64,000 nucleotides of DNA from Vittaforma corneae ATCC 50505 (Eukaryota > Microsporidia > Nosematidae): contig NW_006889842.1 of assembly GCF_000231115.1 (NCBI RefSeq), positions 50,969 to 114,968 of the forward strand, read 5' to 3'. The notes under the pieces were generated by a model, which did no database searches, was not told where the DNA came from, and saw only the letters and a list, made by a program, of their open reading frames with translations. Both the position numbers and the translations under genes were made by a program. Shown piece by piece: positions 1-64,000 of this stretch (the stretch's first letter is position 1; every line of letters starts with the position of its first letter).

Positions 1-1381
1 TAGCTCTCTTTCTGAACCAGTTTGCTAACTTAGTGTTATAGCCTAAAAATATGGTAATGGAAATAGTAATTATGGCAACAGTTATAAAACCAGTTAAAAT
101 AAGCATAGTAACTAGGATATTGTTCAATATCAATGAAATAAGACTGGATATCAGATTCTTAAGTGTCTGGAGTACTAGAGACAAGCACTTAAAGACGAAA
201 GTAATGCATTCTTCAATAAGGCCCATAACGAGACGAATGAAATGCAAGGCTAAATTGAAACCAATGGCCTTTAGAACAGCATTTTCATCAGCAACGGATT
301 GAACGTAGCTAAAGCCAGCTTTGACTGAACTATGCGTGTAGCCCACATAACTAACAACACTATTAACAAAATAGCTCACCAATTCAGCAATAAGCTGCTG
401 AGTCTGTTGAGCCAGGTTCCGCGCATTCTCATAAAGATTTGGAACATCTAAAAACACACCAGCAGTCATGTCTGATGATGGCTCCCTCACCATTGCCAAT
501 GATTCACCGCCGACATGAGACTGCAAATTGACTAGATGTTTAAAGCCATCGGCACTATTTGGATTTGGGCAGACTTCAGATGCATGTAATAAAGAGGGAG
601 CTGAAGATGAATTAGCCAGTATAGCAGTTTCGATAGCATTGTTAGCAAAACTTTTTCCACCATTTTGACTTAAGTTATTGCTTTTAGGATTTAAATCAGA
701 GATGACTGGATTGGACACTTCAGCAGGCTTACTTGAAGATATCTGCATACTTGATGCATTCTCAATAGCAGAATATGAGCTTGTCTTTTCTTCAAGAATA
801 TCATTCACCACACTCACATTGGATTGATTGTTCAAGTCAGCAGAATCACTGGGTGCGGTAGGATCCATGCATATTTCATGCTCAAAACCCTTTGGTACCT
901 GCTGACTATTTTCGCTTTCAACATGGGCATCAGATGAGGGGGAAGCTTCAGCCGACGAAGTACTAAAAGTGGGTGTGCTCGGATGAGGATTATCAGCTCC
1001 AATGGAGCTTTTTTCAAGCTGAATATGACCATTGGCATCCAGACCAAAACGTTGATCCTCCAAATGGTCATCGAGTGTCTCCTGCACACTGCTTCCTTTA
1101 TACAAACTGCTATCCGAATCCTCAGGAGTCGGATAGTCGCTAGTAATAATTTTTTTGATATTATCAGACAGATCATTAAAGTGCTCTTTTCCATACACGT
1201 TATTTCCACGGTTCATCACATCATTGGCAAATTCCTCAGAGGATGGAAAATGGCGCGAGCGGGACAAAAGCAAAAGCTCATGATCTGCACCTCCTATTCC
1301 AAATGCACTGGAATCACTGAAAAGGCATCTTGCCACTGCAAACCAACACTGCGTTAACTTTAGGCTGACAGTTTTCTTCAT
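1..1381 (-). CDS. Ser/Asn-rich membrane protein, C-terminally cut by the window edge
   Basis: An uninterrupted frame starts at the ATG at 1381 and runs off the left edge, giving about 460 residues without a stop. Residues about 60-310 are rich in Ser, Asn, Asp and Pro and look disordered. The C-terminal part is hydrophobic, with one or more segments around residues 370-410 and a clear membrane span near 421-448, followed by a basic patch (FRKRA) at the edge. The N-terminus (MKKTVSLKLTQCWFAVARC) could be a weak signal peptide. I do not recognise the family. A surface or secretory-pathway protein with a long acidic stalk is an inference from composition only. Confidence 0.6.
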   Translation of the reverse strand, partial: MKKTVSLKLTQCWFAVARCLFSDSSAFGIGGADHELLLLSRSRHFPSSEEFANDVMNRGNNVYGKEHFNDLSDNIKKIITSDYPTPEDSDSSLYKGSSVQETLDDHLEDQRFGLDANGHIQLEKSSIGADNPHPSTPTFSTSSAEASPSSDAHVESENSQQVPKGFEHEICMDPTAPSDSADLNNQSNVSVVNDILEEKTSSYSAIENASSMQISSSKPAEVSNPVISDLNPKSNNLSQNGGKSFANNAIETAILANSSSAPSLLHASEVCPNPNSADGFKHLVNLQSHVGGESLAMVREPSSDMTAGVFLDVPNLYENARNLAQQTQQLIAELVSYFVNSVVSYVGYTHSSVKAGFSYVQSVADENAVLKAIGFNLALHFIRLVMGLIEECITFVFKCLSLVLQTLKNLISSLISLILNNILVTMLILTGFITVAIITISITIFLGYNTKLANWFRKRA

Positions 1382-1795
1382 AGGACCCCACTGCAAAATT
1401 TTTTAAAAATGAAAGGAAGAAAAGTTCAAATATTCTAGGATTTAGAATAAGCAAATATACTTAACAGAATTAACAGCAGCACTTTATATTGGTTTTTATA
1501 GCCAACAAATGAGGTGGCGAAAGCTCTTGCGGTCGAAAGCAAAATGAAAGAGTGTAGTCAAAACAGCCATGCCAATTTCAGTTGCCATTTATTTTGCAAT
1601 TTATAGTTTGTAATAAATGTATAATTTTAGTAACTAGCTTTAATATTAACTACTCTCAAATTAAAACTACCAAGCGCAATGGAAAGATCATTGATCTTAA
1701 AATATATCAAACTATAAACGAACATACCAAATGTGACAGCATTAAGTGCCAGACAGCTATGTTTGAGGATACAGCAGTGTTTATTTAGTCTCATA
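1382..1795. other. Intergenic, about 410 bp, no gene seen
   Basis: This is A+T-rich sequence between two minus-strand genes. The frames of about 68 codons seen here begin at non-ATG codons or overlap the neighbouring gene, and they have no recognisable content. It probably holds the promoter of the gene ending at the left edge and the 3' flank of the coiled-coil gene. Confidence 0.5.
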
Positions 1796-3420
1796 TCATT
1801 CAAATACATCCCAAATATCCTCCTCTTCCTCAATCTTCTCAGTAAGCTCTTTTATCCTCTTTTCATATGTCTGCTTTTGAATTTCAAACTCACTTCTCTG
1901 CGCATTGATTATGTTAACAAATCCCAATTTTAATTTCTCCACGGAAAACAGGCCTTTTAACTTACCAGCTGACTCAACTAGTGTGTCTAATGCTTGTTTT
2001 ACGCTGCTGAGTTTGCTGGAGATGTTGGAGAACGACTCTTTCTGGTCCTTCTTAATATTTTCAAGGTGGCGCGATTTTGAAATAAGGCCTTTGACATATT
2101 CACCTTGATTGCCAATGTTGAAGCAGAGCTTTGACCTGCCACTTTCAATATTCTTTTGAAACACCCTAAAATCCTGCCGGAAAATAGCCATTTCGGCCTT
2201 GACGGTCTCAAAAAAGTGCTGGAAATACACCAGTTTTCGATTTTCTAGGCATATTCTTTCGATTTCGCCGAACAGACTTGAGTCTAAATACCTTTTTAGG
2301 GTATTCTCGGTAAATATCCTTAAATTTTCTATTTCGGTCTTCAAGACATTCTTTTCATTTTCCAGCTTTATGAAATTTCTCCCACATTCCTTCAGTTCTC
2401 TTTCAAGAAGATCCCTTTCTGTTAACAGTTTCGAATGTGCACACTTTAGCTTTCCATTCTCACTAATTAGCTCATTGATTTCTTGTGTTTTGCCGTCCGA
2501 ATCCTTCTTCATAATTTCTATGAAATTGTCCTTTTCCAGCTTATACGAGTCTAAGACTTCCTGTCTATTCTTTAATAGTTCGTTTTCGCTCATCAGCTTG
2601 AATATGGTTTCTCCTTTGCTTGTGGTGTCCTCAACCAGTTGATTAACTCTTTGAATAAGAGTCTCGTTAACCTTTTTTTGCTCTATAAGATCTGCTGCTG
2701 TCTTTTCATACTTACACTTAAAATTCAAATATCACTCTTCAAAGCATAGAAGTAGTGTGGAATATTGTATAGAATATCCCGCAGTGCGTCCTCCTTTGTT
2801 TTTAACAGTTCAGAAACGTTGATATTTTCCTCATGCTTTAGTCTTTCCTTTGGATCATTTTTGATATCAAAAATTTGATCGATTTTTGAGAAGTACGAGT
2901 TTTTGAGTTCTGCATTGCCACCTTCACATTTATCACGGTTGTTTTTCATGTTCTGGTTGTCCAAATTGTTTTCCAGCGCATTATTGCCATCAAAATTGCT
3001 TTTTAATATATTATTGTCCAAGTGGCCTGATATTGCTTTTTGGCCGTATAAGTGCTGGTTCCGTGGTATTTCAACAACTCTTGATCGTTCCGAACTCGAT
3101 GTTAGAAGAAATTCAATGTCAGAATCCACACTTTCTCTATATTTTGTGCCATTACTGGGAACTTTTTCCGTCAAAAGCGATGGCTTACGTGTACTGTACA
3201 ATCCAGATGGGCCAAGCACAATCTGATTTGTATTTGAATTTCTTTCGAGAGGTACTCTCAGCGAAAATCCCTGGGGAGTGTTATAATAGTGCATATAGTC
3301 GGGAACAACCATCTGGCCTTTGGCTTTCTTATGTTGGAGTGCTGTTGAATCATCAACCGTAGTGTTAGAAATGCTCTTCTTTCTGCCTTTGCCCTTTTGG
3401 CCATTTAAAGTAATTTTCAT
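1796..3420 (-). CDS. Coiled-coil protein, frame interrupted near 2728
   Basis: Two abutting minus-strand frames look like one gene. The first starts at the ATG at 3420 and runs 231 codons to a TGA at 2725. It is polar, Asn-rich and basic at the N-terminus. The second is open from about 2730 to 1796 (about 310 codons) and is almost entirely heptad-type coiled coil rich in Lys, Glu and Leu, ending in an acidic EEEEDIWDVFE. The second frame has no ATG near its beginning, and its upstream stop lies only a few bases from the stop of the first. One extra T in the three-T run at 2727-2729 would join them into a protein of about 540 residues. I do not recognise the family. A cytoskeletal, spindle or kinetochore role is possible but unsupported. 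Confidence 0.65.
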
Positions 3421-3606
3421 TGTTTATGCAAACTGCCTAATTAATAAAAGATTTGAATGTTTAATAAAATAAGCAATCATTTATTGGGATTGGTTGCATC
3501 GACAGTCAGTTGATGAATGGGAAACAAGAAAGTACGGATATAGGTACTGCACTCAATGGAGTATACCAAGCGCTATAAGCAACCGTCTTTTTACCCTTCA
3601 TTTTTG

Positions 3607-3624
3607 TAAAATTTTTATCCCACA
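3607..3624 (+). promoter_or_regulatory. AAAATTTT plus CCC start signal of the RNA polymerase I gene
   Basis: The bases TAAAATTTTTATCCCACA directly precede the ATG at 3625. This is the clearest example in the window of the two-part A/T block plus CCC signal. Confidence 0.6.
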
Positions 3625-6600
3625 ATGAAGAGCGAAGAAACTGGAGACATGCACATAAACCAGTTCAATGCTCTTTTTGATAAAGAAATTTTGCTAAACA
3701 CCGTTGTCAACACTCCACCTTTTGAGATTTCTGGTCTGAGACTGTCCTTTGATGGGCTTGAGATACATAAGCCATTTAGGATTCAAAAAGGAAAAAACAG
3801 CAAAGACACAAGAACAGTAGATCGTAGGCTACTTCCAAAGGACTGTAGAGAGCAGAATCTTACTTATGGCGGGAGCGTCTTTTTGAAAATAAAGCTAGAG
3901 TACAGAGGAAATGTTATTTTTAACGAATATAAAGATGCTGGAGTATTTCCAGTAATGCTGAGATCATGTATGTGCAATCTAAATGGCAGCCAGAATCTTT
4001 ATGAGCTTGGAGAGGATCCTAAGGAGCCTGGTGGGTATTTTATTATAGATGGGTATGATAGAATGGTGAGGTTCCATGTTGCACAAAAGAGGAATTTTAT
4101 ATTTGCACACCAAAAGAAGAGCAAAGACAGCACATACACAGATTACAGCGTTTCCATAAGGAGCGTGAGTGAGGAACAAATAGGACAGAAGAATGAAATA
4201 AAGTATTGTGCAGATGGAAACATGCATTTCAAGATATACGTAAACAAGAGAGTATACCTCATACCAGTTACTTTGTTACTTCGTGCATTGGCTAACTGCA
4301 CAGACGAGGAGATTTTTGTTGCCTTGGGCTCGGATCAGAGGATCTTGGCGATGCTGGCGAGGATGAAGGATTATCCCTGCTACAGCCAGAAGGAGTGCCT
4401 GGACTATCTTGGTGCTAGGTTTAAGCCAATCTTAAAGATTGAAAACTATGAGGAGTGCGGCAGACACTTTATAGACAGAGTTGTTCTCCCTCACTTGAGC
4501 AAGTTTGAAGACAAATATCTGCTCATTATAGAGGCTATAAAGAAGTTATTTAGATGCTATGACGGTAAGATACAACCTGATGACGTTGATGTTCCTTCTA
4601 ATTTTGAGCTGTATACTGAGTTACAACTCATACCTATTTGTTTTAGAGAAAAGCTCAACGAGATAAAACGATCCTTCATGACAAAGATCATGTATTTTCT
4701 GCGCAACAGGGTGTCCACTACTGACTCTACCACTTCTTTTAATGTTTCCGAAGCTGCAGAGCTTACTGGCGAACTTTCAGACTTGCAGCTAGAAAAAATT
4801 AAGAAACACTTTGAGTCGTTGGACTTTGACATTGGCTTGAAAATGAAGAGGTTCCTATCTACTGGAAATATTACAACAGTATGCTGCTCAGACTTGCTAC
4901 AGAATAGCAGTTTTACTGTCCTTGCCGAGAGAATCAATATTTGGAGGTTTACTTCTCATTTTGCCAGTGTTTCAAGAGGGACTTTCTTCTCAAACTTGAA
5001 AATAACATCGATTAGGAAGCTCAGGCCAGAAAGCTGGGGGTTTTTCTGCCCAATAAATACTCCAGATGGTGCGCCTTGTGGTCTTCTTTTCCATCTGTCT
5101 CAGTCTTGCTTTGTTTCTGACAAGTCATATGTCTTTGATGACATGATTCTGTACGACTTTGGTGTGGTGGCTCCCCATAGAGGATATAACACAGGAGTAC
5201 CTGTGTTTTACAATGGAAAGTTAAGCGGGACAACTAATGATCCATCCGGTCTTGCAAAATCCCTGAGAGAATACCGGGCCAAGAGTGGTCTTTGCTTTGA
5301 AGTATGCTACGAATATGGGAAAGGCATTGACGAATCGGTGTGTATTTTTGATTCTTACAGCAATCTGTATAGAAAAGTCTTCAATGTCCGACTTAAGAGA
5401 GAAGAGTGGATTGGGCTGAAGGAACAGGTATTTTTGAATATCAAGTTGTCAAAGTACGTAACAAAAGACGCCTACAGTAAATATGACCGTGAGGCAGAGA
5501 ATGAAGATACCTTCGAATTTGAATATAGAGAAATTGACAACACAAATATTTTTAGCTCCATCGCTGCATGCATTCCATTCTCTGACCATAATCCCAGCCC
5601 AAGAAATATGTACCAATGCCAGATGACTAAGCAGGCAATGGGTGTTGCGTGTTTCAACCAGCAGTTCAGAACGGATGGCAAGAATTTCTTCGTTAGCTAT
5701 CTACAGTCGCCTATGGTTAGAACTGGTGCATATAGCACATTTGAGGAATTTCCGATTGGAATCAACTGCATTGTTGCTGTTCTTAGCTATACTGCATATG
5801 ATATGGAAGATGCCGTTGTCATAAACAAGAGCTCGACGGAAAGAGGTCTTTTTGGCGCATTTATTTACAAAAACGAAAAGTTCGAGCTTGAAAAGAATGC
5901 ACATATTGACTTTACTCCATTCAAAGGAGCCAGAATCGAGACGGATGATGTACTGGTAAGATATGTCCATCCCGATCTGGGCACTAGGACTATTAAATAC
6001 CATGGTGCTGAATCAGGATTTGTTGAGGCTGTCAGAATCTTTAGCAGAGATGTGCCATGTGTTACAATAACTCTTAGAATACAAAGAAATCCCACTATTG
6101 GAGACAAGTTCTGCTCTAGACATGGACAAAAGGGCGTATGTTCTATGTTTTGGCAGGAGATTGACATGCCATTTACTGAATATGGACTTAGACCTGATAT
6201 TATCATCAATCCGCACGCCTTTCCCTCTAGAATGACTATTGGAATGCTATTAGAGAGTATTTGTGGTAAGAGTGCTATGGCATTAGGTAAGATCCAGGAT
6301 GCGTCACCATTTATTAAGAATGTGGCTTTTGATGAAAGCGATCCAAAAAGCATAGGCGAAGAGCTTAAGAAGTGCGGCTTTAACTACTATGGAAATGAGC
6401 CTATGTACTCTGGTGTTACCGGCACGGAGTTTAGAACGGATATCTTCATTGGACCAGTTTACTACCAAAGGCTTCGACACATGGTGAATGACAAGTATCA
6501 GGTTAGGACATCAGGTGCAGTTGTGGCAACGACGCATCAGCCGGTTGGAGGCCGTAAAAATAAAGGAGGCATCAGGTTTGGAGAAATGGAAAAGGATGCC

Positions 6601-6825
6601 CTCATTGCCCATGGAGTGTCATTTGCACTTCAGGACAGACTAATGAACTGCTCAGACCGCACGGAATTCACATATTGCTCAGATTGCAAGACCATTCTCT
6701 TTACAGGCAAAGACTATTGCAGCTGCGGATCGAAAAGTTTAATGAGAGTTGCAATGCCTTATGTTTTCAAGTATCTCTGCTGCGAACTACTTTCAATGAA
6801 TGTCAAGCTGGTGTTTGATGTTTAA
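3625..6825 (+). CDS. RPA2: DNA-directed RNA polymerase I second-largest subunit
   Basis: This is the beta-like subunit that forms half of the active centre of RNA polymerase I, which makes rRNA in the nucleolus. The 1066 residues show the family blocks in order: GGYFIIDGYDRMVRF near 145, YDMEDAVVINKSS near 725, GDKFCSRHGQKGVCS near 826, then MTIGMLLESICGK, the YYQRLRHMVNDK block and QPVGGRKNKGGIRFGEME. A C-terminal zinc ribbon has Cys at about 1018 and 1021 plus a later CSC. The stretch DGNMHFKIYVNKRVYLIPVTLLLRAL resembles the Pol I paralogue (yeast Rpa135) more than Rpb2 or Rpc2. The protein is about 10 percent shorter than yeast Rpa135, as expected for microsporidia. The stop overlaps an AATAAA. 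Confidence 0.95.
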   Translation: MKSEETGDMHINQFNALFDKEILLNTVVNTPPFEISGLRLSFDGLEIHKPFRIQKGKNSKDTRTVDRRLLPKDCREQNLTYGGSVFLKIKLEYRGNVIFNEYKDAGVFPVMLRSCMCNLNGSQNLYELGEDPKEPGGYFIIDGYDRMVRFHVAQKRNFIFAHQKKSKDSTYTDYSVSIRSVSEEQIGQKNEIKYCADGNMHFKIYVNKRVYLIPVTLLLRALANCTDEEIFVALGSDQRILAMLARMKDYPCYSQKECLDYLGARFKPILKIENYEECGRHFIDRVVLPHLSKFEDKYLLIIEAIKKLFRCYDGKIQPDDVDVPSNFELYTELQLIPICFREKLNEIKRSFMTKIMYFLRNRVSTTDSTTSFNVSEAAELTGELSDLQLEKIKKHFESLDFDIGLKMKRFLSTGNITTVCCSDLLQNSSFTVLAERINIWRFTSHFASVSRGTFFSNLKITSIRKLRPESWGFFCPINTPDGAPCGLLFHLSQSCFVSDKSYVFDDMILYDFGVVAPHRGYNTGVPVFYNGKLSGTTNDPSGLAKSLREYRAKSGLCFEVCYEYGKGIDESVCIFDSYSNLYRKVFNVRLKREEWIGLKEQVFLNIKLSKYVTKDAYSKYDREAENEDTFEFEYREIDNTNIFSSIAACIPFSDHNPSPRNMYQCQMTKQAMGVACFNQQFRTDGKNFFVSYLQSPMVRTGAYSTFEEFPIGINCIVAVLSYTAYDMEDAVVINKSSTERGLFGAFIYKNEKFELEKNAHIDFTPFKGARIETDDVLVRYVHPDLGTRTIKYHGAESGFVEAVRIFSRDVPCVTITLRIQRNPTIGDKFCSRHGQKGVCSMFWQEIDMPFTEYGLRPDIIINPHAFPSRMTIGMLLESICGKSAMALGKIQDASPFIKNVAFDESDPKSIGEELKKCGFNYYGNEPMYSGVTGTEFRTDIFIGPVYYQRLRHMVNDKYQVRTSGAVVATTHQPVGGRKNKGGIRFGEMEKDALIAHGVSFALQDRLMNCSDRTEFTYCSDCKTILFTGKDYCSCGSKSLMRVAMPYVFKYLCCELLSMNVKLVFDV

Positions 6826-6920
6826 TAAACTAATATTTAGATGTATTATTAATAATGTAGCAAATATTGTGCTTAACATCTATTTCCAAGAATCTTTATT
6901 CACCAGCTGATCTATTCATA

Positions 6921-8135
6921 TCATCTTTTGCCAAGCTGGTCATTTTCTACGCTAGGGCTTCCTTTGATAAAAGGAAGCCCTAGCAGCTGTTCTATTGATG
7001 TTGGCGGGTTTTCCACAAGTCCTAAGCATGCAAAATGAAAATCTGCTAAATCCTCGCTTCCAGCCACTGCACAGTTGATGTCATGACCAATGGTCTTCGC
7101 ATACTGTTGGCTGTATCCATTTTCACTTTTAGTTAATAAACGTGTTTTCAGGCAGCCAAGCAAATGTCCTACCGTCACGATTTCTATGCCTATCAAACTT
7201 TCACTGGAATCCTCAAGTCTTTTGCAGTACCCGAAATCAATCAGTTTGAATGTCTCCTTGCCTGTGGGACCTCTTGTTCCTCTGACATTTCCAATATGGA
7301 TGTCCCTGTGGCAATAGCCCTGCCTGTGCAAGCAATCTAACCCAAGAAGTACGTCGTGTATTATTCTTCTTAGCCCATTCTTATCGTACCGTATGTTTTC
7401 ATCTTCCAGATCTATTTCCAGATATTCACTCAGGTACCACATCACCTTTGCTGGATGTAAGTCCTCAAGGGTTCGTTCAAAGGCAAAGTAGATTTTTACA
7501 ATATGGGGCGAGTCAAACTTGGTAGCTTCAAGATCATTAGTACCATTGCTATTTCTGTTGTACCTATCTATTCGTTTTAAAACGTATGCCATTCCACCAA
7601 TATTAACCTTGAACACGTAATAATTCCTAATATTCTCAACCCTTACACCATCAACTATATGACTATTAATATCTTCTAATGCCTGTGCTTTGTTTGGTAT
7701 TTTATTTAAATTAGTCCAATCAATGATGTAGGTTATCCCCAAAGTTCTCAGATAAACATCAAAAAGGGTATTGGTGTCGGACAGATATAGAACTTTGATG
7801 CTATCTCCATATTCTGATGCATATTTTTCACATCGATTCTTTCTAGACAGTGCAGCTTGAACTTCGTTAGCACCGTTTTGGTACTGATGCTCATCAAAGT
7901 CGGATTTAACGGTGTTAAAGATGTTCAAAACCAGGCTAGGATTTTGCACATGCGTCTGAATATCTACGAAGTTACCAATGTGTGGTTCTTCAACAGTCAG
8001 TGTGTAGTATTGAGCCAAGAATATAATGGTCCTGGAAATGTTAGATATTGCCCCCGTAACCTGCAAGCTCTTTCCGGTAATCGTTCTGGCCAAAACTGCC
8101 ATGGACAGGTATATTTTATTCATCATCTTATGCAT
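6921..8135 (-). CDS. Divergent Ser/Thr protein kinase, possibly secreted
   Basis: The first ATG is at 8135, giving 404 residues. The C-terminal half carries a kinase core: the ATP-binding Lys at about 187 (AYVLKRI), the catalytic loop HRDIHIGNV at 276-284 with Asp278 and Asn283 present, and DFG near 300. The activation segment is very short and no APE motif is visible, so the C-lobe is reduced. The first 50 or so residues are hydrophobic in two stretches (MNKIYLSMAVLARTITG and ISRTIIFLAQYY), which could be a signal peptide or anchor. Residues 60-150 match nothing I know. The catalytic residues suggest an active enzyme, but its substrate is unknown. The last codons contain a perfect 15-bp inverted repeat (6951-6984). 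Confidence 0.8.
   Translation of the reverse strand: MHKMMNKIYLSMAVLARTITGKSLQVTGAISNISRTIIFLAQYYTLTVEEPHIGNFVDIQTHVQNPSLVLNIFNTVKSDFDEHQYQNGANEVQAALSRKNRCEKYASEYGDSIKVLYLSDTNTLFDVYLRTLGITYIIDWTNLNKIPNKAQALEDINSHIVDGVRVENIRNYYVFKVNIGGMAYVLKRIDRYNRNSNGTNDLEATKFDSPHIVKIYFAFERTLEDLHPAKVMWYLSEYLEIDLEDENIRYDKNGLRRIIHDVLLGLDCLHRQGYCHRDIHIGNVRGTRGPTGKETFKLIDFGYCKRLEDSSESLIGIEIVTVGHLLGCLKTRLLTKSENGYSQQYAKTIGHDINCAVAGSEDLADFHFACLGLVENPPTSIEQLLGLPFIKGSPSVENDQLGKR
6951..6984. repeat. Perfect 15-bp inverted repeat inside the kinase gene
   Basis: The arms GCTAGGGCTTCCTTT and AAAGGAAGCCCTAGC are separated by GATA. They lie in the 3' part of the kinase coding sequence and would form a strong hairpin in DNA or mRNA. 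Confidence 0.85.
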
Positions 8136-8480
8136 AAATCGAAGCAAAATATGGGTTTACATGCCCATATTATTCGAGATTCTCTCAAATAAAATTCAAA
8201 GCGATATTATTTTTGTTTATTGATATATTAAGAATTAAATAGATAATTGCAGCATGCAAATAAACAAAGCATTCGAATATTTAAACAAGAATGCAACGGC
8301 AACAATATTTGGCAACTTGTTGTTCGCAGATGGTCGGTTACTAATTGGCCATCGGACATGGTATAGTATTGATCACACTATATTAGTAGCTATACTCATG
8401 CTATTGCATCCAATCATAGTATGCGTGTGCTTTACTCGCTAAAGTAAACTACCATAGGCAGTTTTGTAATCTTATTTTTT
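8136..8480. other. Divergent intergenic region with small inverted repeat
   Basis: This gap separates the kinase start from the Rsa4 gene. An 8-bp inverted repeat (AATATGGG at 8148-8155 and CCCATATT at 8164-8171) lies 13 bases from the kinase ATG. A 62-codon plus-strand frame at 8254-8442 starts with ATG and ends with a hydrophobic stretch, but it has no start signal and no family resemblance, so I do not call it a gene. Confidence 0.5.
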
Positions 8481-8500
8481 GAAAAATTTTTCCACACTCA
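8481..8500 (+). promoter_or_regulatory. AAAATTTT-type start signal of Rsa4
   Basis: The block GAAAAATTTTTCCACACTCA ends at the ATG at 8501. The A/T block is clear, but the C-rich part is weak. Confidence 0.5.
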
Positions 8501-9677
8501 ATGAGTCTTTCTCTAATTCAGTTTGAAGACCAGGATGGAAAGAAAATAAGTGAAGTGCTGCAAGTTCCAAACTCAATTGATGTCCACCAGCTGAGATCTC
8601 TTATCAACACTGCACAAGATCTTTTCATAAACGGAAACATCATCACAAACAGTCTAGAGAACTGCTTGACAACTTCTCAGCTTCAGAATGTAGAGGAAAT
8701 AAAGAAAATAAGGCTATCACAAGACTTTCCCTCGGCAAAGCCAGCATTTTACTGCTCAAGCACATATTCTGGCCATCAAGGTCCTGTTCTTTGTACTAGA
8801 TTTGCAAATGGCATTGTTGTTACTACGGGTGGAGACAAGACTGTTAGATTTTGGGATTTGCTCACAAGAACGACAGTTTAAAATTGTGCAGCAGCACAGC
8901 CACTGGGTAGTTGGTGTTGATTTCAACGAAGATTACGTTGTCTCTGGTGGAATGGATGGTCTGGTCAATATCTATGACCATCAGGGCAATCATATTAGAA
9001 CGCTTTCAAGGCACAAGGATGGAATATCTGCCTTGAAAGTTCACAAAGATAGAATTGTCAGCTGCTCCAGAGATTCGACATGCGTTGTTTGGGACTTCAA
9101 GGGCTCTATTCTTGGCACATGGAACCACTCGAAGGCCATTAGGTCTCTCTGCATGCATGACAACCTGGTTATCACGGGCGGGTCGGACAACAGAATTGTT
9201 GTTTACCAGAACATGAAATATATTTGTGATCTCGTTGGACATTCGTCACAGGTAAACTGCATTGATGCGTATGGGAAGTTTATTATTTCCGGGGACGATA
9301 ACGGTCAAATTATACTTTGGAAAGATTTTCAACTATTCAAAAGGATGCAGCACAAGAGAGAAGTACTGAGTTTATGTTTCAGCCCCAACGGATTGACGTT
9401 TGCCTCAGCCTCCTTTGACAAAACAGTCAAGCTATGGAGTGTTGAAACAGGTGAAAATCTTTGCGGATATTTCCATGTTAATTTCGTGTATAAAGTCAAA
9501 GTGTACAACGATTTAATCATTTCTTGTTCAAAAGACAAGACGATAAAAATGTTTAAGATTAGTAAGAAAAAGATAATGAGCGATCTTGTCTGTGAAGATG
9601 AAGTTTATGATTTTGATTACAACGATGGAAAACTAGTATGTGGGACTAGAAGTAACAAAGTATATTTCTTTAATTAA
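8501..9677 (+). CDS. RSA4: Ribosome assembly factor Rsa4/Notchless, frame interrupted near 8876
   Basis: Rsa4 (NLE1) rides on pre-60S particles and is pulled off by the AAA ATPase Mdn1/Rea1 through its N-terminal ubiquitin-like NLE domain. Residues 1-90 show that domain, including the ITNSLENCL stretch, and a YSGHQGPVLC start of the first WD40 blade follows. After GGDKTVRFWDLLTRTT the frame hits TAA at 8879. The frame one base further on continues FKIVQQHSHWVVGVDF and holds the remaining WD40 blades to the stop at 9677. Skipping one base near 8876 restores normal WD-to-next-blade spacing, with 17 residues after WD as in yeast Rsa4. The rejoined protein is about 390 residues, shorter than the yeast protein of about 515. 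Function is inferred from family membership. Confidence 0.87.
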
Positions 9678-9805
9678 ATCAACGACAAAGCTAATAAAAG
9701 CATCAAGATTAAAACTTAAACAGAATGGAATAGTAGACGTTTAATTAAGATAAGTGAAACGCAGCTTTTTATACAAATGAATTGTTATTTGTTTAATGCC
9801 AAAAT

Positions 9806-12340
9806 TTACTTTCTGGATTTACGCTTTTTGGGTTTTTCATCTGAACTTTCGCTTTCAGTCTCCTCATCGCTATATTCATCATAGTCTTCAGAATCACTTG
9901 CGAGGTAGGAATCATCCTCCTCCTCTGTTGAATCTACAGAAGAAGCAGGTACTTCCTCATCTTCATCATAGCTAGTGGTGTCATCGTTTTCTTCGTCGTC
10001 ATCAGTATAAGCCGAAGATGAACTCTTTCCAGATTCCTCGGACTCGGACTCTTCTGTTTCCCTTAAAAGCTCGGCCCAAGCGCCGCTCTCATAAAAACTT
10101 AACGGATCCTCCATGATTGTATGCATAAGGTTGTTCCAGTTGATGTTCACCTTGTTTTCCATGAATAAGATGTTGTGGGAATCTAACACCTCCTTGAGAT
10201 AGCCTAGCTTTGTGGTTTCAATCGATCCGACCATGACCGGTGGATGAGATCGGTCGTGGAATATAAAGACACAGTCGAAGGTCTTTGTGACGAAAGTAAT
10301 TCTTTCAAAGCTGACCACCTCCACCTCATCGAGGTTCAGTATAAAGAAGGGCAGTTCATGGATACTCACTATACATTCATTCGTAAGATAAAACGGCACC
10401 GCTTCTCTAGAATGAACGCCCAAAAACCCCCTTTCGGGTATTTGGACCTTGAGATTAGTCTCCTGCTCAATGCGCTCCACAAATGCAACGAACTCTGCGT
10501 TGATCCTGCTTAATTCCTCTTCTTCCTCTTTCTCACGCATTAGCTCCATATCCTCACCTTCTCTCTTTGATGTGTCGTGGCATGCCACCGTAAACTTCTT
10601 GAAAAACTGCACGTTAGATGTCGGCTTTACAAACAAGATGGGTTCTTTCAAGTTGAAGTGGAGGATTGTGCGGTTTTCAATATCGCCCATCTGAAGAAAA
10701 ATATTTTTGATATTCGAAAATAGGATACTCACATCATTGTACTTGAATCCGTTTTCGTGAAGTTCCAAGTTTCCTAGTATCTTTTTGTTGGCACTCTTAT
10801 TGTCTGTCCTCATATAAACCTCAGGCAAGGCATATTTCTTGAACTTCTCCTTTAACACAGGCTGCGTAGGCAGGGAAATCTTGGGTTTGTTGAACTCCTT
10901 CCTCATTTCGTTTATCTGCGAAATCATATCCTCGACATTGCCACATCTCAGAGTAATAAACTTTATCTTCGTGTCGCATTCCTTATTCACGTCAAATGCC
11001 TCTTTTATTTCTTTGCTTTCCTTAAAATTAATTCTCAGTCGGGGCTCGTCATTTGGATTTACAATAGACACATTTTTGATAGTCGAGATATGAAAGGGCA
11101 CCGAATAGCTTAGAATAGGTACGAGAACGAAGAAATTATCCCAGTCGAGATGGATCTTGTCAGATCGAGGCACTAAGGAATCTTTCTGGTAGGTGGATAT
11201 TTCTTTCACACCATTTTTTTCAGTGATCTGTTCAGCACCGTGTATCTTATAGAAATTAACTTTTTCCTCCACAAGACTTTCCAGAAGTTCTTTTTGATGT
11301 TCCTTGATCCTGGCAATGAGCTGTGCATCATTACTTTTGTTGCGAAATCTCATCTTTGTAACCGAATAATCTTCCGCAAAGTCCTTCTTCGTAACAAATA
11401 TCGGAAGATCGTTGACTACAAATGTATTGCAAAAAGAATTGTCAATATTTAAACAGAAGCACATTTTGTTTTTAACTATAAAGCTGGATTCAAAAGTCAG
11501 CTCAGACTGTATTAACCCAACAGTATAAAGCCTCACACTGTAGGACGTATATCCTTTAGAATTTAAAAAGCTTTCGACCTGGGACATAACATCTGATGAA
11601 CACACACCAGGCTTAACAAGCGAAAGAACAAATTTTTGAATCTCATACTGCTCGGAAAGATCATCCATGAACCTTCTTGCTATTTCTGTACAATACCCAC
11701 GATATCTAATGCCCAATCGTAGGTGATTGGAGGAAAATTCAGGATCAAACGCAAACTCAATTAGAGAGTTGTCGATACCCCTGATCCTGTCATCCATGTA
11801 TGCCTCAAGAGCATCTCTAGAAAACTCGTCATCCCTGATCAAATCGATGCTCTTCTGTAATAGGTAATTAGCTGCAATTCCTGACTTGAAAATATAATCA
11901 ATCTCACCCTGCTCCTTAACAGAGAGTATCTCGAGCAGATCAGAGGTTACATCCTTTGTGCGCACTCTTGAAAAAATTTTCCCGGCAAGATCACCCTTTA
12001 TATTATCTTTATCAATAACCGCATACACCCCCGAGAACATGTCCAGAATGCTCTCGATGTTGCTATCATCCTTGTTCTTTATCACTATTTTCAGTCCTTC
12101 TATCTGCTGAAGGATCACTGCCTTTTTTGGAGAGGTTACAATAATTGGGTTTTCCTGTACTATGATTATTGTTTCTGGGAATTCATATCCAAGAAGAAAG
12201 TGGAAGAGTGCAGAGTTCATGTTGTACTCCTGTACATCCGAACTCTTCCCCAACAGGAGGAGGAGGGGCGCAGCAATGTGTTTGGAAATCTTAGTACATC
12301 TTGAATTGAAGAGTCCGCTGTCCAATTGGATTTCGTTCAT
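9806..12340 (-). CDS. SPT16: FACT complex histone chaperone subunit Spt16
   Basis: Spt16 with Pob3/SSRP1 forms FACT, which loosens and rebuilds nucleosomes during transcription and replication. I chose the ATG at 12340 (844 residues) over the upstream ATG at 12403 because CACCCCA directly precedes it and the protein then begins at the conserved N-terminal domain. The N-terminal 400 or so residues form the aminopeptidase-like domain, with LLGYEFPETIIIV aligning to the LLSYEFPATLIAL region of yeast Spt16. The middle part has the tandem PH-like region. The last 80 residues are a very acidic Glu/Asp/Ser tail ending in a basic KPKKRKSRK. The protein is shorter than yeast Spt16 (1035 residues) but contains every domain. 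Confidence 0.92.
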   Translation of the reverse strand: MNEIQLDSGLFNSRCTKISKHIAAPLLLLLGKSSDVQEYNMNSALFHFLLGYEFPETIIIVQENPIIVTSPKKAVILQQIEGLKIVIKNKDDSNIESILDMFSGVYAVIDKDNIKGDLAGKIFSRVRTKDVTSDLLEILSVKEQGEIDYIFKSGIAANYLLQKSIDLIRDDEFSRDALEAYMDDRIRGIDNSLIEFAFDPEFSSNHLRLGIRYRGYCTEIARRFMDDLSEQYEIQKFVLSLVKPGVCSSDVMSQVESFLNSKGYTSYSVRLYTVGLIQSELTFESSFIVKNKMCFCLNIDNSFCNTFVVNDLPIFVTKKDFAEDYSVTKMRFRNKSNDAQLIARIKEHQKELLESLVEEKVNFYKIHGAEQITEKNGVKEISTYQKDSLVPRSDKIHLDWDNFFVLVPILSYSVPFHISTIKNVSIVNPNDEPRLRINFKESKEIKEAFDVNKECDTKIKFITLRCGNVEDMISQINEMRKEFNKPKISLPTQPVLKEKFKKYALPEVYMRTDNKSANKKILGNLELHENGFKYNDVSILFSNIKNIFLQMGDIENRTILHFNLKEPILFVKPTSNVQFFKKFTVACHDTSKREGEDMELMREKEEEEELSRINAEFVAFVERIEQETNLKVQIPERGFLGVHSREAVPFYLTNECIVSIHELPFFILNLDEVEVVSFERITFVTKTFDCVFIFHDRSHPPVMVGSIETTKLGYLKEVLDSHNILFMENKVNINWNNLMHTIMEDPLSFYESGAWAELLRETEESESEESGKSSSSAYTDDDEENDDTTSYDEDEEVPASSVDSTEEEDDSYLASDSEDYDEYSDEETESESSDEKPKKRKSRK

Positions 12341-12718
12341 TGGGGTGTAGAAAAGAGAACAAAAAAGAAAGCCAATGGCATTATTTAAAAGAATGTGACA
12401 CATATCAAAAACGTGGTGGAATGTTATACATATAAAGCGCTCGGTATTGCCAAATAGTATCTTTAATATCGTTAAAACGGCACGAATTCTTTTTTATGGT
12501 GAATCATCTTTTGATATTAGCATTTAGTAGATCACCGTTAGGGTTTTCGGGAAAAGTATGAAGGCACTTCTAATTGTCAAATGTGCATCAAAACATGGCA
12601 ATAGAACCCCGCTACAGTGCTGCCACGTAGGATTCCCAATAGCCACAGTTTCCTTATCTTAAAAATTTTTACAAACTTCATATAGAGATAAAACAGACAA
12701 TAAACTGGAATAAGTAAT
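12341..12718. other. Intergenic, about 380 bp, no gene seen
   Basis: This is A+T-rich sequence between the Spt16 start and the ribosomal S16 stop. A short frame (84 codons) near 12577-12831 overlaps the S16 gene and shows no recognisable content. Confidence 0.5.
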
Positions 12719-13153
12719 TTAACGATAGGACTTCTGGTATCTTGCACGCGCTCCTGGGCCGCCGTACTTCTTTGGCTCTCTCTTTCTTGAATCTGCCACA
12801 ATTGCAAATCTATCAAATGCAAGTATGGCATTTTTTACTTCCTGTTTCTTGTACTCGTCAGAATACAGACTCAGAAATGCAACAATGGCCTTGCAGAAAG
12901 CTTGTCTTGCTGCATATATTCTTCCTACAGAACCGCATTCTTTCATATTTGTTGTAACTTCAAAATCCAAGTTGCTGTAGATCTCCTCTGGGACAATTTT
13001 CAAAATTTCCTCAAACTTTGCACACATGAGGGAATCAGGGTGAATCGACAGTGGAATTTTGTTGATTCTCACCTCGAACCTACCTGTGTTTTCACACTTG
13101 CAGGTAGCAACTGCTGTTTTCTTTGTTCCTCTTGTGGTTACAGTCTGAGCCAT
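12719..13153 (-). CDS. RPS16: 40S ribosomal protein S16 (uS9)
   Basis: This 144-residue protein belongs to the uS9 family of the small ribosomal subunit; its C-terminal tail contacts tRNA in the P site. The sequence shows the family blocks VGRIYAARQAFCKAIVAFL, the FDRFAIVADSRKREPKKYGGPGARAR block and the universal KSYR ending. I chose the ATG at 13153 because GGCCC directly precedes it and the N-terminus then matches the eukaryotic family length. The longer upstream frame would run into the divergent neighbour. The gene is divergent from L13, with 31 bp between the two start codons. Confidence 0.95.
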   Translation of the reverse strand: MAQTVTTRGTKKTAVATCKCENTGRFEVRINKIPLSIHPDSLMCAKFEEILKIVPEEIYSNLDFEVTTNMKECGSVGRIYAARQAFCKAIVAFLSLYSDEYKKQEVKNAILAFDRFAIVADSRKREPKKYGGPGARARYQKSYR

Positions 13154-13184
13154 GGGCCTTGAAAAATTTTTTTTTTCTCCCTTC
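13154..13184. promoter_or_regulatory. 31-bp bidirectional promoter between S16 and L13
   Basis: Everything between the two start codons is 31 bases: a central AAAAATTTTTTTTTT tract flanked on the left by GGCC (read as a CCC signal for S16) and on the right by CTCCC (the signal for L13). The A/T block is shared, and one CCC element faces each gene. Both 5' untranslated regions must be extremely short. Confidence 0.75.
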
Positions 13185-13676
13185 ATGAAGAGGAATAATG
13201 CAGTACACTCAAACCACTTCAAGAAGACTGCTTTGAGAATAAAAACGTGGTTCAAGCAGCCGGCCAGGCACCAGAGGAGAAGCGAATCCAGAAAGGCAAA
13301 GGCCCGTGCCTGTGCACCCATGCCTACAGAGAAACTGCAACCAATAGTCAGATGTCCTACTATTAGACATAACAAAAAGATCAGACTTGGACGGGGCTTT
13401 ACTGCTGAAGAGTGTGCAGCAGCTGGGGTGGACTACAGATACGCCAGAACAGTTGGTGTTGCAGTAGATTTGAGAAGAAAGAACAACAATGCGGAGGCAT
13501 TCAATGCTAATGTTGAGAGACTGAAGGAGTATCTTGGAAAGATAACTCTCTACAAATCGTTCAAAGAGGCCAAGGAAGCTGGCGCCAAGCAGCACATTGG
13601 AGTTATCATGCCAATTGCACGTAATGAGCCTAAGGTTTCCACAGTCAGTGCTTCTGAAGTAGCATCTTTCAATTAA
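13185..13676 (+). CDS. RPL13: 60S ribosomal protein L13 (eL13)
   Basis: This is a large-subunit protein of 163 residues. It shows the eL13 signatures HFKKTALRIKTWFKQPARHQRR at the N-terminus, then PIVRCPTIRHNKKIRLGRGF, EECAAAGVDYRYARTVGVAVDLRRKN and NVERLKEYLGKI. The start at 13185 is chosen because CTCCCTTC directly precedes it. Starting at 13152 would overlap the S16 start codon and add residues foreign to the family. It is slightly shorter than the yeast protein, mainly at the C-terminus. Confidence 0.94.
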   Translation: MKRNNAVHSNHFKKTALRIKTWFKQPARHQRRSESRKAKARACAPMPTEKLQPIVRCPTIRHNKKIRLGRGFTAEECAAAGVDYRYARTVGVAVDLRRKNNNAEAFNANVERLKEYLGKITLYKSFKEAKEAGAKQHIGVIMPIARNEPKVSTVSASEVASFN

Positions 13677-13769
13677 AATCTTTATTTTAACAGTCAACCT
13701 GAGTTGAAGCTTAGTGCCACATAACATTTTATTGGATATATGGTTAATGAAATACCACTTTACACACAT

Positions 13770-14550
13770 TTATTTTATATAAACACTTCTTTGCGCAAAT
13801 GTACAAGCAACCGTCAGTATGGTGACGTATAGAAAGTTAATGTTTCTCACCGTCTCCATGGTCTTTCCCTTTTCAAAAAATGAACTGTAAAATGCATCAT
13901 AGTCCCCTGGAAATCCAAAATATCCGTGGGAGAATCCAAGAATGACCGAGGATCCCAAAAAACAAATGATAAGATCTATAATAAGCTCCTCCACCCACCT
14001 GAACAGTATTACAAATATAATTGTGATGGCTGCCACAATAACAAATTCAAGAGGAGATGACTCTATGTTCTCGCCGCCTTTAATATAGGTCTTATAAAGC
14101 CTATATACAATAAATATCAGTATGCCCAGTCCAGCTATTCTGACCCAGAACAACAGAGCAGACAAGATGGATAGTATAATCAATGAAATAACCAGATATC
14201 CAAGTATCATCCTCTCCTGGTCTCCAAAAATGTCGATGTTCTTAACCGCATCAACTGGTAAAAAAGTCGTTAATAGGCTTGGCAACCTTATCTGCGTAGT
14301 CGCGATAGCTCTTCAAAATACTATAAATTATAAAGAGAAATAGGGAACTCAGAGACACTCTCTTAAACTTGATACCAGCTGTTGCCAAGAAAAGTCCATA
14401 AGCTGTCAGCAGTATCACATAGACACCCTCCATTCCCTTAAGATTCTCAAGAAGATTTTCCTTGTCTTCAAATATCTTTTTGACTAGTTCAATGTACTTT
14501 GAAATTACCTCAATAAGATAGCTGACCTTGATGTAGTCTTCCGTTACCAT
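13770..14550 (-). CDS. Multi-pass membrane protein, frame interrupted at 14260-14265
   Basis: A 99-codon frame starts at the ATG at 14550 and stops at 14251. A second frame continues from there to 13770 with about 170 codons and has no ATG at its start. They overlap at a six-base A run on the plus strand (T6 on the coding strand). With five T, the reading passes smoothly from AKPINDF into LPVDAVKNIDIFG, giving about 260 residues. The joined protein has an amphipathic N-terminus and about six hydrophobic spans. The pattern loosely recalls TMEM198/DUF4203-type proteins, but that is only an impression. Location and role are unknown. Confidence 0.65.
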
Positions 14551-14974
14551 GAAAGGAGTATACTTTATTGTTATTAGAGGTATTACAGGGGTATGTTTTA
14601 AACCGACCAGTCAAAGCTTTCTGGCCTCCTTAATCTAAAAAATTGCCGAGACCATCTACGTTTTGCCATTAATAACTACTCATTAATGGCATGCTTAAAG
14701 TATAGTTAAGTTAATAGCTTGGTCTGAAGATAACGGTTGGAGAAGGCACCTGAATCAGCAAATCTTGCATCCAACTAGCAGTACAGCTTAAAGCGGATTA
14801 TGCTTGTATATTTGTTGTACTGGAAATTATGCATTCAGGCATATTCTACTATAGTTTGACGAGCTCTATATCTTTATTTGTAAAGTTGATGCCCAAAGTC
14901 TCAATATACTGCCAGTGCATGCTGTGGATAAATATGGTGACATCACATTTTTTTGTTTTATATCCTTGGAAGGC
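14551..14974. other. Intergenic with a 10-bp inverted repeat
   Basis: This is the divergent gap between the membrane protein and the first ABCG gene. It contains TGCCATTAAT (14664-14673) and ATTAATGGCA (14682-14691), perfect 10-bp arms around an 8-base loop. No gene is supported. The frame leading into the ABCG gene is open further upstream but has no ATG before 14975. Confidence 0.55.
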
Positions 14975-16774
14975 ATGATCAATGAACTAGAGTGTGAAGT
15001 CACTTGGAACAATCTAAGTTTGTATACGAAGAAAGGAAAACCTATCCTTAAAAATACCAGTGGACAGATAGGACCTAAAACACTCACCGCAATAATTGGG
15101 CCAAGTGGATCTGGAAAGACAACACTTCTCGACACAATCTCAGGCAGAATATTATCGGAGCTGAAGCTGGTGGGCGAAATAAAGATAAATGGATACAACA
15201 GAAACATAGAAACCTGGCCAAAGATAGTGTCGTATGTCGGGCAATTCTTCCCTGCATATGAAAAACAAACTGTTTGCGAGACTCTAACATTTGTAGCATC
15301 GATAAAACTGAGAAATAGCGGTCTGGCACAACTAAAAGTAGAAGAGCTCATGTCATTGCTAGGATTGGAAGAGTCAAGAGACACATTAGTAAAAAATCTG
15401 AGCGGGGGCGAGAGAATTCGAGTGAGCTTGGGAATCGAAATGCTAGGAAATCCGCCTGTGCTTCTGCTTGATGAGCCTGTTTCAGGTCTCGACTCATTCA
15501 ATGCCTTAAACATACTTGAAACAGCAAGAAAGATAGCGGACATCGGAAAAACAGTGCTGATAACAATACACCAGCCATCTTACAAAATGACGCAGTACTT
15601 TGATAAAATAATCATCATGTGTGAGGGATCGTCGATCTTTGACGGACCAATGCAGGATTGTATAAAATTTTTTGAAAACTGCGGATTTAAGCTACCTGAA
15701 AACACCAACCCCACAGACTTCTTTTTGGATGTGCTAGCAATGGATACGAAAAACGAAGCTGCAAAGAGAGAATCAATGGAGAGAATAGGAAAGATCAGGA
15801 GGGGATGGAATGAAATAAAAGTAGAGCCCAAGATAAGCATGGTTCAGCCGATTAGATGGACAGAAGAGCGCTCCAGTAAATTTGTATTCCAAAAGCTATA
15901 CATAAGAGGGATAACCAGCTATATTAGAAATACCTCGTATATTTTTGGTAGGATATTTCAGAGAGTCTTTATAGGTCTTATATTTTCATTAACTTTTCTT
16001 CAACTGGGGGTGGAGGGCACCAATGCATTTTCATTTCGTGGAGTCATTATCCTTTATATTCAAAACGAATTGTTTGGAACCAGCTCTCCCATTTTGAATG
16101 TGTTTAATGAAGAAAAAAAAATCATTGACAGGGAAAGGAAGTCCGGGCTGTATACGGGATATGAGGCCTACTGGGCCAAATTTGCAGTAGAGTTTAGCTA
16201 TGCTCTGGTTTTTACCGTTCCTTATGCCATTTCTACGTATTACATTGTAGGGCTAATTACTAATTTTGGCACCTTTGTAATATTTTTATTGATTCTACTG
16301 TCCGTGGATATTTTTGCCATATCGTTTGGATTGACCATCGGGGCTATAACTTCAACAACAGAGGCATCCCAGATCGTCGGTGTTTCGCTGAACGTGTTCT
16401 ATCTAATATACAGTGGAACTGTAGGCAATCCGCGGCTTATTCCGTCCTGGCTCAGGTGGCTGTGCTGGCTATCGCCCGTCTATTATGCGTTCTCAGCGCT
16501 ATGCTCCAATCAAATTAATAGCCTCTCATCAAACAGCAATAGTCCGAAGAAAAGTGCATCTGAGTCTACTGGCCAATTTACGATTGAGGGTCCTCAAACA
16601 TTTGATTCGTTTGGATTGAATAGCCTATCGATAACAGCAAATGTGTTTGTTGTGCTAGGATATGCATTTTTGTACCAAATTATCGGAACTATTGTTCTTC
16701 ATTATAGAACTAGAAACAACCTTAGAGAGTCGCACAGACTCTGTTCAGACAATGGCAATGCAGAAACTATTTAA
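14975..16774 (+). CDS. ABCG-type half-transporter (first of tandem pair)
   Basis: This is a 599-residue half ABC transporter with the reverse order typical of ABCG/White proteins: nucleotide-binding domain first, membrane domain second. Visible motifs are Walker A GPSGSGKTT at 42-50, signature LSGGE at 142-146, Walker B LLLDEP near 162-168 and the H-loop ITIHQPSY. The membrane half (about 330-590) includes a SGLYTGYEAYWAKF block and the LRWLCWLSPVYYAFSALCSNQ block near the end. It must dimerise to work and is likely a plasma membrane exporter or importer of unknown substrate. The frame is open upstream, but the first ATG is at 14975. The next gene is a clear paralogue in the same direction. 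Confidence 0.92.
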   Translation: MINELECEVTWNNLSLYTKKGKPILKNTSGQIGPKTLTAIIGPSGSGKTTLLDTISGRILSELKLVGEIKINGYNRNIETWPKIVSYVGQFFPAYEKQTVCETLTFVASIKLRNSGLAQLKVEELMSLLGLEESRDTLVKNLSGGERIRVSLGIEMLGNPPVLLLDEPVSGLDSFNALNILETARKIADIGKTVLITIHQPSYKMTQYFDKIIIMCEGSSIFDGPMQDCIKFFENCGFKLPENTNPTDFFLDVLAMDTKNEAAKRESMERIGKIRRGWNEIKVEPKISMVQPIRWTEERSSKFVFQKLYIRGITSYIRNTSYIFGRIFQRVFIGLIFSLTFLQLGVEGTNAFSFRGVIILYIQNELFGTSSPILNVFNEEKKIIDRERKSGLYTGYEAYWAKFAVEFSYALVFTVPYAISTYYIVGLITNFGTFVIFLLILLSVDIFAISFGLTIGAITSTTEASQIVGVSLNVFYLIYSGTVGNPRLIPSWLRWLCWLSPVYYAFSALCSNQINSLSSNSNSPKKSASESTGQFTIEGPQTFDSFGLNSLSITANVFVVLGYAFLYQIIGTIVLHYRTRNNLRESHRLCSDNGNAETI

Positions 16775-16880
16775 TATAAATAAATCTCCTACTTCTTACT
16801 TTCAAGTGCTACTGGCACATTAATAGTTAAGTATTCATTATGTGTTTTTACTTCGTTTTTTTATTTAAAAACAATTCAAC

Positions 16881-16895
16881 AAAAATTTGCCCCAA
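16881..16895 (+). promoter_or_regulatory. AAATTT plus CCCC start signal of second ABCG gene
   Basis: AAAAATTTGCCCCAA directly precedes the ATG at 16896, a compact form of the two-part signal. Confidence 0.55.
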
Positions 16896-18662
16896 ATGGA
16901 CTTTCATAAAATAGATTCTGATCACTGTGAGGTTATCTGGAACAACTTAGAACTAAGGAACGATGAAGGAAAGCGAATAATATCAAATACATCAGGAGGC
17001 ATACGTTCAAATACAATAACAGCAATTATGGGGCCAAGTGGGTCTGGAAAGACATCGCTTCTCAGCAGCATAGCTGGAGGAAACATGCCAGGAATGATCT
17101 TAAATGGCGAAATCAAAATAAATGGGCTAGAAAGAGATCCAAAAACATGGCCCAGACTCGTTTCTTATGTTAGGCAGCAGGTGCATTGCTATGAGTGGCA
17201 GACAGTTTATGAGACGCTTTATTTTGTGGCCAAAATCAAATGCAAAGACCATTCTGATATTTCTGGAAAAGTTGAAGAGCTAATCAACCTACTGGGACTT
17301 ACGTCCTCAAGAGATACCTTCCTGATAAATTTGAGCGGCGGCGAGAAGGTAAGAGTAAGCATTGGGATTGAGTTGCTTGGGGATCCGCTAGTAATTTTGC
17401 TAGATGAGCCACTTTCTGGCCTAGACTCCTTCAACGCTTTGAACATTCTAATGCTCCTCAAAAGGATAGCCAATCTCAACAAGGCCATTTTGATCACAAT
17501 CCACCAGCCGTCGTACAAAATGGTTGAATTTTTTGATTCAATCATTCTTATGTGTCAGGGCACAAGCGTATTTGAAGGTACAGTTTCTGGCTGCATACAG
17601 TTCTTTGAGGACTGTGGATTTGAGGTACCTCCAAAGGCCACACCAACGGACTTCTTCTTAGATGTTCTGGCACTGGATACACGGACTGAAAAGCTACACG
17701 AGGAGTCCCAGAAGAGGATTCAAATTATAATAAAGGAGTGGAACTTTATCAGACAGCCTAAAGAACCTGCAGTTCTAACGAAAATCAAGACACCCAAGGA
17801 GTATTCTACGGGGACTCGCTATACAATACTCCTTGCCAGGTCTATTCAGAACTACTACCGGAATTTTAACTATCTAAAAGTCAAAATATTCCAAAAGCTT
17901 TTTACTGCGTTCATATTTGGCAGTACGTTTTTCAACACTGGAGTGATTGGTGCGAACATTTTCGCCTTCCGAGGGATCCTCACGTTTATCTGTCAAAGTG
18001 AGCTGTTTGGAGTAAGCAATCCCATTATGAATCTATTTATTGAAGAAAAGAAGATAATCAGCAGGGAAAGAATGTCGGGATTGTACACAGGATTTGAGGC
18101 GTATTTTTCCAAGTTCCTCACCGAGCTTCTATTCAATCTTCTCTACAGCATGCCATACAATATTATTGTATATATGTTTATTGGGCTCCGAATGAACCTG
18201 AAGACTATGCTTGAGTTTCTTTTTATTATCTTTTCTATACTCTGCTATGCCATATCCTGGGGATTAACGATCGGCACACTAGCATCTACCACGCAGTCGG
18301 CCCATGCGCTTGGAGTAACGTTTACCGTTGCATTTTTCCTTTACAGCGGAGCCTTTTCCAATCCGCAGTCACATCCCCAGTTCCTCAGATGGCTCTTTTG
18401 GCTTTCGCCTATTCATTACGGATACAGGGCACTAGTCCACAATCAGCTATCGGGAATTGAAGATCCAGAAAATACAGATTTTTTGAAGGTGACCGGCGAA
18501 AGAACAATTAAAAACTTTGGAATGGACGGGTTTGGAGTGCTTCCATCTGTCTTGGCACTGTTTTTGTTTACAGCTTGTCTTCAGATGGTTGGATCAACTG
18601 TCCTACATCTAAGAACATCCAACAATCTTAGGATATTAAAGAGAGCCAACCAGACAGTTTAA
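16896..18662 (+). CDS. ABCG-type half-transporter (second of tandem pair)
   Basis: This 588-residue paralogue of the preceding gene has the same NBD-then-membrane order. Walker A GPSGSGKTS is at 46-54, signature LSGGEK at 146-151, Walker B ILLDEPLSGLD follows, and the H-loop is ITIHQPSY. The membrane half carries the same SGLYTGFEAYFSKF and LRWLFWLSPIHYGYRALVHNQ landmarks. The two copies share conserved motifs but differ across much of the sequence, so the duplication is not recent. All ATPase motifs are intact in both, so they could form a heterodimer or two homodimers. The substrate is unknown. Confidence 0.92.
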   Translation: MDFHKIDSDHCEVIWNNLELRNDEGKRIISNTSGGIRSNTITAIMGPSGSGKTSLLSSIAGGNMPGMILNGEIKINGLERDPKTWPRLVSYVRQQVHCYEWQTVYETLYFVAKIKCKDHSDISGKVEELINLLGLTSSRDTFLINLSGGEKVRVSIGIELLGDPLVILLDEPLSGLDSFNALNILMLLKRIANLNKAILITIHQPSYKMVEFFDSIILMCQGTSVFEGTVSGCIQFFEDCGFEVPPKATPTDFFLDVLALDTRTEKLHEESQKRIQIIIKEWNFIRQPKEPAVLTKIKTPKEYSTGTRYTILLARSIQNYYRNFNYLKVKIFQKLFTAFIFGSTFFNTGVIGANIFAFRGILTFICQSELFGVSNPIMNLFIEEKKIISRERMSGLYTGFEAYFSKFLTELLFNLLYSMPYNIIVYMFIGLRMNLKTMLEFLFIIFSILCYAISWGLTIGTLASTTQSAHALGVTFTVAFFLYSGAFSNPQSHPQFLRWLFWLSPIHYGYRALVHNQLSGIEDPENTDFLKVTGERTIKNFGMDGFGVLPSVLALFLFTACLQMVGSTVLHLRTSNNLRILKRANQTV

Positions 18663-18844
18663 ATACACTAAATAAACTTAAATTATGTTTCTACCTTTTG
18701 GTTTACTAAGTAAAATATAACTGCTAATAGAAGCCTGATTCCCCACACGTTTCATGCAGTGTTCCAAAGGCCACTCTACAGCATAAACATCTCTGTTGAA
18801 TTTCTAACATACATAATTTATTTTAACCAATTTCGACACGTTTA

Positions 18845-19300
18845 TCAAATGCTCTCATTTGCCCAGTCGAAGTCTTGGATTATTAAGCTCATATCCTCCT
18901 CAGTTATTCTTCTCTCTCCCAGCACTTCATTCTTGGTTTTGGCTGAGCCTTGGCTCAATCTAATAGCCAATATTTTGCAACAAACCTCAAGCAAGTACGG
19001 ATACTCAAGGTAGTTGGCACCGTTGCATATGCTTATAACCTCAGAAGTTGATTTACTATCAAAATATGACAGAGTCTCATTCGAAAAGTGTATTTCGAGC
19101 GAGTTGTATTCTCGTTTTAGAGCATGATTGTCTCGAATCATAAAATCGTATATAATTCTCATGGTCTTGGAGTCGACCAGTATATCAATCGGCTCTTCTA
19201 CCGATTGGATTGTTGCCAAGCTACTGAGTAGATAACTTTTTAAGGCATATAGCTCATCTAACTCTAGAATTTTGCCATCTGTTGTTCTTACTCTCATCAT
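18845..19300 (-). CDS. SKP1: Skp1-like ubiquitin ligase adaptor
   Basis: Skp1 links F-box proteins to cullin in SCF ubiquitin ligases. The 151 residues have the BTB/POZ-like N-terminus (MRVRTTDGKILELDE) and the C-terminal Skp1 helices: ANYLEYPYLLEVCCKILA aligns with the ANYLDIKGLLDVTCKTVA region of the family, and the end ITEEDMSLIIQDFDWANES matches the usual FTEEEEAQVRKENQWCEEK ending. Elongin C is less likely because the C-terminal extension is present. The two adjacent ATG codons at 19300 and 19297 are equally plausible starts. Confidence 0.85.
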   Translation of the reverse strand: MMRVRTTDGKILELDELYALKSYLLSSLATIQSVEEPIDILVDSKTMRIIYDFMIRDNHALKREYNSLEIHFSNETLSYFDSKSTSEVISICNGANYLEYPYLLEVCCKILAIRLSQGSAKTKNEVLGERRITEEDMSLIIQDFDWANESI

Positions 19301-19414
19301 TCTATTGAAACAAAGAAGATGGGGTATTCAATGCAAGGAAGCAAAAACACATCCAAATAGACTGGTGTAACACAAAATAACACACGAGACATAAAAATTA
19401 ATTAGCACGGCTGT

Positions 19415-22400
19415 TTACTTTTTACCCTTGCCATCATCTTTCCACTTTTCATTAAAACTGGGACTGGACGGGCTGTATGTCGGCGAGTGGAGCTTGAATC
19501 CCGGAGTTGCTGGACTGTAGCTGGATGATGCAGGCTCATAGGAGCCATAATATCTTGGAGAGGCAGGACTATTGGAAGGGCTCAATGGAGTATATGAGGG
19601 TGATGTGGGTTTATGGTGGTCACTTGAAAGACTAGTATCAAATGATGTTGGCGCATACATAGAGGTCATGGGATTGTATGTTGGACTCACGGGTGCAAAG
19701 TTGGGTGTTCTAGGATTATACACCTGTGAGGTGGCATTATAAACTGGGCTCCTGATATTGTAGCCTGCGCTTGTAGGACTATATGTCTGGCTCTGGATGC
19801 TATTATATCCAGAGTAATCAGGAGAAAATCCTGCACTGAGAGGACTCATGGGACTAAACCCGCCAGTACCAATGGGACTATAATTGCCCGACGACCATGA
19901 CACAACAGAGTCACTCGATGGGCTGTAGAGTGGAGCAGACATGCCCTCCTTCGATGGAGAAACATATCTGGGAATAATATGCTCAATCTTCTTTATGTCA
20001 AGAACTATGTCAACGTTACCAGTACCAACAGGAGGAAGCTGACCAAGCATAATATTTTCTGAGACACCCTTGACTGCATCTAGCTCAGAATTTGCAGCAG
20101 CATCCAACAAAACATCAACGGTCTCCTCAAAGGATGCCCTCTTGAGAACACTGGCGCTTTGTCTGCTAACACCGTGGCGGGTGATGCCTGTGAGATATCC
20201 CTTGACCGTCATAACATCAGCAAGAAGAGACATATGTCTGTGGTTAACATATGAGGAGCCGTTGTCCTCAATAACAAGACTAAGCTCATTTAGAATGGAT
20301 TGTCTGGCAGCCTCAACACCAAGGACAGAGTAAATGACGTAGATATCATTGGCCATCACTCTTGTCCCATCAATATTAGGAGCACTCAAAACGGATAAAA
20401 AGTCAATGCCATCAGTTTGCAGGCACCATTCAGATTTATCGAGCTTGTTAAGGTTGGTCAGGTAAGCTTTTTTTATCTGTGTATGCCCTTGGAGATGAAT
20501 CTTAAGTATCTCTGCCTGTGCTTCTTTGAGGGAAGATAATGTCTCTTCGCTGCTGGCAAAGAACCTTGCGCGAATTACCAAACGTTCATCATTTTCATCA
20601 GACGTAATAATATGAATTCCAGATCCGTACAACTTCCTAATTTTTGACGATATGAATTCGAGTGTTAGCCCCCTGGTAACCATAGATGATCTGGAAATTA
20701 CCAGTCTTATTACAAATTTACTGAGAAGATCAAAGTCAATATCTTCGTCAGGCATTTCGAAGTAGGTCTCAACAAATTCTCTATCATCTCCAATCGAGGT
20801 GGTCCTAATTTTGGGATCATATAAAATTTGAGACATCTCGCAGACCATTTTCAAAGAAAGAAACTCGATTTGATTTTGGACTCGTCTTGCATTTTCAATG
20901 TCAGTGCCAAGCGGCTTGTTAAGGAAAATTTGCATAGAAGGTGTTTTTATGGACTTGGCAAGATTGATTATTTCGTTGAGACGAGGTACCCCCATTGTAA
21001 CTGTGGAGGCTACTCCAGCTAGATGGAACGTGTTAAGAGTCATCTGAGTAGCAGGTTCTCCTACAGACTGTGCTGCCAGTGTGCCAACCATTTCATTGGC
21101 ATTTACCTTGGCCCTGAGAATCTTGGTTTTGATCTCAGAGAGCACAGCATTAAAGTCAGCAGGCGAGAGATTGAGAAGGACAAACTTCACATTTAATGAC
21201 AATCTGATGTAGTAGTCCAGTCTTTTGTTGCCGGTCATAATACTGTTAAACGAATTGAGGATGGTGTATGGACTAATGCTCTCTATGGTTGTCTTTTTGT
21301 ACTTGCTCAATATTCTTGAAATGTTCACAGGTGAAGGATATGAGTCCTTGAGAAGATTTCTGTTGGCATAGAGATATTCATATTCCTTGTCAAGAAGCTT
21401 TTGAAGATCAATGTCGTCGCGCAGTAGCTGATATACATCCGTAGAAACCTGATGTGGAAAGATGGCATGGCTGTCGTCTCCGAACATGTCGATGAAATAT
21501 CTCTCCTTAAAATTATCAATTGGCACAACCACGTTTTCAAGATAAGTGGCGTCAAAACCGTCGTCGCCGTACGAAAATTGATATATGTCTCCCCTTCCAT
21601 TCCGGACGGAAAAGTCATGATGGACAATAGCATCTTCCAATGCCTTGACTAATCTTCTCTGAATATAGCCAGTCTCTGCAGTCTTGATTGCCGTATCAAT
21701 AATACCTTCACGCCCACCCATGGCATGGAAGAAAAACTCATCAGGATCCATACCCGACAGGTATGAATTTTGAACAAACCCCCGGCTCTTGGCGCTAAAG
21801 TCATATTTATAAAAATGAGGAAGACTGCGTTCAAAAAATCCAAAAGGGATCCTCTTACCCTCCACATTCTGCTGACCCAAGCAGGTGATAATTTGGGAAA
21901 TGTTGATATAACTGCCCTTCGATCCCGATAATACCATGGCTTTCATGTAGTTGCATGAATTGAGAGAGTTTTGGGCAGATGTGCCTGAAATGTTCCTAGC
22001 CTTATTCAAAATGACATTGACACGAGACTCAAATGTTTCAGAAAGCGTCATGCCAGGCATTTTTTCCAATTCATTCTTCTTAGTTAATGCTATAATCTCG
22101 TCTACCTCACTCATGGCTCTTTTAACAGCAGATTTGCAGAGAGTAAGTGTCCTGTTGTCTGCAACACAGTCGCCGATACCAACCGAAAATGAAGAAATGT
22201 GAAGAAGAAAGTGAGTTACAATTCTCTGAATGTTGTCTATGAAGTTCTTGGCTGCCTCAGACCCATAGTCGTTGAAAATGATGTGAATGAGTCCACCTTG
22301 CTGGGCACCAACCGATTTCTTATCAATCGGACCAGCCAACAATACACCATTCCTTATAATGGCCGTCGAATCAGTGAGGTTAATAGAATTCCATCCTTTA

Positions 22401-24124
22401 TTGTCCATTTCAGAAATATCTGCATTTGAATCACGCATGTAAAATATCCTGGGAAGAATTGCAGAGAAGAGCTGCTTGCCCGTCCATAGCTCTACAGGCT
22501 GAAGAATTGTAGGCCTTAGATAGTCCAAAAAGTCTTCGTTTTTCTTTCCAAACGAATTAAAGCTATAAAGAAGATTCATGGCCTCTCTTTTGTTGAAAAA
22601 AGCATCTCTTACCGTTAGAAGTCTGGATCCAACAAGCGTGTCTTGTACAATACCAATGACAGGCTTATTTGATTGAGGCGAGACTATTTGCTTGTCCACT
22701 GCTGTTAAGAGACCTAGCTCAGCTTTGGTGGCATAGGACTGTGGCATGTGCAAGTTCATCTCATCACCGTCAAAGTCTGCATTGTAGGGAGATGTGGCCG
22801 ATAAGTTCAATCTAAAACTCTTTCCAGACATAACCTTGACTCTATGTCCCATCATACTCATCTTGTGAAGGCTGGGCTGCCGGTTAAACAATACCTCGTC
22901 GTTGTCTTGCATATGTCTTTCTACAGTAAACCCATTTTCGAGCTTTAAATCAAATCTATTAAAATTGAGATCTATTCTTTGCCCATCACTTCGGATAACA
23001 TAATTGGCGCCGGGATGCTCATTGGGTCCTCTGTTGACCAACTTCTGAAGATAGTCAATATTAAAGCTATTAACCTTCTCCGGAAATGTGTGAATCTTGG
23101 CGATGCTGATCGGGACTCCTACCTGGCCGACAGAAATCAGTGGATCAGGAGAAATGACGGAACGAGCACTGAAATCTACTCTTTTCCCCATCAGGTTTCC
23201 TCTTATACGCCCCTCTTTGCCCTTTAGTCTTGCAGTTATGCTCTTAAGAGGCCTTCCGTTTTTCTGCAGAGCCTGTGGCTGCCCACCAATATCGTTATCT
23301 ACAAGTGTTGCTAGATGGAACTGCAGTAGTTGTTCATAGTCCCTTACTATGTGGCTTGGAGCGCCCTCTTGCTCGTATTTTTTGAGATACGCATTTGCCT
23401 TGACAATATCGGCCAACTTGTGGGTTAGATCGTCTTCTGCCCTTAAGTGGCCATTCAGAACTATTGAGGGTCGCATTGCTGGTGGGGGAACAATAATGGT
23501 GGTCAACATCATCCACTCGGGCCTGCAGTTGTCAGGATCAAATCCTAGAAACATGGAGTCTTCCGTAGGTATCTTCTTTAAAATATTATAGACTCTTTCC
23601 CCGTTCAAAACCACCTTGCCCTCTCCGTCAACATCTTCCTTCATGAACGCAATCAGATTCAGCCCATCCTTACGTATGGATGGCTGTCTGTTGCCACATC
23701 CACTCTTGCCCTCGGGGATGTCCTCACCCTCGCATATAGACTTGGATTTTAGAACAGTCCAGCAATCTTCCAACCCTGGCCTTAAATTTTTCTTTGAGCC
23801 CTTTATTTTAGAACAATAAAAACAAACACACTCAAGCGTCTTTTTGATCTTGGCTAAATATCCAATGTGGAACATGGGCTTTGATAGCTCGATATGCCCG
23901 TAATGCCCAACACACTCAAAGGATGTTGAGTTGCATGTTTGACAAAGAAAGCTTCTTTCAGTGGTGCCCATTCGCAAGTCTATAAGACCGTTCTCCTTAG
24001 GAATACCATTTTCGACAGTTTCAGGATGTAAAATATGGACGACGCTGCCTTTCCGTATTTCCTCTGGGCTAAACAAGCCAAACTGAATCGAAGTGACCCT
24101 CTTTTGGATATCCTGTTCGAACAT
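19415..24124 (-). CDS. RPB1: DNA-directed RNA polymerase II largest subunit
   Basis: This is the beta-prime-like catalytic subunit of RNA polymerase II, 1569 residues. N-terminal zinc-binding clusters CQTC...C-GHYGH and CFYC are visible, then the active-site loop NADFDGDEM at 448-456 with the three magnesium-binding Asp, the HAMGGREGIIDTA region, and the bridge and trigger loop area AAQSVGEPATQMTLNTFHLAG. The start is preceded by CTCCCCA. From about residue 1389 the protein has the CTD, about 180 residues of degenerate Tyr/Ser/Pro heptads. None reads exactly YSPTSPS; the nearest are YSPTSAG, YTPLSPS and YSPSSPS. A basic KWKDDGKGKK tail ends it. The CTD identifies Pol II rather than Pol I or III. 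Confidence 0.96.
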   Translation of the reverse strand: MFEQDIQKRVTSIQFGLFSPEEIRKGSVVHILHPETVENGIPKENGLIDLRMGTTERSFLCQTCNSTSFECVGHYGHIELSKPMFHIGYLAKIKKTLECVCFYCSKIKGSKKNLRPGLEDCWTVLKSKSICEGEDIPEGKSGCGNRQPSIRKDGLNLIAFMKEDVDGEGKVVLNGERVYNILKKIPTEDSMFLGFDPDNCRPEWMMLTTIIVPPPAMRPSIVLNGHLRAEDDLTHKLADIVKANAYLKKYEQEGAPSHIVRDYEQLLQFHLATLVDNDIGGQPQALQKNGRPLKSITARLKGKEGRIRGNLMGKRVDFSARSVISPDPLISVGQVGVPISIAKIHTFPEKVNSFNIDYLQKLVNRGPNEHPGANYVIRSDGQRIDLNFNRFDLKLENGFTVERHMQDNDEVLFNRQPSLHKMSMMGHRVKVMSGKSFRLNLSATSPYNADFDGDEMNLHMPQSYATKAELGLLTAVDKQIVSPQSNKPVIGIVQDTLVGSRLLTVRDAFFNKREAMNLLYSFNSFGKKNEDFLDYLRPTILQPVELWTGKQLFSAILPRIFYMRDSNADISEMDNKGWNSINLTDSTAIIRNGVLLAGPIDKKSVGAQQGGLIHIIFNDYGSEAAKNFIDNIQRIVTHFLLHISSFSVGIGDCVADNRTLTLCKSAVKRAMSEVDEIIALTKKNELEKMPGMTLSETFESRVNVILNKARNISGTSAQNSLNSCNYMKAMVLSGSKGSYINISQIITCLGQQNVEGKRIPFGFFERSLPHFYKYDFSAKSRGFVQNSYLSGMDPDEFFFHAMGGREGIIDTAIKTAETGYIQRRLVKALEDAIVHHDFSVRNGRGDIYQFSYGDDGFDATYLENVVVPIDNFKERYFIDMFGDDSHAIFPHQVSTDVYQLLRDDIDLQKLLDKEYEYLYANRNLLKDSYPSPVNISRILSKYKKTTIESISPYTILNSFNSIMTGNKRLDYYIRLSLNVKFVLLNLSPADFNAVLSEIKTKILRAKVNANEMVGTLAAQSVGEPATQMTLNTFHLAGVASTVTMGVPRLNEIINLAKSIKTPSMQIFLNKPLGTDIENARRVQNQIEFLSLKMVCEMSQILYDPKIRTTSIGDDREFVETYFEMPDEDIDFDLLSKFVIRLVISRSSMVTRGLTLEFISSKIRKLYGSGIHIITSDENDERLVIRARFFASSEETLSSLKEAQAEILKIHLQGHTQIKKAYLTNLNKLDKSEWCLQTDGIDFLSVLSAPNIDGTRVMANDIYVIYSVLGVEAARQSILNELSLVIEDNGSSYVNHRHMSLLADVMTVKGYLTGITRHGVSRQSASVLKRASFEETVDVLLDAAANSELDAVKGVSENIMLGQLPPVGTGNVDIVLDIKKIEHIIPRYVSPSKEGMSAPLYSPSSDSVVSWSSGNYSPIGTGGFSPMSPLSAGFSPDYSGYNSIQSQTYSPTSAGYNIRSPVYNATSQVYNPRTPNFAPVSPTYNPMTSMYAPTSFDTSLSSDHHKPTSPSYTPLSPSNSPASPRYYGSYEPASSSYSPATPGFKLHSPTYSPSSPSFNEKWKDDGKGKK

Positions 24125-24142
24125 TGGGGAGACAAATTTTTA
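24125..24142 (-). promoter_or_regulatory. AAATTT plus CCCC start signal of Rpb1
   Basis: On the coding strand TAAAAATTTGTCTCCCCA directly precedes the ATG at 24124. Confidence 0.55.
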
Positions 24143-24297
24143 GATGCTAAAAGCTGAAAATACTGGGTGTTTAAATAACATCTTGTATGCAGTGCTGCTG
24201 TGGTGTCATATATGAAGACCAGCCTTTTCGTATTTAAAGATAGCTTATTCTAAATGACAAGCCACTCTACTACCTCGCACTCTATGACCCCTAAGTG

Positions 24298-25040
24298 ATG
24301 ATGTTCAAAAAGTTACAAACCGATGAAGAAGAACGCCAAATGGATTTTGCTGACGCATTTGCTGTTGAAATTGAGGAAGAAAACATTTCAGAAATGGTTA
24401 AAGAAAAATATGCTGGAGAATATCAGAGATATTTAAAAAAATTAAAAAGATTAAAGATGGAGAAAAGACTAGAATTTTGTTGTTGAAAGAAGTAGGCTCA
24501 GCCAGGGATATACAAGCAAGCGAAATTATCCATGTGATGGTGCCTAAGTTTGAGCCTATTACAAGAGAACAATACGATCTTGCCAACAGTGTATGGCCGT
24601 GTTACTTGTATAATCGGCACAAAGAAAAAATAGATGAAAGAGAGGTGAATCATCAAGCCGATATTTTAGTGGATAAAATTCTTGAATATGGTCTAGAAGA
24701 GATAGAAGATAGTCACTATTGCTCAGGTCTATGTCTGGTGTTTGATGGATGTGAGCTCATTGCATCCAATATTGATCAAGAGTCGGTTATTTACCATGGA
24801 GTAACTGATTGCATTAGCAGGGTCAGCAGAAGTAGGCGAGGATATCTGTGTACAGGCTACACAGCCTTTCTTTACAGGGAGCCTTGCATGTCCTGTGCCA
24901 TGGCATTTGTCCATGGTAGAATCAAGAGTGTTTTTGTGCTGAAAAGGACAAATAAAGGGTCATTTTCAAAGCATAAGCTGAATTATAATAAGGCCTTAAA
25001 TCATAGATTTAACGTGTATTTTTACACCCCTAGCAATTAG
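24298..25040 (+). CDS. TAD3: tRNA adenosine deaminase subunit Tad3/ADAT3, frame interrupted near 24476
   Basis: Tad3 pairs with Tad2 to convert A34 to inosine in tRNA anticodons. A first frame from the ATG at 24298 (ATG also at 24301) stops at 24486, and a second frame open from about 24477 to 25040 carries the domain. One extra T in the four-T run 24475-24478 joins them (RLEF into LLLKEVG), giving about 247 residues. The C-terminal deaminase fold has HGV where an active deaminase has HAE, the mark of the inactive Tad3 partner, then YLCTGY, the zinc motif EPCMSCAMAFVHGRI and LNHRFNVY, all close to the ADAT3 pattern. Tad2 is not in this window. Confidence 0.85.
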
Positions 25041-25154
25041 CCCAGGGTCATTTGAAACCTGCCCAAGCATAGTACGTTTCTCTAAAGCATGTCTAGAACA
25101 AGCATACTTAATAAATTTTGTGAACACTAAACAAGTAGAATAGTGTGATACAGT

Positions 25155-26870
25155 TTATTTGTTTAATTGATGTGAAAGAGCTTTGTCATAGAAGCTCTTA
25201 AATTCTGCACTACGCTCCAGCAGTTCTGAGCAGCTGTAACAGCCCGTTGCTGTTTTATTATTAAAGAAAACAACTTTATCAAACTTAGAAAGTAAGTCCA
25301 AGTTGTGGATTATCATTACAACAGTTTTGTCTGCCATTCGGGTATGGATAAGTTCAATCAATTGCTTTTCGTATTCCTGATCCATTTCTGAGGTTATCTC
25401 GTCGAACACCACAATAGGCGTATCTTTGATTACGGCACGAAGGAAGCATATTTTCTGTCTCTGAGCAGAGCTAATGTTTCTGCCTCTCTCAACAAGTATT
25501 GTGTCGTACCCAATGGACTTCATCTCCTGGTGCATGTTAAATTCCTCAACTTTATTCATAACCTCCTCAACAGGTTTCTGGCGGTCAAAGGATGCAATGT
25601 TATCCAGCACGCTAGCCTCAAATATTGCCGCCTCTTGAGGCACATATGAAAAGAGATTGCAGAGGCTTTTTTCATGTATAAACTTGCGGTCTATCCCATC
25701 TACCAGCACGCTTCCTTCAAACCTTTCTATTCCTAAAAGTGATTTGACAAACGTAGATTTACCAGATCCATTTGGTCCAGTAATAACAACTTTTTCACCC
25801 TTCAAAAACCTCAAGTCCACATTTTCAAACACAAGATTGTCTCCATAGAGCACTTTCATATCTACAATTGATACATTGGAAACAAATCTGTCCACTGTCT
25901 CAAGAGATAGCCGATACGGTGTCGCCAGTTTATCCAAGTTGCTGTGAAGCATATTTTCAGATGCCTCTAGTATCGATTTTACACTCGTGGTAAACAAATT
26001 CATCCTCTTAAGAATAGAGTTGAAGGTTTTCATTTGATCAATGACCTGGTCAATGCTATACAATCCTGTTTCGCTTATTTGAATAAATAGTATTAGAAGG
26101 AGAACAACCTTGAGACCCTTGTAGGATATTTCAATGACGTCGTCTGTGATCCAGTACGTTGTGAACCAAAATCTCCACTTTGCATAGGACATTTCATAGC
26201 TATGTATCTCTTGGTCAAACGTATTGTATGTATGAATCATCTCATAGTTTAAAAAAATGTCCTTCAGTTTTCTTTCTGCGATATCGTAGGACTCGTTGGA
26301 TCGTCTAAGACAACGTGTGCGTAGTAGCGTGAGTATGTTTATAATGGCTGGAAAGCAGATAATCAGAGCAAACCCTATAACAAAGTGGTGCGGAAAGCCA
26401 TACAGAACCACTAGTTTTATTGTTCCAACAAAAATGTATGTAGAATGGTCAGACAGATCTACAAAAATCTGCTTGTAAAACTGTGCAGTACCTTTACTTC
26501 TGCGAATTATAGCAGAATACAAGTCACTTTGTAAATATTTTTTCCAGTCGATAAATCGATACTCAAGAAACTTCTTATAAAAGTATGAAAAGGCGTCGGG
26601 AATTAGGATATTTTCAAGAAAATGGCCGATTATATCGACAGATGGGAGCGTAACTGCATAGAATATAGAAACTAAAAGATAAACGTAGAGGTGTGAAGTG
26701 TTTTTATAGTTTTCTTTTTCTGGATAGAATATTATATTGGAAATGCGCTGCTGGCCAAGTTTCCCAAATGTCTTTAAAATGGTACCAAGAAACGCAACAA
26801 GAACAATCAACACCACTTTCTTTTTTTTCCAAATGAACTTTGAGCCATAGAACTGTACAGTCTTTGACAT
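25155..26870 (-). CDS. ABCB-type half-transporter with defective signature motif
   Basis: This half ABC exporter (571 residues) has its membrane domain first and resembles Atm1/ABCB7-type proteins. In microsporidia such transporters are linked to mitosomes or the cell surface. The membrane part covers about residues 15-310. The ATPase part has Walker A GPNGSGKST at 365-373, Walker B IVVFDE at 486-491 with the catalytic Glu, and the switch His at 522. The signature motif, normally LSGGQ, reads ISSAQ (466-470). CCC directly precedes the ATG at 26870. The divergent neighbour at 27504 has the opposite set of defects, so the two may work as a heterodimer. Subcellular location is not visible in the sequence. 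Confidence 0.9.
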   Translation of the reverse strand: MSKTVQFYGSKFIWKKKKVVLIVLVAFLGTILKTFGKLGQQRISNIIFYPEKENYKNTSHLYVYLLVSIFYAVTLPSVDIIGHFLENILIPDAFSYFYKKFLEYRFIDWKKYLQSDLYSAIIRRSKGTAQFYKQIFVDLSDHSTYIFVGTIKLVVLYGFPHHFVIGFALIICFPAIINILTLLRTRCLRRSNESYDIAERKLKDIFLNYEMIHTYNTFDQEIHSYEMSYAKWRFWFTTYWITDDVIEISYKGLKVVLLLILFIQISETGLYSIDQVIDQMKTFNSILKRMNLFTTSVKSILEASENMLHSNLDKLATPYRLSLETVDRFVSNVSIVDMKVLYGDNLVFENVDLRFLKGEKVVITGPNGSGKSTFVKSLLGIERFEGSVLVDGIDRKFIHEKSLCNLFSYVPQEAAIFEASVLDNIASFDRQKPVEEVMNKVEEFNMHQEMKSIGYDTILVERGRNISSAQRQKICFLRAVIKDTPIVVFDEITSEMDQEYEKQLIELIHTRMADKTVVMIIHNLDLLSKFDKVVFFNNKTATGCYSCSELLERSAEFKSFYDKALSHQLNK

Positions 26871-27488
26871 GGGCTAATGAAGCAACATTTTTTAAAGGAG
26901 ACAGTGGTGGAAACTTCCAAGCCATATGGTGAATTGAGCCCTGTGACATTTGTATTTTAATCTCATACTAATTTCCAGTCAACTGGGAGGTCTGTCTTGC
27001 TGTTTCTGTTCACGGTATTTTTCTGCATTTTGAGCTACTTGAACATTCTCATAAATGTCATAAATTGATGATCCTGCAAAGCCAGTATCCATCCGATGCG
27101 AGCTGAAAACCGTGTTTTGGCACAGTGTTTGGTGTTTAAATGGAATACAAGTGGGGCTTACGAGCTGATCCTTAGTATTAATGAATGCATGTAAAATTCT
27201 CCACTGCCGTAGTCTTTTGATGAGAAGTGTCAAAATCAAGCTAATTTTTGAAATATCCACGTTTAAGCGTAAGCCCATGCCAAATAAGATATTGGCAATA
27301 TTTCGACTTTACACGTCATTTGACAGTAAAACCTCATCAAATGATAGCGCATTGCTATTATGTACAACATAGATTGTATAGGCTTTCTAAAATCTTTGAT
27401 TGGTGATACTTTAGCTCTCCAACTAGTTACATTGAGCGTCTATTGCCATCTCAATTCGTTTAACTAATGCTAAGTATTTAAGCTAAAG
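26871..27488. other. Divergent intergenic region between two ABCB genes
   Basis: About 620 bp separate the two divergent transporters. The only notable frame is minus strand 26979-27278, described separately. The rest is A+T-rich with no recognisable RNA gene. Confidence 0.5.
26979..27278 (-). CDS. Doubtful small ORF, 99 codons
   Basis: An ATG-initiated frame of 99 codons lies between the divergent ABC transporter genes. Its N-terminal third is hydrophobic and basic (ISLILTLLIKRLRQW) and its C-terminal part is polar (IYDIYENVQVAQNAEKYREQ), a composition that could be coding. It lacks the CCC start signal and resembles no known family. It may be a small protein, a gene remnant or chance. Confidence 0.25.
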   Translation of the reverse strand: MGLRLNVDISKISLILTLLIKRLRQWRILHAFINTKDQLVSPTCIPFKHQTLCQNTVFSSHRMDTGFAGSSIYDIYENVQVAQNAEKYREQKQQDRPPS

Positions 27489-27503
27489 AAAATTTACCCC
27501 TTT
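27489..27503 (+). promoter_or_regulatory. AAATTT plus CCCC start signal of second ABCB gene
   Basis: AAAATTTACCCCTTT directly precedes the ATG at 27504. Confidence 0.55.
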
Positions 27504-29189
27504 ATGAGCTTTCTCCAGCAGTTTGGTTTCAAGCATTTACTAAAGTGTTTTCTAAAGATCATTCATTGCTGTTGGAGGTCTACAAATAAGTATTATCTTA
27601 TTGGTATGCTATGTCTTCTTCCCTTATATATTGCAATGGATTACAGAGAAGTTATGACATTCGACTATCTAATCTTGGCATTCAAGAGGGACGATGGATA
27701 TACAATGTATGACTATGCCACCATGTCTGTGAAGATATTCCTTGTAAAGCTAATCATAGCCATATTCAACGATATCGCAACAAGCGAATTCTTTTATAGT
27801 GGATTGAAAACTTCTCTGACCGACTTTTTGGGTCTAGATTGGAATTCGTTCCATCGCTATACAACTGGAGAACTCCTCCTTAGACAATACGAGAAGGGAG
27901 AGGCAGTCTCCATCATTATGTATGGTATTGTCATGAAAATTGTTGCTAGTGCTCTGGGTGCTGTTCTAACCATAGTACATATCATTAAAAAAACTACGCT
28001 TAATTTTGGATTAGGAATGCTTATGGGATCTGTAATGCATATCGTTATATTTACGGCATGCCTGAAGACGCTCAATGCCTTTCAGCACAAGTATATTGAT
28101 ACCAAGAATCGCTCACGCTCGCTTGTTGAAAATGAATCGTCAAATTTTCATATTGTCAAAGTATACAACCTTAATAAAAACTCGCACGAGAGGATACGTG
28201 ATGTAATGCATGCAAGATATAAAGCAAAGCTTGGATACCTGGTATACAAGTCAAAAAGCGAGCTGTACTACAAGACTATCGAAATATTATCCAATGTCTT
28301 TGTCATTGCACTGTACTACACAGATGTAATATCAGGAGACTTTCTGGATGCGACCGTTAGTCAAATTTGCCATCTATGTGACTCTCTAAGGACGTTTCTG
28401 ACGTCAATTACAGAATTCAGTGAATACTTTTATTTGTTTTGTACACTAGAGCAAGGCTTGATCCAGGGCGAAATTAGACCAATTTTGCTTGACACTATTA
28501 GCAAGATTGAATGCGACAGTCTTTCGTTTCAAGCCCTCTTCTCTAATGTTAGTTTCAAGCTTGAAAAAAATCAAAAAATGGCTATTGTAGGTGCAAACGG
28601 CTCAGGAAAAACCATACTGCTTAGGATCTTAGCTGGACTACTGGATTACAATGGAAGTGTTAGATTTGATGGAAATGAGCTGTACCAAATAAATAGACAG
28701 CATCTGTACGGTCTTCTAACATTTATATCACAGGCTGATGCCTATTCTGACGGGAGTATAATGAGCAACTTGAAATACGGAAATAATCTGAGCGAGGATG
28801 AAATAATTGGAAAATGCAGACGCTTCAACGTCGACTGTATCTTTTCTGAACTAGAAAATGGGTATGCAAAGGATTCGTCCTCATTAGGAACCGAATTGAG
28901 CGGAGGACAGAGGCAAAGAGTAAGTTTTATGAGGGGGGTGCTGAGAAGTACGCCTGTGCTTATTGTAGATGACTGTCTTTCGGGAGTAAATATGCGAGAT
29001 AGGGGCGTTTTAGTAGAAAATCTGCTATCACTGAACGATCGCATGATAATTATGACATGCAGTAGATTTGACTTCCTTAGTAAGTTTGATAAAATTTTGC
29101 TGCTGCAAGGAGATGCGTCAAGGGCTGGATCCTTTGACGAATTGGAGGGCGAGCTGAGGTCGTACTTTAAGACGAACGTCATGGCGTAA
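27504..29189 (+). CDS. ABCB-type half-transporter with defective Walker B and H-loop
   Basis: This 561-residue half exporter has a membrane domain at about 30-320 and a C-terminal ATPase domain. Walker A GANGSGKT (363-370) and signature LSGGQ (465-469) are intact. The Walker B reads LIVDD at 486-490, placing Asp where the catalytic Glu belongs, and the switch His is missing: aligned to its neighbour, residue 520 is Ser in TCSRFDFLSKFDK where the neighbour has IIHNLDLLSKFDK. The D-loop reads SGVN rather than S-L-D. Alone it should be a poor ATPase, but paired with the divergent gene at 25155-26870 it could complete one working site. The substrate is unknown. Confidence 0.9.
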   Translation: MSFLQQFGFKHLLKCFLKIIHCCWRSTNKYYLIGMLCLLPLYIAMDYREVMTFDYLILAFKRDDGYTMYDYATMSVKIFLVKLIIAIFNDIATSEFFYSGLKTSLTDFLGLDWNSFHRYTTGELLLRQYEKGEAVSIIMYGIVMKIVASALGAVLTIVHIIKKTTLNFGLGMLMGSVMHIVIFTACLKTLNAFQHKYIDTKNRSRSLVENESSNFHIVKVYNLNKNSHERIRDVMHARYKAKLGYLVYKSKSELYYKTIEILSNVFVIALYYTDVISGDFLDATVSQICHLCDSLRTFLTSITEFSEYFYLFCTLEQGLIQGEIRPILLDTISKIECDSLSFQALFSNVSFKLEKNQKMAIVGANGSGKTILLRILAGLLDYNGSVRFDGNELYQINRQHLYGLLTFISQADAYSDGSIMSNLKYGNNLSEDEIIGKCRRFNVDCIFSELENGYAKDSSSLGTELSGGQRQRVSFMRGVLRSTPVLIVDDCLSGVNMRDRGVLVENLLSLNDRMIIMTCSRFDFLSKFDKILLLQGDASRAGSFDELEGELRSYFKTNVMA

Positions 29190-29442
29190 ACACAAAATGC
29201 CTGTGGCTCTGGGAAAAGCTCAATACTTGACGCATTAGTTTGTGCAATCAAAGATTTTAATCAATTTTGGGAGAATTCTATGAGGGGTATAGACGGAGTT
29301 GTTTAAATGCAAAGCTGCAAATAAGTTGAGCATAACAAAGAAAGCTAGCTAACATCTAAGGCTGACCAGCATATGGAGTTGACAATATTTGGTCTTGCCT
29401 GGTAAGTATCAAATGTTTTGTTAATTCTATTTGTTTATACCC

Positions 29443-30252
29443 ATGACAGTCCCAAGATATATCTGTTCAGAAATTGATCTGCCTCTTTGCAAAACCTTGG
29501 GAATTGAACAAACCGTTTACAATGCATTCAGCACTACTATTCTCGGACTTCAAATTAACTCTCCATATAGTCTTGCATTGCTTTTAATTTCAGTAGTATG
29601 TGCTAATAGAATGATATCGCACGTGGATTCACTATACTCATCCATTGGAAGAGGTGAGATGAAGACTTTTTTTTATTTATACATGATTTCCAACTCGCTT
29701 CTCGTCTGCACCCTTTGTTTTGACAAACTTTTGGGTGATGATGGTCTTAAGTTCCTAAATGTGCTACAAGCAGCATTCCAATCAACCATGTTCTTCAGCC
29801 TATTTACAGGCGGGATGACGATAGACAAGATTTACGGAGTGTTTGGCATGAAGTCTGCAAGTGTTATGCAGATTCTTTCGACAATATACTTTGTGATGAT
29901 CAGCACCTTTATATATATCTTCGTAGCGATTAAAAATAGAGAGTTAATAACAATTTTAGTATCAATAGAAACAGGATGTATAGTGCTGTATTTGGGATCT
30001 CAGATCAAGAATTTAAGGAAGAGCAACGGTGAGATATGGGGATACGGTGTTCTTTGGGTTATTTTTATGTTTTTCGTGATGTCTAAAATACATACTGTTC
30101 TGTGTGCCAATCTTGTTGCAAGACTTAGTGAAAGAAGCCTCGACAATATGTTTTTCAACATCTGCTATACATTCTTAGTTGTAATGATGTGCCACAAGTT
30201 TTGGTTGAGTACGTATGATTTTGAGCTTGAATGCCTGGCACTAAACGTGTAA
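29443..30252 (+). CDS. CHS7: Chs7-like chitin synthase export chaperone
   Basis: In yeast Chs7 sits in the ER and lets chitin synthase leave for the cell surface. Microsporidian spores have a chitin endospore, so the role fits. The 269-residue protein has an N-terminal CSEIDLPLCKTLG matching the CSKTPLPLC region of Chs7, seven or so hydrophobic spans, and a C-terminal DNMFFNICYTFLVVMMCHKFW that lines up with the Chs7 DGLFFFTLCNLFAVMMVYKYW region. The start at 29443 is preceded by CCC; no ATG occurs earlier in this frame. The stop TAA merges with AATAAA. Confidence 0.75.
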   Translation: MTVPRYICSEIDLPLCKTLGIEQTVYNAFSTTILGLQINSPYSLALLLISVVCANRMISHVDSLYSSIGRGEMKTFFYLYMISNSLLVCTLCFDKLLGDDGLKFLNVLQAAFQSTMFFSLFTGGMTIDKIYGVFGMKSASVMQILSTIYFVMISTFIYIFVAIKNRELITILVSIETGCIVLYLGSQIKNLRKSNGEIWGYGVLWVIFMFFVMSKIHTVLCANLVARLSERSLDNMFFNICYTFLVVMMCHKFWLSTYDFELECLALNV

Positions 30253-30456
30253 TAAATTGATAGAGTATAATTATTCGAGTTTATTTGCAGTTCATATTCT
30301 GTTGAAACAGCATGTAATGTTTTAGCTACAGACCATTCATTTTGTTTGTCTAGTTGCTAATATGTCTCTTTGATGTTTTATATTGAAATACTATGCAAAA
30401 ATAATTGCTTATGCGAACTCTGGTTTAGCACCTATACCTTTGCTTCATCCACCCTC

Positions 30457-31308
30457 ATGAAAGAAGACTATTCAACAATTGAACATGACTTTTTGCATGT
30501 CAAGGATTACTTCAGCAATTACAAATTTACATACAAGGAGAGACGAAGTAAGCTAGACTTTCTATTAAACATATCCAATGAGCCTGCGCATGACACAACA
30601 AGTCTCATTGCCTCTTCCAAGGAGCAATTGGTCGAAGTGAAACACATATACAAAAAACTTGATGAGGAAATGAAAGAACTGAGCGTGGAGGTCTATAATG
30701 AGGAACAATTGCTATCACAAAATACAGAAAAACTCAATGAGCTGAACAAGCTTGAGTCTTCCTTACAGAAGGAATACAACCATTTAGTAGATCTGCACGA
30801 AAAGGTGCTGGTCAATGACAAGTTAAATGAAGAATTTGACGAAATTGAAAATGGCATTAAACGAGTCTTCGGTGAAATTGAAAGCAAAAAGTCTCTGATT
30901 GGCACATTCTCCATTGAGTCCAAGCTTGAAGAAGAAAGACAGTTGAAGGAAGTGAGGAATGATCTCGCGGCTAAGCAGCGAAGACTAACGATTATTAACA
31001 CAGAAAACTACATTGAAGATATATTTTACTGGGAAAAGCAGTACTTGGAAGTCCTTGAGAAGATTTTTGGAACGATAACCATCAATAGCTCGGAAGATCG
31101 AAGTTGCCTGAAAATAACAATGAACAATCCATCAAAGAACAATCCTGTACTTGAGATAAATATCAAAGGAAAGAAGCTGCTGGACTGTTTTATTTCAAAA
31201 AACAACTTTACTGAAAAGCAGCAGGCCGAGTTTGAAAGGATTAAAGAGTATTCGCTTAAGCTCAATGAGGTAAGACCCCTATTGATTTACTTTGCAATAA
31301 ATTGTTAA
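30457..31308 (+). CDS. Coiled-coil protein, possibly kinetochore-related
   Basis: The protein is 283 residues from the ATG at 30457, which is preceded by CACCCTC. An earlier in-frame ATG at 30373 would add a Cys-rich hydrophobic N-terminus and lacks the signal. Residues about 50-200 are coiled coil. The C-terminal 90 residues look globular: IFYWEKQYLEVLEKIFGTITI, a beta-rich stretch and a final helix. Coiled coil plus a small C-terminal domain of this kind recalls the RWD ends of Spc105/KNL1-type kinetochore proteins, but that is only a structural hunch. I do not assign a family. Confidence 0.65.
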   Translation: MKEDYSTIEHDFLHVKDYFSNYKFTYKERRSKLDFLLNISNEPAHDTTSLIASSKEQLVEVKHIYKKLDEEMKELSVEVYNEEQLLSQNTEKLNELNKLESSLQKEYNHLVDLHEKVLVNDKLNEEFDEIENGIKRVFGEIESKKSLIGTFSIESKLEEERQLKEVRNDLAAKQRRLTIINTENYIEDIFYWEKQYLEVLEKIFGTITINSSEDRSCLKITMNNPSKNNPVLEINIKGKKLLDCFISKNNFTEKQQAEFERIKEYSLKLNEVRPLLIYFAINC

Positions 31309-31527
31309 AAGCTAGGGACAAAAACTAAAGTGTGCGTAAAGTCTCTTAAACTTTTAAATAATTCTTTATCCAATGGCATCTTGTATTAGGAATGAAACAG
31401 CTAATAAGAATTAGGCTGTAAGTTAAAACAGATCGTTAATGCACAGCATGCAACACTGCTGTTTTGTAAGGTAATTCCCTGAGAAACCTGAAACAAATAT
31501 AACAAAGGTGTTCTTAGAATGTAAACA

Positions 31528-32913
31528 ATGATCTTGGCTTTGCTGAATCTGTCATTAGCTCAGGCATTTGAATGCATCCTGGATGCAGATTGCAGAATAG
31601 ACACTTTTCTCGACTTTGGAAATAAATTCTGTGTTAATAATAGATGCACCAGTATAAAGCCCGCTTACAGCCCGTGTAAGCTACCGCAGGAATGTGCTTC
31701 GTTTATTTACTACGGTCCACTGGCATGCTCTACGGATTGTAGCACTAAAAGTGAGTGCGGCAATCCATTCTATGAGAAAACAGTATATTGCTGCAGGCCT
31801 GTGCCCTTGAGGGGAAAGTGCCATCCGGAAAGGCCTAAGCCACTCAACGGCTGCTCAAGGAACCACTTCTGTCTGACCGAAAACGGAATTTCAAGGTGCT
31901 CCGAAAAGCCTGAGCCTACATGGATGCTGGGAACCATATTGAGCTTGGGTGGCAATTTACTCATTAATCTTGGAATAAACTTTCAGAAGAAAAGCTACAC
32001 ATCGAGAGATGTCAATCTAATGAGCTACACTCTCAACTCAATGCATCTCGGAATCTTCCTTTACTTCTTGGGCAAGGTATCTAGCTTTAGCGCATATATA
32101 TTCTGTAATCAATCTATCTTGGCCGGACTAAGTGCCTTCGGGCTGGTCTTCAATTCAATATTCGCACCAATAATCAACAAGGAAATATTCACTTGGAATG
32201 ATGGAGGGGCGATCACCCTCGTGCTCATCGGATCCTTCATTATGATCAACAATACTAGTAGAACCCATACTACCTACACGATCTGCGAGTTAATAAGCAT
32301 GCTAAAGCAAAATCAGAATATTGTTTGGATCATCTTTATATTTACAAGCATCTTTTCATTATTCCTTATCATCAAGTTTGTGGAACTAAACAGCCCATGG
32401 AGTCTCATTAATGACAGATTTCAGTTCCTCAAGTCCGAAACCCTGTTTTTAGAAGAGAATGGCGTTGTGCTGAAGTATGTAATGGTGTTTGTCTACGTTT
32501 TTCTTTCCTCATTTATTGCCTCATTCACAACACTGAGCATCAAAATTTTAGGCCAGATTGCAGATAGATACCTCAATGAGCAGGGGCCTGTGTTCTCATT
32601 CACCACGCTGTTTTTCATCTTCACGCTCTTTCTGTGCACTTTTCTGCAGATATACTGGCTGAATAGAGCCTTAAAACACTACGACGCATTGATTGTTCTG
32701 CCAATATTTCATATGAGCTGGACCGTCCTGAGTATCCTCACGGCTGGAATCTATTTCCAGGACTTCGAGTCGTACTCTAAGAAGCAGCTCAAAGAATTTA
32801 TTGTAGGCATATTGGTAATATTCTGCGGCTCCATTTTTCTAGGGCTTAAAATCAGAAATAAGGGTGTGATAGAAAGTAGAAGGCTTGAGGCCAGCGATGA
32901 CAAGACAAAATAG
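31528..32913 (+). CDS. NIPA-type magnesium transporter with cysteine-rich ectodomain
   Basis: NIPA proteins (Pfam Mg_trans_NIPA) are multi-pass membrane proteins linked to Mg2+ transport. Residues about 130-455 show this pattern: LGGNLLINLGINFQKK, the FCNQSILAGLSAFGLVFNSI block, KEIFTWNDGGAITLVLIGSFIMI, and NRALKHYDALIVLPIFHMSW near the end. Unusually, the protein starts with a signal peptide (MILALLNLSLAQA) and then about 110 residues with 15 cysteines before the first membrane span. That part is unlike the NIPA proteins I know and looks like a disulphide-rich extracellular domain. The protein is 461 residues with a charged cytoplasmic tail. Confidence 0.82.
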   Translation: MILALLNLSLAQAFECILDADCRIDTFLDFGNKFCVNNRCTSIKPAYSPCKLPQECASFIYYGPLACSTDCSTKSECGNPFYEKTVYCCRPVPLRGKCHPERPKPLNGCSRNHFCLTENGISRCSEKPEPTWMLGTILSLGGNLLINLGINFQKKSYTSRDVNLMSYTLNSMHLGIFLYFLGKVSSFSAYIFCNQSILAGLSAFGLVFNSIFAPIINKEIFTWNDGGAITLVLIGSFIMINNTSRTHTTYTICELISMLKQNQNIVWIIFIFTSIFSLFLIIKFVELNSPWSLINDRFQFLKSETLFLEENGVVLKYVMVFVYVFLSSFIASFTTLSIKILGQIADRYLNEQGPVFSFTTLFFIFTLFLCTFLQIYWLNRALKHYDALIVLPIFHMSWTVLSILTAGIYFQDFESYSKKQLKEFIVGILVIFCGSIFLGLKIRNKGVIESRRLEASDDKTK

Positions 32914-33128
32914 CTCTGTTCAAAATATAGTCTTTTATTTGATCAACGAATGCATGTTTAAATGCTTATAGCGCACTTCTTACTCTAATGTGTGGCAGCT
33001 TTTCTCCATCTATCATTGAGATATGCTCGGGGTGTGCTTGTCATTATTCAGAGCGGATTTGGTATTTAGGTGTCGTCACTCAATACATATCTCTTCTAAT
33101 ATTTCTTTGTCTGGACAAAACAAACAGA

Positions 33129-33166
33129 AAAAATTTACCTTTGTCCACGGCTCCCCTCCCCAAACG
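33129..33166 (+). promoter_or_regulatory. Start signal of the HP1 gene
   Basis: An AAAAATTT block at the left end and two runs of four C (CCCCTCCCC) near the right end precede the ATG at 33167. Confidence 0.5.
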
Positions 33167-33670
33167 ATGGGTGGTGTTGACAACTCAGCCGAGGATGTAT
33201 TTGATGTAGAAAGAATACTTGATGATCGGGTAGTCAAGGGGAAAAAACAGTATCTCATTAAGTGGATTGGATATCCGGATAGTGAAAACACATGGGAATA
33301 TGAGGAAAATCTAATGTGCGAAGAGATGTTGAAGAGTTATATGGACACTAAAACCAAAAAGGAGAGCGAGAAGAAAACCAAAGAGAAGCAAAATGCGAAA
33401 AAGACGAGCACGCGGAGCAAAGCCGCACTTGAATCAAACAAGCCAGCTGCTGAACCGAAGAGTGCGCTAGTTCCTCTAATCACAAATGAATGGCATAACG
33501 AAATTGAGAAGGTTATAGGGGCTTCAATAAATGAGTATGGAGTGATTGAAATCGAGTATATACTCAAAAAAAATGGGCAAAACGCCACCTCTCCAAGTGA
33601 TGTATTGAAATACAAGGCGCCTTTGAAGCTAATTGAATTTTATGAAGAGAATCTATCATTTCCAGAATAA
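33167..33670 (+). CDS. Heterochromatin protein 1-like (chromo and chromoshadow)
   Basis: HP1/Swi6 proteins bind methylated histone H3K9 through the chromodomain and dimerise through the chromoshadow domain. The chromodomain spans residues 10-52, with [12 protein letters not shown] and [21 protein letters not shown] showing the aromatic cage residues. A Lys/Glu-rich linker follows, and a chromoshadow-like domain runs about 102-165 ([18 protein letters not shown] to [11 protein letters not shown]). I start at 33167 (167 residues) because a CCCC-rich signal precedes this ATG. The frame is open upstream but contains nothing family-like. It implies H3K9-type silencing in this parasite. Confidence 0.85.
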
Positions 33671-34202
33671 ATTATGAGTTAAAATGTGTCTGTCGAGATA
33701 TGACTTTAAAGCTGTATTTAAAAGTTTCGCACTTGTGCTATGAAGAAATATGCCATCTGATTTATTTAAGGCTCAAATGAAAGCCCTGAAAAGAATCCGC
33801 ACATGAAAAGTGCAATGGAAAGCAATGGGCCAAGGCAGATAAAGATGATTATTGCCCTTTGTTTTGGACTACCATCGACAATATTCCTATTTGTATCTTT
33901 GTTAGTTTGGCTGTTTTAATGAGTATGCTATTTGTAAGCTTGCCAGCCGCAAAAACAAAAGAACAGTAGTCTAATAATTAAATGAGCCGCCTACATCTTC
34001 TGCAGCACCAGAGCATTCTACTCCTACCAGCTGGAGATTTGTAAATTGTATGTGCGTCTTTGAACTAAAACTTTGTGACTTGGCCTATTTGCTGCATGGT
34101 GTTTCAAACTATTCATTATATTTTACTTGATGGCTCTGTATCTCCGTTTCTCCTTTTAACCCTTTAAACGATATTTAATGGAATAAAGGAAGTTGATCAT
34201 AT
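33671..34202. other. Intergenic, about 530 bp
   Basis: This is A+T-rich. The only candidate is a 38-codon hydrophobic frame at 33803-33919, listed separately. Confidence 0.5.
33803..33919 (+). CDS. Candidate 38-residue single-span membrane peptide
   Basis: ATG at 33803 to TAA at 33917-33919 encodes a polar N-terminus (MKSAMESNGPRQIK) and a C-terminal hydrophobic span of about 24 residues, the arrangement of a small tail-anchored protein. No family is recognised and there is no CCC signal directly upstream. It could be a small secretory or mitosomal subunit, or chance. Confidence 0.3.
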   Translation: MKSAMESNGPRQIKMIIALCFGLPSTIFLFVSLLVWLF

Positions 34203-34868
34203 ATGTTCGGCAGAATCATAGTTCTTAGATACATTAATGTCTACATTCAGGATATCCCAGAGGAAGATATTAGGCGTGTCGAGGATCGAATCGGTGTCTT
34301 GGATCTCTGCAATAACAGTCTTCGTGATGTCCCACGTTCTGTTGAACGGTTGAGAAATCTCCAGTTGATACTGATTATTCAGAACCCCATCCAATTCCTA
34401 CCAGACTTTTTCTTTAGACTAGATTTCTTAGATTGTATCCTGATAGCCGATTGTCTGATCACCTACATTCCAGACGCCATTGCAAATCTTCGTAATCTAA
34501 CGATCTTAGCTATGCCGAGAAATAGGATTGAGTATGTTTCACCGTACATTTTCACTATGCCTAAGCTAGAATGTATTAGGTTGGACAAAAACTGCATTAG
34601 AGGACTGTATCTTCCCCAGAACCTTCATATAGGATCTAAAAAGATTTACGCATCCGACAACCCCTTCAACGAAATGGACCTCAATAATGGCCTTCTAGGA
34701 AAAATCACACTGAGACGGGTATTTGGGAAGAATATCTATTTCACGAAGGAGGAAGAAGAGGCTGCAAATCCGGCGAACCAGAAACCTAGTACTCTAAAAA
34801 TTCTTATGTATGCATTTTTAGTAGGTGTGATCATTGGGATAATTGAGGCAGCACTGGGAATAAACTAA
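34203..34868 (+). CDS. Leucine-rich repeat protein with C-terminal membrane anchor
   Basis: The protein has 221 residues. About five leucine-rich repeats occupy residues 30-145, with LDLCNNSLRDVPRSVERLRNLQ and LTILAMPRNRIEYVSPYIFTMPKLE as clear examples of the 23-residue kind. A charged EEEEAANPANQK linker leads to a C-terminal hydrophobic span (ILMYAFLVGVIIGIIEAAL), so the protein is probably tail-anchored with the repeats in the cytosol. There is no signal peptide. Function is unknown; such repeats bind proteins. Confidence 0.75.
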   Translation: MFGRIIVLRYINVYIQDIPEEDIRRVEDRIGVLDLCNNSLRDVPRSVERLRNLQLILIIQNPIQFLPDFFFRLDFLDCILIADCLITYIPDAIANLRNLTILAMPRNRIEYVSPYIFTMPKLECIRLDKNCIRGLYLPQNLHIGSKKIYASDNPFNEMDLNNGLLGKITLRRVFGKNIYFTKEEEEAANPANQKPSTLKILMYAFLVGVIIGIIEAALGIN

Positions 34869-35139
34869 AAGATAAAATCTTCGTATTTTTAATATGGCTT
34901 GTATTGCAAATAGCATTGTTGTTATGGTAGCTGACTGGCTTTATGTTAAATTTCGACAAATCCAACTTATTCTTTAAATTTTCTAATCAATATCAGAACA
35001 CCCCTCTGTATGATATTAATGCGTAGACAAGGACTGATACACAAGATATTTACTCAAAAGAACAGCACATATAGAGAAATCTCTTAAAACTAAATATAAT
35101 TGAGTGTATTTGCCATAAACTTTATTTGAAAATTTTTAA

Positions 35140-36288
35140 CTACAATGCATATGTTAGTAAAAGTATTGCGCCATTCTTAGAGATACAGTTAACAGAGCAA
35201 ACATCGTCCCTCTCAACAACCGAAACAGATCCCTTGGGTGCTATTTTTGTTTGCCCATTAACTGTCAATTCTATTTTGCCTTTAATGATGTAAACAGAAA
35301 AGGCATTCTCAGTTTTGTAGTTGTCGACATAGGCCAGATAATCAAGAGTCATTGTGGCAACATCGACAGAAATGGAGCAGAAAAGAGGGGCAATTGTGTT
35401 CTTGTTAAGATTTAAAACTGTATTTTCAACTTCAAAGATGTGTGATCTCTTCTGTTTTTTGGGGTCATGAGCCTCAATTCTGGTTCTCTCAAACGAACTG
35501 GTGCTCTCCACCTCAGAGTGCACCTTTTGGCTTACCTCTTTCTGCCTAGTTGTTGAGGAACTTTTCTTCTTCGGTGATGTTTTAATGGTCTTAAAGCTTT
35601 TTAATGCCATATTGACATCCCCCTTTACATCCGGCTTTAAAGCTGTCTCAATTCCAAGCCTATTCATAGAATTCTCCTTTATTTCGCTCTCTTGTCCAAT
35701 CATAGACGCGGTATCATTTTGAATGCCAGGATCCATGTCAATTCCATCAGAAATAATGTAACCTGAATTAGTCCCGTCAAAATTATTTGCCTCGGCCGAA
35801 TTGTCTTTACCATCCGGAAGCCTAATCAGACTGCTGTCCTCTTCTGAGGTAACCACCTTTTTAATTGTTGCCTTCATATATCCTGTGTGGCTTTCTCTAT
35901 TGCTACTTTCTATACCACTATTTTCCGTACTACTTTCTGCAAGGCCTTTCTGGAGTATTTTACCTTCATCTACACTCTGCCGATACAGATCCTCAGCAAG
36001 CTCTTCACTAGTCCTGATTTTCTGAATATTCCCCTCGCCCTGAATGCTTTTCCTAATGGTGTTGATGTTAAAGAGAGTATCACTTGGTTCAATGGATTTT
36101 TCATTGTCAATTGAATCAATGGTTGAATTGCCAATGACACTTACTGCAGTAGACCAGTATTCATCAACATTCTCAATATCGTCGTCGTCATGCTTAATGT
36201 TAAGGTTGTCATTTACATTTAGTGTCTTCTTTCGGAACATCTGAGAAGCCTTTTCTGCTCTGGCAAGTGGCTTATAGGTTTTTCTCAT
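35140..36288 (-). CDS. CENP-C/Mif2-like centromere protein
   Basis: CENP-C links centromeric nucleosomes to the outer kinetochore and dimerises through a C-terminal cupin. The 382 residues (ATG at 36288 preceded by CACCCCA) begin basic, with IENVDEYW near 43 recalling the N-terminal ENIDDFF stretch of Mif2. The middle is long and disordered. The last 80 residues look like the cupin: VYIIKGKIELTVNGQ, then APKGSVSVVERDDVCSVNC and ILLLTYAL. The CENP-C motif that grips the nucleosome is not clear; FERTRIEAHDP could be a worn remnant lacking the YW. The assignment rests mainly on the cupin. Confidence 0.6.
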   Translation of the reverse strand: MRKTYKPLARAEKASQMFRKKTLNVNDNLNIKHDDDDIENVDEYWSTAVSVIGNSTIDSIDNEKSIEPSDTLFNINTIRKSIQGEGNIQKIRTSEELAEDLYRQSVDEGKILQKGLAESSTENSGIESSNRESHTGYMKATIKKVVTSEEDSSLIRLPDGKDNSAEANNFDGTNSGYIISDGIDMDPGIQNDTASMIGQESEIKENSMNRLGIETALKPDVKGDVNMALKSFKTIKTSPKKKSSSTTRQKEVSQKVHSEVESTSSFERTRIEAHDPKKQKRSHIFEVENTVLNLNKNTIAPLFCSISVDVATMTLDYLAYVDNYKTENAFSVYIIKGKIELTVNGQTKIAPKGSVSVVERDDVCSVNCISKNGAILLLTYAL

Positions 36289-36617
36289 TGGGGTGTGTTT
36301 AGTCAAGAAAAGAAAGAAAAAATAAATGCAAAGACAAGCTTGCATTATTGGAGAGCAGCCATCAAAATAGTCGGAGGTGTAGGTACTGTTACTGATTAAA
36401 AAGACAAGCCTACTTTTCAAGGCTTTGCATGTGCATTGCTGTGTTGATGCTAAGTAGATAAGTTTAATTTTGATATGAGGAAATAATATTAAAATGATTT
36501 TGCCCCTTACATTATTTGTTAGCTATGTTCGCAGGACAGCTTAGCTTTCATATTTTAGCCATATCTTCATCTGCTCACTCTTAATCGCCACTTTTAAGCC
36601 CTTCATCCACCACCAAG
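36289..36617. other. Divergent intergenic, about 330 bp
   Basis: This gap lies between the CENP-C-like and TatD starts. A C-rich patch (CCACCACCAAG) precedes the TatD ATG. The longer frame of the minus gene extends into it but is not supported. Confidence 0.5.
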
Positions 36618-37466
36618 ATGTTTATCGATATCGCCTGTAACATCACGTGTGAAAAAATGCAAGAGAACATAGAACAGATACTTCAGGATTGTAGATTGAA
36701 TAAAGTATTTCCGGTGTTCGTGGGGCTGGATGTTTCTAGCTCTGAAAAATGCTTGGAGCTGGCAAGAATTTACAATACCTGCTGCTTTTTGGGGGTTCAT
36801 CCAAACCACATTCAGAGGAAGCATAAGCAGTCAATAGAAGACGATTTTACAGGTAAGAGCGAAGTGGAGGTTCTAAAAAATAGTATTAAAAATATGGATT
36901 TCAGTGATGCAAGGGTCATTGGCATCGGAGAGTGCGGATTGGACTATTTTAGATCTTGTAAGTCAAAAGAGCAGTTGGAAATATTTGCTTTCCAGGTTGG
37001 CTTGCAAGAAGAATATGATTTGCCCATTTTTTATCACTGTAGAGATGCATTTGAGGACTTCATCAGAATTGCAATTAGCAATGGCAAGGCACACAGAGGT
37101 GTAGTTCATAGTTTTGATGGAACTGTTGAAGAGGCTAGAACGGCTATTTCGTATGGATTTTGTATTGGAATAAATGGTTGCTCGTTGAGGACTGAGGAGA
37201 ATATTGAGGTTGTGAAAGATATACCACTCACCCATATTTTGCTCGAGACAGATAGCCCATACTGCCAAATAAGAAAGGGCCATGCATCAAGCCAGTTCGC
37301 TACGATTGGAAGGTCTAAATTTAGCATGCCTGTTAATATTAGAAATGTGGCAGAAGCGGTAGCATGCATAAAGGGCATTTCGATCGAAGAACTTGAGAGA
37401 ATTACATATGAAAACACAGTCAGGTTGTTTCCAAAGCTTAAAAAATTTGTAGACCAGTGGAAGTAA
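36618..37466 (+). CDS. TatD-family metal-dependent hydrolase
   Basis: TatD proteins are TIM-barrel metallo-enzymes with nuclease activity. The 282 residues show the family order: an N-terminal strand FIDIACNIT, where TATDN1-type members also lack the full D-H-H, then LGVHPNHI, IGIGECGLDYF with the metal-binding Glu, IFYHCRDA with His, VVHSFDGT with His, and the final LLETDSPYC with Asp. Full domain length is preserved. It is the TATDN1-like eukaryotic type. The biological substrate is unclear. Confidence 0.88.
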   Translation: MFIDIACNITCEKMQENIEQILQDCRLNKVFPVFVGLDVSSSEKCLELARIYNTCCFLGVHPNHIQRKHKQSIEDDFTGKSEVEVLKNSIKNMDFSDARVIGIGECGLDYFRSCKSKEQLEIFAFQVGLQEEYDLPIFYHCRDAFEDFIRIAISNGKAHRGVVHSFDGTVEEARTAISYGFCIGINGCSLRTEENIEVVKDIPLTHILLETDSPYCQIRKGHASSQFATIGRSKFSMPVNIRNVAEAVACIKGISIEELERITYENTVRLFPKLKKFVDQWK

Positions 37467-37808
37467 TGCAGTTCACTTAATCGATGGATGACCAAACAGT
37501 GGCAAATACAGATCTACTGTCGAGGATTATTAAGTGTAATCAATAGACTAAGAGCTTTGTCGGCAGAAAGTTTCATGGTGGTGAGTGGGAGTGTCAAATG
37601 GCTTATAGCTTTGTGACGGATATTTGTTGAATATTTTTGGAAAGTAAATCTATCAATATGTCAAAATTATAAGCGATTTTGTCAGCCTTTACTGGTCCAT
37701 GCTAGATGCTTACACGGCTTTCAAGTACGATTTGGCTCCCACAGTATTTTCAATATAGATTTGCATTGGCTGTCTATTCTGTTTTATTTACGCTTGAAAA
37801 AATTGCCC
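37467..37808. other. Intergenic, about 340 bp, no gene seen
   Basis: This is A+T-rich sequence. Frames running into the PSP1-domain gene from upstream are open but lack the start signal. Confidence 0.45.
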
Positions 37809-38468
37809 ATGCCCGAAGAAGTGTGGTCCTCGCGTTTCATGAGCTCATTATGGTCAGAAACAAGCGAAACATGGGAGGATACCCATGAAGATTGGCGGAT
37901 TGTTGGCACCAACCCATTCAATCGCAGGAATGTGTGCGAGAAGCCAAAGATAGAAGAAGATTTTTTGCTGTATGTGGTTGAATTTCCGTCCAAAAGACTA
38001 GACATAGCGTATAATATAAGTAATGAGAAGATACAGAAGAATGTGTATGTGATTTTGGAGGCCGATAGGGGAGAGGACTGTGGGATAATTAAAGGATATA
38101 CAACGCGTGACTGCTGGGAAGACTTTCTAAGAAGATATAAGAATATAGACAATGACTTTAAACTGAAGAGGATATATCGAGTGGCAAATGAGGAGGATCT
38201 GAAGGTTAATCAGCAGAGAAAGGAAATGGTTGCCTATGCAATTGAAGAATGCAAGAAGCATGTTGAGGAGATGAGTCTCAAAATGACAGTTCTAGACTGC
38301 GAGTACCAGTTTGATCTCAACAAAGTTACATTCTTTTACAAGAGTGAGGAGAGGATTGATTTTAGAGGGCTCGTCAAGGATCTTTATAAGGTGTTTAAGA
38401 CGCGTATTTGGATGTGCTCAGTTGATAAGTCGGTTGATAAAATGCTAATAGAAGTACTCAAAGAATAA
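37809..38468 (+). CDS. PSP1 C-terminal domain protein
   Basis: The 219 residues are built around the PSP1 domain, known from yeast Psp1, kinetoplastid proteins and bacterial YaaT. Visible pieces are LYVVEFPSKRLDIAY, then VYVILEADRGEDCGII, a helical CKKHVEEMSLKMTVLDCEYQFD, and the hallmark IDFRGLVKDLYKVFKTRIWM ending. I start at 37809, where TTGCCC directly precedes ATG. The molecular role in eukaryotes is not settled; yeast Psp1 affects DNA replication mutants and RNA granules. No other domain is present. Confidence 0.82.
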   Translation: MPEEVWSSRFMSSLWSETSETWEDTHEDWRIVGTNPFNRRNVCEKPKIEEDFLLYVVEFPSKRLDIAYNISNEKIQKNVYVILEADRGEDCGIIKGYTTRDCWEDFLRRYKNIDNDFKLKRIYRVANEEDLKVNQQRKEMVAYAIEECKKHVEEMSLKMTVLDCEYQFDLNKVTFFYKSEERIDFRGLVKDLYKVFKTRIWMCSVDKSVDKMLIEVLKE

Positions 38469-38719
38469 AACACAAAATAAATAGATTAACTAAAAACATA
38501 CTTGGCCTATCTATATTTAATCTAAGTGTTAGTTTGGTAAGATTAGTTTCCACGGTTCACAATGGTGTCTTTGCATGATATACAACAATGTAGGCAAAAT
38601 CTGCTTGCATTCTAGGATCAAATTTCACGTACTACTAAGCTTTAAAGTATATACTTCCGTGAAGTTTTTTGCCACTCTAACTCTCCTGCGTTTTAATAAG
38701 ATAACTTTTTCACTTGCCC

Positions 38720-39436
38720 ATGTCCCAAGAAAGTATCAGACTTAAAGTGGAGCTAAACTCGATGATCAAGTTCTACGTCAGAACACATCAAAAGTCTTCA
38801 CTGAATGATTTAAAAAAAGCAATTAACAACATTTTGAAAACAAACTACAACATCACTATTCCCAGCTATGCTCTTCGAAGCTCCGATTGGTTTGAAGTAC
38901 TGGACATATATACAGTTGGAGATGTGCTGGAGGACAATCAAGTCGTGATGATAGATCCCTTCACAAGTATGCATTTGAGCTTAAACAAGAAGAAGCTACC
39001 ATTCCAACTTCTTAATAAGGAGCTTTCTGAAACCGATACTTCTCCAAAGCCAGTATATACTGCAGAAAAGGCTGTAAAGAAGAGTCGTGTATCAATTCAG
39101 GAGTCCCAGCCGATGCCTGTGCAGTCAGTTACGGAGAAAATTCCTCGCCAGTCAATCCTAGAGAAGATTACTGAACCAACAGTCACCTTAAACCAAAAAA
39201 AGATGGAAAAGACAGAGGAGCTGCAGAAAGAAAGTCCAGAGCCTGAAAAGAAAGTAGAAGTGTCTGTTCAAAACGAAGAGCCTCTTCCAGTTCCGCCAAG
39301 GCCAGACAATTTTAAAGGGTTTGTAGTTAATATTCCAGATCTGAATAAATCACAGGGAATAAAGATCAACGAGTCTTCATTTAAGCCACTTAAGAAGAGG
39401 CGTGTTGATGAAGATAGGCTTGAGATTGAACTTTGA
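38720..39436 (+). CDS. Unknown protein with possible ubiquitin-like N-terminus
   Basis: The protein is 238 residues from the ATG at 38720, preceded by TTGCCC. The first 80 residues look folded, beginning IRLKVELNSMIKFYV and ending GDVLEDNQVVMID, a layout that resembles ubiquitin-like or coilin-type N-termini, but I cannot confirm it. Residues 90-200 are disordered, rich in Pro, Glu, Lys and Gln, including PLPVPPRPDN. The C-terminus is basic (LKKRRVDEDR), a possible nuclear signal. Function is unknown. Confidence 0.7.
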   Translation: MSQESIRLKVELNSMIKFYVRTHQKSSLNDLKKAINNILKTNYNITIPSYALRSSDWFEVLDIYTVGDVLEDNQVVMIDPFTSMHLSLNKKKLPFQLLNKELSETDTSPKPVYTAEKAVKKSRVSIQESQPMPVQSVTEKIPRQSILEKITEPTVTLNQKKMEKTEELQKESPEPEKKVEVSVQNEEPLPVPPRPDNFKGFVVNIPDLNKSQGIKINESSFKPLKKRRVDEDRLEIEL

Positions 39437-39624
39437 CAATGCTCAAATACAAGACAGAGCAATAAATTAATGAAACTAGCCAACTTTAATTATCTTTTGC
39501 AAACCACATCAATAGTTTTGGAAATGGCACCATTGCCGCTATTGCGTAGAATAACAAATATACCAGAGGAGTAACGTAGTTTGTAGGGAGCCTGTTTAGC
39601 TTTCTACCCCAATAGCCACCCGCA

Positions 39625-40503
39625 ATGATACATGATATTGTTCTTTGCCTTTCGTTTTATTTGGGTCTTAATAGACGCAGGCACGTCTTCTATAGATCAG
39701 AAATATTCATTTTTACTGCGGTATTGCTGGCTCTCTTACGTGGCCACACACATCCTCTTTTTCTTTCATCATTCTTTGCATTTGTTGTTCCATTTTCTAT
39801 TGAAAACATCATTTCTCTTCCAGTTTCAATAGGATTTGAGCCCTGGAAGTACTTTTTCCAGATATATAGCACTGCTACTGAATCAAAGCATTATGTTATG
39901 TACTTGGTATTCATTCTAACACTATTCTGCTTTGCACAGGCTCTTAATTTAAAAATAGGTAACAAAAACATAGCACGAAAAACCTTTCATTTCTTGGGAT
40001 TCCTCACCTTTTCCAAAATGCAGAAGTTGAACATTCTCTTGGGATGCTTGACCGTATACATCTCAGTGTGGATCTGTACCATAGCCCTGATCACTAAACA
40101 TCTGACATTCTTGACCAAGGAAGCTGAAGTGCAGAAAGATTGCTATTCTCTGACATTTCTGGTTTTTATTTTGACTTATTCACAGGTTGTCCTCGAAAAA
40201 AGAGAGTTTTATAAACTTTTGATTTCAATATGCATCCTGGATTCGTTTGCATCATTTACAGGTGATATTTTGAAGAAAAAGAAAAAATCATGTGAGGGGA
40301 TGATTGTTGGAATTGTTGCCTCCTGTACAGCAGAATTTCTCACTTTAAAGTCAATTGATGTCTTGTATCACCTATCAATTGGCATGATAGAATACAGATG
40401 CTGTATAAATGATAATATTGCTATCGGTTTATCTAGCATCTGCTATCATTTACTACAACGCGAGCTTTTCCCTGGCCAGTGCCTAGATTGCGTGCCTGAA
40501 TGA
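39625..40503 (+). CDS. SEC59: Dolichol kinase-like membrane enzyme
   Basis: Dolichol kinase in the ER phosphorylates dolichol with CTP to make the lipid carrier for mannosylation. The 292-residue protein has eight or so hydrophobic spans. Family marks of the CTP-dependent polyprenol kinases are RKTFHFLG (RK--H motif) near 117 and DSFASFTGDILKKKKKSCEGMIVG near 208-231, matching the D--AS--G and K--EG motifs of Sec59, then DNIAIGL near the end. CCACCCGCA precedes the ATG. It is shorter than yeast Sec59 (519 residues), having lost N-terminal spans. Phosphatidate cytidylyltransferase is less likely because of the KKSCEG block. Confidence 0.75.
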   Translation: MIHDIVLCLSFYLGLNRRRHVFYRSEIFIFTAVLLALLRGHTHPLFLSSFFAFVVPFSIENIISLPVSIGFEPWKYFFQIYSTATESKHYVMYLVFILTLFCFAQALNLKIGNKNIARKTFHFLGFLTFSKMQKLNILLGCLTVYISVWICTIALITKHLTFLTKEAEVQKDCYSLTFLVFILTYSQVVLEKREFYKLLISICILDSFASFTGDILKKKKKSCEGMIVGIVASCTAEFLTLKSIDVLYHLSIGMIEYRCCINDNIAIGLSSICYHLLQRELFPGQCLDCVPE

Positions 40504-40645
40504 TTGGTATTTCAATGACTGCTTAGCCAAACCACACCATCTACATATAGTTAGCGATTATATAGAAACTTGGTCTTTATTACTCACAATCCTTTAGCCT
40601 CCTTTTCCTGTATATACTTATAATCCAAAGTTCAAAAGGAGAATA

Positions 40646-41305
40646 ATGAAGACAGCAGAGTACAAAGTTACAAGAGTCATCATCCAAACAATTTCAATGG
40701 CTATGATGGTGACCAATATGGGAGTGTTTGCATACACATATCTGTGTGAGTTTAATAGGCTGGAGGAGAGATTAGCCAACAAGCCAACATTTCTATTTTC
40801 TGACATGAGCATGTACGTTTGCGCCATCAATATGCTATTTTCTGTGATAACGGCATGCTGTATCACTTCTAAATTCAAATTCTGGATGGCGCTCTGTGAA
40901 AAAGCTCTTTATATGCAAATTGCATTTACATGCAGTGCTGCATTTTATTTTTATTGCTTTTATGTCAGCTCAGTAATGACTTCGGTTTCTGAAGAAATGA
41001 TTGACCATACCCAGGGATTCCTAACTTTATTGAAAAGCTACAACATTTTTCCCGTAAGAAATAGCTATGTGGAAGGCTTTAGGCAGCATATTGAATTTGT
41101 TGTCAATGTATTTTGTATTGTTCAATTGGCCGTTGCTTTTGGAGCCTATATCCAGGCTAAAATACTTGGTTACACAACTACAATTGATCTTGAGAAGAAG
41201 GCGATGTCTGCACCAAAGGTTGAAGTGATGGGAAGAGTAGGGGCACAAAGAATGAGTGCAACACTGAAAACCATTCCTAAAATGAATGGCACAGTGGCTG
41301 CTTGA
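40646..41305 (+). CDS. Four-span membrane protein, unknown
   Basis: The protein is 219 residues with an ATG at 40646. Four hydrophobic segments are visible at about residues 12-30, 52-72, 85-110 and 150-170, with a loop between the third and fourth and a basic, polar C-terminal tail (VMGRVGAQRMSATLKTIPK). The topology is tetraspan-like, but the CCG motif of tetraspanins is absent. I do not recognise a family. Confidence 0.65.
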   Translation: MKTAEYKVTRVIIQTISMAMMVTNMGVFAYTYLCEFNRLEERLANKPTFLFSDMSMYVCAINMLFSVITACCITSKFKFWMALCEKALYMQIAFTCSAAFYFYCFYVSSVMTSVSEEMIDHTQGFLTLLKSYNIFPVRNSYVEGFRQHIEFVVNVFCIVQLAVAFGAYIQAKILGYTTTIDLEKKAMSAPKVEVMGRVGAQRMSATLKTIPKMNGTVAA

Positions 41306-41466
41306 ATAAAACCTTAATATCGTTTATGGCCGATTTTAAAATGTTTAGTAAAAACGTCTAGTAAAATTTTATAAATTGCTTAAACATACTGCATCAAAAA
41401 TAAAGGAGCGCATTGGTAAATTAAAGGAGACACGCACGTATTTAAAGAAAATATGTATTCAAGGGC

Positions 41467-41727
41467 ATGGCACAACGATTTGTTCTGAAGGACAGAAGCA
41501 AAGATGCCAATGGACGCAAAGAGATGTCACACATGATCAGAGATCCACGGCAGAAGGCTGCCAGCGCACAGTTTGACTCAAAAAAGAAGAAGACATCAAA
41601 AAGTAAGCTAGTAAAGATGAATGCAAAGAGGCAGAACAAGAAGAAAGTTCTTTCACTAGATGACCAAGGTGTCAAAACTAGAATTATGAGAAGGTCGTTA
41701 GCGGCAGGGAGATCAAAAACTAAATAA
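41467..41727 (+). CDS. Small very basic protein, unknown
   Basis: The protein has 86 residues, about a third of them Lys or Arg, with SKKKKTSKSKLVKMN and RMRRSLAAGRSKTK-like basic stretches. No membrane span or signal peptide is present. The composition suggests a nucleolar or RNA-binding protein. The stop codon merges into AAATAAA. I know no family match. Confidence 0.6.
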   Translation: MAQRFVLKDRSKDANGRKEMSHMIRDPRQKAASAQFDSKKKKTSKSKLVKMNAKRQNKKKVLSLDDQGVKTRIMRRSLAAGRSKTK

Positions 41728-41818
41728 ACCAGATTAATCAATCCATAATGCTTTGAGCAGTATTTATATTTGCTTGGTGCACCCACCCAAGCGTTTTAAT
41801 CTAAATATTTTTGTTCGT

Positions 41819-42340
41819 TTATAAAAGTTGGAGTATTTTCTCATACGAGTCAGTTCTTTCTCCTGCATTTCTGTCGTATGTGAGCTCAATAAAATTCTCA
41901 AGTACCCTTAAGCCTGAGCACTCTTCACATGATTCAAATATATAATCAATTATTGCCGCGGATTTTGCTTCGTCAACAACAAGCCTTTCAAACTTCTGGA
42001 TATTCACCTTTTCCAGGCTTTCAATCTCCGAAATGATCTTATTTTTTCTAGTTTGTTCATGGAAATCACTCCGGGCTTCTGCAATTTTAGACTCGATGTA
42101 CTCCTTTCTTGATGCCACATTCTCAAGCGCCTTTTGATCGAAGTTCTGAACGAAGGCCTTTGCCTCTTTTGTGATTTTTGCAAAAAGAGGAAGACACTTT
42201 CTCAGGATTTCAGTGTGGGCCTCAACAAGCACTCTTCTGGGATATCTTTCTTCAACATGTGGGCATCTTGAATGTTTTGGAAACTTTTTGAGTGTTTTTA
42301 GAATATTCTCGCTGGAATCCAAGGCTTGTCTAATGTTCAT
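41819..42340 (-). CDS. Helical protein, unknown
   Basis: I start at the ATG at 42340 (173 residues), which is preceded by GTGCCCAA. An earlier ATG at 42400 would add 20 residues without that signal. The protein is mostly alpha-helical, with charged coiled-coil-like stretches (about residues 65-125: KITKEAKAFVQNFDQKALEN and IISEIESLEKVNIQ) and a Cys-containing C-terminal third. It could be a kinetochore or tether subunit, but no family is recognisable. Confidence 0.6.
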   Translation of the reverse strand: MNIRQALDSSENILKTLKKFPKHSRCPHVEERYPRRVLVEAHTEILRKCLPLFAKITKEAKAFVQNFDQKALENVASRKEYIESKIAEARSDFHEQTRKNKIISEIESLEKVNIQKFERLVVDEAKSAAIIDYIFESCEECSGLRVLENFIELTYDRNAGERTDSYEKILQLL

Positions 42341-43053
42341 TTGGGCACTAAGTTTTACCAAATAGATATGGAGATTGCTCACTTCGCATGCAGCCCTCAT
42401 CTTTCAAAGCACACTTGCACCGTGAATATAGCTATGCTGTGGATGCAGTTTACCGTCTTTTCATTAGTAACTTTATCTCAAGGCAAATTAACTGTCAATC
42501 ATTTAAATAGGCAAACTTTATCCAAAAAATTCAATAGTAAAACAGAGACTTCACAGAATATTTGTATAATTGACCAATTGGCTGCTTGAACTAGACAAAG
42601 CCATGCAGAACGACGTAAATTCACGTGGAATGGATTCTTTCCATCACCAGCCAACTTTGATGCTAAAATTTTTACAAAAAGATGCACTGTGCACAAAATC
42701 ACCCAACATATTGGCAAAATGAAGCCAAATCAAATGATAAGTCACTCATTTTTCTTTATTTTGATTTTAAATTCCTGTTTCTAAATTTTCCAGGCCGTGA
42801 AGAATCCGGCATCAAACAACAAGTATGGTGTGTTCTACTCCATAATACTTTTAAATTTTCATTTTTACTTCTGTTAAACCATTATTGATTGACAGCCACA
42901 CCAGTCAAATTAATTGTGTTTTATATTCTTCAAAATAAATAAAATAGAAAGTTTTGTTGTTTATTTACAAAAACAAACAAAGGACCAGCAAACAAACATA
43001 AATGCGTGTCTCCGGGGCTTTTCTGTATTATTTAATCTGTACTTTTAATTTTG
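42341..43053. other. Long divergent intergenic, about 710 bp
   Basis: A TAAAATTTTTAC block at 42664-42675 is followed by an ATG at 42682 opening 68 codons (to 42888), and by overlapping frames of 39 and 72 codons. None looks like a known protein. A pyrimidine tract ending in CCAG near 42793 resembles a splice acceptor, but no matching donor or exon pair could be built. I leave it unannotated. Confidence 0.45.
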
Positions 43054-43066
43054 TAAAAATTTTTTC
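43054..43066 (+). promoter_or_regulatory. A/T block before the Cdc25 start
   Basis: TAAAAATTTTTTC lies 5 bases before the ATG at 43072. A CCC element is lacking upstream of this ATG but is present (GGTCCCTTAC) just before the next in-frame ATG at 43111, so the start is ambiguous. Confidence 0.45.
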
Positions 43067-43071
43067 TGAAT

Positions 43072-43902
43072 ATGTTTGGATTGAGTAAATTGAATTTTTT
43101 GGTCCCTTACATGCCGGCCCATGATATTTTCACAAACAACAGCAGTCCAGAGGAGTACAGCAATGACATAATGTCAGAGAAACCATTCCTAAACATTCTT
43201 ATAGACACCAGTTCGGAGGATTTTTGGTCAGATTTGGATGAAAATCTTGAAAATGAAAATCCATTTCGTGAGGACTCTTCAACTTTTATGAGGAAGAAGC
43301 TAGCCGTGGAAGACAAAAGATCACAGAACTGGTCTAGAAATGCATTTTTTCTTCTTAAGTCCAACAGTTTGATTCGATCAGTTCCACAGAATTTAGAAGG
43401 CACTTGTTGGGACTTTGCCAATAGCGGCGAACAGATCACGCTGCCAACGCTTGGGTGCGGAAAGAGTGATGCAATAAAGAGAATATCGGCACAGACACTT
43501 GTGTGTCTTATAAACAAGACATTCGAGCGAGATTACTTGGTGATCGATGCCAGGTTTAGCTATGAGTATGATGGTGGACACATAAGGGGAGCTGTAAATA
43601 TTAATAACGAAGGCGATGTATTCAGGACTATAAAGGACAGGAGGATATTAATTTTCTACTGCGAATTTTCATCCATCCGGGGACCCACTTTGGCCAGAAG
43701 AGTCAGAAACTGGGACAGAAAGGGAAATGAATACCCAAGGCTTGATTTCCCAGAAATCTACATTCTAGAAGGCGGATACCGAAGCTTCTTTGAGCAATTT
43801 CCCCAGTTCTGCACGCCAAGCAGCTACATTCAAATGCATGATAAAAGATTTAAGAAAGAGTGTGCATATTTCCATAAAAAGATAAAAATAAAGAAAAATT
43901 GA
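43072..43902 (+). CDS. CDC25: Cdc25-type M-phase phosphatase
   Basis: Cdc25 activates cyclin-dependent kinase by removing inhibitory phosphates. The protein is 276 residues, and the C-terminal rhodanese-like domain (about 140-265) shows YLVIDARFSYEYDGGHIRGAVNI, the active-site loop CEFSSIR at 197-203 (C-X5-R) and FPEIYILEGGYRSFFEQFP, the family landmarks. The residue before the catalytic Cys is Tyr instead of the usual His, and Glu of the loop (CEFSSER in others) is Ile. The N-terminal 130 residues are a short regulatory region with acidic and Ser-rich parts. The start at 43072 or 43111 is uncertain. Confidence 0.88.
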   Translation: MFGLSKLNFLVPYMPAHDIFTNNSSPEEYSNDIMSEKPFLNILIDTSSEDFWSDLDENLENENPFREDSSTFMRKKLAVEDKRSQNWSRNAFFLLKSNSLIRSVPQNLEGTCWDFANSGEQITLPTLGCGKSDAIKRISAQTLVCLINKTFERDYLVIDARFSYEYDGGHIRGAVNINNEGDVFRTIKDRRILIFYCEFSSIRGPTLARRVRNWDRKGNEYPRLDFPEIYILEGGYRSFFEQFPQFCTPSSYIQMHDKRFKKECAYFHKKIKIKKN

Positions 43903-44040
43903 TATTAGTGCACCTATCTTAAGTTTGCTTACATTTTTATTTTAGTTAGTACTATAACCAGTACATTAGCTTTTTGTGTTCATATTCACTTATATGTAGT
44001 GCAGAAATGAACTTTTGATAAGTTTGTTCGTACTCTGCCC

Positions 44041-44535
44041 ATGAGCAACAGCTCAAGTGATGATTTGCTAGAATTTCTCAAAAAGCATTTCAAAGTGAGG
44101 ATGGAGTCAGATGGGTCATTTACTGTCTACACAAACAGCGGAACATATCTAATATCAAAAGCCGATTCCAGCTCTTTTGTAAATGCCTCTACTAGTGGCC
44201 AATCCCAAGCTCTCGCCAGGGAGCATAGGCCTTCTGAGCCACAAACATCGAAAGAAGATAGTCTATTTGAGCCCCTAATCAAAGACAAGCCTGGGGAAGA
44301 GCATATTAGTCCATTTGGGAAAATTGGTGCAGATGATATTGCTCCAAACTTTGACCAAAAGCTCAAAAAGAAGAGCAAAGTTAAAGGAATGGTGGCTAGT
44401 CCAGACAACTTGGACTCTTCGGATGATAATCCATTTATAAATGTGGATCCTGCGTATCCATCTAAAAAGAAGAAGGATAGGGGCCCCGAGCCAGATCCAG
44501 ATCATTATGATCCAGGCAAGAATGTATTCGATTAA
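44041..44535 (+). CDS. PI31-like proteasome regulator
   Basis: PI31 (PSMF1) binds and inhibits or helps transport proteasomes through its C-terminal Pro-rich tail. This 164-residue protein is mostly disordered and ends with PDPDHYDPGKNVFD, close to the P-PDHLPPPG motif of PI31. An internal SPFGKIGADDIAPN resembles the PF-IG--DL-P motif of the same tail. The N-terminal FP-type dimer domain of PI31 is absent or reduced to about 40 residues (FLKKHFKVRMESDGSFTVY). CTGCCC directly precedes the ATG. Confidence 0.6.
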   Translation: MSNSSSDDLLEFLKKHFKVRMESDGSFTVYTNSGTYLISKADSSSFVNASTSGQSQALAREHRPSEPQTSKEDSLFEPLIKDKPGEEHISPFGKIGADDIAPNFDQKLKKKSKVKGMVASPDNLDSSDDNPFINVDPAYPSKKKKDRGPEPDPDHYDPGKNVFD

Positions 44536-44627
44536 AGTTATGTAATTTTGATTTGCGACTTGAATTAATTGGTAGCAAGACTCTGGCCATCATGTCTTTG
44601 CTGGTTCTTTGCACCCGCTATGTTTAT

Positions 44628-44655
44628 TAAATTTTTTTGAGCCCTGGGTCCAACG
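44628..44655 (+). promoter_or_regulatory. Start signal of dihydrofolate reductase
   Basis: An AAATTTTTTT block is followed by GAGCCCTGGGTCC and the ATG at 44656. Both CCC and GGG elements are present. Confidence 0.45.
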
Positions 44656-45234
44656 ATGTCAAACGAGATAGACTTGAGTAAGGAAAAGATAAATGTGCTT
44701 GTAGCATATACTTCTCAGAATAGGTACATTGGATACGAGGGAGACCTTCCGTGGAAAAGGGATTTCAAAGGCGACATGAAGTACGTCACTAAGCTTATCC
44801 GTCTCTATCCAAATACTGCTTTGGTTGTGGGAAAAACTACGTATGAAACCATCAAGAGAATCAAGGATGTGCAAATATTAGTTGTTACGTCCTCTGAAGT
44901 AGCTGAAGGCAATGCAAAATCATTCAAGACATTGCCAGAAGCTATTGACTTTGCCAAGAGTAGTGGAATGTACGTGATTGCTTTTGGAGGATCAAAGATA
45001 TATGAAGATGCGATTAGAAGCTACGACTGTAAATTGTTCTGCACAGTTGTTGAGGAAAATAGCCTCAAGGGTGACCGTACATTTCCAGAGGTGGATGCTA
45101 GACTTGAGAATGTCTCTTCTAAGGTTGACCAATTTCTTGTTGACAAGAAGGTAGAAAAGACGTGGGAACTCAAAGACAACTGTTTCTATGAAAATGGCTA
45201 TGAATACAGGTTTTATGTTGGATATAAGATCTAA
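44656..45234 (+). CDS. DHFR: Dihydrofolate reductase
   Basis: This enzyme reduces dihydrofolate to tetrahydrofolate with NADPH. The 192-residue protein has the family order: VAYTSQNRYIGYEGDLPW, with the acidic active-site residue in the following helix (DFKGDMKYVTKL), the NADPH-binding LVVGKTTYETI, VIAFGGSKIYEDAI, and the final RFYVGY strand. Length matches single-domain DHFR, and no thymidylate synthase is fused or adjacent. Stop TAA merges with AATAAA. Confidence 0.93.
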   Translation: MSNEIDLSKEKINVLVAYTSQNRYIGYEGDLPWKRDFKGDMKYVTKLIRLYPNTALVVGKTTYETIKRIKDVQILVVTSSEVAEGNAKSFKTLPEAIDFAKSSGMYVIAFGGSKIYEDAIRSYDCKLFCTVVEENSLKGDRTFPEVDARLENVSSKVDQFLVDKKVEKTWELKDNCFYENGYEYRFYVGYKI

Positions 45235-45356
45235 TAAATACATCAAAGGCTGTTTATTTTAACATGTGAGGTATTTGATGGTTTTCTGTATAATCATATG
45301 CCTATGGTGACTTGGCTCATCTTTATTTGTTTAAAAAATTACCAGAAACTTGACCT

Positions 45357-45680
45357 ATGGTCTCCACAACAAAAGAAGGAGAAAGCGAGAAGCATGAGAC
45401 AAAAGATATAGAGTTTAAGTTCAAAAGTGAGCCGGCAGATATGAGCTTAAAGGAGGCAATAATGGAAATATACAAGAGGCACATAAAAGATGAGCCCACA
45501 CTTCCTCAGCTGGCTGAAAAGATGAAAAAGGAGTTGGATTCAAAGTTTTCTAAAGGCTGGGTAGTTTTTGTAGGGAAGCATATGGTTGGAGCGTGCTCAT
45601 ACATTGAGCACACATTGGTTGATTTTGAAGTAGACGGTGTTTCGTTTGTTTTATTTCAGACATATTGTCCTGAGCAGTAG
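45357..45680 (+). CDS. LC8-type dynein light chain
   Basis: LC8 is a dimeric hub protein of dynein and many other complexes. The 107 residues carry an acidic N-terminal extension of about 20 residues and then the LC8 fold: AIMEIYKRHIKDEPTLPQL, the helix AEKMKKELDSKFSKGW, the strand VVFVGKHMVGACSYIEH and the C-terminal FEVDGVSFVLFQT. The usual core is about 89 residues, so the extension is extra. The stop TAG is followed by TAAATAAA. Confidence 0.87.
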   Translation: MVSTTKEGESEKHETKDIEFKFKSEPADMSLKEAIMEIYKRHIKDEPTLPQLAEKMKKELDSKFSKGWVVFVGKHMVGACSYIEHTLVDFEVDGVSFVLFQTYCPEQ

Positions 45681-46046
45681 TAAATAAATTATATCGTTAT
45701 AATAGGTTGGTCGAAATCAAATATTTAAAAGATGCGGAAAGCGAAGGGGTTTGCTTAAAGCGTTTTGACGAAGATGTTGTGCAACGCCGTGCAGATATCC
45801 GTCATTTTGGGTTCCATATAGTTTTCCGCGGCGTTGGTATTTGACATATAACAAGCTTCACAAAGAGACCAGCATAGTTTCTTCTATCTCAGCAATGGCA
45901 ACTGGTGTGGTAGGCTTTCCATCGTCTAGTTGGCTGTCCTCGTAACTAATTGATTTCTGTTTTTAGTTTTTATTGGGCTTTAATACTAGATAAGGATTGG
46001 CCAAAATTTGACATTCAATATTTATATCCACCACACTCCTTTATCA
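45681..46046. other. Intergenic with a short G+C-richer patch
   Basis: The part from about 45730 to 45850 is richer in G and C than its surroundings and contains a 45-codon open stretch (45706-45840) lacking an ATG. It might be a gene remnant or a structured RNA; I could not assign it. No 5S, U6 or tRNA pattern was found. Confidence 0.4.
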
Positions 46047-46769
46047 ATGCAGAATAATTCTCTGGCAGCCGAAGGCGTCACCAAAATTAAGGAATTTGCA
46101 ACAACCGTATTGAGAAAGATTAGAAAACTAGAGTATAAAAACGTGCAGTTAATTCCGGGATATGAAAAGTCGGAGGAGGAGTACTGTGCGCTTAAGAAGA
46201 GCCTAAACAATGCAAACATAATGATAAAAAATCTGATGAGCTACGAGCATGGAAATAGATTCCTGAAGGTTCTAAAGAATGGCATGGAGTCAATAAGTGA
46301 GAAATCAGCGCTGAATGTATACAAGAACAAGGATGTTTTTGAGGAGATGTCGCTGATGGCCAGAAGAATGAGCATGATGAATCTGGATCCAGAATGCAAA
46401 AGGTCAGCAGAGAAATTCTCAGGTGCATACAAAAAACTTTCAGAGTCAAAGAAGACGCTGAATTCAAGACTGGAAAGTATCAGGTTGCAGCTGAAGGAAA
46501 AGAGGAACCAATGCATTGAGATTGATAAGAATAGAAAGAAGGTTAAAAACATGAGATACGACCTTGAGATTCTTCTGCAGGATGGAGGATATAACGGAGA
46601 AATAAGGGATGTAGAAAAGAAAGAGTTTTCAACGTTTTCAGCACAGGTTTTGAAAATGATGTTACAGTTTGTTGATGATGCTTCAGTTGGAAAAGTGTTG
46701 AAGAGTGTTGCAAAGGAGTATTCAAGCCATTTAAAGGAGACGGCAGAAATATTAAGCACAGTAGAGTAG
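46047..46769 (+). CDS. Possible BAR-domain protein
   Basis: The protein is 240 residues from the ATG at 46047; the frame is open to about 46008 but without ATG. It is all-helical with long charged helices (KKLSESKKTLNSRLESIRLQ, KKVKNMRYDLEILLQ) and a final helix pair (AQVLKMMLQFVDDASVGKVL). Length and helix layout resemble single-domain BAR proteins such as Rvs161, which bend membranes in endocytosis. The similarity is weak and could also fit another coiled-coil fold. A C-rich CCACCACACTCC lies upstream. Confidence 0.6.
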   Translation: MQNNSLAAEGVTKIKEFATTVLRKIRKLEYKNVQLIPGYEKSEEEYCALKKSLNNANIMIKNLMSYEHGNRFLKVLKNGMESISEKSALNVYKNKDVFEEMSLMARRMSMMNLDPECKRSAEKFSGAYKKLSESKKTLNSRLESIRLQLKEKRNQCIEIDKNRKKVKNMRYDLEILLQDGGYNGEIRDVEKKEFSTFSAQVLKMMLQFVDDASVGKVLKSVAKEYSSHLKETAEILSTVE

Positions 46770-46898
46770 ATTAAAAATTATTAAGGTTGACTAATATTGT
46801 ACTAGCGTTTAGAGTATGTTATGGGGTGCCCATCCACTATAATATAGTTCATTTAATTTCAACTTTTACAGGTATTATAATTCTTTGTAAATTGCCCC

Positions 46899-48329
46899 AT
46901 GGAATTGCTGGACTTTCCAAGGCTCAGGAAACGGTTTGAATTGGCCGACCCACAAGACAAAGTCAGGGTCTTTCTCTTCTCAAAGGACCAAGAAGCAATC
47001 ACAATCCATTCCGAAAACATGGAAGAAGAACACAGGGTCTTTCTCTCGTCAAATAATCCAAGAGGATGCGTGGGTGAAGTCTTTTGTTTAGAAAAGGATA
47101 TTTTTGTGTGTGTGGGAAAGTCAAGCGAAAAAAACTTGATTGTTAAAAGAACAAATGTTGGCAAAGCAATGAAGTCTCTTTATGATAATCTAAAGAGGTT
47201 TGATAAGGCCGAGATAGTTTTTGAGGATTCTGACTTCACCGAAGATGCTATTTTCTCTTTGATTTTGGCCAGCTACACTTATGATTTCCTGAAGAAGACA
47301 AAAGAAGAGACTTCTTTCCTTCTACGCTCTGAAAAGTATAAAAATATCATTGAAATAGCCCATGTGCAGAATATTGCCAGGTTTCTTGGAGACACGCCAG
47401 CCAATCTGATGACACCTACTGCATTCGTCGAATACTCGAAGATGATTTTTGAGGGAGATAATGTAGTAATTGACGTCTACTCAAAGGACTACATGGCTCA
47501 GAATCAAATGAATCTAATCTTGTCTGTAAGTCAGGGATCTGTTCAGGAGCCCAAGCTGCTACGCATAAAGTATGAAGGAAGGATTCAGGGGTCTGTGGAT
47601 ATAGCTCTAGTAGGTAAGGGTGTATGCTTCGACAGTGGCGGGATCTCAATAAAGCCCGCTGCAAACATGTACTCTATGAAGCATGATATGATGGGTGCTG
47701 CTACACTACTGTGCTCATTGAAATTGGCTGTTGCTTTAGGCATAAAGGCCAATATTACTGCAACATTACCACTTGTTGAGAATTTGCCTTCGGGTATAGC
47801 TACAAAACCAGGCGATGTGTTCAAAAGCATGTCAGGAATAACTGTAGAAGTAGACAATACTGATGCTGAGGGTCGGCTGATCCTTGCCGATGCATTAACG
47901 TTGGCCCAGAAAGAGAGCCCAAAGTATCTAGTTGATGCGGCTACACTCACGGGTGCAATGATTGTATCCCTAGGTAGAGTATATGCGGGCTTCTTTACGG
48001 AAGACGATGCCTTTGCAAAAATGATCTATGAATGTGGAATGGAATGCAATGACATGTTCTGGCGCATGCCCCTCTCTCCATTTTACAGGGAAGCTATGAA
48101 GTCTCATGTGGCGGATATTAATAACATGGGTGGTCCAGATGGTGGATCTTGCAAGGCAGCCGAGTTTTTGAAAGAGTTTGTAGACACCGGTAAGGTCAGG
48201 TGGGTCCATTTTGATATTGCAGGAACTATGGACAAGAGCTATATTTCCGAGATTCATGGGAAAGAAGCGACAGGTAGACCAGTAAGATCGTTTGTGCGTC
48301 TTCTTGAAAAGTTATCTTTGTGTGAGTAA
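46899..48329 (+). CDS. Leucine aminopeptidase (M17 family)
   Basis: This cytosolic hexameric metallopeptidase removes N-terminal residues. The 476-residue protein has the M17 catalytic half at the C-terminus: VGKGVCFDSGGISIKP near 237-252 with the catalytic Lys and metal Asp, MKHDMMGAA and the signature NTDAEGRLILADAL at 320-333 with Asp, Glu and Arg. The N-terminal third is the divergent macro-like domain. TTGCCCC directly precedes the ATG. All catalytic residues are present, so it should be active. Confidence 0.94.
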   Translation: MELLDFPRLRKRFELADPQDKVRVFLFSKDQEAITIHSENMEEEHRVFLSSNNPRGCVGEVFCLEKDIFVCVGKSSEKNLIVKRTNVGKAMKSLYDNLKRFDKAEIVFEDSDFTEDAIFSLILASYTYDFLKKTKEETSFLLRSEKYKNIIEIAHVQNIARFLGDTPANLMTPTAFVEYSKMIFEGDNVVIDVYSKDYMAQNQMNLILSVSQGSVQEPKLLRIKYEGRIQGSVDIALVGKGVCFDSGGISIKPAANMYSMKHDMMGAATLLCSLKLAVALGIKANITATLPLVENLPSGIATKPGDVFKSMSGITVEVDNTDAEGRLILADALTLAQKESPKYLVDAATLTGAMIVSLGRVYAGFFTEDDAFAKMIYECGMECNDMFWRMPLSPFYREAMKSHVADINNMGGPDGGSCKAAEFLKEFVDTGKVRWVHFDIAGTMDKSYISEIHGKEATGRPVRSFVRLLEKLSLCE

Positions 48330-49125
48330 ACTATGCTTCGTTGCTTTTTTGATTTCCAATGCTAATTTCTTCATGGGCTTTTACTTTTATTTACTATAGG
48401 TCTATTTATTGTATTCATACGAATATTCCAACTATTTATTATATATTTTGGTTCATTTTTACTTTTCTTGAAGATGCCTGGGTTTTTGAATCGATGTTTT
48501 ATATGTGGATTTCATATTCTGGGATTGGCAATTCTTTTATACATATTAACAAACTTGCAGGAATGTCGCTGCATGCAAATGAATCGTGCCCACGGCATTG
48601 CCGATCCTTATAAAAGCACCAATAAAACATATACGTAAAATATTCTGTAAATTCCAAAGTAGAGATATTTTGTGCTGGATTTATGCATTTTTCATTTTTA
48701 CTCCAAAGGAAGAGTTATAGAGTGCAATTCGAACCAATATTGCAAATGGTATTACGATCATGCCAAGAGAACTACTGGGAAACACAACACACATTCCTTA
48801 CTTACAAGCTCCTACAATGTGCTTATGCTTGTATCTTTCTTTTAAAAACTTGATCATGCCCAAAGAATGTGATTACGCCATAGAGATATGTGTATTTCAG
48901 CAATCGTAGAGCATTTAGTGATGCAAGACGGCAACTAGTCTTATATTCTTCATCTTCCTACCACGTCTTTTCCAGCAGCGGTTTGCAGAAGTATAATAAA
49001 AATGTAAGACAGAAAGCCTTATGAAAGAAATTGACCAGTGTGGAGTGTTGTGTGAATTATTTCAATTATGTAGTTTTATTTTTTAATTTTTAGCAATAAA
49101 TTATTAAAGTAAATTTTAGCCGTAC
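48330..49125. other. Long intergenic, about 800 bp, no gene supported
   Basis: This A+T-rich stretch holds ATG-led frames of 84 codons (48359-48613, hydrophobic) and 49 codons (48760-48909), neither with a start signal or known family. A GGTTCGAAT on the minus strand near 48728 recalled a tRNA B box but lacks the pairing arm, so no tRNA is called. Confidence 0.45.
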
Positions 49126-49484
49126 ATGGATATTGGTGTCAAGAAGAGAAAAAGAACCGTATTGACTGCGCGACAGCACAAAATACTTCTGAAGTCGTTC
49201 GAAGGATGTGCATTTCCAGATGCAGAGCAAAGACTAGTGCTAGGGAGGATACTGAGTATGAGTCCAAGAACAGTACAAATATGGTTCCAGAATCAAAGAC
49301 AAAAAGTGAAAAATCATCTCCAAGAACAAAGGAGCAGTCAAAGCAGCAGAGAGACATTTGGAGCATTGAGAACACTATGAAACAGTATTCAATGAAGTCT
49401 CTGAATATGCTTGCACGACTTGCCTGTATTGAGTATGATAAAAGATTTGGAAAAAATGAAAAAGGTGTAGAACAGCAGACTTGA
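49126..49484 (+). CDS. Homeodomain protein, frame interrupted near 49309
   Basis: Residues 6-65 are a homeodomain: KKRKRTVLTARQHKILLKSFE, then PDAEQRLVLGRILSMSPRTVQ and the recognition helix IWFQNQRQKVK. The frame starting at 49126 stops at 49378-49380. The next frame carries a further helical tail (RDIWSIENTMKQYSMKSLNML to KRFGKNEKGVEQQT, stop at 49484). One extra A in the five-A run 49309-49313 joins them just after the homeodomain, giving about 119 residues, the usual size of microsporidian homeodomain proteins. It is a DNA-binding regulator with unknown targets. Confidence 0.85.
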
Positions 49485-49846
49485 ATATAAATTATTTAAT
49501 ATTTTTTGTATGAAGTATTGGAGTTGATGCATGCTTATGCCATGTGTGCTGCCATATTTTTATTTGATTTGGCTAATTAATCTATTTTGTCTCTAAGATA
49601 GGCTTTTGATGAATGCTATTAAAACTGAAGCTTGACTCAAAATCATAGATTAAATACAGCTATTTACAGAAGCATCCTATAGAGCTGTGCACAAGCCATG
49701 TGGCCAGCTACAGAACTTTGAGGCAATGCTGTAGCGTAGGATTTTATTCTTTGCTAGGATTTTTTTTTGCATTCTACAGCAGTGCCTACATCAATCCAAG
49801 CATGGTGGTGTTTTTGTAGCTCAATCTTTCTCTGCCCTCTTCCAAA
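49485..49846. other. Intergenic, about 360 bp, no gene seen
   Basis: This is A+T-rich with short T runs. A TCTGCCCTCTTCC stretch just before 49847 is the probable start signal of Spt4. Confidence 0.5.
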
Positions 49847-50206
49847 ATGACACATCAGATAGCAACAGACAGTTCGCTAACAGGAAAGAAGACGAGAGCA
49901 TGCCTCAACTGCTCATTAATACAGACTGTGCAGGAATTCAGAGAGCAAGGATGCCCAAACTGTCCATTTTTGAATGTGAACAAGAACAGAAACATTGGAT
50001 ACACGACATCCCCTTCTTTCAAAGGAATGATATTTTTGAAGGATCCTAGGAGTTCCTGGGTTGCCAAATGGCAGAGAGTAAACCAGTATCGACCCGGAGT
50101 ATATGCCATGACTGTAGAAGGAGTCTTGAGTGACAAATTTATAGACGACATTGAAAGAGATGGGAGAGTATATGTCAATCGATCCAACTCCTTCGAGTTG
50201 GAGTAA
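49847..50206 (+). CDS. SPT4: Transcription elongation factor Spt4
   Basis: Spt4 with Spt5 keeps RNA polymerase II moving. The 119-residue protein has the zinc finger CLNC...CPNC at residues 19-39 and the conserved block FKGMIFLKDPRSSWVAKWQRVNQYRPGVYAMTVEG, which lines up with the F-G-I---DP-SWVA-WQR-----G-YA--V-G pattern of yeast and human Spt4. The length is typical. Confidence 0.93.
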   Translation: MTHQIATDSSLTGKKTRACLNCSLIQTVQEFREQGCPNCPFLNVNKNRNIGYTTSPSFKGMIFLKDPRSSWVAKWQRVNQYRPGVYAMTVEGVLSDKFIDDIERDGRVYVNRSNSFELE

Positions 50207-50428
50207 GGTTTAGTATATATTGATAGCACTTAGCTTGATTAAAAAGATGATTATCCCTGCATTGGGTTTTTGTAGTTTTTTGATTATACTGTATTCAAAG
50301 ATAAAGCATGAAAAATGCTTTGTACATATCGTGAATATGTCTGAAATTGGTTGGTATGGTGGGGTTAAAACTGTTTATACTTGGCCATAATGTATTTGAT
50401 TTTCATCTTCCCCTAGTACGTTACTTCA

Positions 50429-50749
50429 ATGGAAAAGCTACGCTTTGATGCAGAAGTTGAAAATGAGATGATAGAGACAGCATTCAGGGAAAGAGCTATG
50501 GAAAAGCTATTGCAAATGAATGTCCCACCATTCACTGCGGTAGATATGGAGCTTGCTCGTTCAGAAAAGGAAATATCGAAATGTCTTTCTATTTTAGAAA
50601 GAGAGCAGAAGACGAGAGAGCTTGTGCAATCAAAGAGAGAGCAGAGGAAAAAGAAGCATACTAAGAAGAATCAGAAGAAGGTAGAAGACAAAGAGAATTA
50701 TAAGAGTGTATTCAAAAAGATACACAAAAAGTTCCATAAAAAGAAATAA
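50429..50749 (+). CDS. Small basic protein, unknown
   Basis: The protein has 106 residues with a helical, charged N-terminal half (ETAFRERAMEKLLQMNVPPF) and a Lys-rich C-terminal third (KREQRKKKHTKKNQKK and FKKIHKKFHKKK). This composition is typical of nucleolar or RNA-binding proteins. An upstream TTCCCCTAG lies 14 bases before the ATG. No family is recognised. Confidence 0.6.
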   Translation: MEKLRFDAEVENEMIETAFRERAMEKLLQMNVPPFTAVDMELARSEKEISKCLSILEREQKTRELVQSKREQRKKKHTKKNQKKVEDKENYKSVFKKIHKKFHKKK

Positions 50750-51025
50750 ATCATGAGGATTGGCTAATGCATAAGCAACCGCTAAGTTATGCTAATCTTT
50801 TGATTCAAATTACTGTTTTTAATATTGTCTTTGGATGGTTTTATCAAATAAATTTATGTTTTATAATTTACTATTGCTGCTCTTTGTATCAATGTTTCTT
50901 GCTGCCTTTTCTGATTGGAGCTGTGATGGACTGTTATACCTTTTCATTGGTACTTTAATCTTGAAACGAAGTCTGCCGGTAAAGGATGTTTCAGCAATAT
51001 AAAAGGCAGTTTGGTTACAGAGAAC

Positions 51026-51592
51026 ATGCATGCCAATGCCAAAGACCTTTATTCAAACCTTTTTGAGTACATCCATGAGCTTGTAGGTGACAGAGTGCCT
51101 GCATTAAGACTCGTAAATACGCTGGTTAAGGCGGATGTACCTCTTCAGACCTTTGTAACTGCAGTTAAGCTCTACAAAATGATATTAAACAGGATCAATC
51201 GCGTAGAGATGTGGGGCGCAGATAGCTGTGGGGTGAATTTCCGTATTTTAAAGCGTAGACCTTTTTTGGATAGTAATAATTTTGAAATTTTAAGAAACCA
51301 GTATTTAATATTCCTATCCTGCTGTGTGATTGCATCAAAATACTATAGAGATGTAGCCTTTACAAATGAAAGTTGGGAACTGGTCTCTGAAACCGATAAA
51401 AGAAGCCTGAATGAGGCAGAAAGAGTGTGCTTGATGGCACTAGACTATCAGGTCAGCGAACAGGGCGACGGATCGGTTCTCGAATCGATTTTGAAAATAC
51501 TAAATAACTCGGGGATATTGCTAAATGAACGAAACACGGGGCCAATCAAGAGAATCAAGGTTTTAGTCCGTAAGGTCCTGTGTTTTTCATAG
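51026..51592 (+). CDS. Pho80/Pcl-type cyclin
   Basis: This is a 188-residue protein with one cyclin box: VPLQTFVTAVKLYKMILNRI, then FLSCCVIASKYYRDVAFTNESWELV and LNEAERVCLMALDYQVSEQ, the arrangement of fungal Pcl/Pho80 cyclins (ASKY-D--Y-N--W, then LN--E--FL--LDY). It would activate a Pho85/Cdk5-like kinase. The frame begins earlier at a non-ATG codon; the first ATG is at 51026. Which kinase it partners with is not visible here. Confidence 0.8.
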   Translation: MHANAKDLYSNLFEYIHELVGDRVPALRLVNTLVKADVPLQTFVTAVKLYKMILNRINRVEMWGADSCGVNFRILKRRPFLDSNNFEILRNQYLIFLSCCVIASKYYRDVAFTNESWELVSETDKRSLNEAERVCLMALDYQVSEQGDGSVLESILKILNNSGILLNERNTGPIKRIKVLVRKVLCFS

Positions 51593-51846
51593 GGAACTAT
51601 AGCATGGTGAAGCAACAACTAGGCTATTCAGAGAGTACAACGCTATTGAAATGCCACGGGGTTGTGGAATACAATAAGGCTTAATTGGACCATGTGTGGC
51701 CGATATAAGATAATAAAATAATGTAGATGGAATTTGTCTTTTGGATTGCATACTGTCTCAAGTATAGAGAATTTGGGTATTTTAAATGCAATCCTTGAAT
51801 ATATTTAATTTCCACATTTATTGTCTGTATTTACAGACCCCAGCCA

Positions 51847-52509
51847 ATGCTTAATAATAAATACAATACTGACAAAGTAAATGAATTTCTGGACTATCTC
51901 ATGAACTTATCGTATAACAAGAAGTGTGCAGACTGCGGTAAATCTAACCCGTCCTGGGCTGATCTTACACACTCGTTTTTTATTTGCTACGAGTGTTCAG
52001 CTTTACATAGGCGCCTGGGTGCGCATCGTTCAAGAGTGAAGTCGGCACAGATGGATAGCTGGACTACAGAAGAACTAAGGAGGATGCATGTGGGAGGAAA
52101 TAAGTACTCACATAAAATAACCCAAAATAGCGATTTTTCAATTAGATACAAGGACACAAAGGACTTCACAGCATATTTAGACGAGAAAGAGAGGCAGAGC
52201 AGAGCAAATGAACCCGAGGATTCTTTTATGAACAGATCTAGGCAAACTAGCTTGAAGAGAGATATGGTTGTTGTGGAAAAGAAGCCTAAGCCGAAGTTTA
52301 GCGACTGGATAGAATCCTCAGACGAAGAAAATGACCCTAAGAGCATAGAAAATACACTCAGCCAAATAACACAGGAAGAGGAAGATGATGTTGGCCTTGT
52401 TGTGTCCAAGCCTGGCTCAAAGATCAAAAAGTCGGTTAAGCCGTCACGCAGTCCCTTTTCATTCTCTGTTAAGGAGCATCAAGAAAATGAAATAAATGAC
52501 GAGAAGTAA
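51847..52509 (+). CDS. ArfGAP domain protein (Glo3/Gcs1 type)
   Basis: ArfGAPs switch off Arf GTPases at Golgi and endosome membranes. The 220-residue protein has a zinc finger at residues 27-50 (CADC ... CYEC, C-X2-C-X16-C-X2-C) followed by ALHRRLGAHRSRVKSAQMD with the catalytic Arg, then LRRMHVGGN. Zinc spacing, Trp after NPS and GGN are all as in active members. The C-terminal half is disordered and acidic with a DWIESSDEEN patch. Glo3/ArfGAP2-3 relationship is a tentative reading. ACCCCAGCCA precedes the ATG. Confidence 0.9.
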   Translation: MLNNKYNTDKVNEFLDYLMNLSYNKKCADCGKSNPSWADLTHSFFICYECSALHRRLGAHRSRVKSAQMDSWTTEELRRMHVGGNKYSHKITQNSDFSIRYKDTKDFTAYLDEKERQSRANEPEDSFMNRSRQTSLKRDMVVVEKKPKPKFSDWIESSDEENDPKSIENTLSQITQEEEDDVGLVVSKPGSKIKKSVKPSRSPFSFSVKEHQENEINDEK

Positions 52510-52791
52510 AAAAATGTTGGTAGTAGTGCATTTAATATTCTTTTAAATAGCAAGCATAAGTAAAGTGCATTTCCTGCCAAACATTTATTCTTTGAGATGT
52601 GTTTTTAATTTATAGCTATGATTACATATGCGAACAGCATACAAACGACAAGCTTAAACCATAAAGTACTGGTTTTTTTCATTAGGGTCTCCTTTATTGC
52701 AGTATTTCAGTTTGAATGCAAAGCTATATAGGAGAAAAGACAGCATCTGAGAATGCATTACATCAAAAGCGGTGCAAGGTATGCAAGTTTA

Positions 52792-53076
52792 TTAGAATAT
52801 CTCGGGGTACTTTACAGAAGCTCTAGCCAGCCTTTGGAATGCATTTAGATCAAACCCGTCTTCAATTTGTTGAGTATGTTCCTCATGAACAACTCCATCC
52901 TTCAAGCTTCCAATTACGAGAAGAATCTTAGTCTTAAAACCATCAAATCCCTTTGGGAGTACTTTAAAGAGCACGTTGTTGGAGCGGATAATTACATAGT
53001 CTTTGTCTACTTTGACAAATTCTCCAAGCAGAGCCACTCTGTCTTCATTTTTAAGATTGTCAGTGCAAAGGAACAT
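52792..53076 (-). CDS. RFA3: Replication protein A small subunit (Rpa14/Rpa3-like)
   Basis: Rpa3 is the smallest subunit of the single-strand DNA-binding complex RPA. The 94 residues begin at ATG 53076 after a TTGCCCC signal; the frame is open a few codons upstream but has no ATG there. The OB-fold strand pattern (LLGEFVKVDKDYVIIRSNNVLFKVLP) and the ending FDLNAFQRLARASVKYPEIF match the FDL-LYNEAV-I---FP-FYP ending of the family. The small size is normal for it. Similarity is modest, so the assignment is likely rather than certain. Confidence 0.7.
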   Translation of the reverse strand: MFLCTDNLKNEDRVALLGEFVKVDKDYVIIRSNNVLFKVLPKGFDGFKTKILLVIGSLKDGVVHEEHTQQIEDGFDLNAFQRLARASVKYPEIF

Positions 53077-53293
53077 TAATCGCTGGGGCAACCAAAGTTT
53101 TATTTTAGGAATTGCAAGAAAAAGCAGTGCACTGATTGCTTGCTGTCAAAGAATAATGCTAAATAGCGTAGTTTATATTAAGCCAGTGCACTGAAATTCT
53201 AATTCCAGGCTCTACTATAAACGATGAAGTATTAAATCGCTATTTTAATATAACTCTTAATGTAAGAACTCATTTCCAACTATTTATTAGCGT

Positions 53294-53890
53294 TCAGTTA
53301 CTTACCGAGTTCATTTCAAGCATCACTGCTTTGGCGCTAAATTGATCAACTATTAGTTTGTCAGAAACAGGAACAGAAGATCCAACACCAAAGACACTTA
53401 GCTCAAAAGACGTTCTTCCCAATTCCGAGGCTACTCTCTCGTAAAGATCTTTTAGGGTGGCATTGTTATCAAATCCCAAGTAGATTTCCTGGTTATCTCC
53501 CAAAAGAATCCTAATCTTAACTTCCGCATCAATCTGGATTGACTTTTCTTCTGTCTTTGTTGTCTGGTTCTCTTGCTCTTCTCTTATTTGTTGTTCCCTT
53601 CTATTGGCCGCTATTTTTTCTCTCAGCAGTTGCTTATATTTTTCCTTTCGCTCCTCTTCCATCTTCTGCATATCGTTTCTTTTCCTAAGTTCATCCATCA
53701 TCTTTTCCTTGTCATTGTCTTGCCATGTACCTTGATTCTTCCGAACTTCCTCAATGTACGCTAGCACAGACTCAAAATCTCTCTTCTTAATTTCTCGGAG
53801 AATCTGCGACATTTCCTGGTTCGTGAAGTTGTACTCACTCAGCAGCTGTATTATTTCCGAGTCTGTCATTTCTTCCTGACTGAGAACCAT
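53294..53890 (-). CDS. UBX domain protein
   Basis: UBX proteins dock substrates onto the p97/Cdc48 ATPase. The 198 residues have an N-terminal UBA-like helix bundle (about 8-48, TDSEIIQLLSEYNFTNQEM), a charged coiled coil of about 50 residues rich in Glu, Lys and Arg, and a C-terminal UBX fold (about 120-195: KIRILLGDNQEIYLGFDNNATLKDLYERVASEL and a final FSAKAVMLEMNSV strand). The order UBA, coiled coil, UBX resembles human SAKS1/UBXN1. The FPR loop of the typical UBX is not clear, so Cdc48 binding is uncertain. Confidence 0.8.
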   Translation of the reverse strand: MVLSQEEMTDSEIIQLLSEYNFTNQEMSQILREIKKRDFESVLAYIEEVRKNQGTWQDNDKEKMMDELRKRNDMQKMEEERKEKYKQLLREKIAANRREQQIREEQENQTTKTEEKSIQIDAEVKIRILLGDNQEIYLGFDNNATLKDLYERVASELGRTSFELSVFGVGSSVPVSDKLIVDQFSAKAVMLEMNSVSN

Positions 53891-54440
53891 TGGATAGATA
53901 GGGTAGTGTTTGGGTTTAAATATACGACAGACAAAAGAAACAGTGTTTCAAGCTAGCAAGAGAATACATGCATGCAACAAGCATGTTTGTTTAAAGTTAT
54001 TAAAGTTAGCCGCTGAAGATTTCTCATTTTGCTGCGTTTTATAGAAGTATCCAGACCAACAGCTGATCTAATCACAAAAACAGCAGTATGCTAAGGCGAT
54101 CGTGAAGATAATTCTGCCAGTGTGCTCATAAGTATTTTGAAAAACTACAGTTGACTTCTCTACTTTGACTACTGAAAGTTCAAAGCTCTGATGAAATATG
54201 CTAGTGTGCATTTGTTTGTAGAATCTTAAAGAAATTTATTGTCCATCTGGCATTTCAACAGTGAATAATCAAGTTTCTGTGCCTGCCAAGTTTGGTCAGA
54301 AACTTTAGTGTGGTTTTGATCAAAATAAGTTTTAAGCAAACTTAGTTTTCGCCCCATGAAAATTTTTCCTGAGATTATTAAAATGGCACTTTTCGAAGGT
54401 GAAACACAACAGCCAATGGATTGATCATGAAGAATCCATT
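53891..54440. other. Divergent intergenic, about 550 bp
   Basis: No gene is supported in the first 460 bp. From 54351 there is CGCCCCATG followed by AAAATTTTTCC, and an ATG at 54356 that reads 22 codons before a stop. This probably belongs to the promoter or broken N-terminus of the next gene. Confidence 0.4.
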
Positions 54441-55121
54441 ATGATTTTTGATGTTGATTATTGTCTGTACGAAAATGCTGAACTTAGAGCTGCAGAGAGT
54501 GCCTTCATTAATACAAGAGAACGAGAACTATTTGGAGACTCGGAAATGACATTTAAACAACTTAAGAAAAAACATGGCTCGATGAAAATAGGACTTATGA
54601 AGGACTATGGAATGACTATTGAGCAAATAAAGCAGAATGATTTTATGGACACATGCAAGTTCCTGAAACCAGACGATGAGCTGAAAGGACTATTAGAAAG
54701 CATTCCATTAAAAAAATATTGCCTAACTAACGGCTTTGGTGAGAAGATTAAAAGTATCCTTGAGGCTTTGGGTATTAATGAATGTTTTGAAAAGATATAC
54801 TGTTCAAACGACGAGAATATTGAAGAAGACTGGATTCTCAAGCCAAAGGAATCAGCATTTAAATTTCTGATGAACGATTTAGGAATAGACCCGGGAAAGG
54901 TTATAAGCAAGCAGTTTAAAATATATTATTTTGATGACTTGCTAGAAAATGTCATGGCTGCAAAGGAATTAGGCTGGGATGCCAGGAAAGTAACTAAAGA
55001 ATCAGCAATTCATGATGCACTTCGTAAATTTATCACGGAGAAGTTTGGTTCATCGCCACTTTTATTAAATACGATGACGTCCCGTCCATCTGAGCTGAGT
55101 GTAGCTGATGTCCAAAATTAA
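54441..55121 (+). CDS. HAD-family pyrimidine nucleotidase-like (Sdt1/Phm8 type)
   Basis: The family dephosphorylates nucleoside monophosphates. Motif I is IFDVDYCLY near the N-terminus, followed by motif II CLTNGF, the Lys of motif III (LKPKESA) and motif IV YFDDLLENV. All four HAD motifs are present, so the enzyme should be active. I use the ATG at 54441 (226 residues), immediately before motif I. The frame is open for 27 more codons, to 54360, with no ATG. An ATG at 54356 with a CCCC signal lies in another frame, so the N-terminus may be interrupted by a one-base error. Nucleotidase assignment follows the family; the exact substrate is unknown. Confidence 0.82.
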   Translation: MIFDVDYCLYENAELRAAESAFINTRERELFGDSEMTFKQLKKKHGSMKIGLMKDYGMTIEQIKQNDFMDTCKFLKPDDELKGLLESIPLKKYCLTNGFGEKIKSILEALGINECFEKIYCSNDENIEEDWILKPKESAFKFLMNDLGIDPGKVISKQFKIYYFDDLLENVMAAKELGWDARKVTKESAIHDALRKFITEKFGSSPLLLNTMTSRPSELSVADVQN

Positions 55122-55270
55122 ATTTGGTTGAAACATTTTTAATTGTTCACTGGTAAGTTCACTTGCCTTGATACTTTACGTCGCAGTAATATTACTAATG
55201 AAGCAAATTCAACTTTATGTGTATATAATATATCGAAAATACACAATAGCTAACAAAAGATGGAGTTTTA

Positions 55271-56035
55271 TTACACAAATATGAACCCTGTGCTATGTGG
55301 CGCTGCCTCAAAGTCACTCCTGGTGGTTGATTCGTCCCAGATATGTCCTCTGTACTGATGATGATCCACATATTCATTATGCTCGTTGTGGTGATCGTCA
55401 GAACACGGAATATTCTCTTTATTATTTACTTCTACTACGTTCAGGCTGTTACGGTTAGCATTTCTCACACTTGTTTCAATTATGTCCCTTATAGTGTTGT
55501 TATTCAACAATCTTTCAAAATCTAAATCAACTAAAACTTTCTGTGGCGCAGGATTTGCCTTTGATTTAATATTACCACTACTCTCAGCTTCATCGCACTT
55601 TTCATCTTCTTCCGCGAGCTTAAAGTCAAATGTCTGATCTTTCTCAACCGAGCAAGGCACAAAAGTGACTCTAGATCCTGTTTCGAGCGTTAGACACTTA
55701 TCTCCCTTCTTTGAAATTCTATATCCCACAACTTGCGGTTTAATATTCCAGTAATCTTCCTTGTCACATATTCCAACTTCGTTGTCCTTTTGACAAACAT
55801 ATTCCGTCCCTGATTTAATTTGATACTCGTTTTTATTTTTTGAAATTGTAAAAGATGAGTAAATTTTTTTGACAATTGCAAATTTTGAAGTGTGGACAAG
55901 AGAGTTGTTTGACAGATCCTTGGCCAGAAATACATGATTGGAGTTAGAAGAGAAAATTCGTATGGGATTGTCTAGAAATGTTGTAATTGCATCGTAGGCA
56001 TGTGCCATTTTTGCAAGAAATAAGAAGATAAACAT
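55271..56035 (-). CDS. Secreted protein, ricin-B-lectin-like fold, resembling polar tube proteins 4/5
   Basis: ATG at 56035 starts a signal peptide (MFIFLFLAKMAHA, cleavage before YDAI). The frame extends upstream only from a non-ATG codon. The mature protein of about 240 residues has a beta-rich region (about 20-140) with the pattern KCLTLETGSRVTFVPCSVEKD typical of ricin-B-lectin-type trefoils. This is the lectin-like fold only, with no toxin domain. The C-terminal third is disordered and ends His-rich (DDHHNEHNEYVDHHQYRGH). Size and layout recall PTP4/PTP5 of microsporidian polar tubes, but that is an inference from fold and size. It is likely a spore wall, polar tube or host-facing protein. 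Confidence 0.7.
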   Translation of the reverse strand: MFIFLFLAKMAHAYDAITTFLDNPIRIFSSNSNHVFLAKDLSNNSLVHTSKFAIVKKIYSSFTISKNKNEYQIKSGTEYVCQKDNEVGICDKEDYWNIKPQVVGYRISKKGDKCLTLETGSRVTFVPCSVEKDQTFDFKLAEEDEKCDEAESSGNIKSKANPAPQKVLVDLDFERLLNNNTIRDIIETSVRNANRNSLNVVEVNNKENIPCSDDHHNEHNEYVDHHQYRGHIWDESTTRSDFEAAPHSTGFIFV

Positions 56036-56444
56036 TACAGATATTAATTTCTGTGTATTTATTTTTAAGATGAAACATTTTGTGTTTCGGCCCCGAGTCA
56101 AAGTTAGTATACAGATTAATCTCTGGTCTTTCTATAGAAATCCTGCAATAGTACACGAATAATTTCGTTGTATTATGCGATGCTCCAGTGAAGTTGAAGC
56201 TAACCAAGCTATATTGTGCTGAAATCTTAGCTTTAACGCTCGGCAGAAGGCTAAGTTTATTGGTGAAAGTTGTCACAAGTAGAACCTAGCAACAAAAAGC
56301 ACCATAGAAAATGTTTGAGGCCAGACCAATATGCTAGATCAAGAGCCATCAACCTGGAGAGTAACAAAATATCGTACAATCTTGGCAAGGCAGGCTTAAG
56401 CTATTGACACAACTTTGAATATTTCATCTACAATTTTATTTATT
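56036..56444. other. Intergenic, about 410 bp, no gene seen
   Basis: A minus-strand frame of 110 codons (55944-56276) overlaps the secreted protein gene in another frame and shows no family features, so I treat it as chance. The rest is A+T-rich. Confidence 0.4.
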
Positions 56445-57209
56445 TTATATTCTTGGCATTTTCTTAATCCTTGGGCTTAGCATTCTAATGGCGTGCTGAG
56501 ATGCAATTGAAAGAACTACTAGAATCACATAGGCGTTGTACTGTACGTTTCCAAATGCCAGGTCCAGCGAAAGCAGTCTTCCAACCACATTTTCTATTTC
56601 AAATGAGTTCATTTTGTACATGGTGACCACAGTTATTGTGGAAGCTATCAGGGAATAGAACACAGAAGTTAAAATTTCGCCCACAAAGGTCTGATAATAA
56701 AGAAGATAGGCGAGAAGCAAGAAAAAGCTTGAGCAGATAACCGATTCCAAGAAAAAGTCTGCCATGTTGGCAAGCGGGTAAATAGTTTTGAAGTAATAGA
56801 CAGCAAACAGAAATGATCTGACAGGCCAAGGCACTTTTGAGAAATAAAGCGAGCCTGCGATCGAGAGCAAGCAGAGAAAGACGGACACTTCACGAGAATT
56901 ACTGGAAATGTACTCAAGTGATTCAAGTAGATAAGAGAGGCCATATTCCCTATACTCAAATTTTTGCAGAAAGATTGTTAGATCGTGTGCAAGTAAAGGT
57001 GTAATTAGCGAACCTGTAAACATACAGCTGAGGTATTTTGAGTTTACACCAAACAGAAAAATAAAGAAAACAGTGGAAGATAGGAAAAGGCCCAAGATCA
57101 ACTGCTGGGAAATCACTCCATAGTGCCTCGCCACAAAGCATGCATATTCAACTAGAAAATTTCGTAATGGATGTTGTATTTGGTTTATAATTTTGATGAA
57201 AAGTTGCAT
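56445..57209 (-). CDS. Multi-pass membrane protein, unknown
   Basis: The protein has 254 residues with about six hydrophobic spans, for example LILGLFLSSTVFFIFLFGV near 40, VFLCLLSIAGSLYF near 110 and ILVVLSIASQHAIRML near the C-terminus, which ends basic (SPRIKKMPRI). The ATG at 57209 lacks a clear CCC signal. No family is recognised. It could be a small transporter or a membrane-shaping protein. Confidence 0.65.
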   Translation of the reverse strand: MQLFIKIINQIQHPLRNFLVEYACFVARHYGVISQQLILGLFLSSTVFFIFLFGVNSKYLSCMFTGSLITPLLAHDLTIFLQKFEYREYGLSYLLESLEYISSNSREVSVFLCLLSIAGSLYFSKVPWPVRSFLFAVYYFKTIYPLANMADFFLESVICSSFFLLLAYLLYYQTFVGEILTSVFYSLIASTITVVTMYKMNSFEIENVVGRLLSLDLAFGNVQYNAYVILVVLSIASQHAIRMLSPRIKKMPRI

Positions 57210-57829
57210 GGACTGCCAGAATAAAAATAAACAAAAGCCAGAAAATAATCATTTAGATTTTAGGATTGGATAATAGGCAGTTTAATTGGAGCATTAAGTG
57301 AGGCTTCCAATCGAACTGCGAAGTCTGAAAAAGAATTTAGCCATGGTGTAGCTAGATTTAAATTGTCTTTTATGGGCTGGCCACATGGAAAACCTGCATA
57401 AAATGTTTCTTATGTTGAAGCTGTTCAGATGAGGCTTTATCAGAGAGATATTCTATTTGTATATTAAATGTATACCTTGAGAGACTAGACGAACAGAAGT
57501 TCAAATAATAAACCCTTAAAGTATCGTACAGTCTTATTATTAGAAGATTGCAATATTAATATTTATTTTCGGAAGATATACCAATTTTCTTTACTAGTCT
57601 GGTGTGGCATGCATCTAAGATAATTTGATAATACGTACTTGACGTCTGTCAATATCCTAACAAGACACTACAACTGCAGTTTCTGAGTGATATATCTATT
57701 CACAGAGACTTATCAGCCTGGTTGTGGATTGGATGTGGACAGCAACATATTATATTGTCCTATTCTGATTTTCCTGTCAAAATTCGAATTGATTTAATTA
57801 ATTTAAAAATTTTCAGTTCATACTCCTTA
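57210..57829. other. Divergent intergenic, about 620 bp
   Basis: This gap separates the membrane protein from the secreted repeat protein. It is A+T-rich. The frame of the next gene is open from 57722 but with no ATG before 57830, and TAAAAATTTT at 57804-57813 marks the likely start signal. Confidence 0.5.
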
Positions 57830-59917
57830 ATGAATATTGCACGAACGAGAGGGATCTACAAACTAATCTGCAGTTTAATTGTATTCGTGGAGGCTACGCT
57901 TCATAGCTTGAACGATGCATGTCCAGGTTCAGAGCAGAGTATTCAGATCCCCAATCTAGCCGGTGATGAAGGCATCTCACATGTAGCTATTGGAAATTCT
58001 GATACTGAAGAGCCAGCAAGACAGAATACTGGATTTCCCAAGCTGCCTGACAGCATTGTATCGGAGATTACAAGCATCCCACTTTTTAATGGAATCAGAT
58101 ACAGCGATGTATTCAAACAAATTCGCCAGATTCGAGATGTAAGCCAGTTTGCAGCAGATATTATGAAGTTAAAGGATATTCTTTTGAGGCTTGATGATCA
58201 GCAATTCTTTGATTTCTGCATGCAGCAGTCGTATTTTCCCAGCTCAATTTTTTGGTTGAAGAGGTTTTTTGAAAAGTTAGGTATTTATAATAGTACCACT
58301 TTTAGTATTTTGAGAAATCAGTTGGCTAAATTTGACAGTAACAGGAAAGAGGTTGCTAACTCATTTAGGCTTTCAAGAATAGCTCATGAATCTTTATATA
58401 AAACTGATAAATTGTTTGCTCTCCATGAAAAAATAGCACAAAAAGCCATACAATATTTCCAAAGAACGATCATTGAGTTTGACAATTTTGATGCCATAGG
58501 GGATTCTTTTTCTCAGCAGATAAACTATGCGGAATTTTTAACGAGCCATGAAACGGATGGAAGAGGCATTATGATGCTCCGGTTTTTTAAATTTATTGTC
58601 ATTCTCCAACAGCTTTCTATTAAATGTAGTGCATCAAAAAAGGAGTATATAATTGCCAATTCAGAAATTATCTTCATAAAATTGACAGATTGCATACTAG
58701 GCATGTTGAAAAGAAGGGCTGGCTTTATGCAAAATATAAGATGTCTTAAACTTGATAGTTTAACAGGATGCATTGAGTTAGAGTTTCCTAATCCCCAGAA
58801 ACTTGTTTGTATTAATATTTCTAGCGAGAATGTGTTTGATCTTAGGGGTCATAACTTAGATTGGATCCTTGAACACAGAAATATTAAGATACTCGAAATA
58901 CGATCTAGATGGTTACTATTTGACACTGAAGGTTTCAAAAGATTAAACCAGATGAAATGGTTGAGACAGATGACTATTGTTCTTGGTAGAATATTTAACA
59001 CATCAGTGCCGACATCTACTAGAGGATTCATCAAAGCAGATAATTACAATCAGCCAAAGTTAATTGACTTATGTAAAATGGAGAAGCTACAGTATTTTGG
59101 CATGGACAGTTTTGTGTTAGAGTCATTGAGTTTCAAAAGGATGCCAGAGCTTCGTCAATTTCTTTTAAAGGATTGCTCATTGAATTCAGTGAATTTGCAA
59201 GAAATGCCTATGTTGCTTGAAGTCTCTTTAAGCAGCTGTGTCTCGAACCTATTGACTTTGCAAGACACTCATGATTTGAGAGATCTAAGTCTGGTCAATT
59301 CTTCATTCGGTTCAATATCCCTCAAGCACATATCCAAGGTGCAAAATATAAGTATAAAGCAGTCCTTATTTACGACACTAAACATTCTACAGGTGCTTGA
59401 TCCAGTGAATTTGCCTTCGATTAGTTCTCTATCCGAAAATCCAGCTTCAAATCACTCTACTAGGATAGAGACTATATTATTAGATGAATGCACATTCGGA
59501 TCAATTAATTTGCAAGGAGTTCAAAGCATTGATCATTTGATAGTGTCTGATTGTAACTTTTCCAATGCAAGCTCTGTTTGGGGAAGTTTAGCAGCAGTGA
59601 AATCTTTGAAACAGTTAGTAATCAATGGACATACAGGATTGGTGAAATTGCCGTATGAAATTAGTGAGATCAACGATTTAGAACTACTATACCTCGACCT
59701 AACAGGGCTTGATTCAATTAATGTTGGCAAGTATGCATCATGCACTGATGATGTGGGCCTAAATGAATCATTTAGATTTCCGAAGACATTACGATATTGC
59801 TCCATTTGGGTTAAAGATGAAGTTGTTGGGTCCATTCCAAGGATATGGTTTGAAAAGTGTGACTGGCCGCAGCTAAAATTGCTAATCAATGGATGTGTTG
59901 TGACTGATAACTATTAA
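57830..59917 (+). CDS. Large secreted leucine-rich repeat protein
   Basis: The protein is 695 residues starting at the first in-frame ATG (57830). Residues about 8-28 are a signal peptide or anchor (GIYKLICSLIVFVEATLHSL). Residues 60-340 are a helical unknown domain. The C-terminal 300 residues contain irregular leucine-rich repeats of the 20-24-residue type, such as LESLSFKRMPELRQFLLKDC, LNSVNLQEMPMLLEVSLSSC and DLRDLSLVNSSFGSISLKHI. A cysteine- or asparagine-centred turn (DCS, SSC, NSS) replaces the usual NxL step. Secreted repeat families of this kind occur in some microsporidia and may face the host. Function is unknown. Confidence 0.78.
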   Translation: MNIARTRGIYKLICSLIVFVEATLHSLNDACPGSEQSIQIPNLAGDEGISHVAIGNSDTEEPARQNTGFPKLPDSIVSEITSIPLFNGIRYSDVFKQIRQIRDVSQFAADIMKLKDILLRLDDQQFFDFCMQQSYFPSSIFWLKRFFEKLGIYNSTTFSILRNQLAKFDSNRKEVANSFRLSRIAHESLYKTDKLFALHEKIAQKAIQYFQRTIIEFDNFDAIGDSFSQQINYAEFLTSHETDGRGIMMLRFFKFIVILQQLSIKCSASKKEYIIANSEIIFIKLTDCILGMLKRRAGFMQNIRCLKLDSLTGCIELEFPNPQKLVCINISSENVFDLRGHNLDWILEHRNIKILEIRSRWLLFDTEGFKRLNQMKWLRQMTIVLGRIFNTSVPTSTRGFIKADNYNQPKLIDLCKMEKLQYFGMDSFVLESLSFKRMPELRQFLLKDCSLNSVNLQEMPMLLEVSLSSCVSNLLTLQDTHDLRDLSLVNSSFGSISLKHISKVQNISIKQSLFTTLNILQVLDPVNLPSISSLSENPASNHSTRIETILLDECTFGSINLQGVQSIDHLIVSDCNFSNASSVWGSLAAVKSLKQLVINGHTGLVKLPYEISEINDLELLYLDLTGLDSINVGKYASCTDDVGLNESFRFPKTLRYCSIWVKDEVVGSIPRIWFEKCDWPQLKLLINGCVVTDNY

Positions 59918-60640
59918 GTTGTACCAAGGAATAAATAGCTGATTTAAAACTACGAAATAAACTCATGATACCAAGTTTGCAGCATTATTTTATATTTGGG
60001 CAGTATTTCGTAATTTTAAAATATTCTTCTTGGGGTTGATTACGCTGAATGTCTCAGCCTCATGGCGAGCTTCTACCATCGATATTCATCTTAAGTTCTT
60101 TGGCATACTGCCAAAGTTTTGTAACTGAGCAACCACTCAACGGCCCCTTTGATGCATTGGTGATCTTCTTTATAGCATAATAATGAGGTAGTTTACAAAA
60201 CAATGGTGGATTTAGAAGCAAAGAGTATTCATGCTCTCTTTCAAACTATCACACGGAATTCTCAAATCGATGTATTAAGCATATAGGGCTGAGCAAATTA
60301 GTGATGCTGGCGTGAAGATATTCTTTGGCAGCTACAATAGGAAAAGTAGAAAGACACAAAGTATATTAGTTCAAAGACCAGGATAAGTATTGTCATTGTA
60401 AATAGGTTGATTAGCAAGATATGAGTATAGCTCAAGGCTCTTTACACACTTTATAAACACATAAACACGTGTGCAGTAGAGGATAGTATGTTTAAACAGC
60501 ACAGTCATAATGGCAAAGCAGTTCGGACTAGACATAGTTCGTATGAAAATTAACTAGAGAAGATATTAATTGTAGAAAATAAAGCCTAAATGAGGTATGT
60601 GAATAAAAATACTTTAAATCAGTATCGAAGATCAATTTAA
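59918..60640. other. Convergent intergenic, about 720 bp, no gene seen
   Basis: No coding frame is supported. A perfect 8-bp inverted repeat CTTTGGCA/TGCCAAAG with a 3-base loop lies at 60098-60116. The spacing is large for this window and includes the 3' flanks of both repeat-protein genes. Confidence 0.5.
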
Positions 60641-61672
60641 TCAGTTATTGACATCCGACTCATTCTCTTTCTTCTCATCTGGTTCAACAAGCTGAATACG
60701 TACTTTATCCAGTTTATCCTTCATATTACCATGTATAGAAAACGACCCTACCCCATTCAGACCTATTTCCATGGATTTATCTGTGAAAACCTCTTTAATT
60801 CTTGCATCAATCTTTGATACAGGATTTCCGTACAAGTATAGATGCACCAATTTTGGCATAGTACTGCCGCCTGTCTTAGCATCAAAGTAGCTTTGAAGAT
60901 TGACGTACCCAATTATGTTATCATTCAAGAATAGGTATTCAAGATCTGTGAGGTTATATAGGCATGGCATCTCTGTCAGTCCAACATTTTTCAAAGTCAG
61001 CATTGTTAACTTACTGAGACCTGAACTGTTCAGTGCAGCAACGTCAATTGCCGCTTTTGATATCCACAAATGCGTAGTTTCACAGTTATCAACAAGGAGC
61101 TCCCACGCCTTTATCGGAGTATAGTTGAATTCAAAATCTGATACTGCGATTGTCCTGAGATTGAATTCGCGTAGGTATTCTTCAACTTTTTGAATTACTT
61201 CTTCTTTGAAGCTACCATCTTTGTTTAAAACTTCGTCTTCATTTAAATATCCATCATCATCTAAAAACTCATCTTCTGTTTGAATGCAAGAATAATATAG
61301 TTTCATTGCCACCACTTCATAAATCGCAGCTTTAGTACTTGAATAATCTTCATGCAGTGTAAGATCCGAATTTGTAAGATACTCATCAATCATTTTAATG
61401 ATTCTAGAATCCTCCATAAAAGCGGTAAAATAGCCATCTGTATCCTTGAAAACTCTGGAGTTGGAAGCTGAGTGGGATGAGATATTGACTGATTCAATAT
61501 CAGAGACGGAAATACCTTTGAACTGTTCTTCTAACGAATCATCAGATGAAGGCTCTGGATCTTTACTCATTACGGTGCAACTGGCATCTGCGGAGAATAG
61601 CATAGGAAATCCAACCGACAGTACTCTGATCAGGCCAGTTACAGTTTTAATTGGTAGTGTTAAACCGTGCAT
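60641..61672 (-). CDS. Secreted leucine-rich repeat protein
   Basis: The protein has 343 residues with a hydrophobic N-terminus (TGLIRVLSVGFPMLFSADAS), a probable signal peptide. An acidic central part (about 35-190, rich in Asp, Glu and Ser) is followed by a short leucine-rich repeat block near 210-280: LSKLTMLTLKNVGLTEMPCLYNLTDLEYLFLNDNIIGYV and MPKLVHLYLYGNPVSKIDARI. It shares the secreted repeat layout with the gene at 57830 but is much shorter, so the two may be relatives or independent family members. The C-terminus is charged. The role is unknown. Confidence 0.72.
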   Translation of the reverse strand: MHGLTLPIKTVTGLIRVLSVGFPMLFSADASCTVMSKDPEPSSDDSLEEQFKGISVSDIESVNISSHSASNSRVFKDTDGYFTAFMEDSRIIKMIDEYLTNSDLTLHEDYSSTKAAIYEVVAMKLYYSCIQTEDEFLDDDGYLNEDEVLNKDGSFKEEVIQKVEEYLREFNLRTIAVSDFEFNYTPIKAWELLVDNCETTHLWISKAAIDVAALNSSGLSKLTMLTLKNVGLTEMPCLYNLTDLEYLFLNDNIIGYVNLQSYFDAKTGGSTMPKLVHLYLYGNPVSKIDARIKEVFTDKSMEIGLNGVGSFSIHGNMKDKLDKVRIQLVEPDEKKENESDVNN

Positions 61673-62377
61673 GGATGTGAATACAAAACTTGTATTTATA
61701 CTTTTTACAAAAATCTGATTGATTTAATTTATCAGTTGATTTTAGTATGACAGGGAATACTCAAACGATAGTCTCAGATAACATATAGCCAGTAAAACCA
61801 TGTACAAACCAGCCACATTCACGGAGTATGCATACCTCTCCTGCAGTCTTTGCTTAATAAGCCTATATGTATGTACAAGACATATGTGATTGATTGTCTC
61901 AAGCCAAGTAGCAAATAGAAAAACTTGTTCAGAAGACTAGATCCAAGGTCTGGCAATATAATGGTTGATATGGATTTTTAGCGATGTAAAATAGATAGGT
62001 TAATATTAGGATGGATAGGAGTAAGCAGTTGGTAGCAGCTCTACTAAGATGAGAATGGATATACAATAAGTAAGTAGTTAGATATGATGAAGATAGAGGT
62101 GAATATTATAGTAGTCAGGTGTAAGTTAGAAGGGGTAGGATGGCAGAGTATATGGATAGGAAAGCAAGGAGACATGCATCGTTGTTTAATCAAATATCTT
62201 GATATGTAAGACAGCAAGCTGATGAAAGCATTAACATGAGACAAGGGGAATACAAGAGTTGCTGGTGATACTGTTTCCTCTGCATGATGGAGCTCTAGAG
62301 TGGATTGTAGTATGCATAACTATATCAATGTGTACAAGTATGCCAATGGAGATTATTTCCAATCATCTCTGATTTTC
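61673..62377. other. Intergenic, about 700 bp with a C-poor purine-rich tract
   Basis: The plus strand from about 61980 to 62180 is made of A, G and T with hardly any C (about six in the 120 bases from 62041), built from GATAG, TAAGTAG and ATGGATAGG-like words. A 66-codon minus-strand frame lies inside it but is low-complexity and not supported. The right end holds the start signal of the next gene. Confidence 0.5.
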
Positions 62378-62399
62378 TAAAATTTTTATCAAATTTTTA
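62378..62399 (+). promoter_or_regulatory. Doubled A/T block before the Ste24-like gene
   Basis: Two AAATTTTTA blocks repeat within 22 bases at 62378-62399 (TAAAATTTTTATC then AAATTTTTA), about 35 bases before the ATG at 62434. CCACCTC lies between. Confidence 0.4.
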
Positions 62400-62433
62400 G
62401 ATAAGTTCTGGTCGTATTTTCCACCTCATAAAA

Positions 62434-63762
62434 ATGCCTACTTCAACCACTACAGACAGCTTAGCTGATGTCGGTGATACACACAATGCAACTGCTGAAC
62501 AAGCAAGCATTGTTGGGAGGCCCAAGCATCTTCTTAGTGGTTCTTATGCTGTGGTCAAGAAAGTACTGGCCAGTGAGTTTGCAAAGTATCTAGCTCTGCA
62601 GATGGTTATTTTGGCTACTGCACTTGCATACCAATGCATTGGGCTGTGGTGGTTCTATCCCGAAAATATCAAGATGGTAGTAAACACAGCTACGCCCACC
62701 ACCTTCTGCTTTGTAGATGTGGACTATTGGCCACTAATGATCTTGTACATTGCTATTGGGTATGGCACTACTTTAGTACAACCGATAGTGCTATTTTCTC
62801 TTGGAGTCCTGGATGTGGCATCTGAGTACATATTCAACCACTATGAGGTTCCATATTCGAAAAGAAAAATAATTTTCTGGAAAGCATTGGGCCTATTATT
62901 GTTAGTAGTATGTGCTGTAGCACCTGAATTATTTTTCACTGTATGTGGCGGTATTATTGGCAGCCTAGTTTTATATGGCATTGTCAAGCTTGTTTCCTTC
63001 ATCACCTCAAAGGTATCAACAACTCGTCTTATAATTTTTGGCAACTGTTTCGTCGCTGCAGTAGCTCTTTTGCTAGCATATCTTATACCTTATCTTCTGG
63101 GAGGTACTCCCATTACTGAATACTTCCAAAGGAATAGAATGGATATTTCTCAATACGAAAAGTTTTTTGCCGAGTTCGATGTTGACATTTCAAGGGTGTT
63201 TGTTGTAGATAGTATTTCTAACAAGGCGTCTAGCAATGCTGTTCCATTCAAGTCCATGATGAGCATTATAATTAGCAAGGATACTATCCAGAACAACAGC
63301 TTTGAGGCAATCAAAGCTATGCTGTTGCATGAGATAGGACGTGCAAGACACTTTGATCTCTTATATATCTACGTTGTACCCTACATTATTGCATCCCTAG
63401 CAATGTGCTTTCTGGTGAAGAGGATTGGAAAGGAGAAGAACAAGTCTGCACTAAAGCATTTTGTGACAGTGAGCGCCAAGATCTCATTATTTTTCCTCAT
63501 CGCTACCCTGGCTGGCAATTTCATTGCAAATATCTGTGTGTTTAATGCAGACAGGTTTGCATGCTCATATGCAGAATCATGTGCCGATCTATCTCAGAAG
63601 CTTTTAGAAATAACTAAGAATAACAAAGCCCTAACATACTACTACCCACCATTCTCATTACTGTTCGACCATCCCTCTAACTTCCACAGGCTGAGGCAGA
63701 ATAACTACATGGTCAACGGAAGCGTAGAAATGACGCCTGCGCTAGATGGCTGTCCCTTCTAG
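62434..63762 (+). CDS. Ste24-like M48 membrane protein lacking the zinc site
   Basis: Ste24/ZMPSTE24 is a zinc protease with many membrane spans that trims prenylated proteins. The 442-residue protein keeps the layout: several N-terminal spans, then LLHEIGRARHFDLL at about 297-310 where the family has LAHEIGHWKxxH, and NADRFACSYAE at 371-381 where it has E-QADAFAKK. The HExxH motif reads HEIGR (His299, Glu300, Arg303), so the second zinc His is missing, and the third ligand, a Glu four residues before the Asp, is Val. Both changes should abolish zinc binding. It is probably a pseudoprotease, unless other residues coordinate the metal. The frame is intact. Confidence 0.85.
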   Translation: MPTSTTTDSLADVGDTHNATAEQASIVGRPKHLLSGSYAVVKKVLASEFAKYLALQMVILATALAYQCIGLWWFYPENIKMVVNTATPTTFCFVDVDYWPLMILYIAIGYGTTLVQPIVLFSLGVLDVASEYIFNHYEVPYSKRKIIFWKALGLLLLVVCAVAPELFFTVCGGIIGSLVLYGIVKLVSFITSKVSTTRLIIFGNCFVAAVALLLAYLIPYLLGGTPITEYFQRNRMDISQYEKFFAEFDVDISRVFVVDSISNKASSNAVPFKSMMSIIISKDTIQNNSFEAIKAMLLHEIGRARHFDLLYIYVVPYIIASLAMCFLVKRIGKEKNKSALKHFVTVSAKISLFFLIATLAGNFIANICVFNADRFACSYAESCADLSQKLLEITKNNKALTYYYPPFSLLFDHPSNFHRLRQNNYMVNGSVEMTPALDGCPF

Positions 63763-64000
63763 AGCCAGGACATCTGCAGAACTGTGGTTTATCTTTGCAC
63801 AGACAATGAAATAAATTACATAGTTAGCAGTGTTATTTAATTTCCATACAGCCTGATAGCTTGATGCACAGAACATTGAGCAGTATCCGTTTCTGGTGTG
63901 AGATTGAAATAGAGTTCATCTGCACGGCATCCTTAAATGAATCAGACACAACTAACTGTGCCGGTTTTGGCTCACTTCAGACTGATCCTTCTATGCCAAG
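63763..64000. other. Right window edge, possible gene end on minus strand
   Basis: The Ste24 stop is followed by AATAAA-type sequence. On the minus strand, two overlapping frames near 63834-63930 look coding-like (one ends DELYFNLTPETD and on to RLYGN, another CIKLSGCMEIK), but both are interrupted by stops within 150 bases. A plus-strand frame from an ATG at 63937 runs off the edge. No gene is called. Confidence 0.3.

What the first reader, a model, noticed from the sequence alone, without database searches (positions are those of the whole stretch)
25155..29189. Divergent ABCB pair with complementary ATPase defects: candidate heterodimeric exporter
The left protein has intact Walker A, catalytic Glu491 and switch His522 but a broken signature (ISSAQ). 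The right one has an intact signature (LSGGQ) but Asp490 for the catalytic Glu and Ser520 for the His. In ABC dimers each ATP site is made of Walker A/B and H-loop from one half and the signature from the other. Pairing these two gives one fully consensus site and one doubly degenerate site, the known design of heterodimeric exporters such as TAP1/TAP2 and TM287/288. Head-to-head placement is consistent with co-expression. That these two proteins actually pair is my inference.
Basis: partly seen in the sequence, partly recalled or inferred. Interest (0 to 1): 0.85.

Follow-up and report, generated by a model that had tools for sequence, protein, structure and literature searches.

The report
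Two-part membrane pump in microsporidia
Two neighbouring genes of a microsporidian parasite encode half-pumps with opposite, complementary faults in their ATP engines, kept in related parasites, so they very probably work as a mixed pair with one working and one non-working engine.

Summary
Confirmed: two intact head-to-head ABCB-type half-transporter genes. Left keeps Walker A, Q-loop, Glu491 and His522 but has signature ISSAQ; right keeps LSGGQ but has Asp490 and Ser520. New: 13 of 13 listed left relatives have a changed signature and keep Glu and His; 8 of 8 right relatives lack Glu and His and keep SGG. Four right relatives sit on contigs of exactly the same length as a left relative, so linkage is conserved. 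Both models have the type I exporter fold. Two corrections. (1) Right's D-loop Asp is Asn496, and by TAP geometry it belongs to the 'fully consensus' site; left also loses the second signature Gly. Both residues are kept in 217 of 217 other listed hits, so the pair departs further from TAP and TM287/288 than stated. (2) The genome has 12 such loci and a second divergent pair with a Glu/His-less member, so partner swapping is not excluded. Left occurs in Glugoides with no right partner found, in a weak search. Physical pairing is inferred. New variant of a known kind; nine literature searches showed no report of it.

The parts
25155..26870 (-). left half-transporter P0001, 571 aa, six TM helices then NBD
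   Evidence: (PF00005 3.7e-21)
25752..25778 (-). left Walker A GPNGSGKST (365-373), intact
25461..25475 (-). left signature ISSAQ (466-470), altered; second Gly is Ala
25398..25415 (-). left Walker B IVVFDE (486-491), catalytic Glu491 intact
25380..25391 (-). left D-loop SEMD (494-497), Asp intact
25305..25307 (-). left switch His522, intact
26871..27503 (.). 633-bp spacer between the two start codons; a 99-aa minus-strand ORF in it (26979-27278) has no Pfam match
27504..29189 (+). right half-transporter P0002, 561 aa, six TM helices then NBD
   Evidence: (PF00005 4.5e-23)
28590..28616 (+). right Walker A GANGSGKTI (363-371), intact
28896..28910 (+). right signature LSGGQ (465-469), intact
28956..28973 (+). 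right Walker B VLIVDD (485-490), Asp490 in place of catalytic Glu
28980..28991 (+). right D-loop SGVN (493-496), Asn in place of Asp
29061..29063 (+). right Ser520 in place of switch His

Best explanation
The two proteins form one heterodimeric type I (ABCB-type) exporter with two unequal ATP sites. Site 1 is built from Walker A, Q-loop, Glu491 and His522 of left and LSGGQ of right: it hydrolyses ATP. Site 2 is built from Walker A of right with Asp490 and Ser520, facing left's ISSAQ: it binds ATP but hydrolyses little or none, and probably keeps the NBDs in contact between cycles, as proposed for TM287/288. Neither protein should make a normal homodimer: left alone would have two sites with a broken signature, right alone two sites without catalytic Glu and His. 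Inferred: physical pairing, which site turns over, direction and substrate (unknown).
For: Complementary states in the window. Left: changed signature with Glu and His kept in 14 of 14; right: no Glu, no His, SGG kept in 9 of 9, the window's own included. Yardstick: of the 217 other listed hits 163 are consensus, 39 have only a changed signature, 12 lack Glu and His, 3 lack Glu only, one of these with a changed signature; so each state is a known but minority design, and here the two sit side by side. Four of 8 right relatives share the exact longest-contig length with a left relative (27677, 19901, 7361, 4967); control 0 coincidences between 60 of 101 other left-list entries and 60 of 111 other right-list entries. 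Left and right are each one clade, 100/100. Exporter fold: best 50 Foldseek rows 7e-28 to 7e-25 for left, 1e-25 to 1.1e-23 for right, homodimeric and heterodimeric exporters mixed, among them TM287/288, TmrAB and TAP for both. Same design in published heterodimers.
Against: No interaction, expression or ATPase data. Right's D-loop Asp is Asn in 8 of 9 and Ser in one; the TAP paper places this loop in the active site, and there Asp to Ala gave a complex inactive in ATP hydrolysis. Ten of the 12 ABCB-type loci in this genome are other paralogues, among them a second Glu/His-less one and others with changed signatures, so other partners are possible. Nine of 13 left relatives have no right relative on a same-length contig, among them Glugoides intestinalis on a 512-kb contig and one on 52 kb; the searches are weak at that distance, so this is inconclusive. 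P0126 has lost Walker A and reads LSGGL. The fold matches do not single out heterodimers.
Confidence: 0.8

Rival explanations
1. Partner swapping: left and right pair, always or sometimes, with other ABCB paralogues of the same genome rather than with each other.
For: Twelve ABCB-type loci in the genome; L037_1663 also lacks Glu and His (Gly, Gln) with LSGGQ, and L040_1827 (LSESE) and two C14 copies (INGGL) have changed signatures with Glu and His kept. Left relatives outnumber right ones 13 to 8 in the listings.
Against: L037_1663 has its own head-to-head neighbour L037_4108 with Glu and His. Left-right linkage recurs in four other contigs by length.
Confidence: 0.12
2. Right is no longer a working ATPase half but a pseudo-ATPase regulator or a decaying gene; left is the sole transporter and homodimerises.
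For: Right lacks Glu, His and the D-loop Asp; one relative (P0126) lost Walker A and the signature Gln.
Against: 8 of 9 right proteins keep the Walker A Lys, 9 of 9 the Q-loop Gln and SGG. A left homodimer would have two sites with a changed signature in every one of 14 proteins.
Confidence: 0.06
3. The two genes are leftovers of a local tandem duplication and their motif changes are unrelated drift.
For: The AU test does not reject left plus right as one clade (p 0.101).
Against: Right falls with paralogues L038_6865, L042_1868, P0019 and P0020 (87/90 and 94/90), left elsewhere (81/48, unresolved). Opposite, never mixed, motif changes are kept down to 38-41% identity.
Confidence: 0.02

Closest known systems
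TAP1/TAP2 (ABCB2/ABCB3), vertebrate peptide exporter
   Same: Two ABCB half-transporters, one active and one degenerate site; Walker A and B of TAP2 with the signature of TAP1 make the active site; H-loop change in ABCB2/B3 and changed signature in degenerate sites as a rule
   Different: NCBIfam TAP model TIGR00958 gives 113 and 93 bits against a cut-off of 874.6. Human TAP1 has the D-loop Asp (D674), right has Asn. No MHC antigen processing in microsporidia (recalled)
TM287/TM288 of Thermotoga maritima
   Same: Non-canonical Walker B Asp on one half, signature of the degenerate site off consensus; TM288 printed with LSQGQ, Glu and His; fold match
   Different: TM288 keeps the second signature Gly, left does not. 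14-19% identity in the structural alignments
MsRv1273c/MsRv1272c of Mycobacterium smegmatis
   Different: MsRv1272c signature printed ISAGE keeps the second Gly; bacterial; isoniazid efflux reported
Other microsporidian ABCB half-transporters (P0016-P0018, incl. Pancytospora epiphaga P0017)
   Same: Similar length with one C-terminal ATPase domain; nearest non-degenerate hits of left, 30-32% identity
   Different: LSGGQ, Glu and His all intact, as expected of homodimers

Membership tests
Type I (ABCB-type) half-size ABC exporter | N-terminal six-helix TMD followed by one NBD | tested here: met
   Six long helices then NBD in both models (mean pLDDT 85.1 and 78.2); PF00005 in both, PF00664 not detected; fold matches
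Heterodimeric exporter with one degenerate site | One half lacks the catalytic Glu, usually with an H-loop change | tested here: met
   Right: Asp for Glu in 9 of 9, no His in 9 of 9
Heterodimeric exporter with one degenerate site | The other half keeps Glu and His and has a changed signature | tested here: met
   Left 14 of 14
Heterodimeric exporter with one degenerate site | The remaining site is consensus throughout, D-loop included | tested here: not met
   Right D-loop Asn or Ser in 9 of 9; site assignment from TAP. I hold this as a variation rather than a defining feature, hence 'new variant'
Heterodimeric exporter with one degenerate site | The two halves assemble with each other | not testable with these tools
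TAP (ABCB2/3) | Sequence membership in the TAP family | tested here: not met
   TIGR00958 far under its cut-off for both
TAP (ABCB2/3) | Peptide transport into the ER for MHC I | not testable with these tools
   no functional data
Atm1/ABCB7 mitochondrial (mitosomal) exporter | Two equal consensus sites in a homodimer (feature recalled) | tested here: not met
   Neither protein has a full motif set; the fold alone matches Atm1 entries too

The most novel reading that the evidence does not exclude
The pair is not merely a TAP-like exporter: with Asn for the D-loop Asp in the working site and the second signature Gly lost in the other, changes that are conserved in the lineage and in none of 217 other listed hits, it may be a natural counterpart of the TAP1 D674A mutant, an ATP-gated facilitator that lets a substrate run down its gradient, which for an intracellular parasite could mean uptake from the host rather than export.
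Probability: 0.1. Interest if true: 0.88.

Novelty: new variant of a known kind. Interest (0 to 1): 0.6.

Why it matters
Heterodimeric half-size ABCB exporters with one dead site are known from bacteria and, among eukaryotes, chiefly from vertebrate TAP (the breadth of this claim is recalled). A conserved pair in highly reduced intracellular parasites would be another eukaryotic case, would bear on why some microsporidia hold many ABC-B genes (12 counted in Vittaforma corneae), and gives a natural test of what the D-loop Asp and the second signature Gly do. The inference that the two pair is directly testable by co-purification.

Tried and rejected
Profile search with the TMD of eight right proteins to find distant right partners: 4 hits only, and it missed five of its own eight query proteins, so its silence means nothing. 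Scan of viral contigs: 84 pattern matches, none a relative. Scan of prokaryotic genome contigs: 27 loci in records titled bacterial, 21-31% identity, not used further. PDB query meant to print TM287: the two alignments shown were P-glycoproteins, so TM287's residues come from paper text. Origin of left and right from one duplication: left open, AU p 0.101. CCC start motif as proof of the starts: only mildly enriched. The A-loop of right lacks a clear aromatic residue, but the alignment has a gap there, so I make no claim. Literature: nine searches listed no paper on heterodimeric ABC-B half-transporters in microsporidia; only open-licence papers are held, and supplements were not available. 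Papers: PMC7756269, PMC5216877, PMC4242082, PMC12038006, PMC3486916, PMC2848647, PMC12449221, PMC9960886 and PMC4010794 were seen as passages; PMC8206274 as passages and one section with its Table 2; all others only as search listings.
Full report

Motifs. Left: Walker A GPNGSGKST, Gln412, signature ISSAQ 466-470, Walker B with Glu491, D-loop SEMD, His522. Right: Walker A GANGSGKTI, Gln410, LSGGQ 465-469, Walker B with Asp490, D-loop SGVN, Ser520.

Relatives. Two searches of the large protein collection listed the best 120 of 263 and of 2662 hits, and scored only the 7998 and 7997 candidates that share most words. Among the listed hits are 13 clear relatives of left (40-79% identity) and 8 of right (41-81%), after which identity falls to about 30%. 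That cut is mine; both sets are single clades with 100/100 support. One left relative is from Glugoides intestinalis and a more distant hit from Pancytospora epiphaga, both microsporidia; that the others are microsporidia is inferred from their place in the tree. All 14 left proteins keep Glu and His and none has LSGGQ: ISSAQ 6, ISAAQ 2, LSSAQ 2, IGSAQ, IGAAQ, ITSVQ and LSPGE one each. All 9 right proteins have Asp at the Glu position (in P0126 the Walker B Asp before it is Gly, and Walker A is lost) and none has His (Asn 3, Asp 3, Ser 2, Arg 1), while the SGG core stays (LSGGQ 7, ISGGQ 1, LSGGL 1).

How unusual. As a yardstick I took the 217 other proteins in the two lists; they were chosen by similarity and are not a random sample. 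Of these 163 have Glu, His and SGG; 39 have only a changed signature; 12 lack Glu and His with SGG kept; 3 lack Glu only, one of them with a changed signature. So the left-type and the right-type state are each known minority designs. But the second Gly of the signature is kept in 217 of 217 others and lost in 13 of 14 left proteins, and the D-loop Asp is kept in 217 of 217 others and replaced in 9 of 9 right proteins; left keeps it in 12 of 14. These two changes set the pair apart from the usual degenerate heterodimers in this comparison.

Neighbourhood. The contigs of the relatives could not be fetched, but the lists give the longest contig of each cluster: 27677, 19901, 7361 and 4967 bases each occur for one left and one right relative. 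As a control I compared 60 of the 101 remaining left-list entries outside the family (P0016-P0020 left aside) with 60 of the 111 right-list entries: no length coincides. So for 4 of 8 right relatives a left relative very probably lies on the same contig; order and orientation there are unknown. The other four right relatives lie on contigs of 2.1 to 8.7 kb. Against this, nine of 13 left relatives have no right partner on a same-length contig, among them Glugoides (512 kb) and one on 52 kb. A right protein there could have been missed, because the searches rely on shared five-residue words and the third search missed five of its own eight query proteins. I count this as unresolved.

The rest of the genome. 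The window lies in a 2.9-Mb genome of 35 contigs. It holds 12 ABCB-type half-transporter loci, the pair included; one of them, on C1, is spread over three reading frames. Their motif states differ: L037_6775, L038_6865 and L041_1672 are consensus; L037_4108 (ISGGQ), L038_1413 (LSGGE) and L042_1868 (LSAGQ) nearly so; L039_1197 and L039_7517 (INGGL) and L040_1827 (LSESE) have changed signatures with Glu and His; L037_1663 has Gly for Glu and Gln for His with LSGGQ. L037_1663 and L037_4108 are again head to head, 660 bp apart. So this genome may hold a second asymmetric pair, and cross-pairing cannot be excluded. A published count gives Vittaforma corneae 12 ABC-B and 2 ABC-G genes (PMC8206274 Table 2), the numbers seen here (2 ABC-G in the window); that the genome is V. 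corneae or a near relative is my inference.

How it most likely works. In ABC dimers one site uses Walker A, Walker B, Q- and H-loop of one half and the signature of the other (PMC7756269). Pairing left with right gives a site with Glu491, His522 and LSGGQ, able to hydrolyse, and a site with Asp490, Ser520 and ISSAQ, expected to bind ATP and hydrolyse little. This is the layout of MsRv1273c/72c, TM287/288 and TAP (TAP1's own Glu-to-Asp change is partly recalled). For TM287/288 the degenerate site is thought to keep the NBDs from separating fully. Either homodimer would have two faulty sites. In TAP1, Asp to Ala at this position stopped ATP hydrolysis and turned the pump into a nucleotide-gated facilitator. 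Asn is milder than Ala and the effect here is unknown; this is the ground for the novel case. Substrate, membrane and direction are unknown.

Origin. Right joins paralogues L038_6865, L042_1868, P0019 and P0020 (87/90, 94/90); left joins P0016-P0018 and others weakly (81/48) and is unresolved. One common origin of left and right is not rejected (AU p 0.101). Eukaryotic ABCBs outside microsporidia were not in the trees, so independence from TAP is expected, not shown.

Verdict. The pair is a new variant of a known design, with two changes at the ATP sites that no other protein of this comparison has. Pairing remains to be shown.

Noticed in passing
L037 (own genome C1:34500-44400), 1663-3447 minus and 4108-5832 plus: Second head-to-head ABCB pair: one member has Gly for the catalytic Glu and Gln for the His with LSGGQ, the other keeps Glu and His with ISGGQ.
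   Followed up: partly
L037 6707-8414 minus: An ABCB gene with consensus motifs, closest to P0018 (48-81% identity by piece), is spread over three reading frames: decaying gene or sequencing errors.
   Followed up: partly
L039 (own genome C14), 1197-2939 minus and 7517-8815 plus: Two ABCB copies with the same NBD motif strings but clearly different membrane domains (62% identity over the aligned part), as if by gene conversion or assembly; signature INGGL in both.
   Followed up: no
window 14975-16774 and 16896-18662 plus: Tandem ABCG-type half-transporters, both with LSGGE, Glu and His intact, so no such asymmetry there.
   Followed up: yes
window 29443-30252 plus: Chitin synthase export chaperone (Chs7, 9e-15) next to the pair.
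   Followed up: no
window 30373-31308 plus: Weak match to kinetochore protein Sos7 (5.3e-4, under the curated cut-off).
   Followed up: no
window 24537-25040 plus: Small deaminase-like protein, under the curated cut-offs; possibly a tRNA adenosine deaminase subunit (recalled).
   Followed up: no
window 3625-6825 plus and 19415-24124 minus: An RNA polymerase second-largest subunit (Rpb2 domains) and a largest subunit with YSPTSP-like C-terminal repeats (read from the translation) lie 12.6 kb apart.
   Followed up: no
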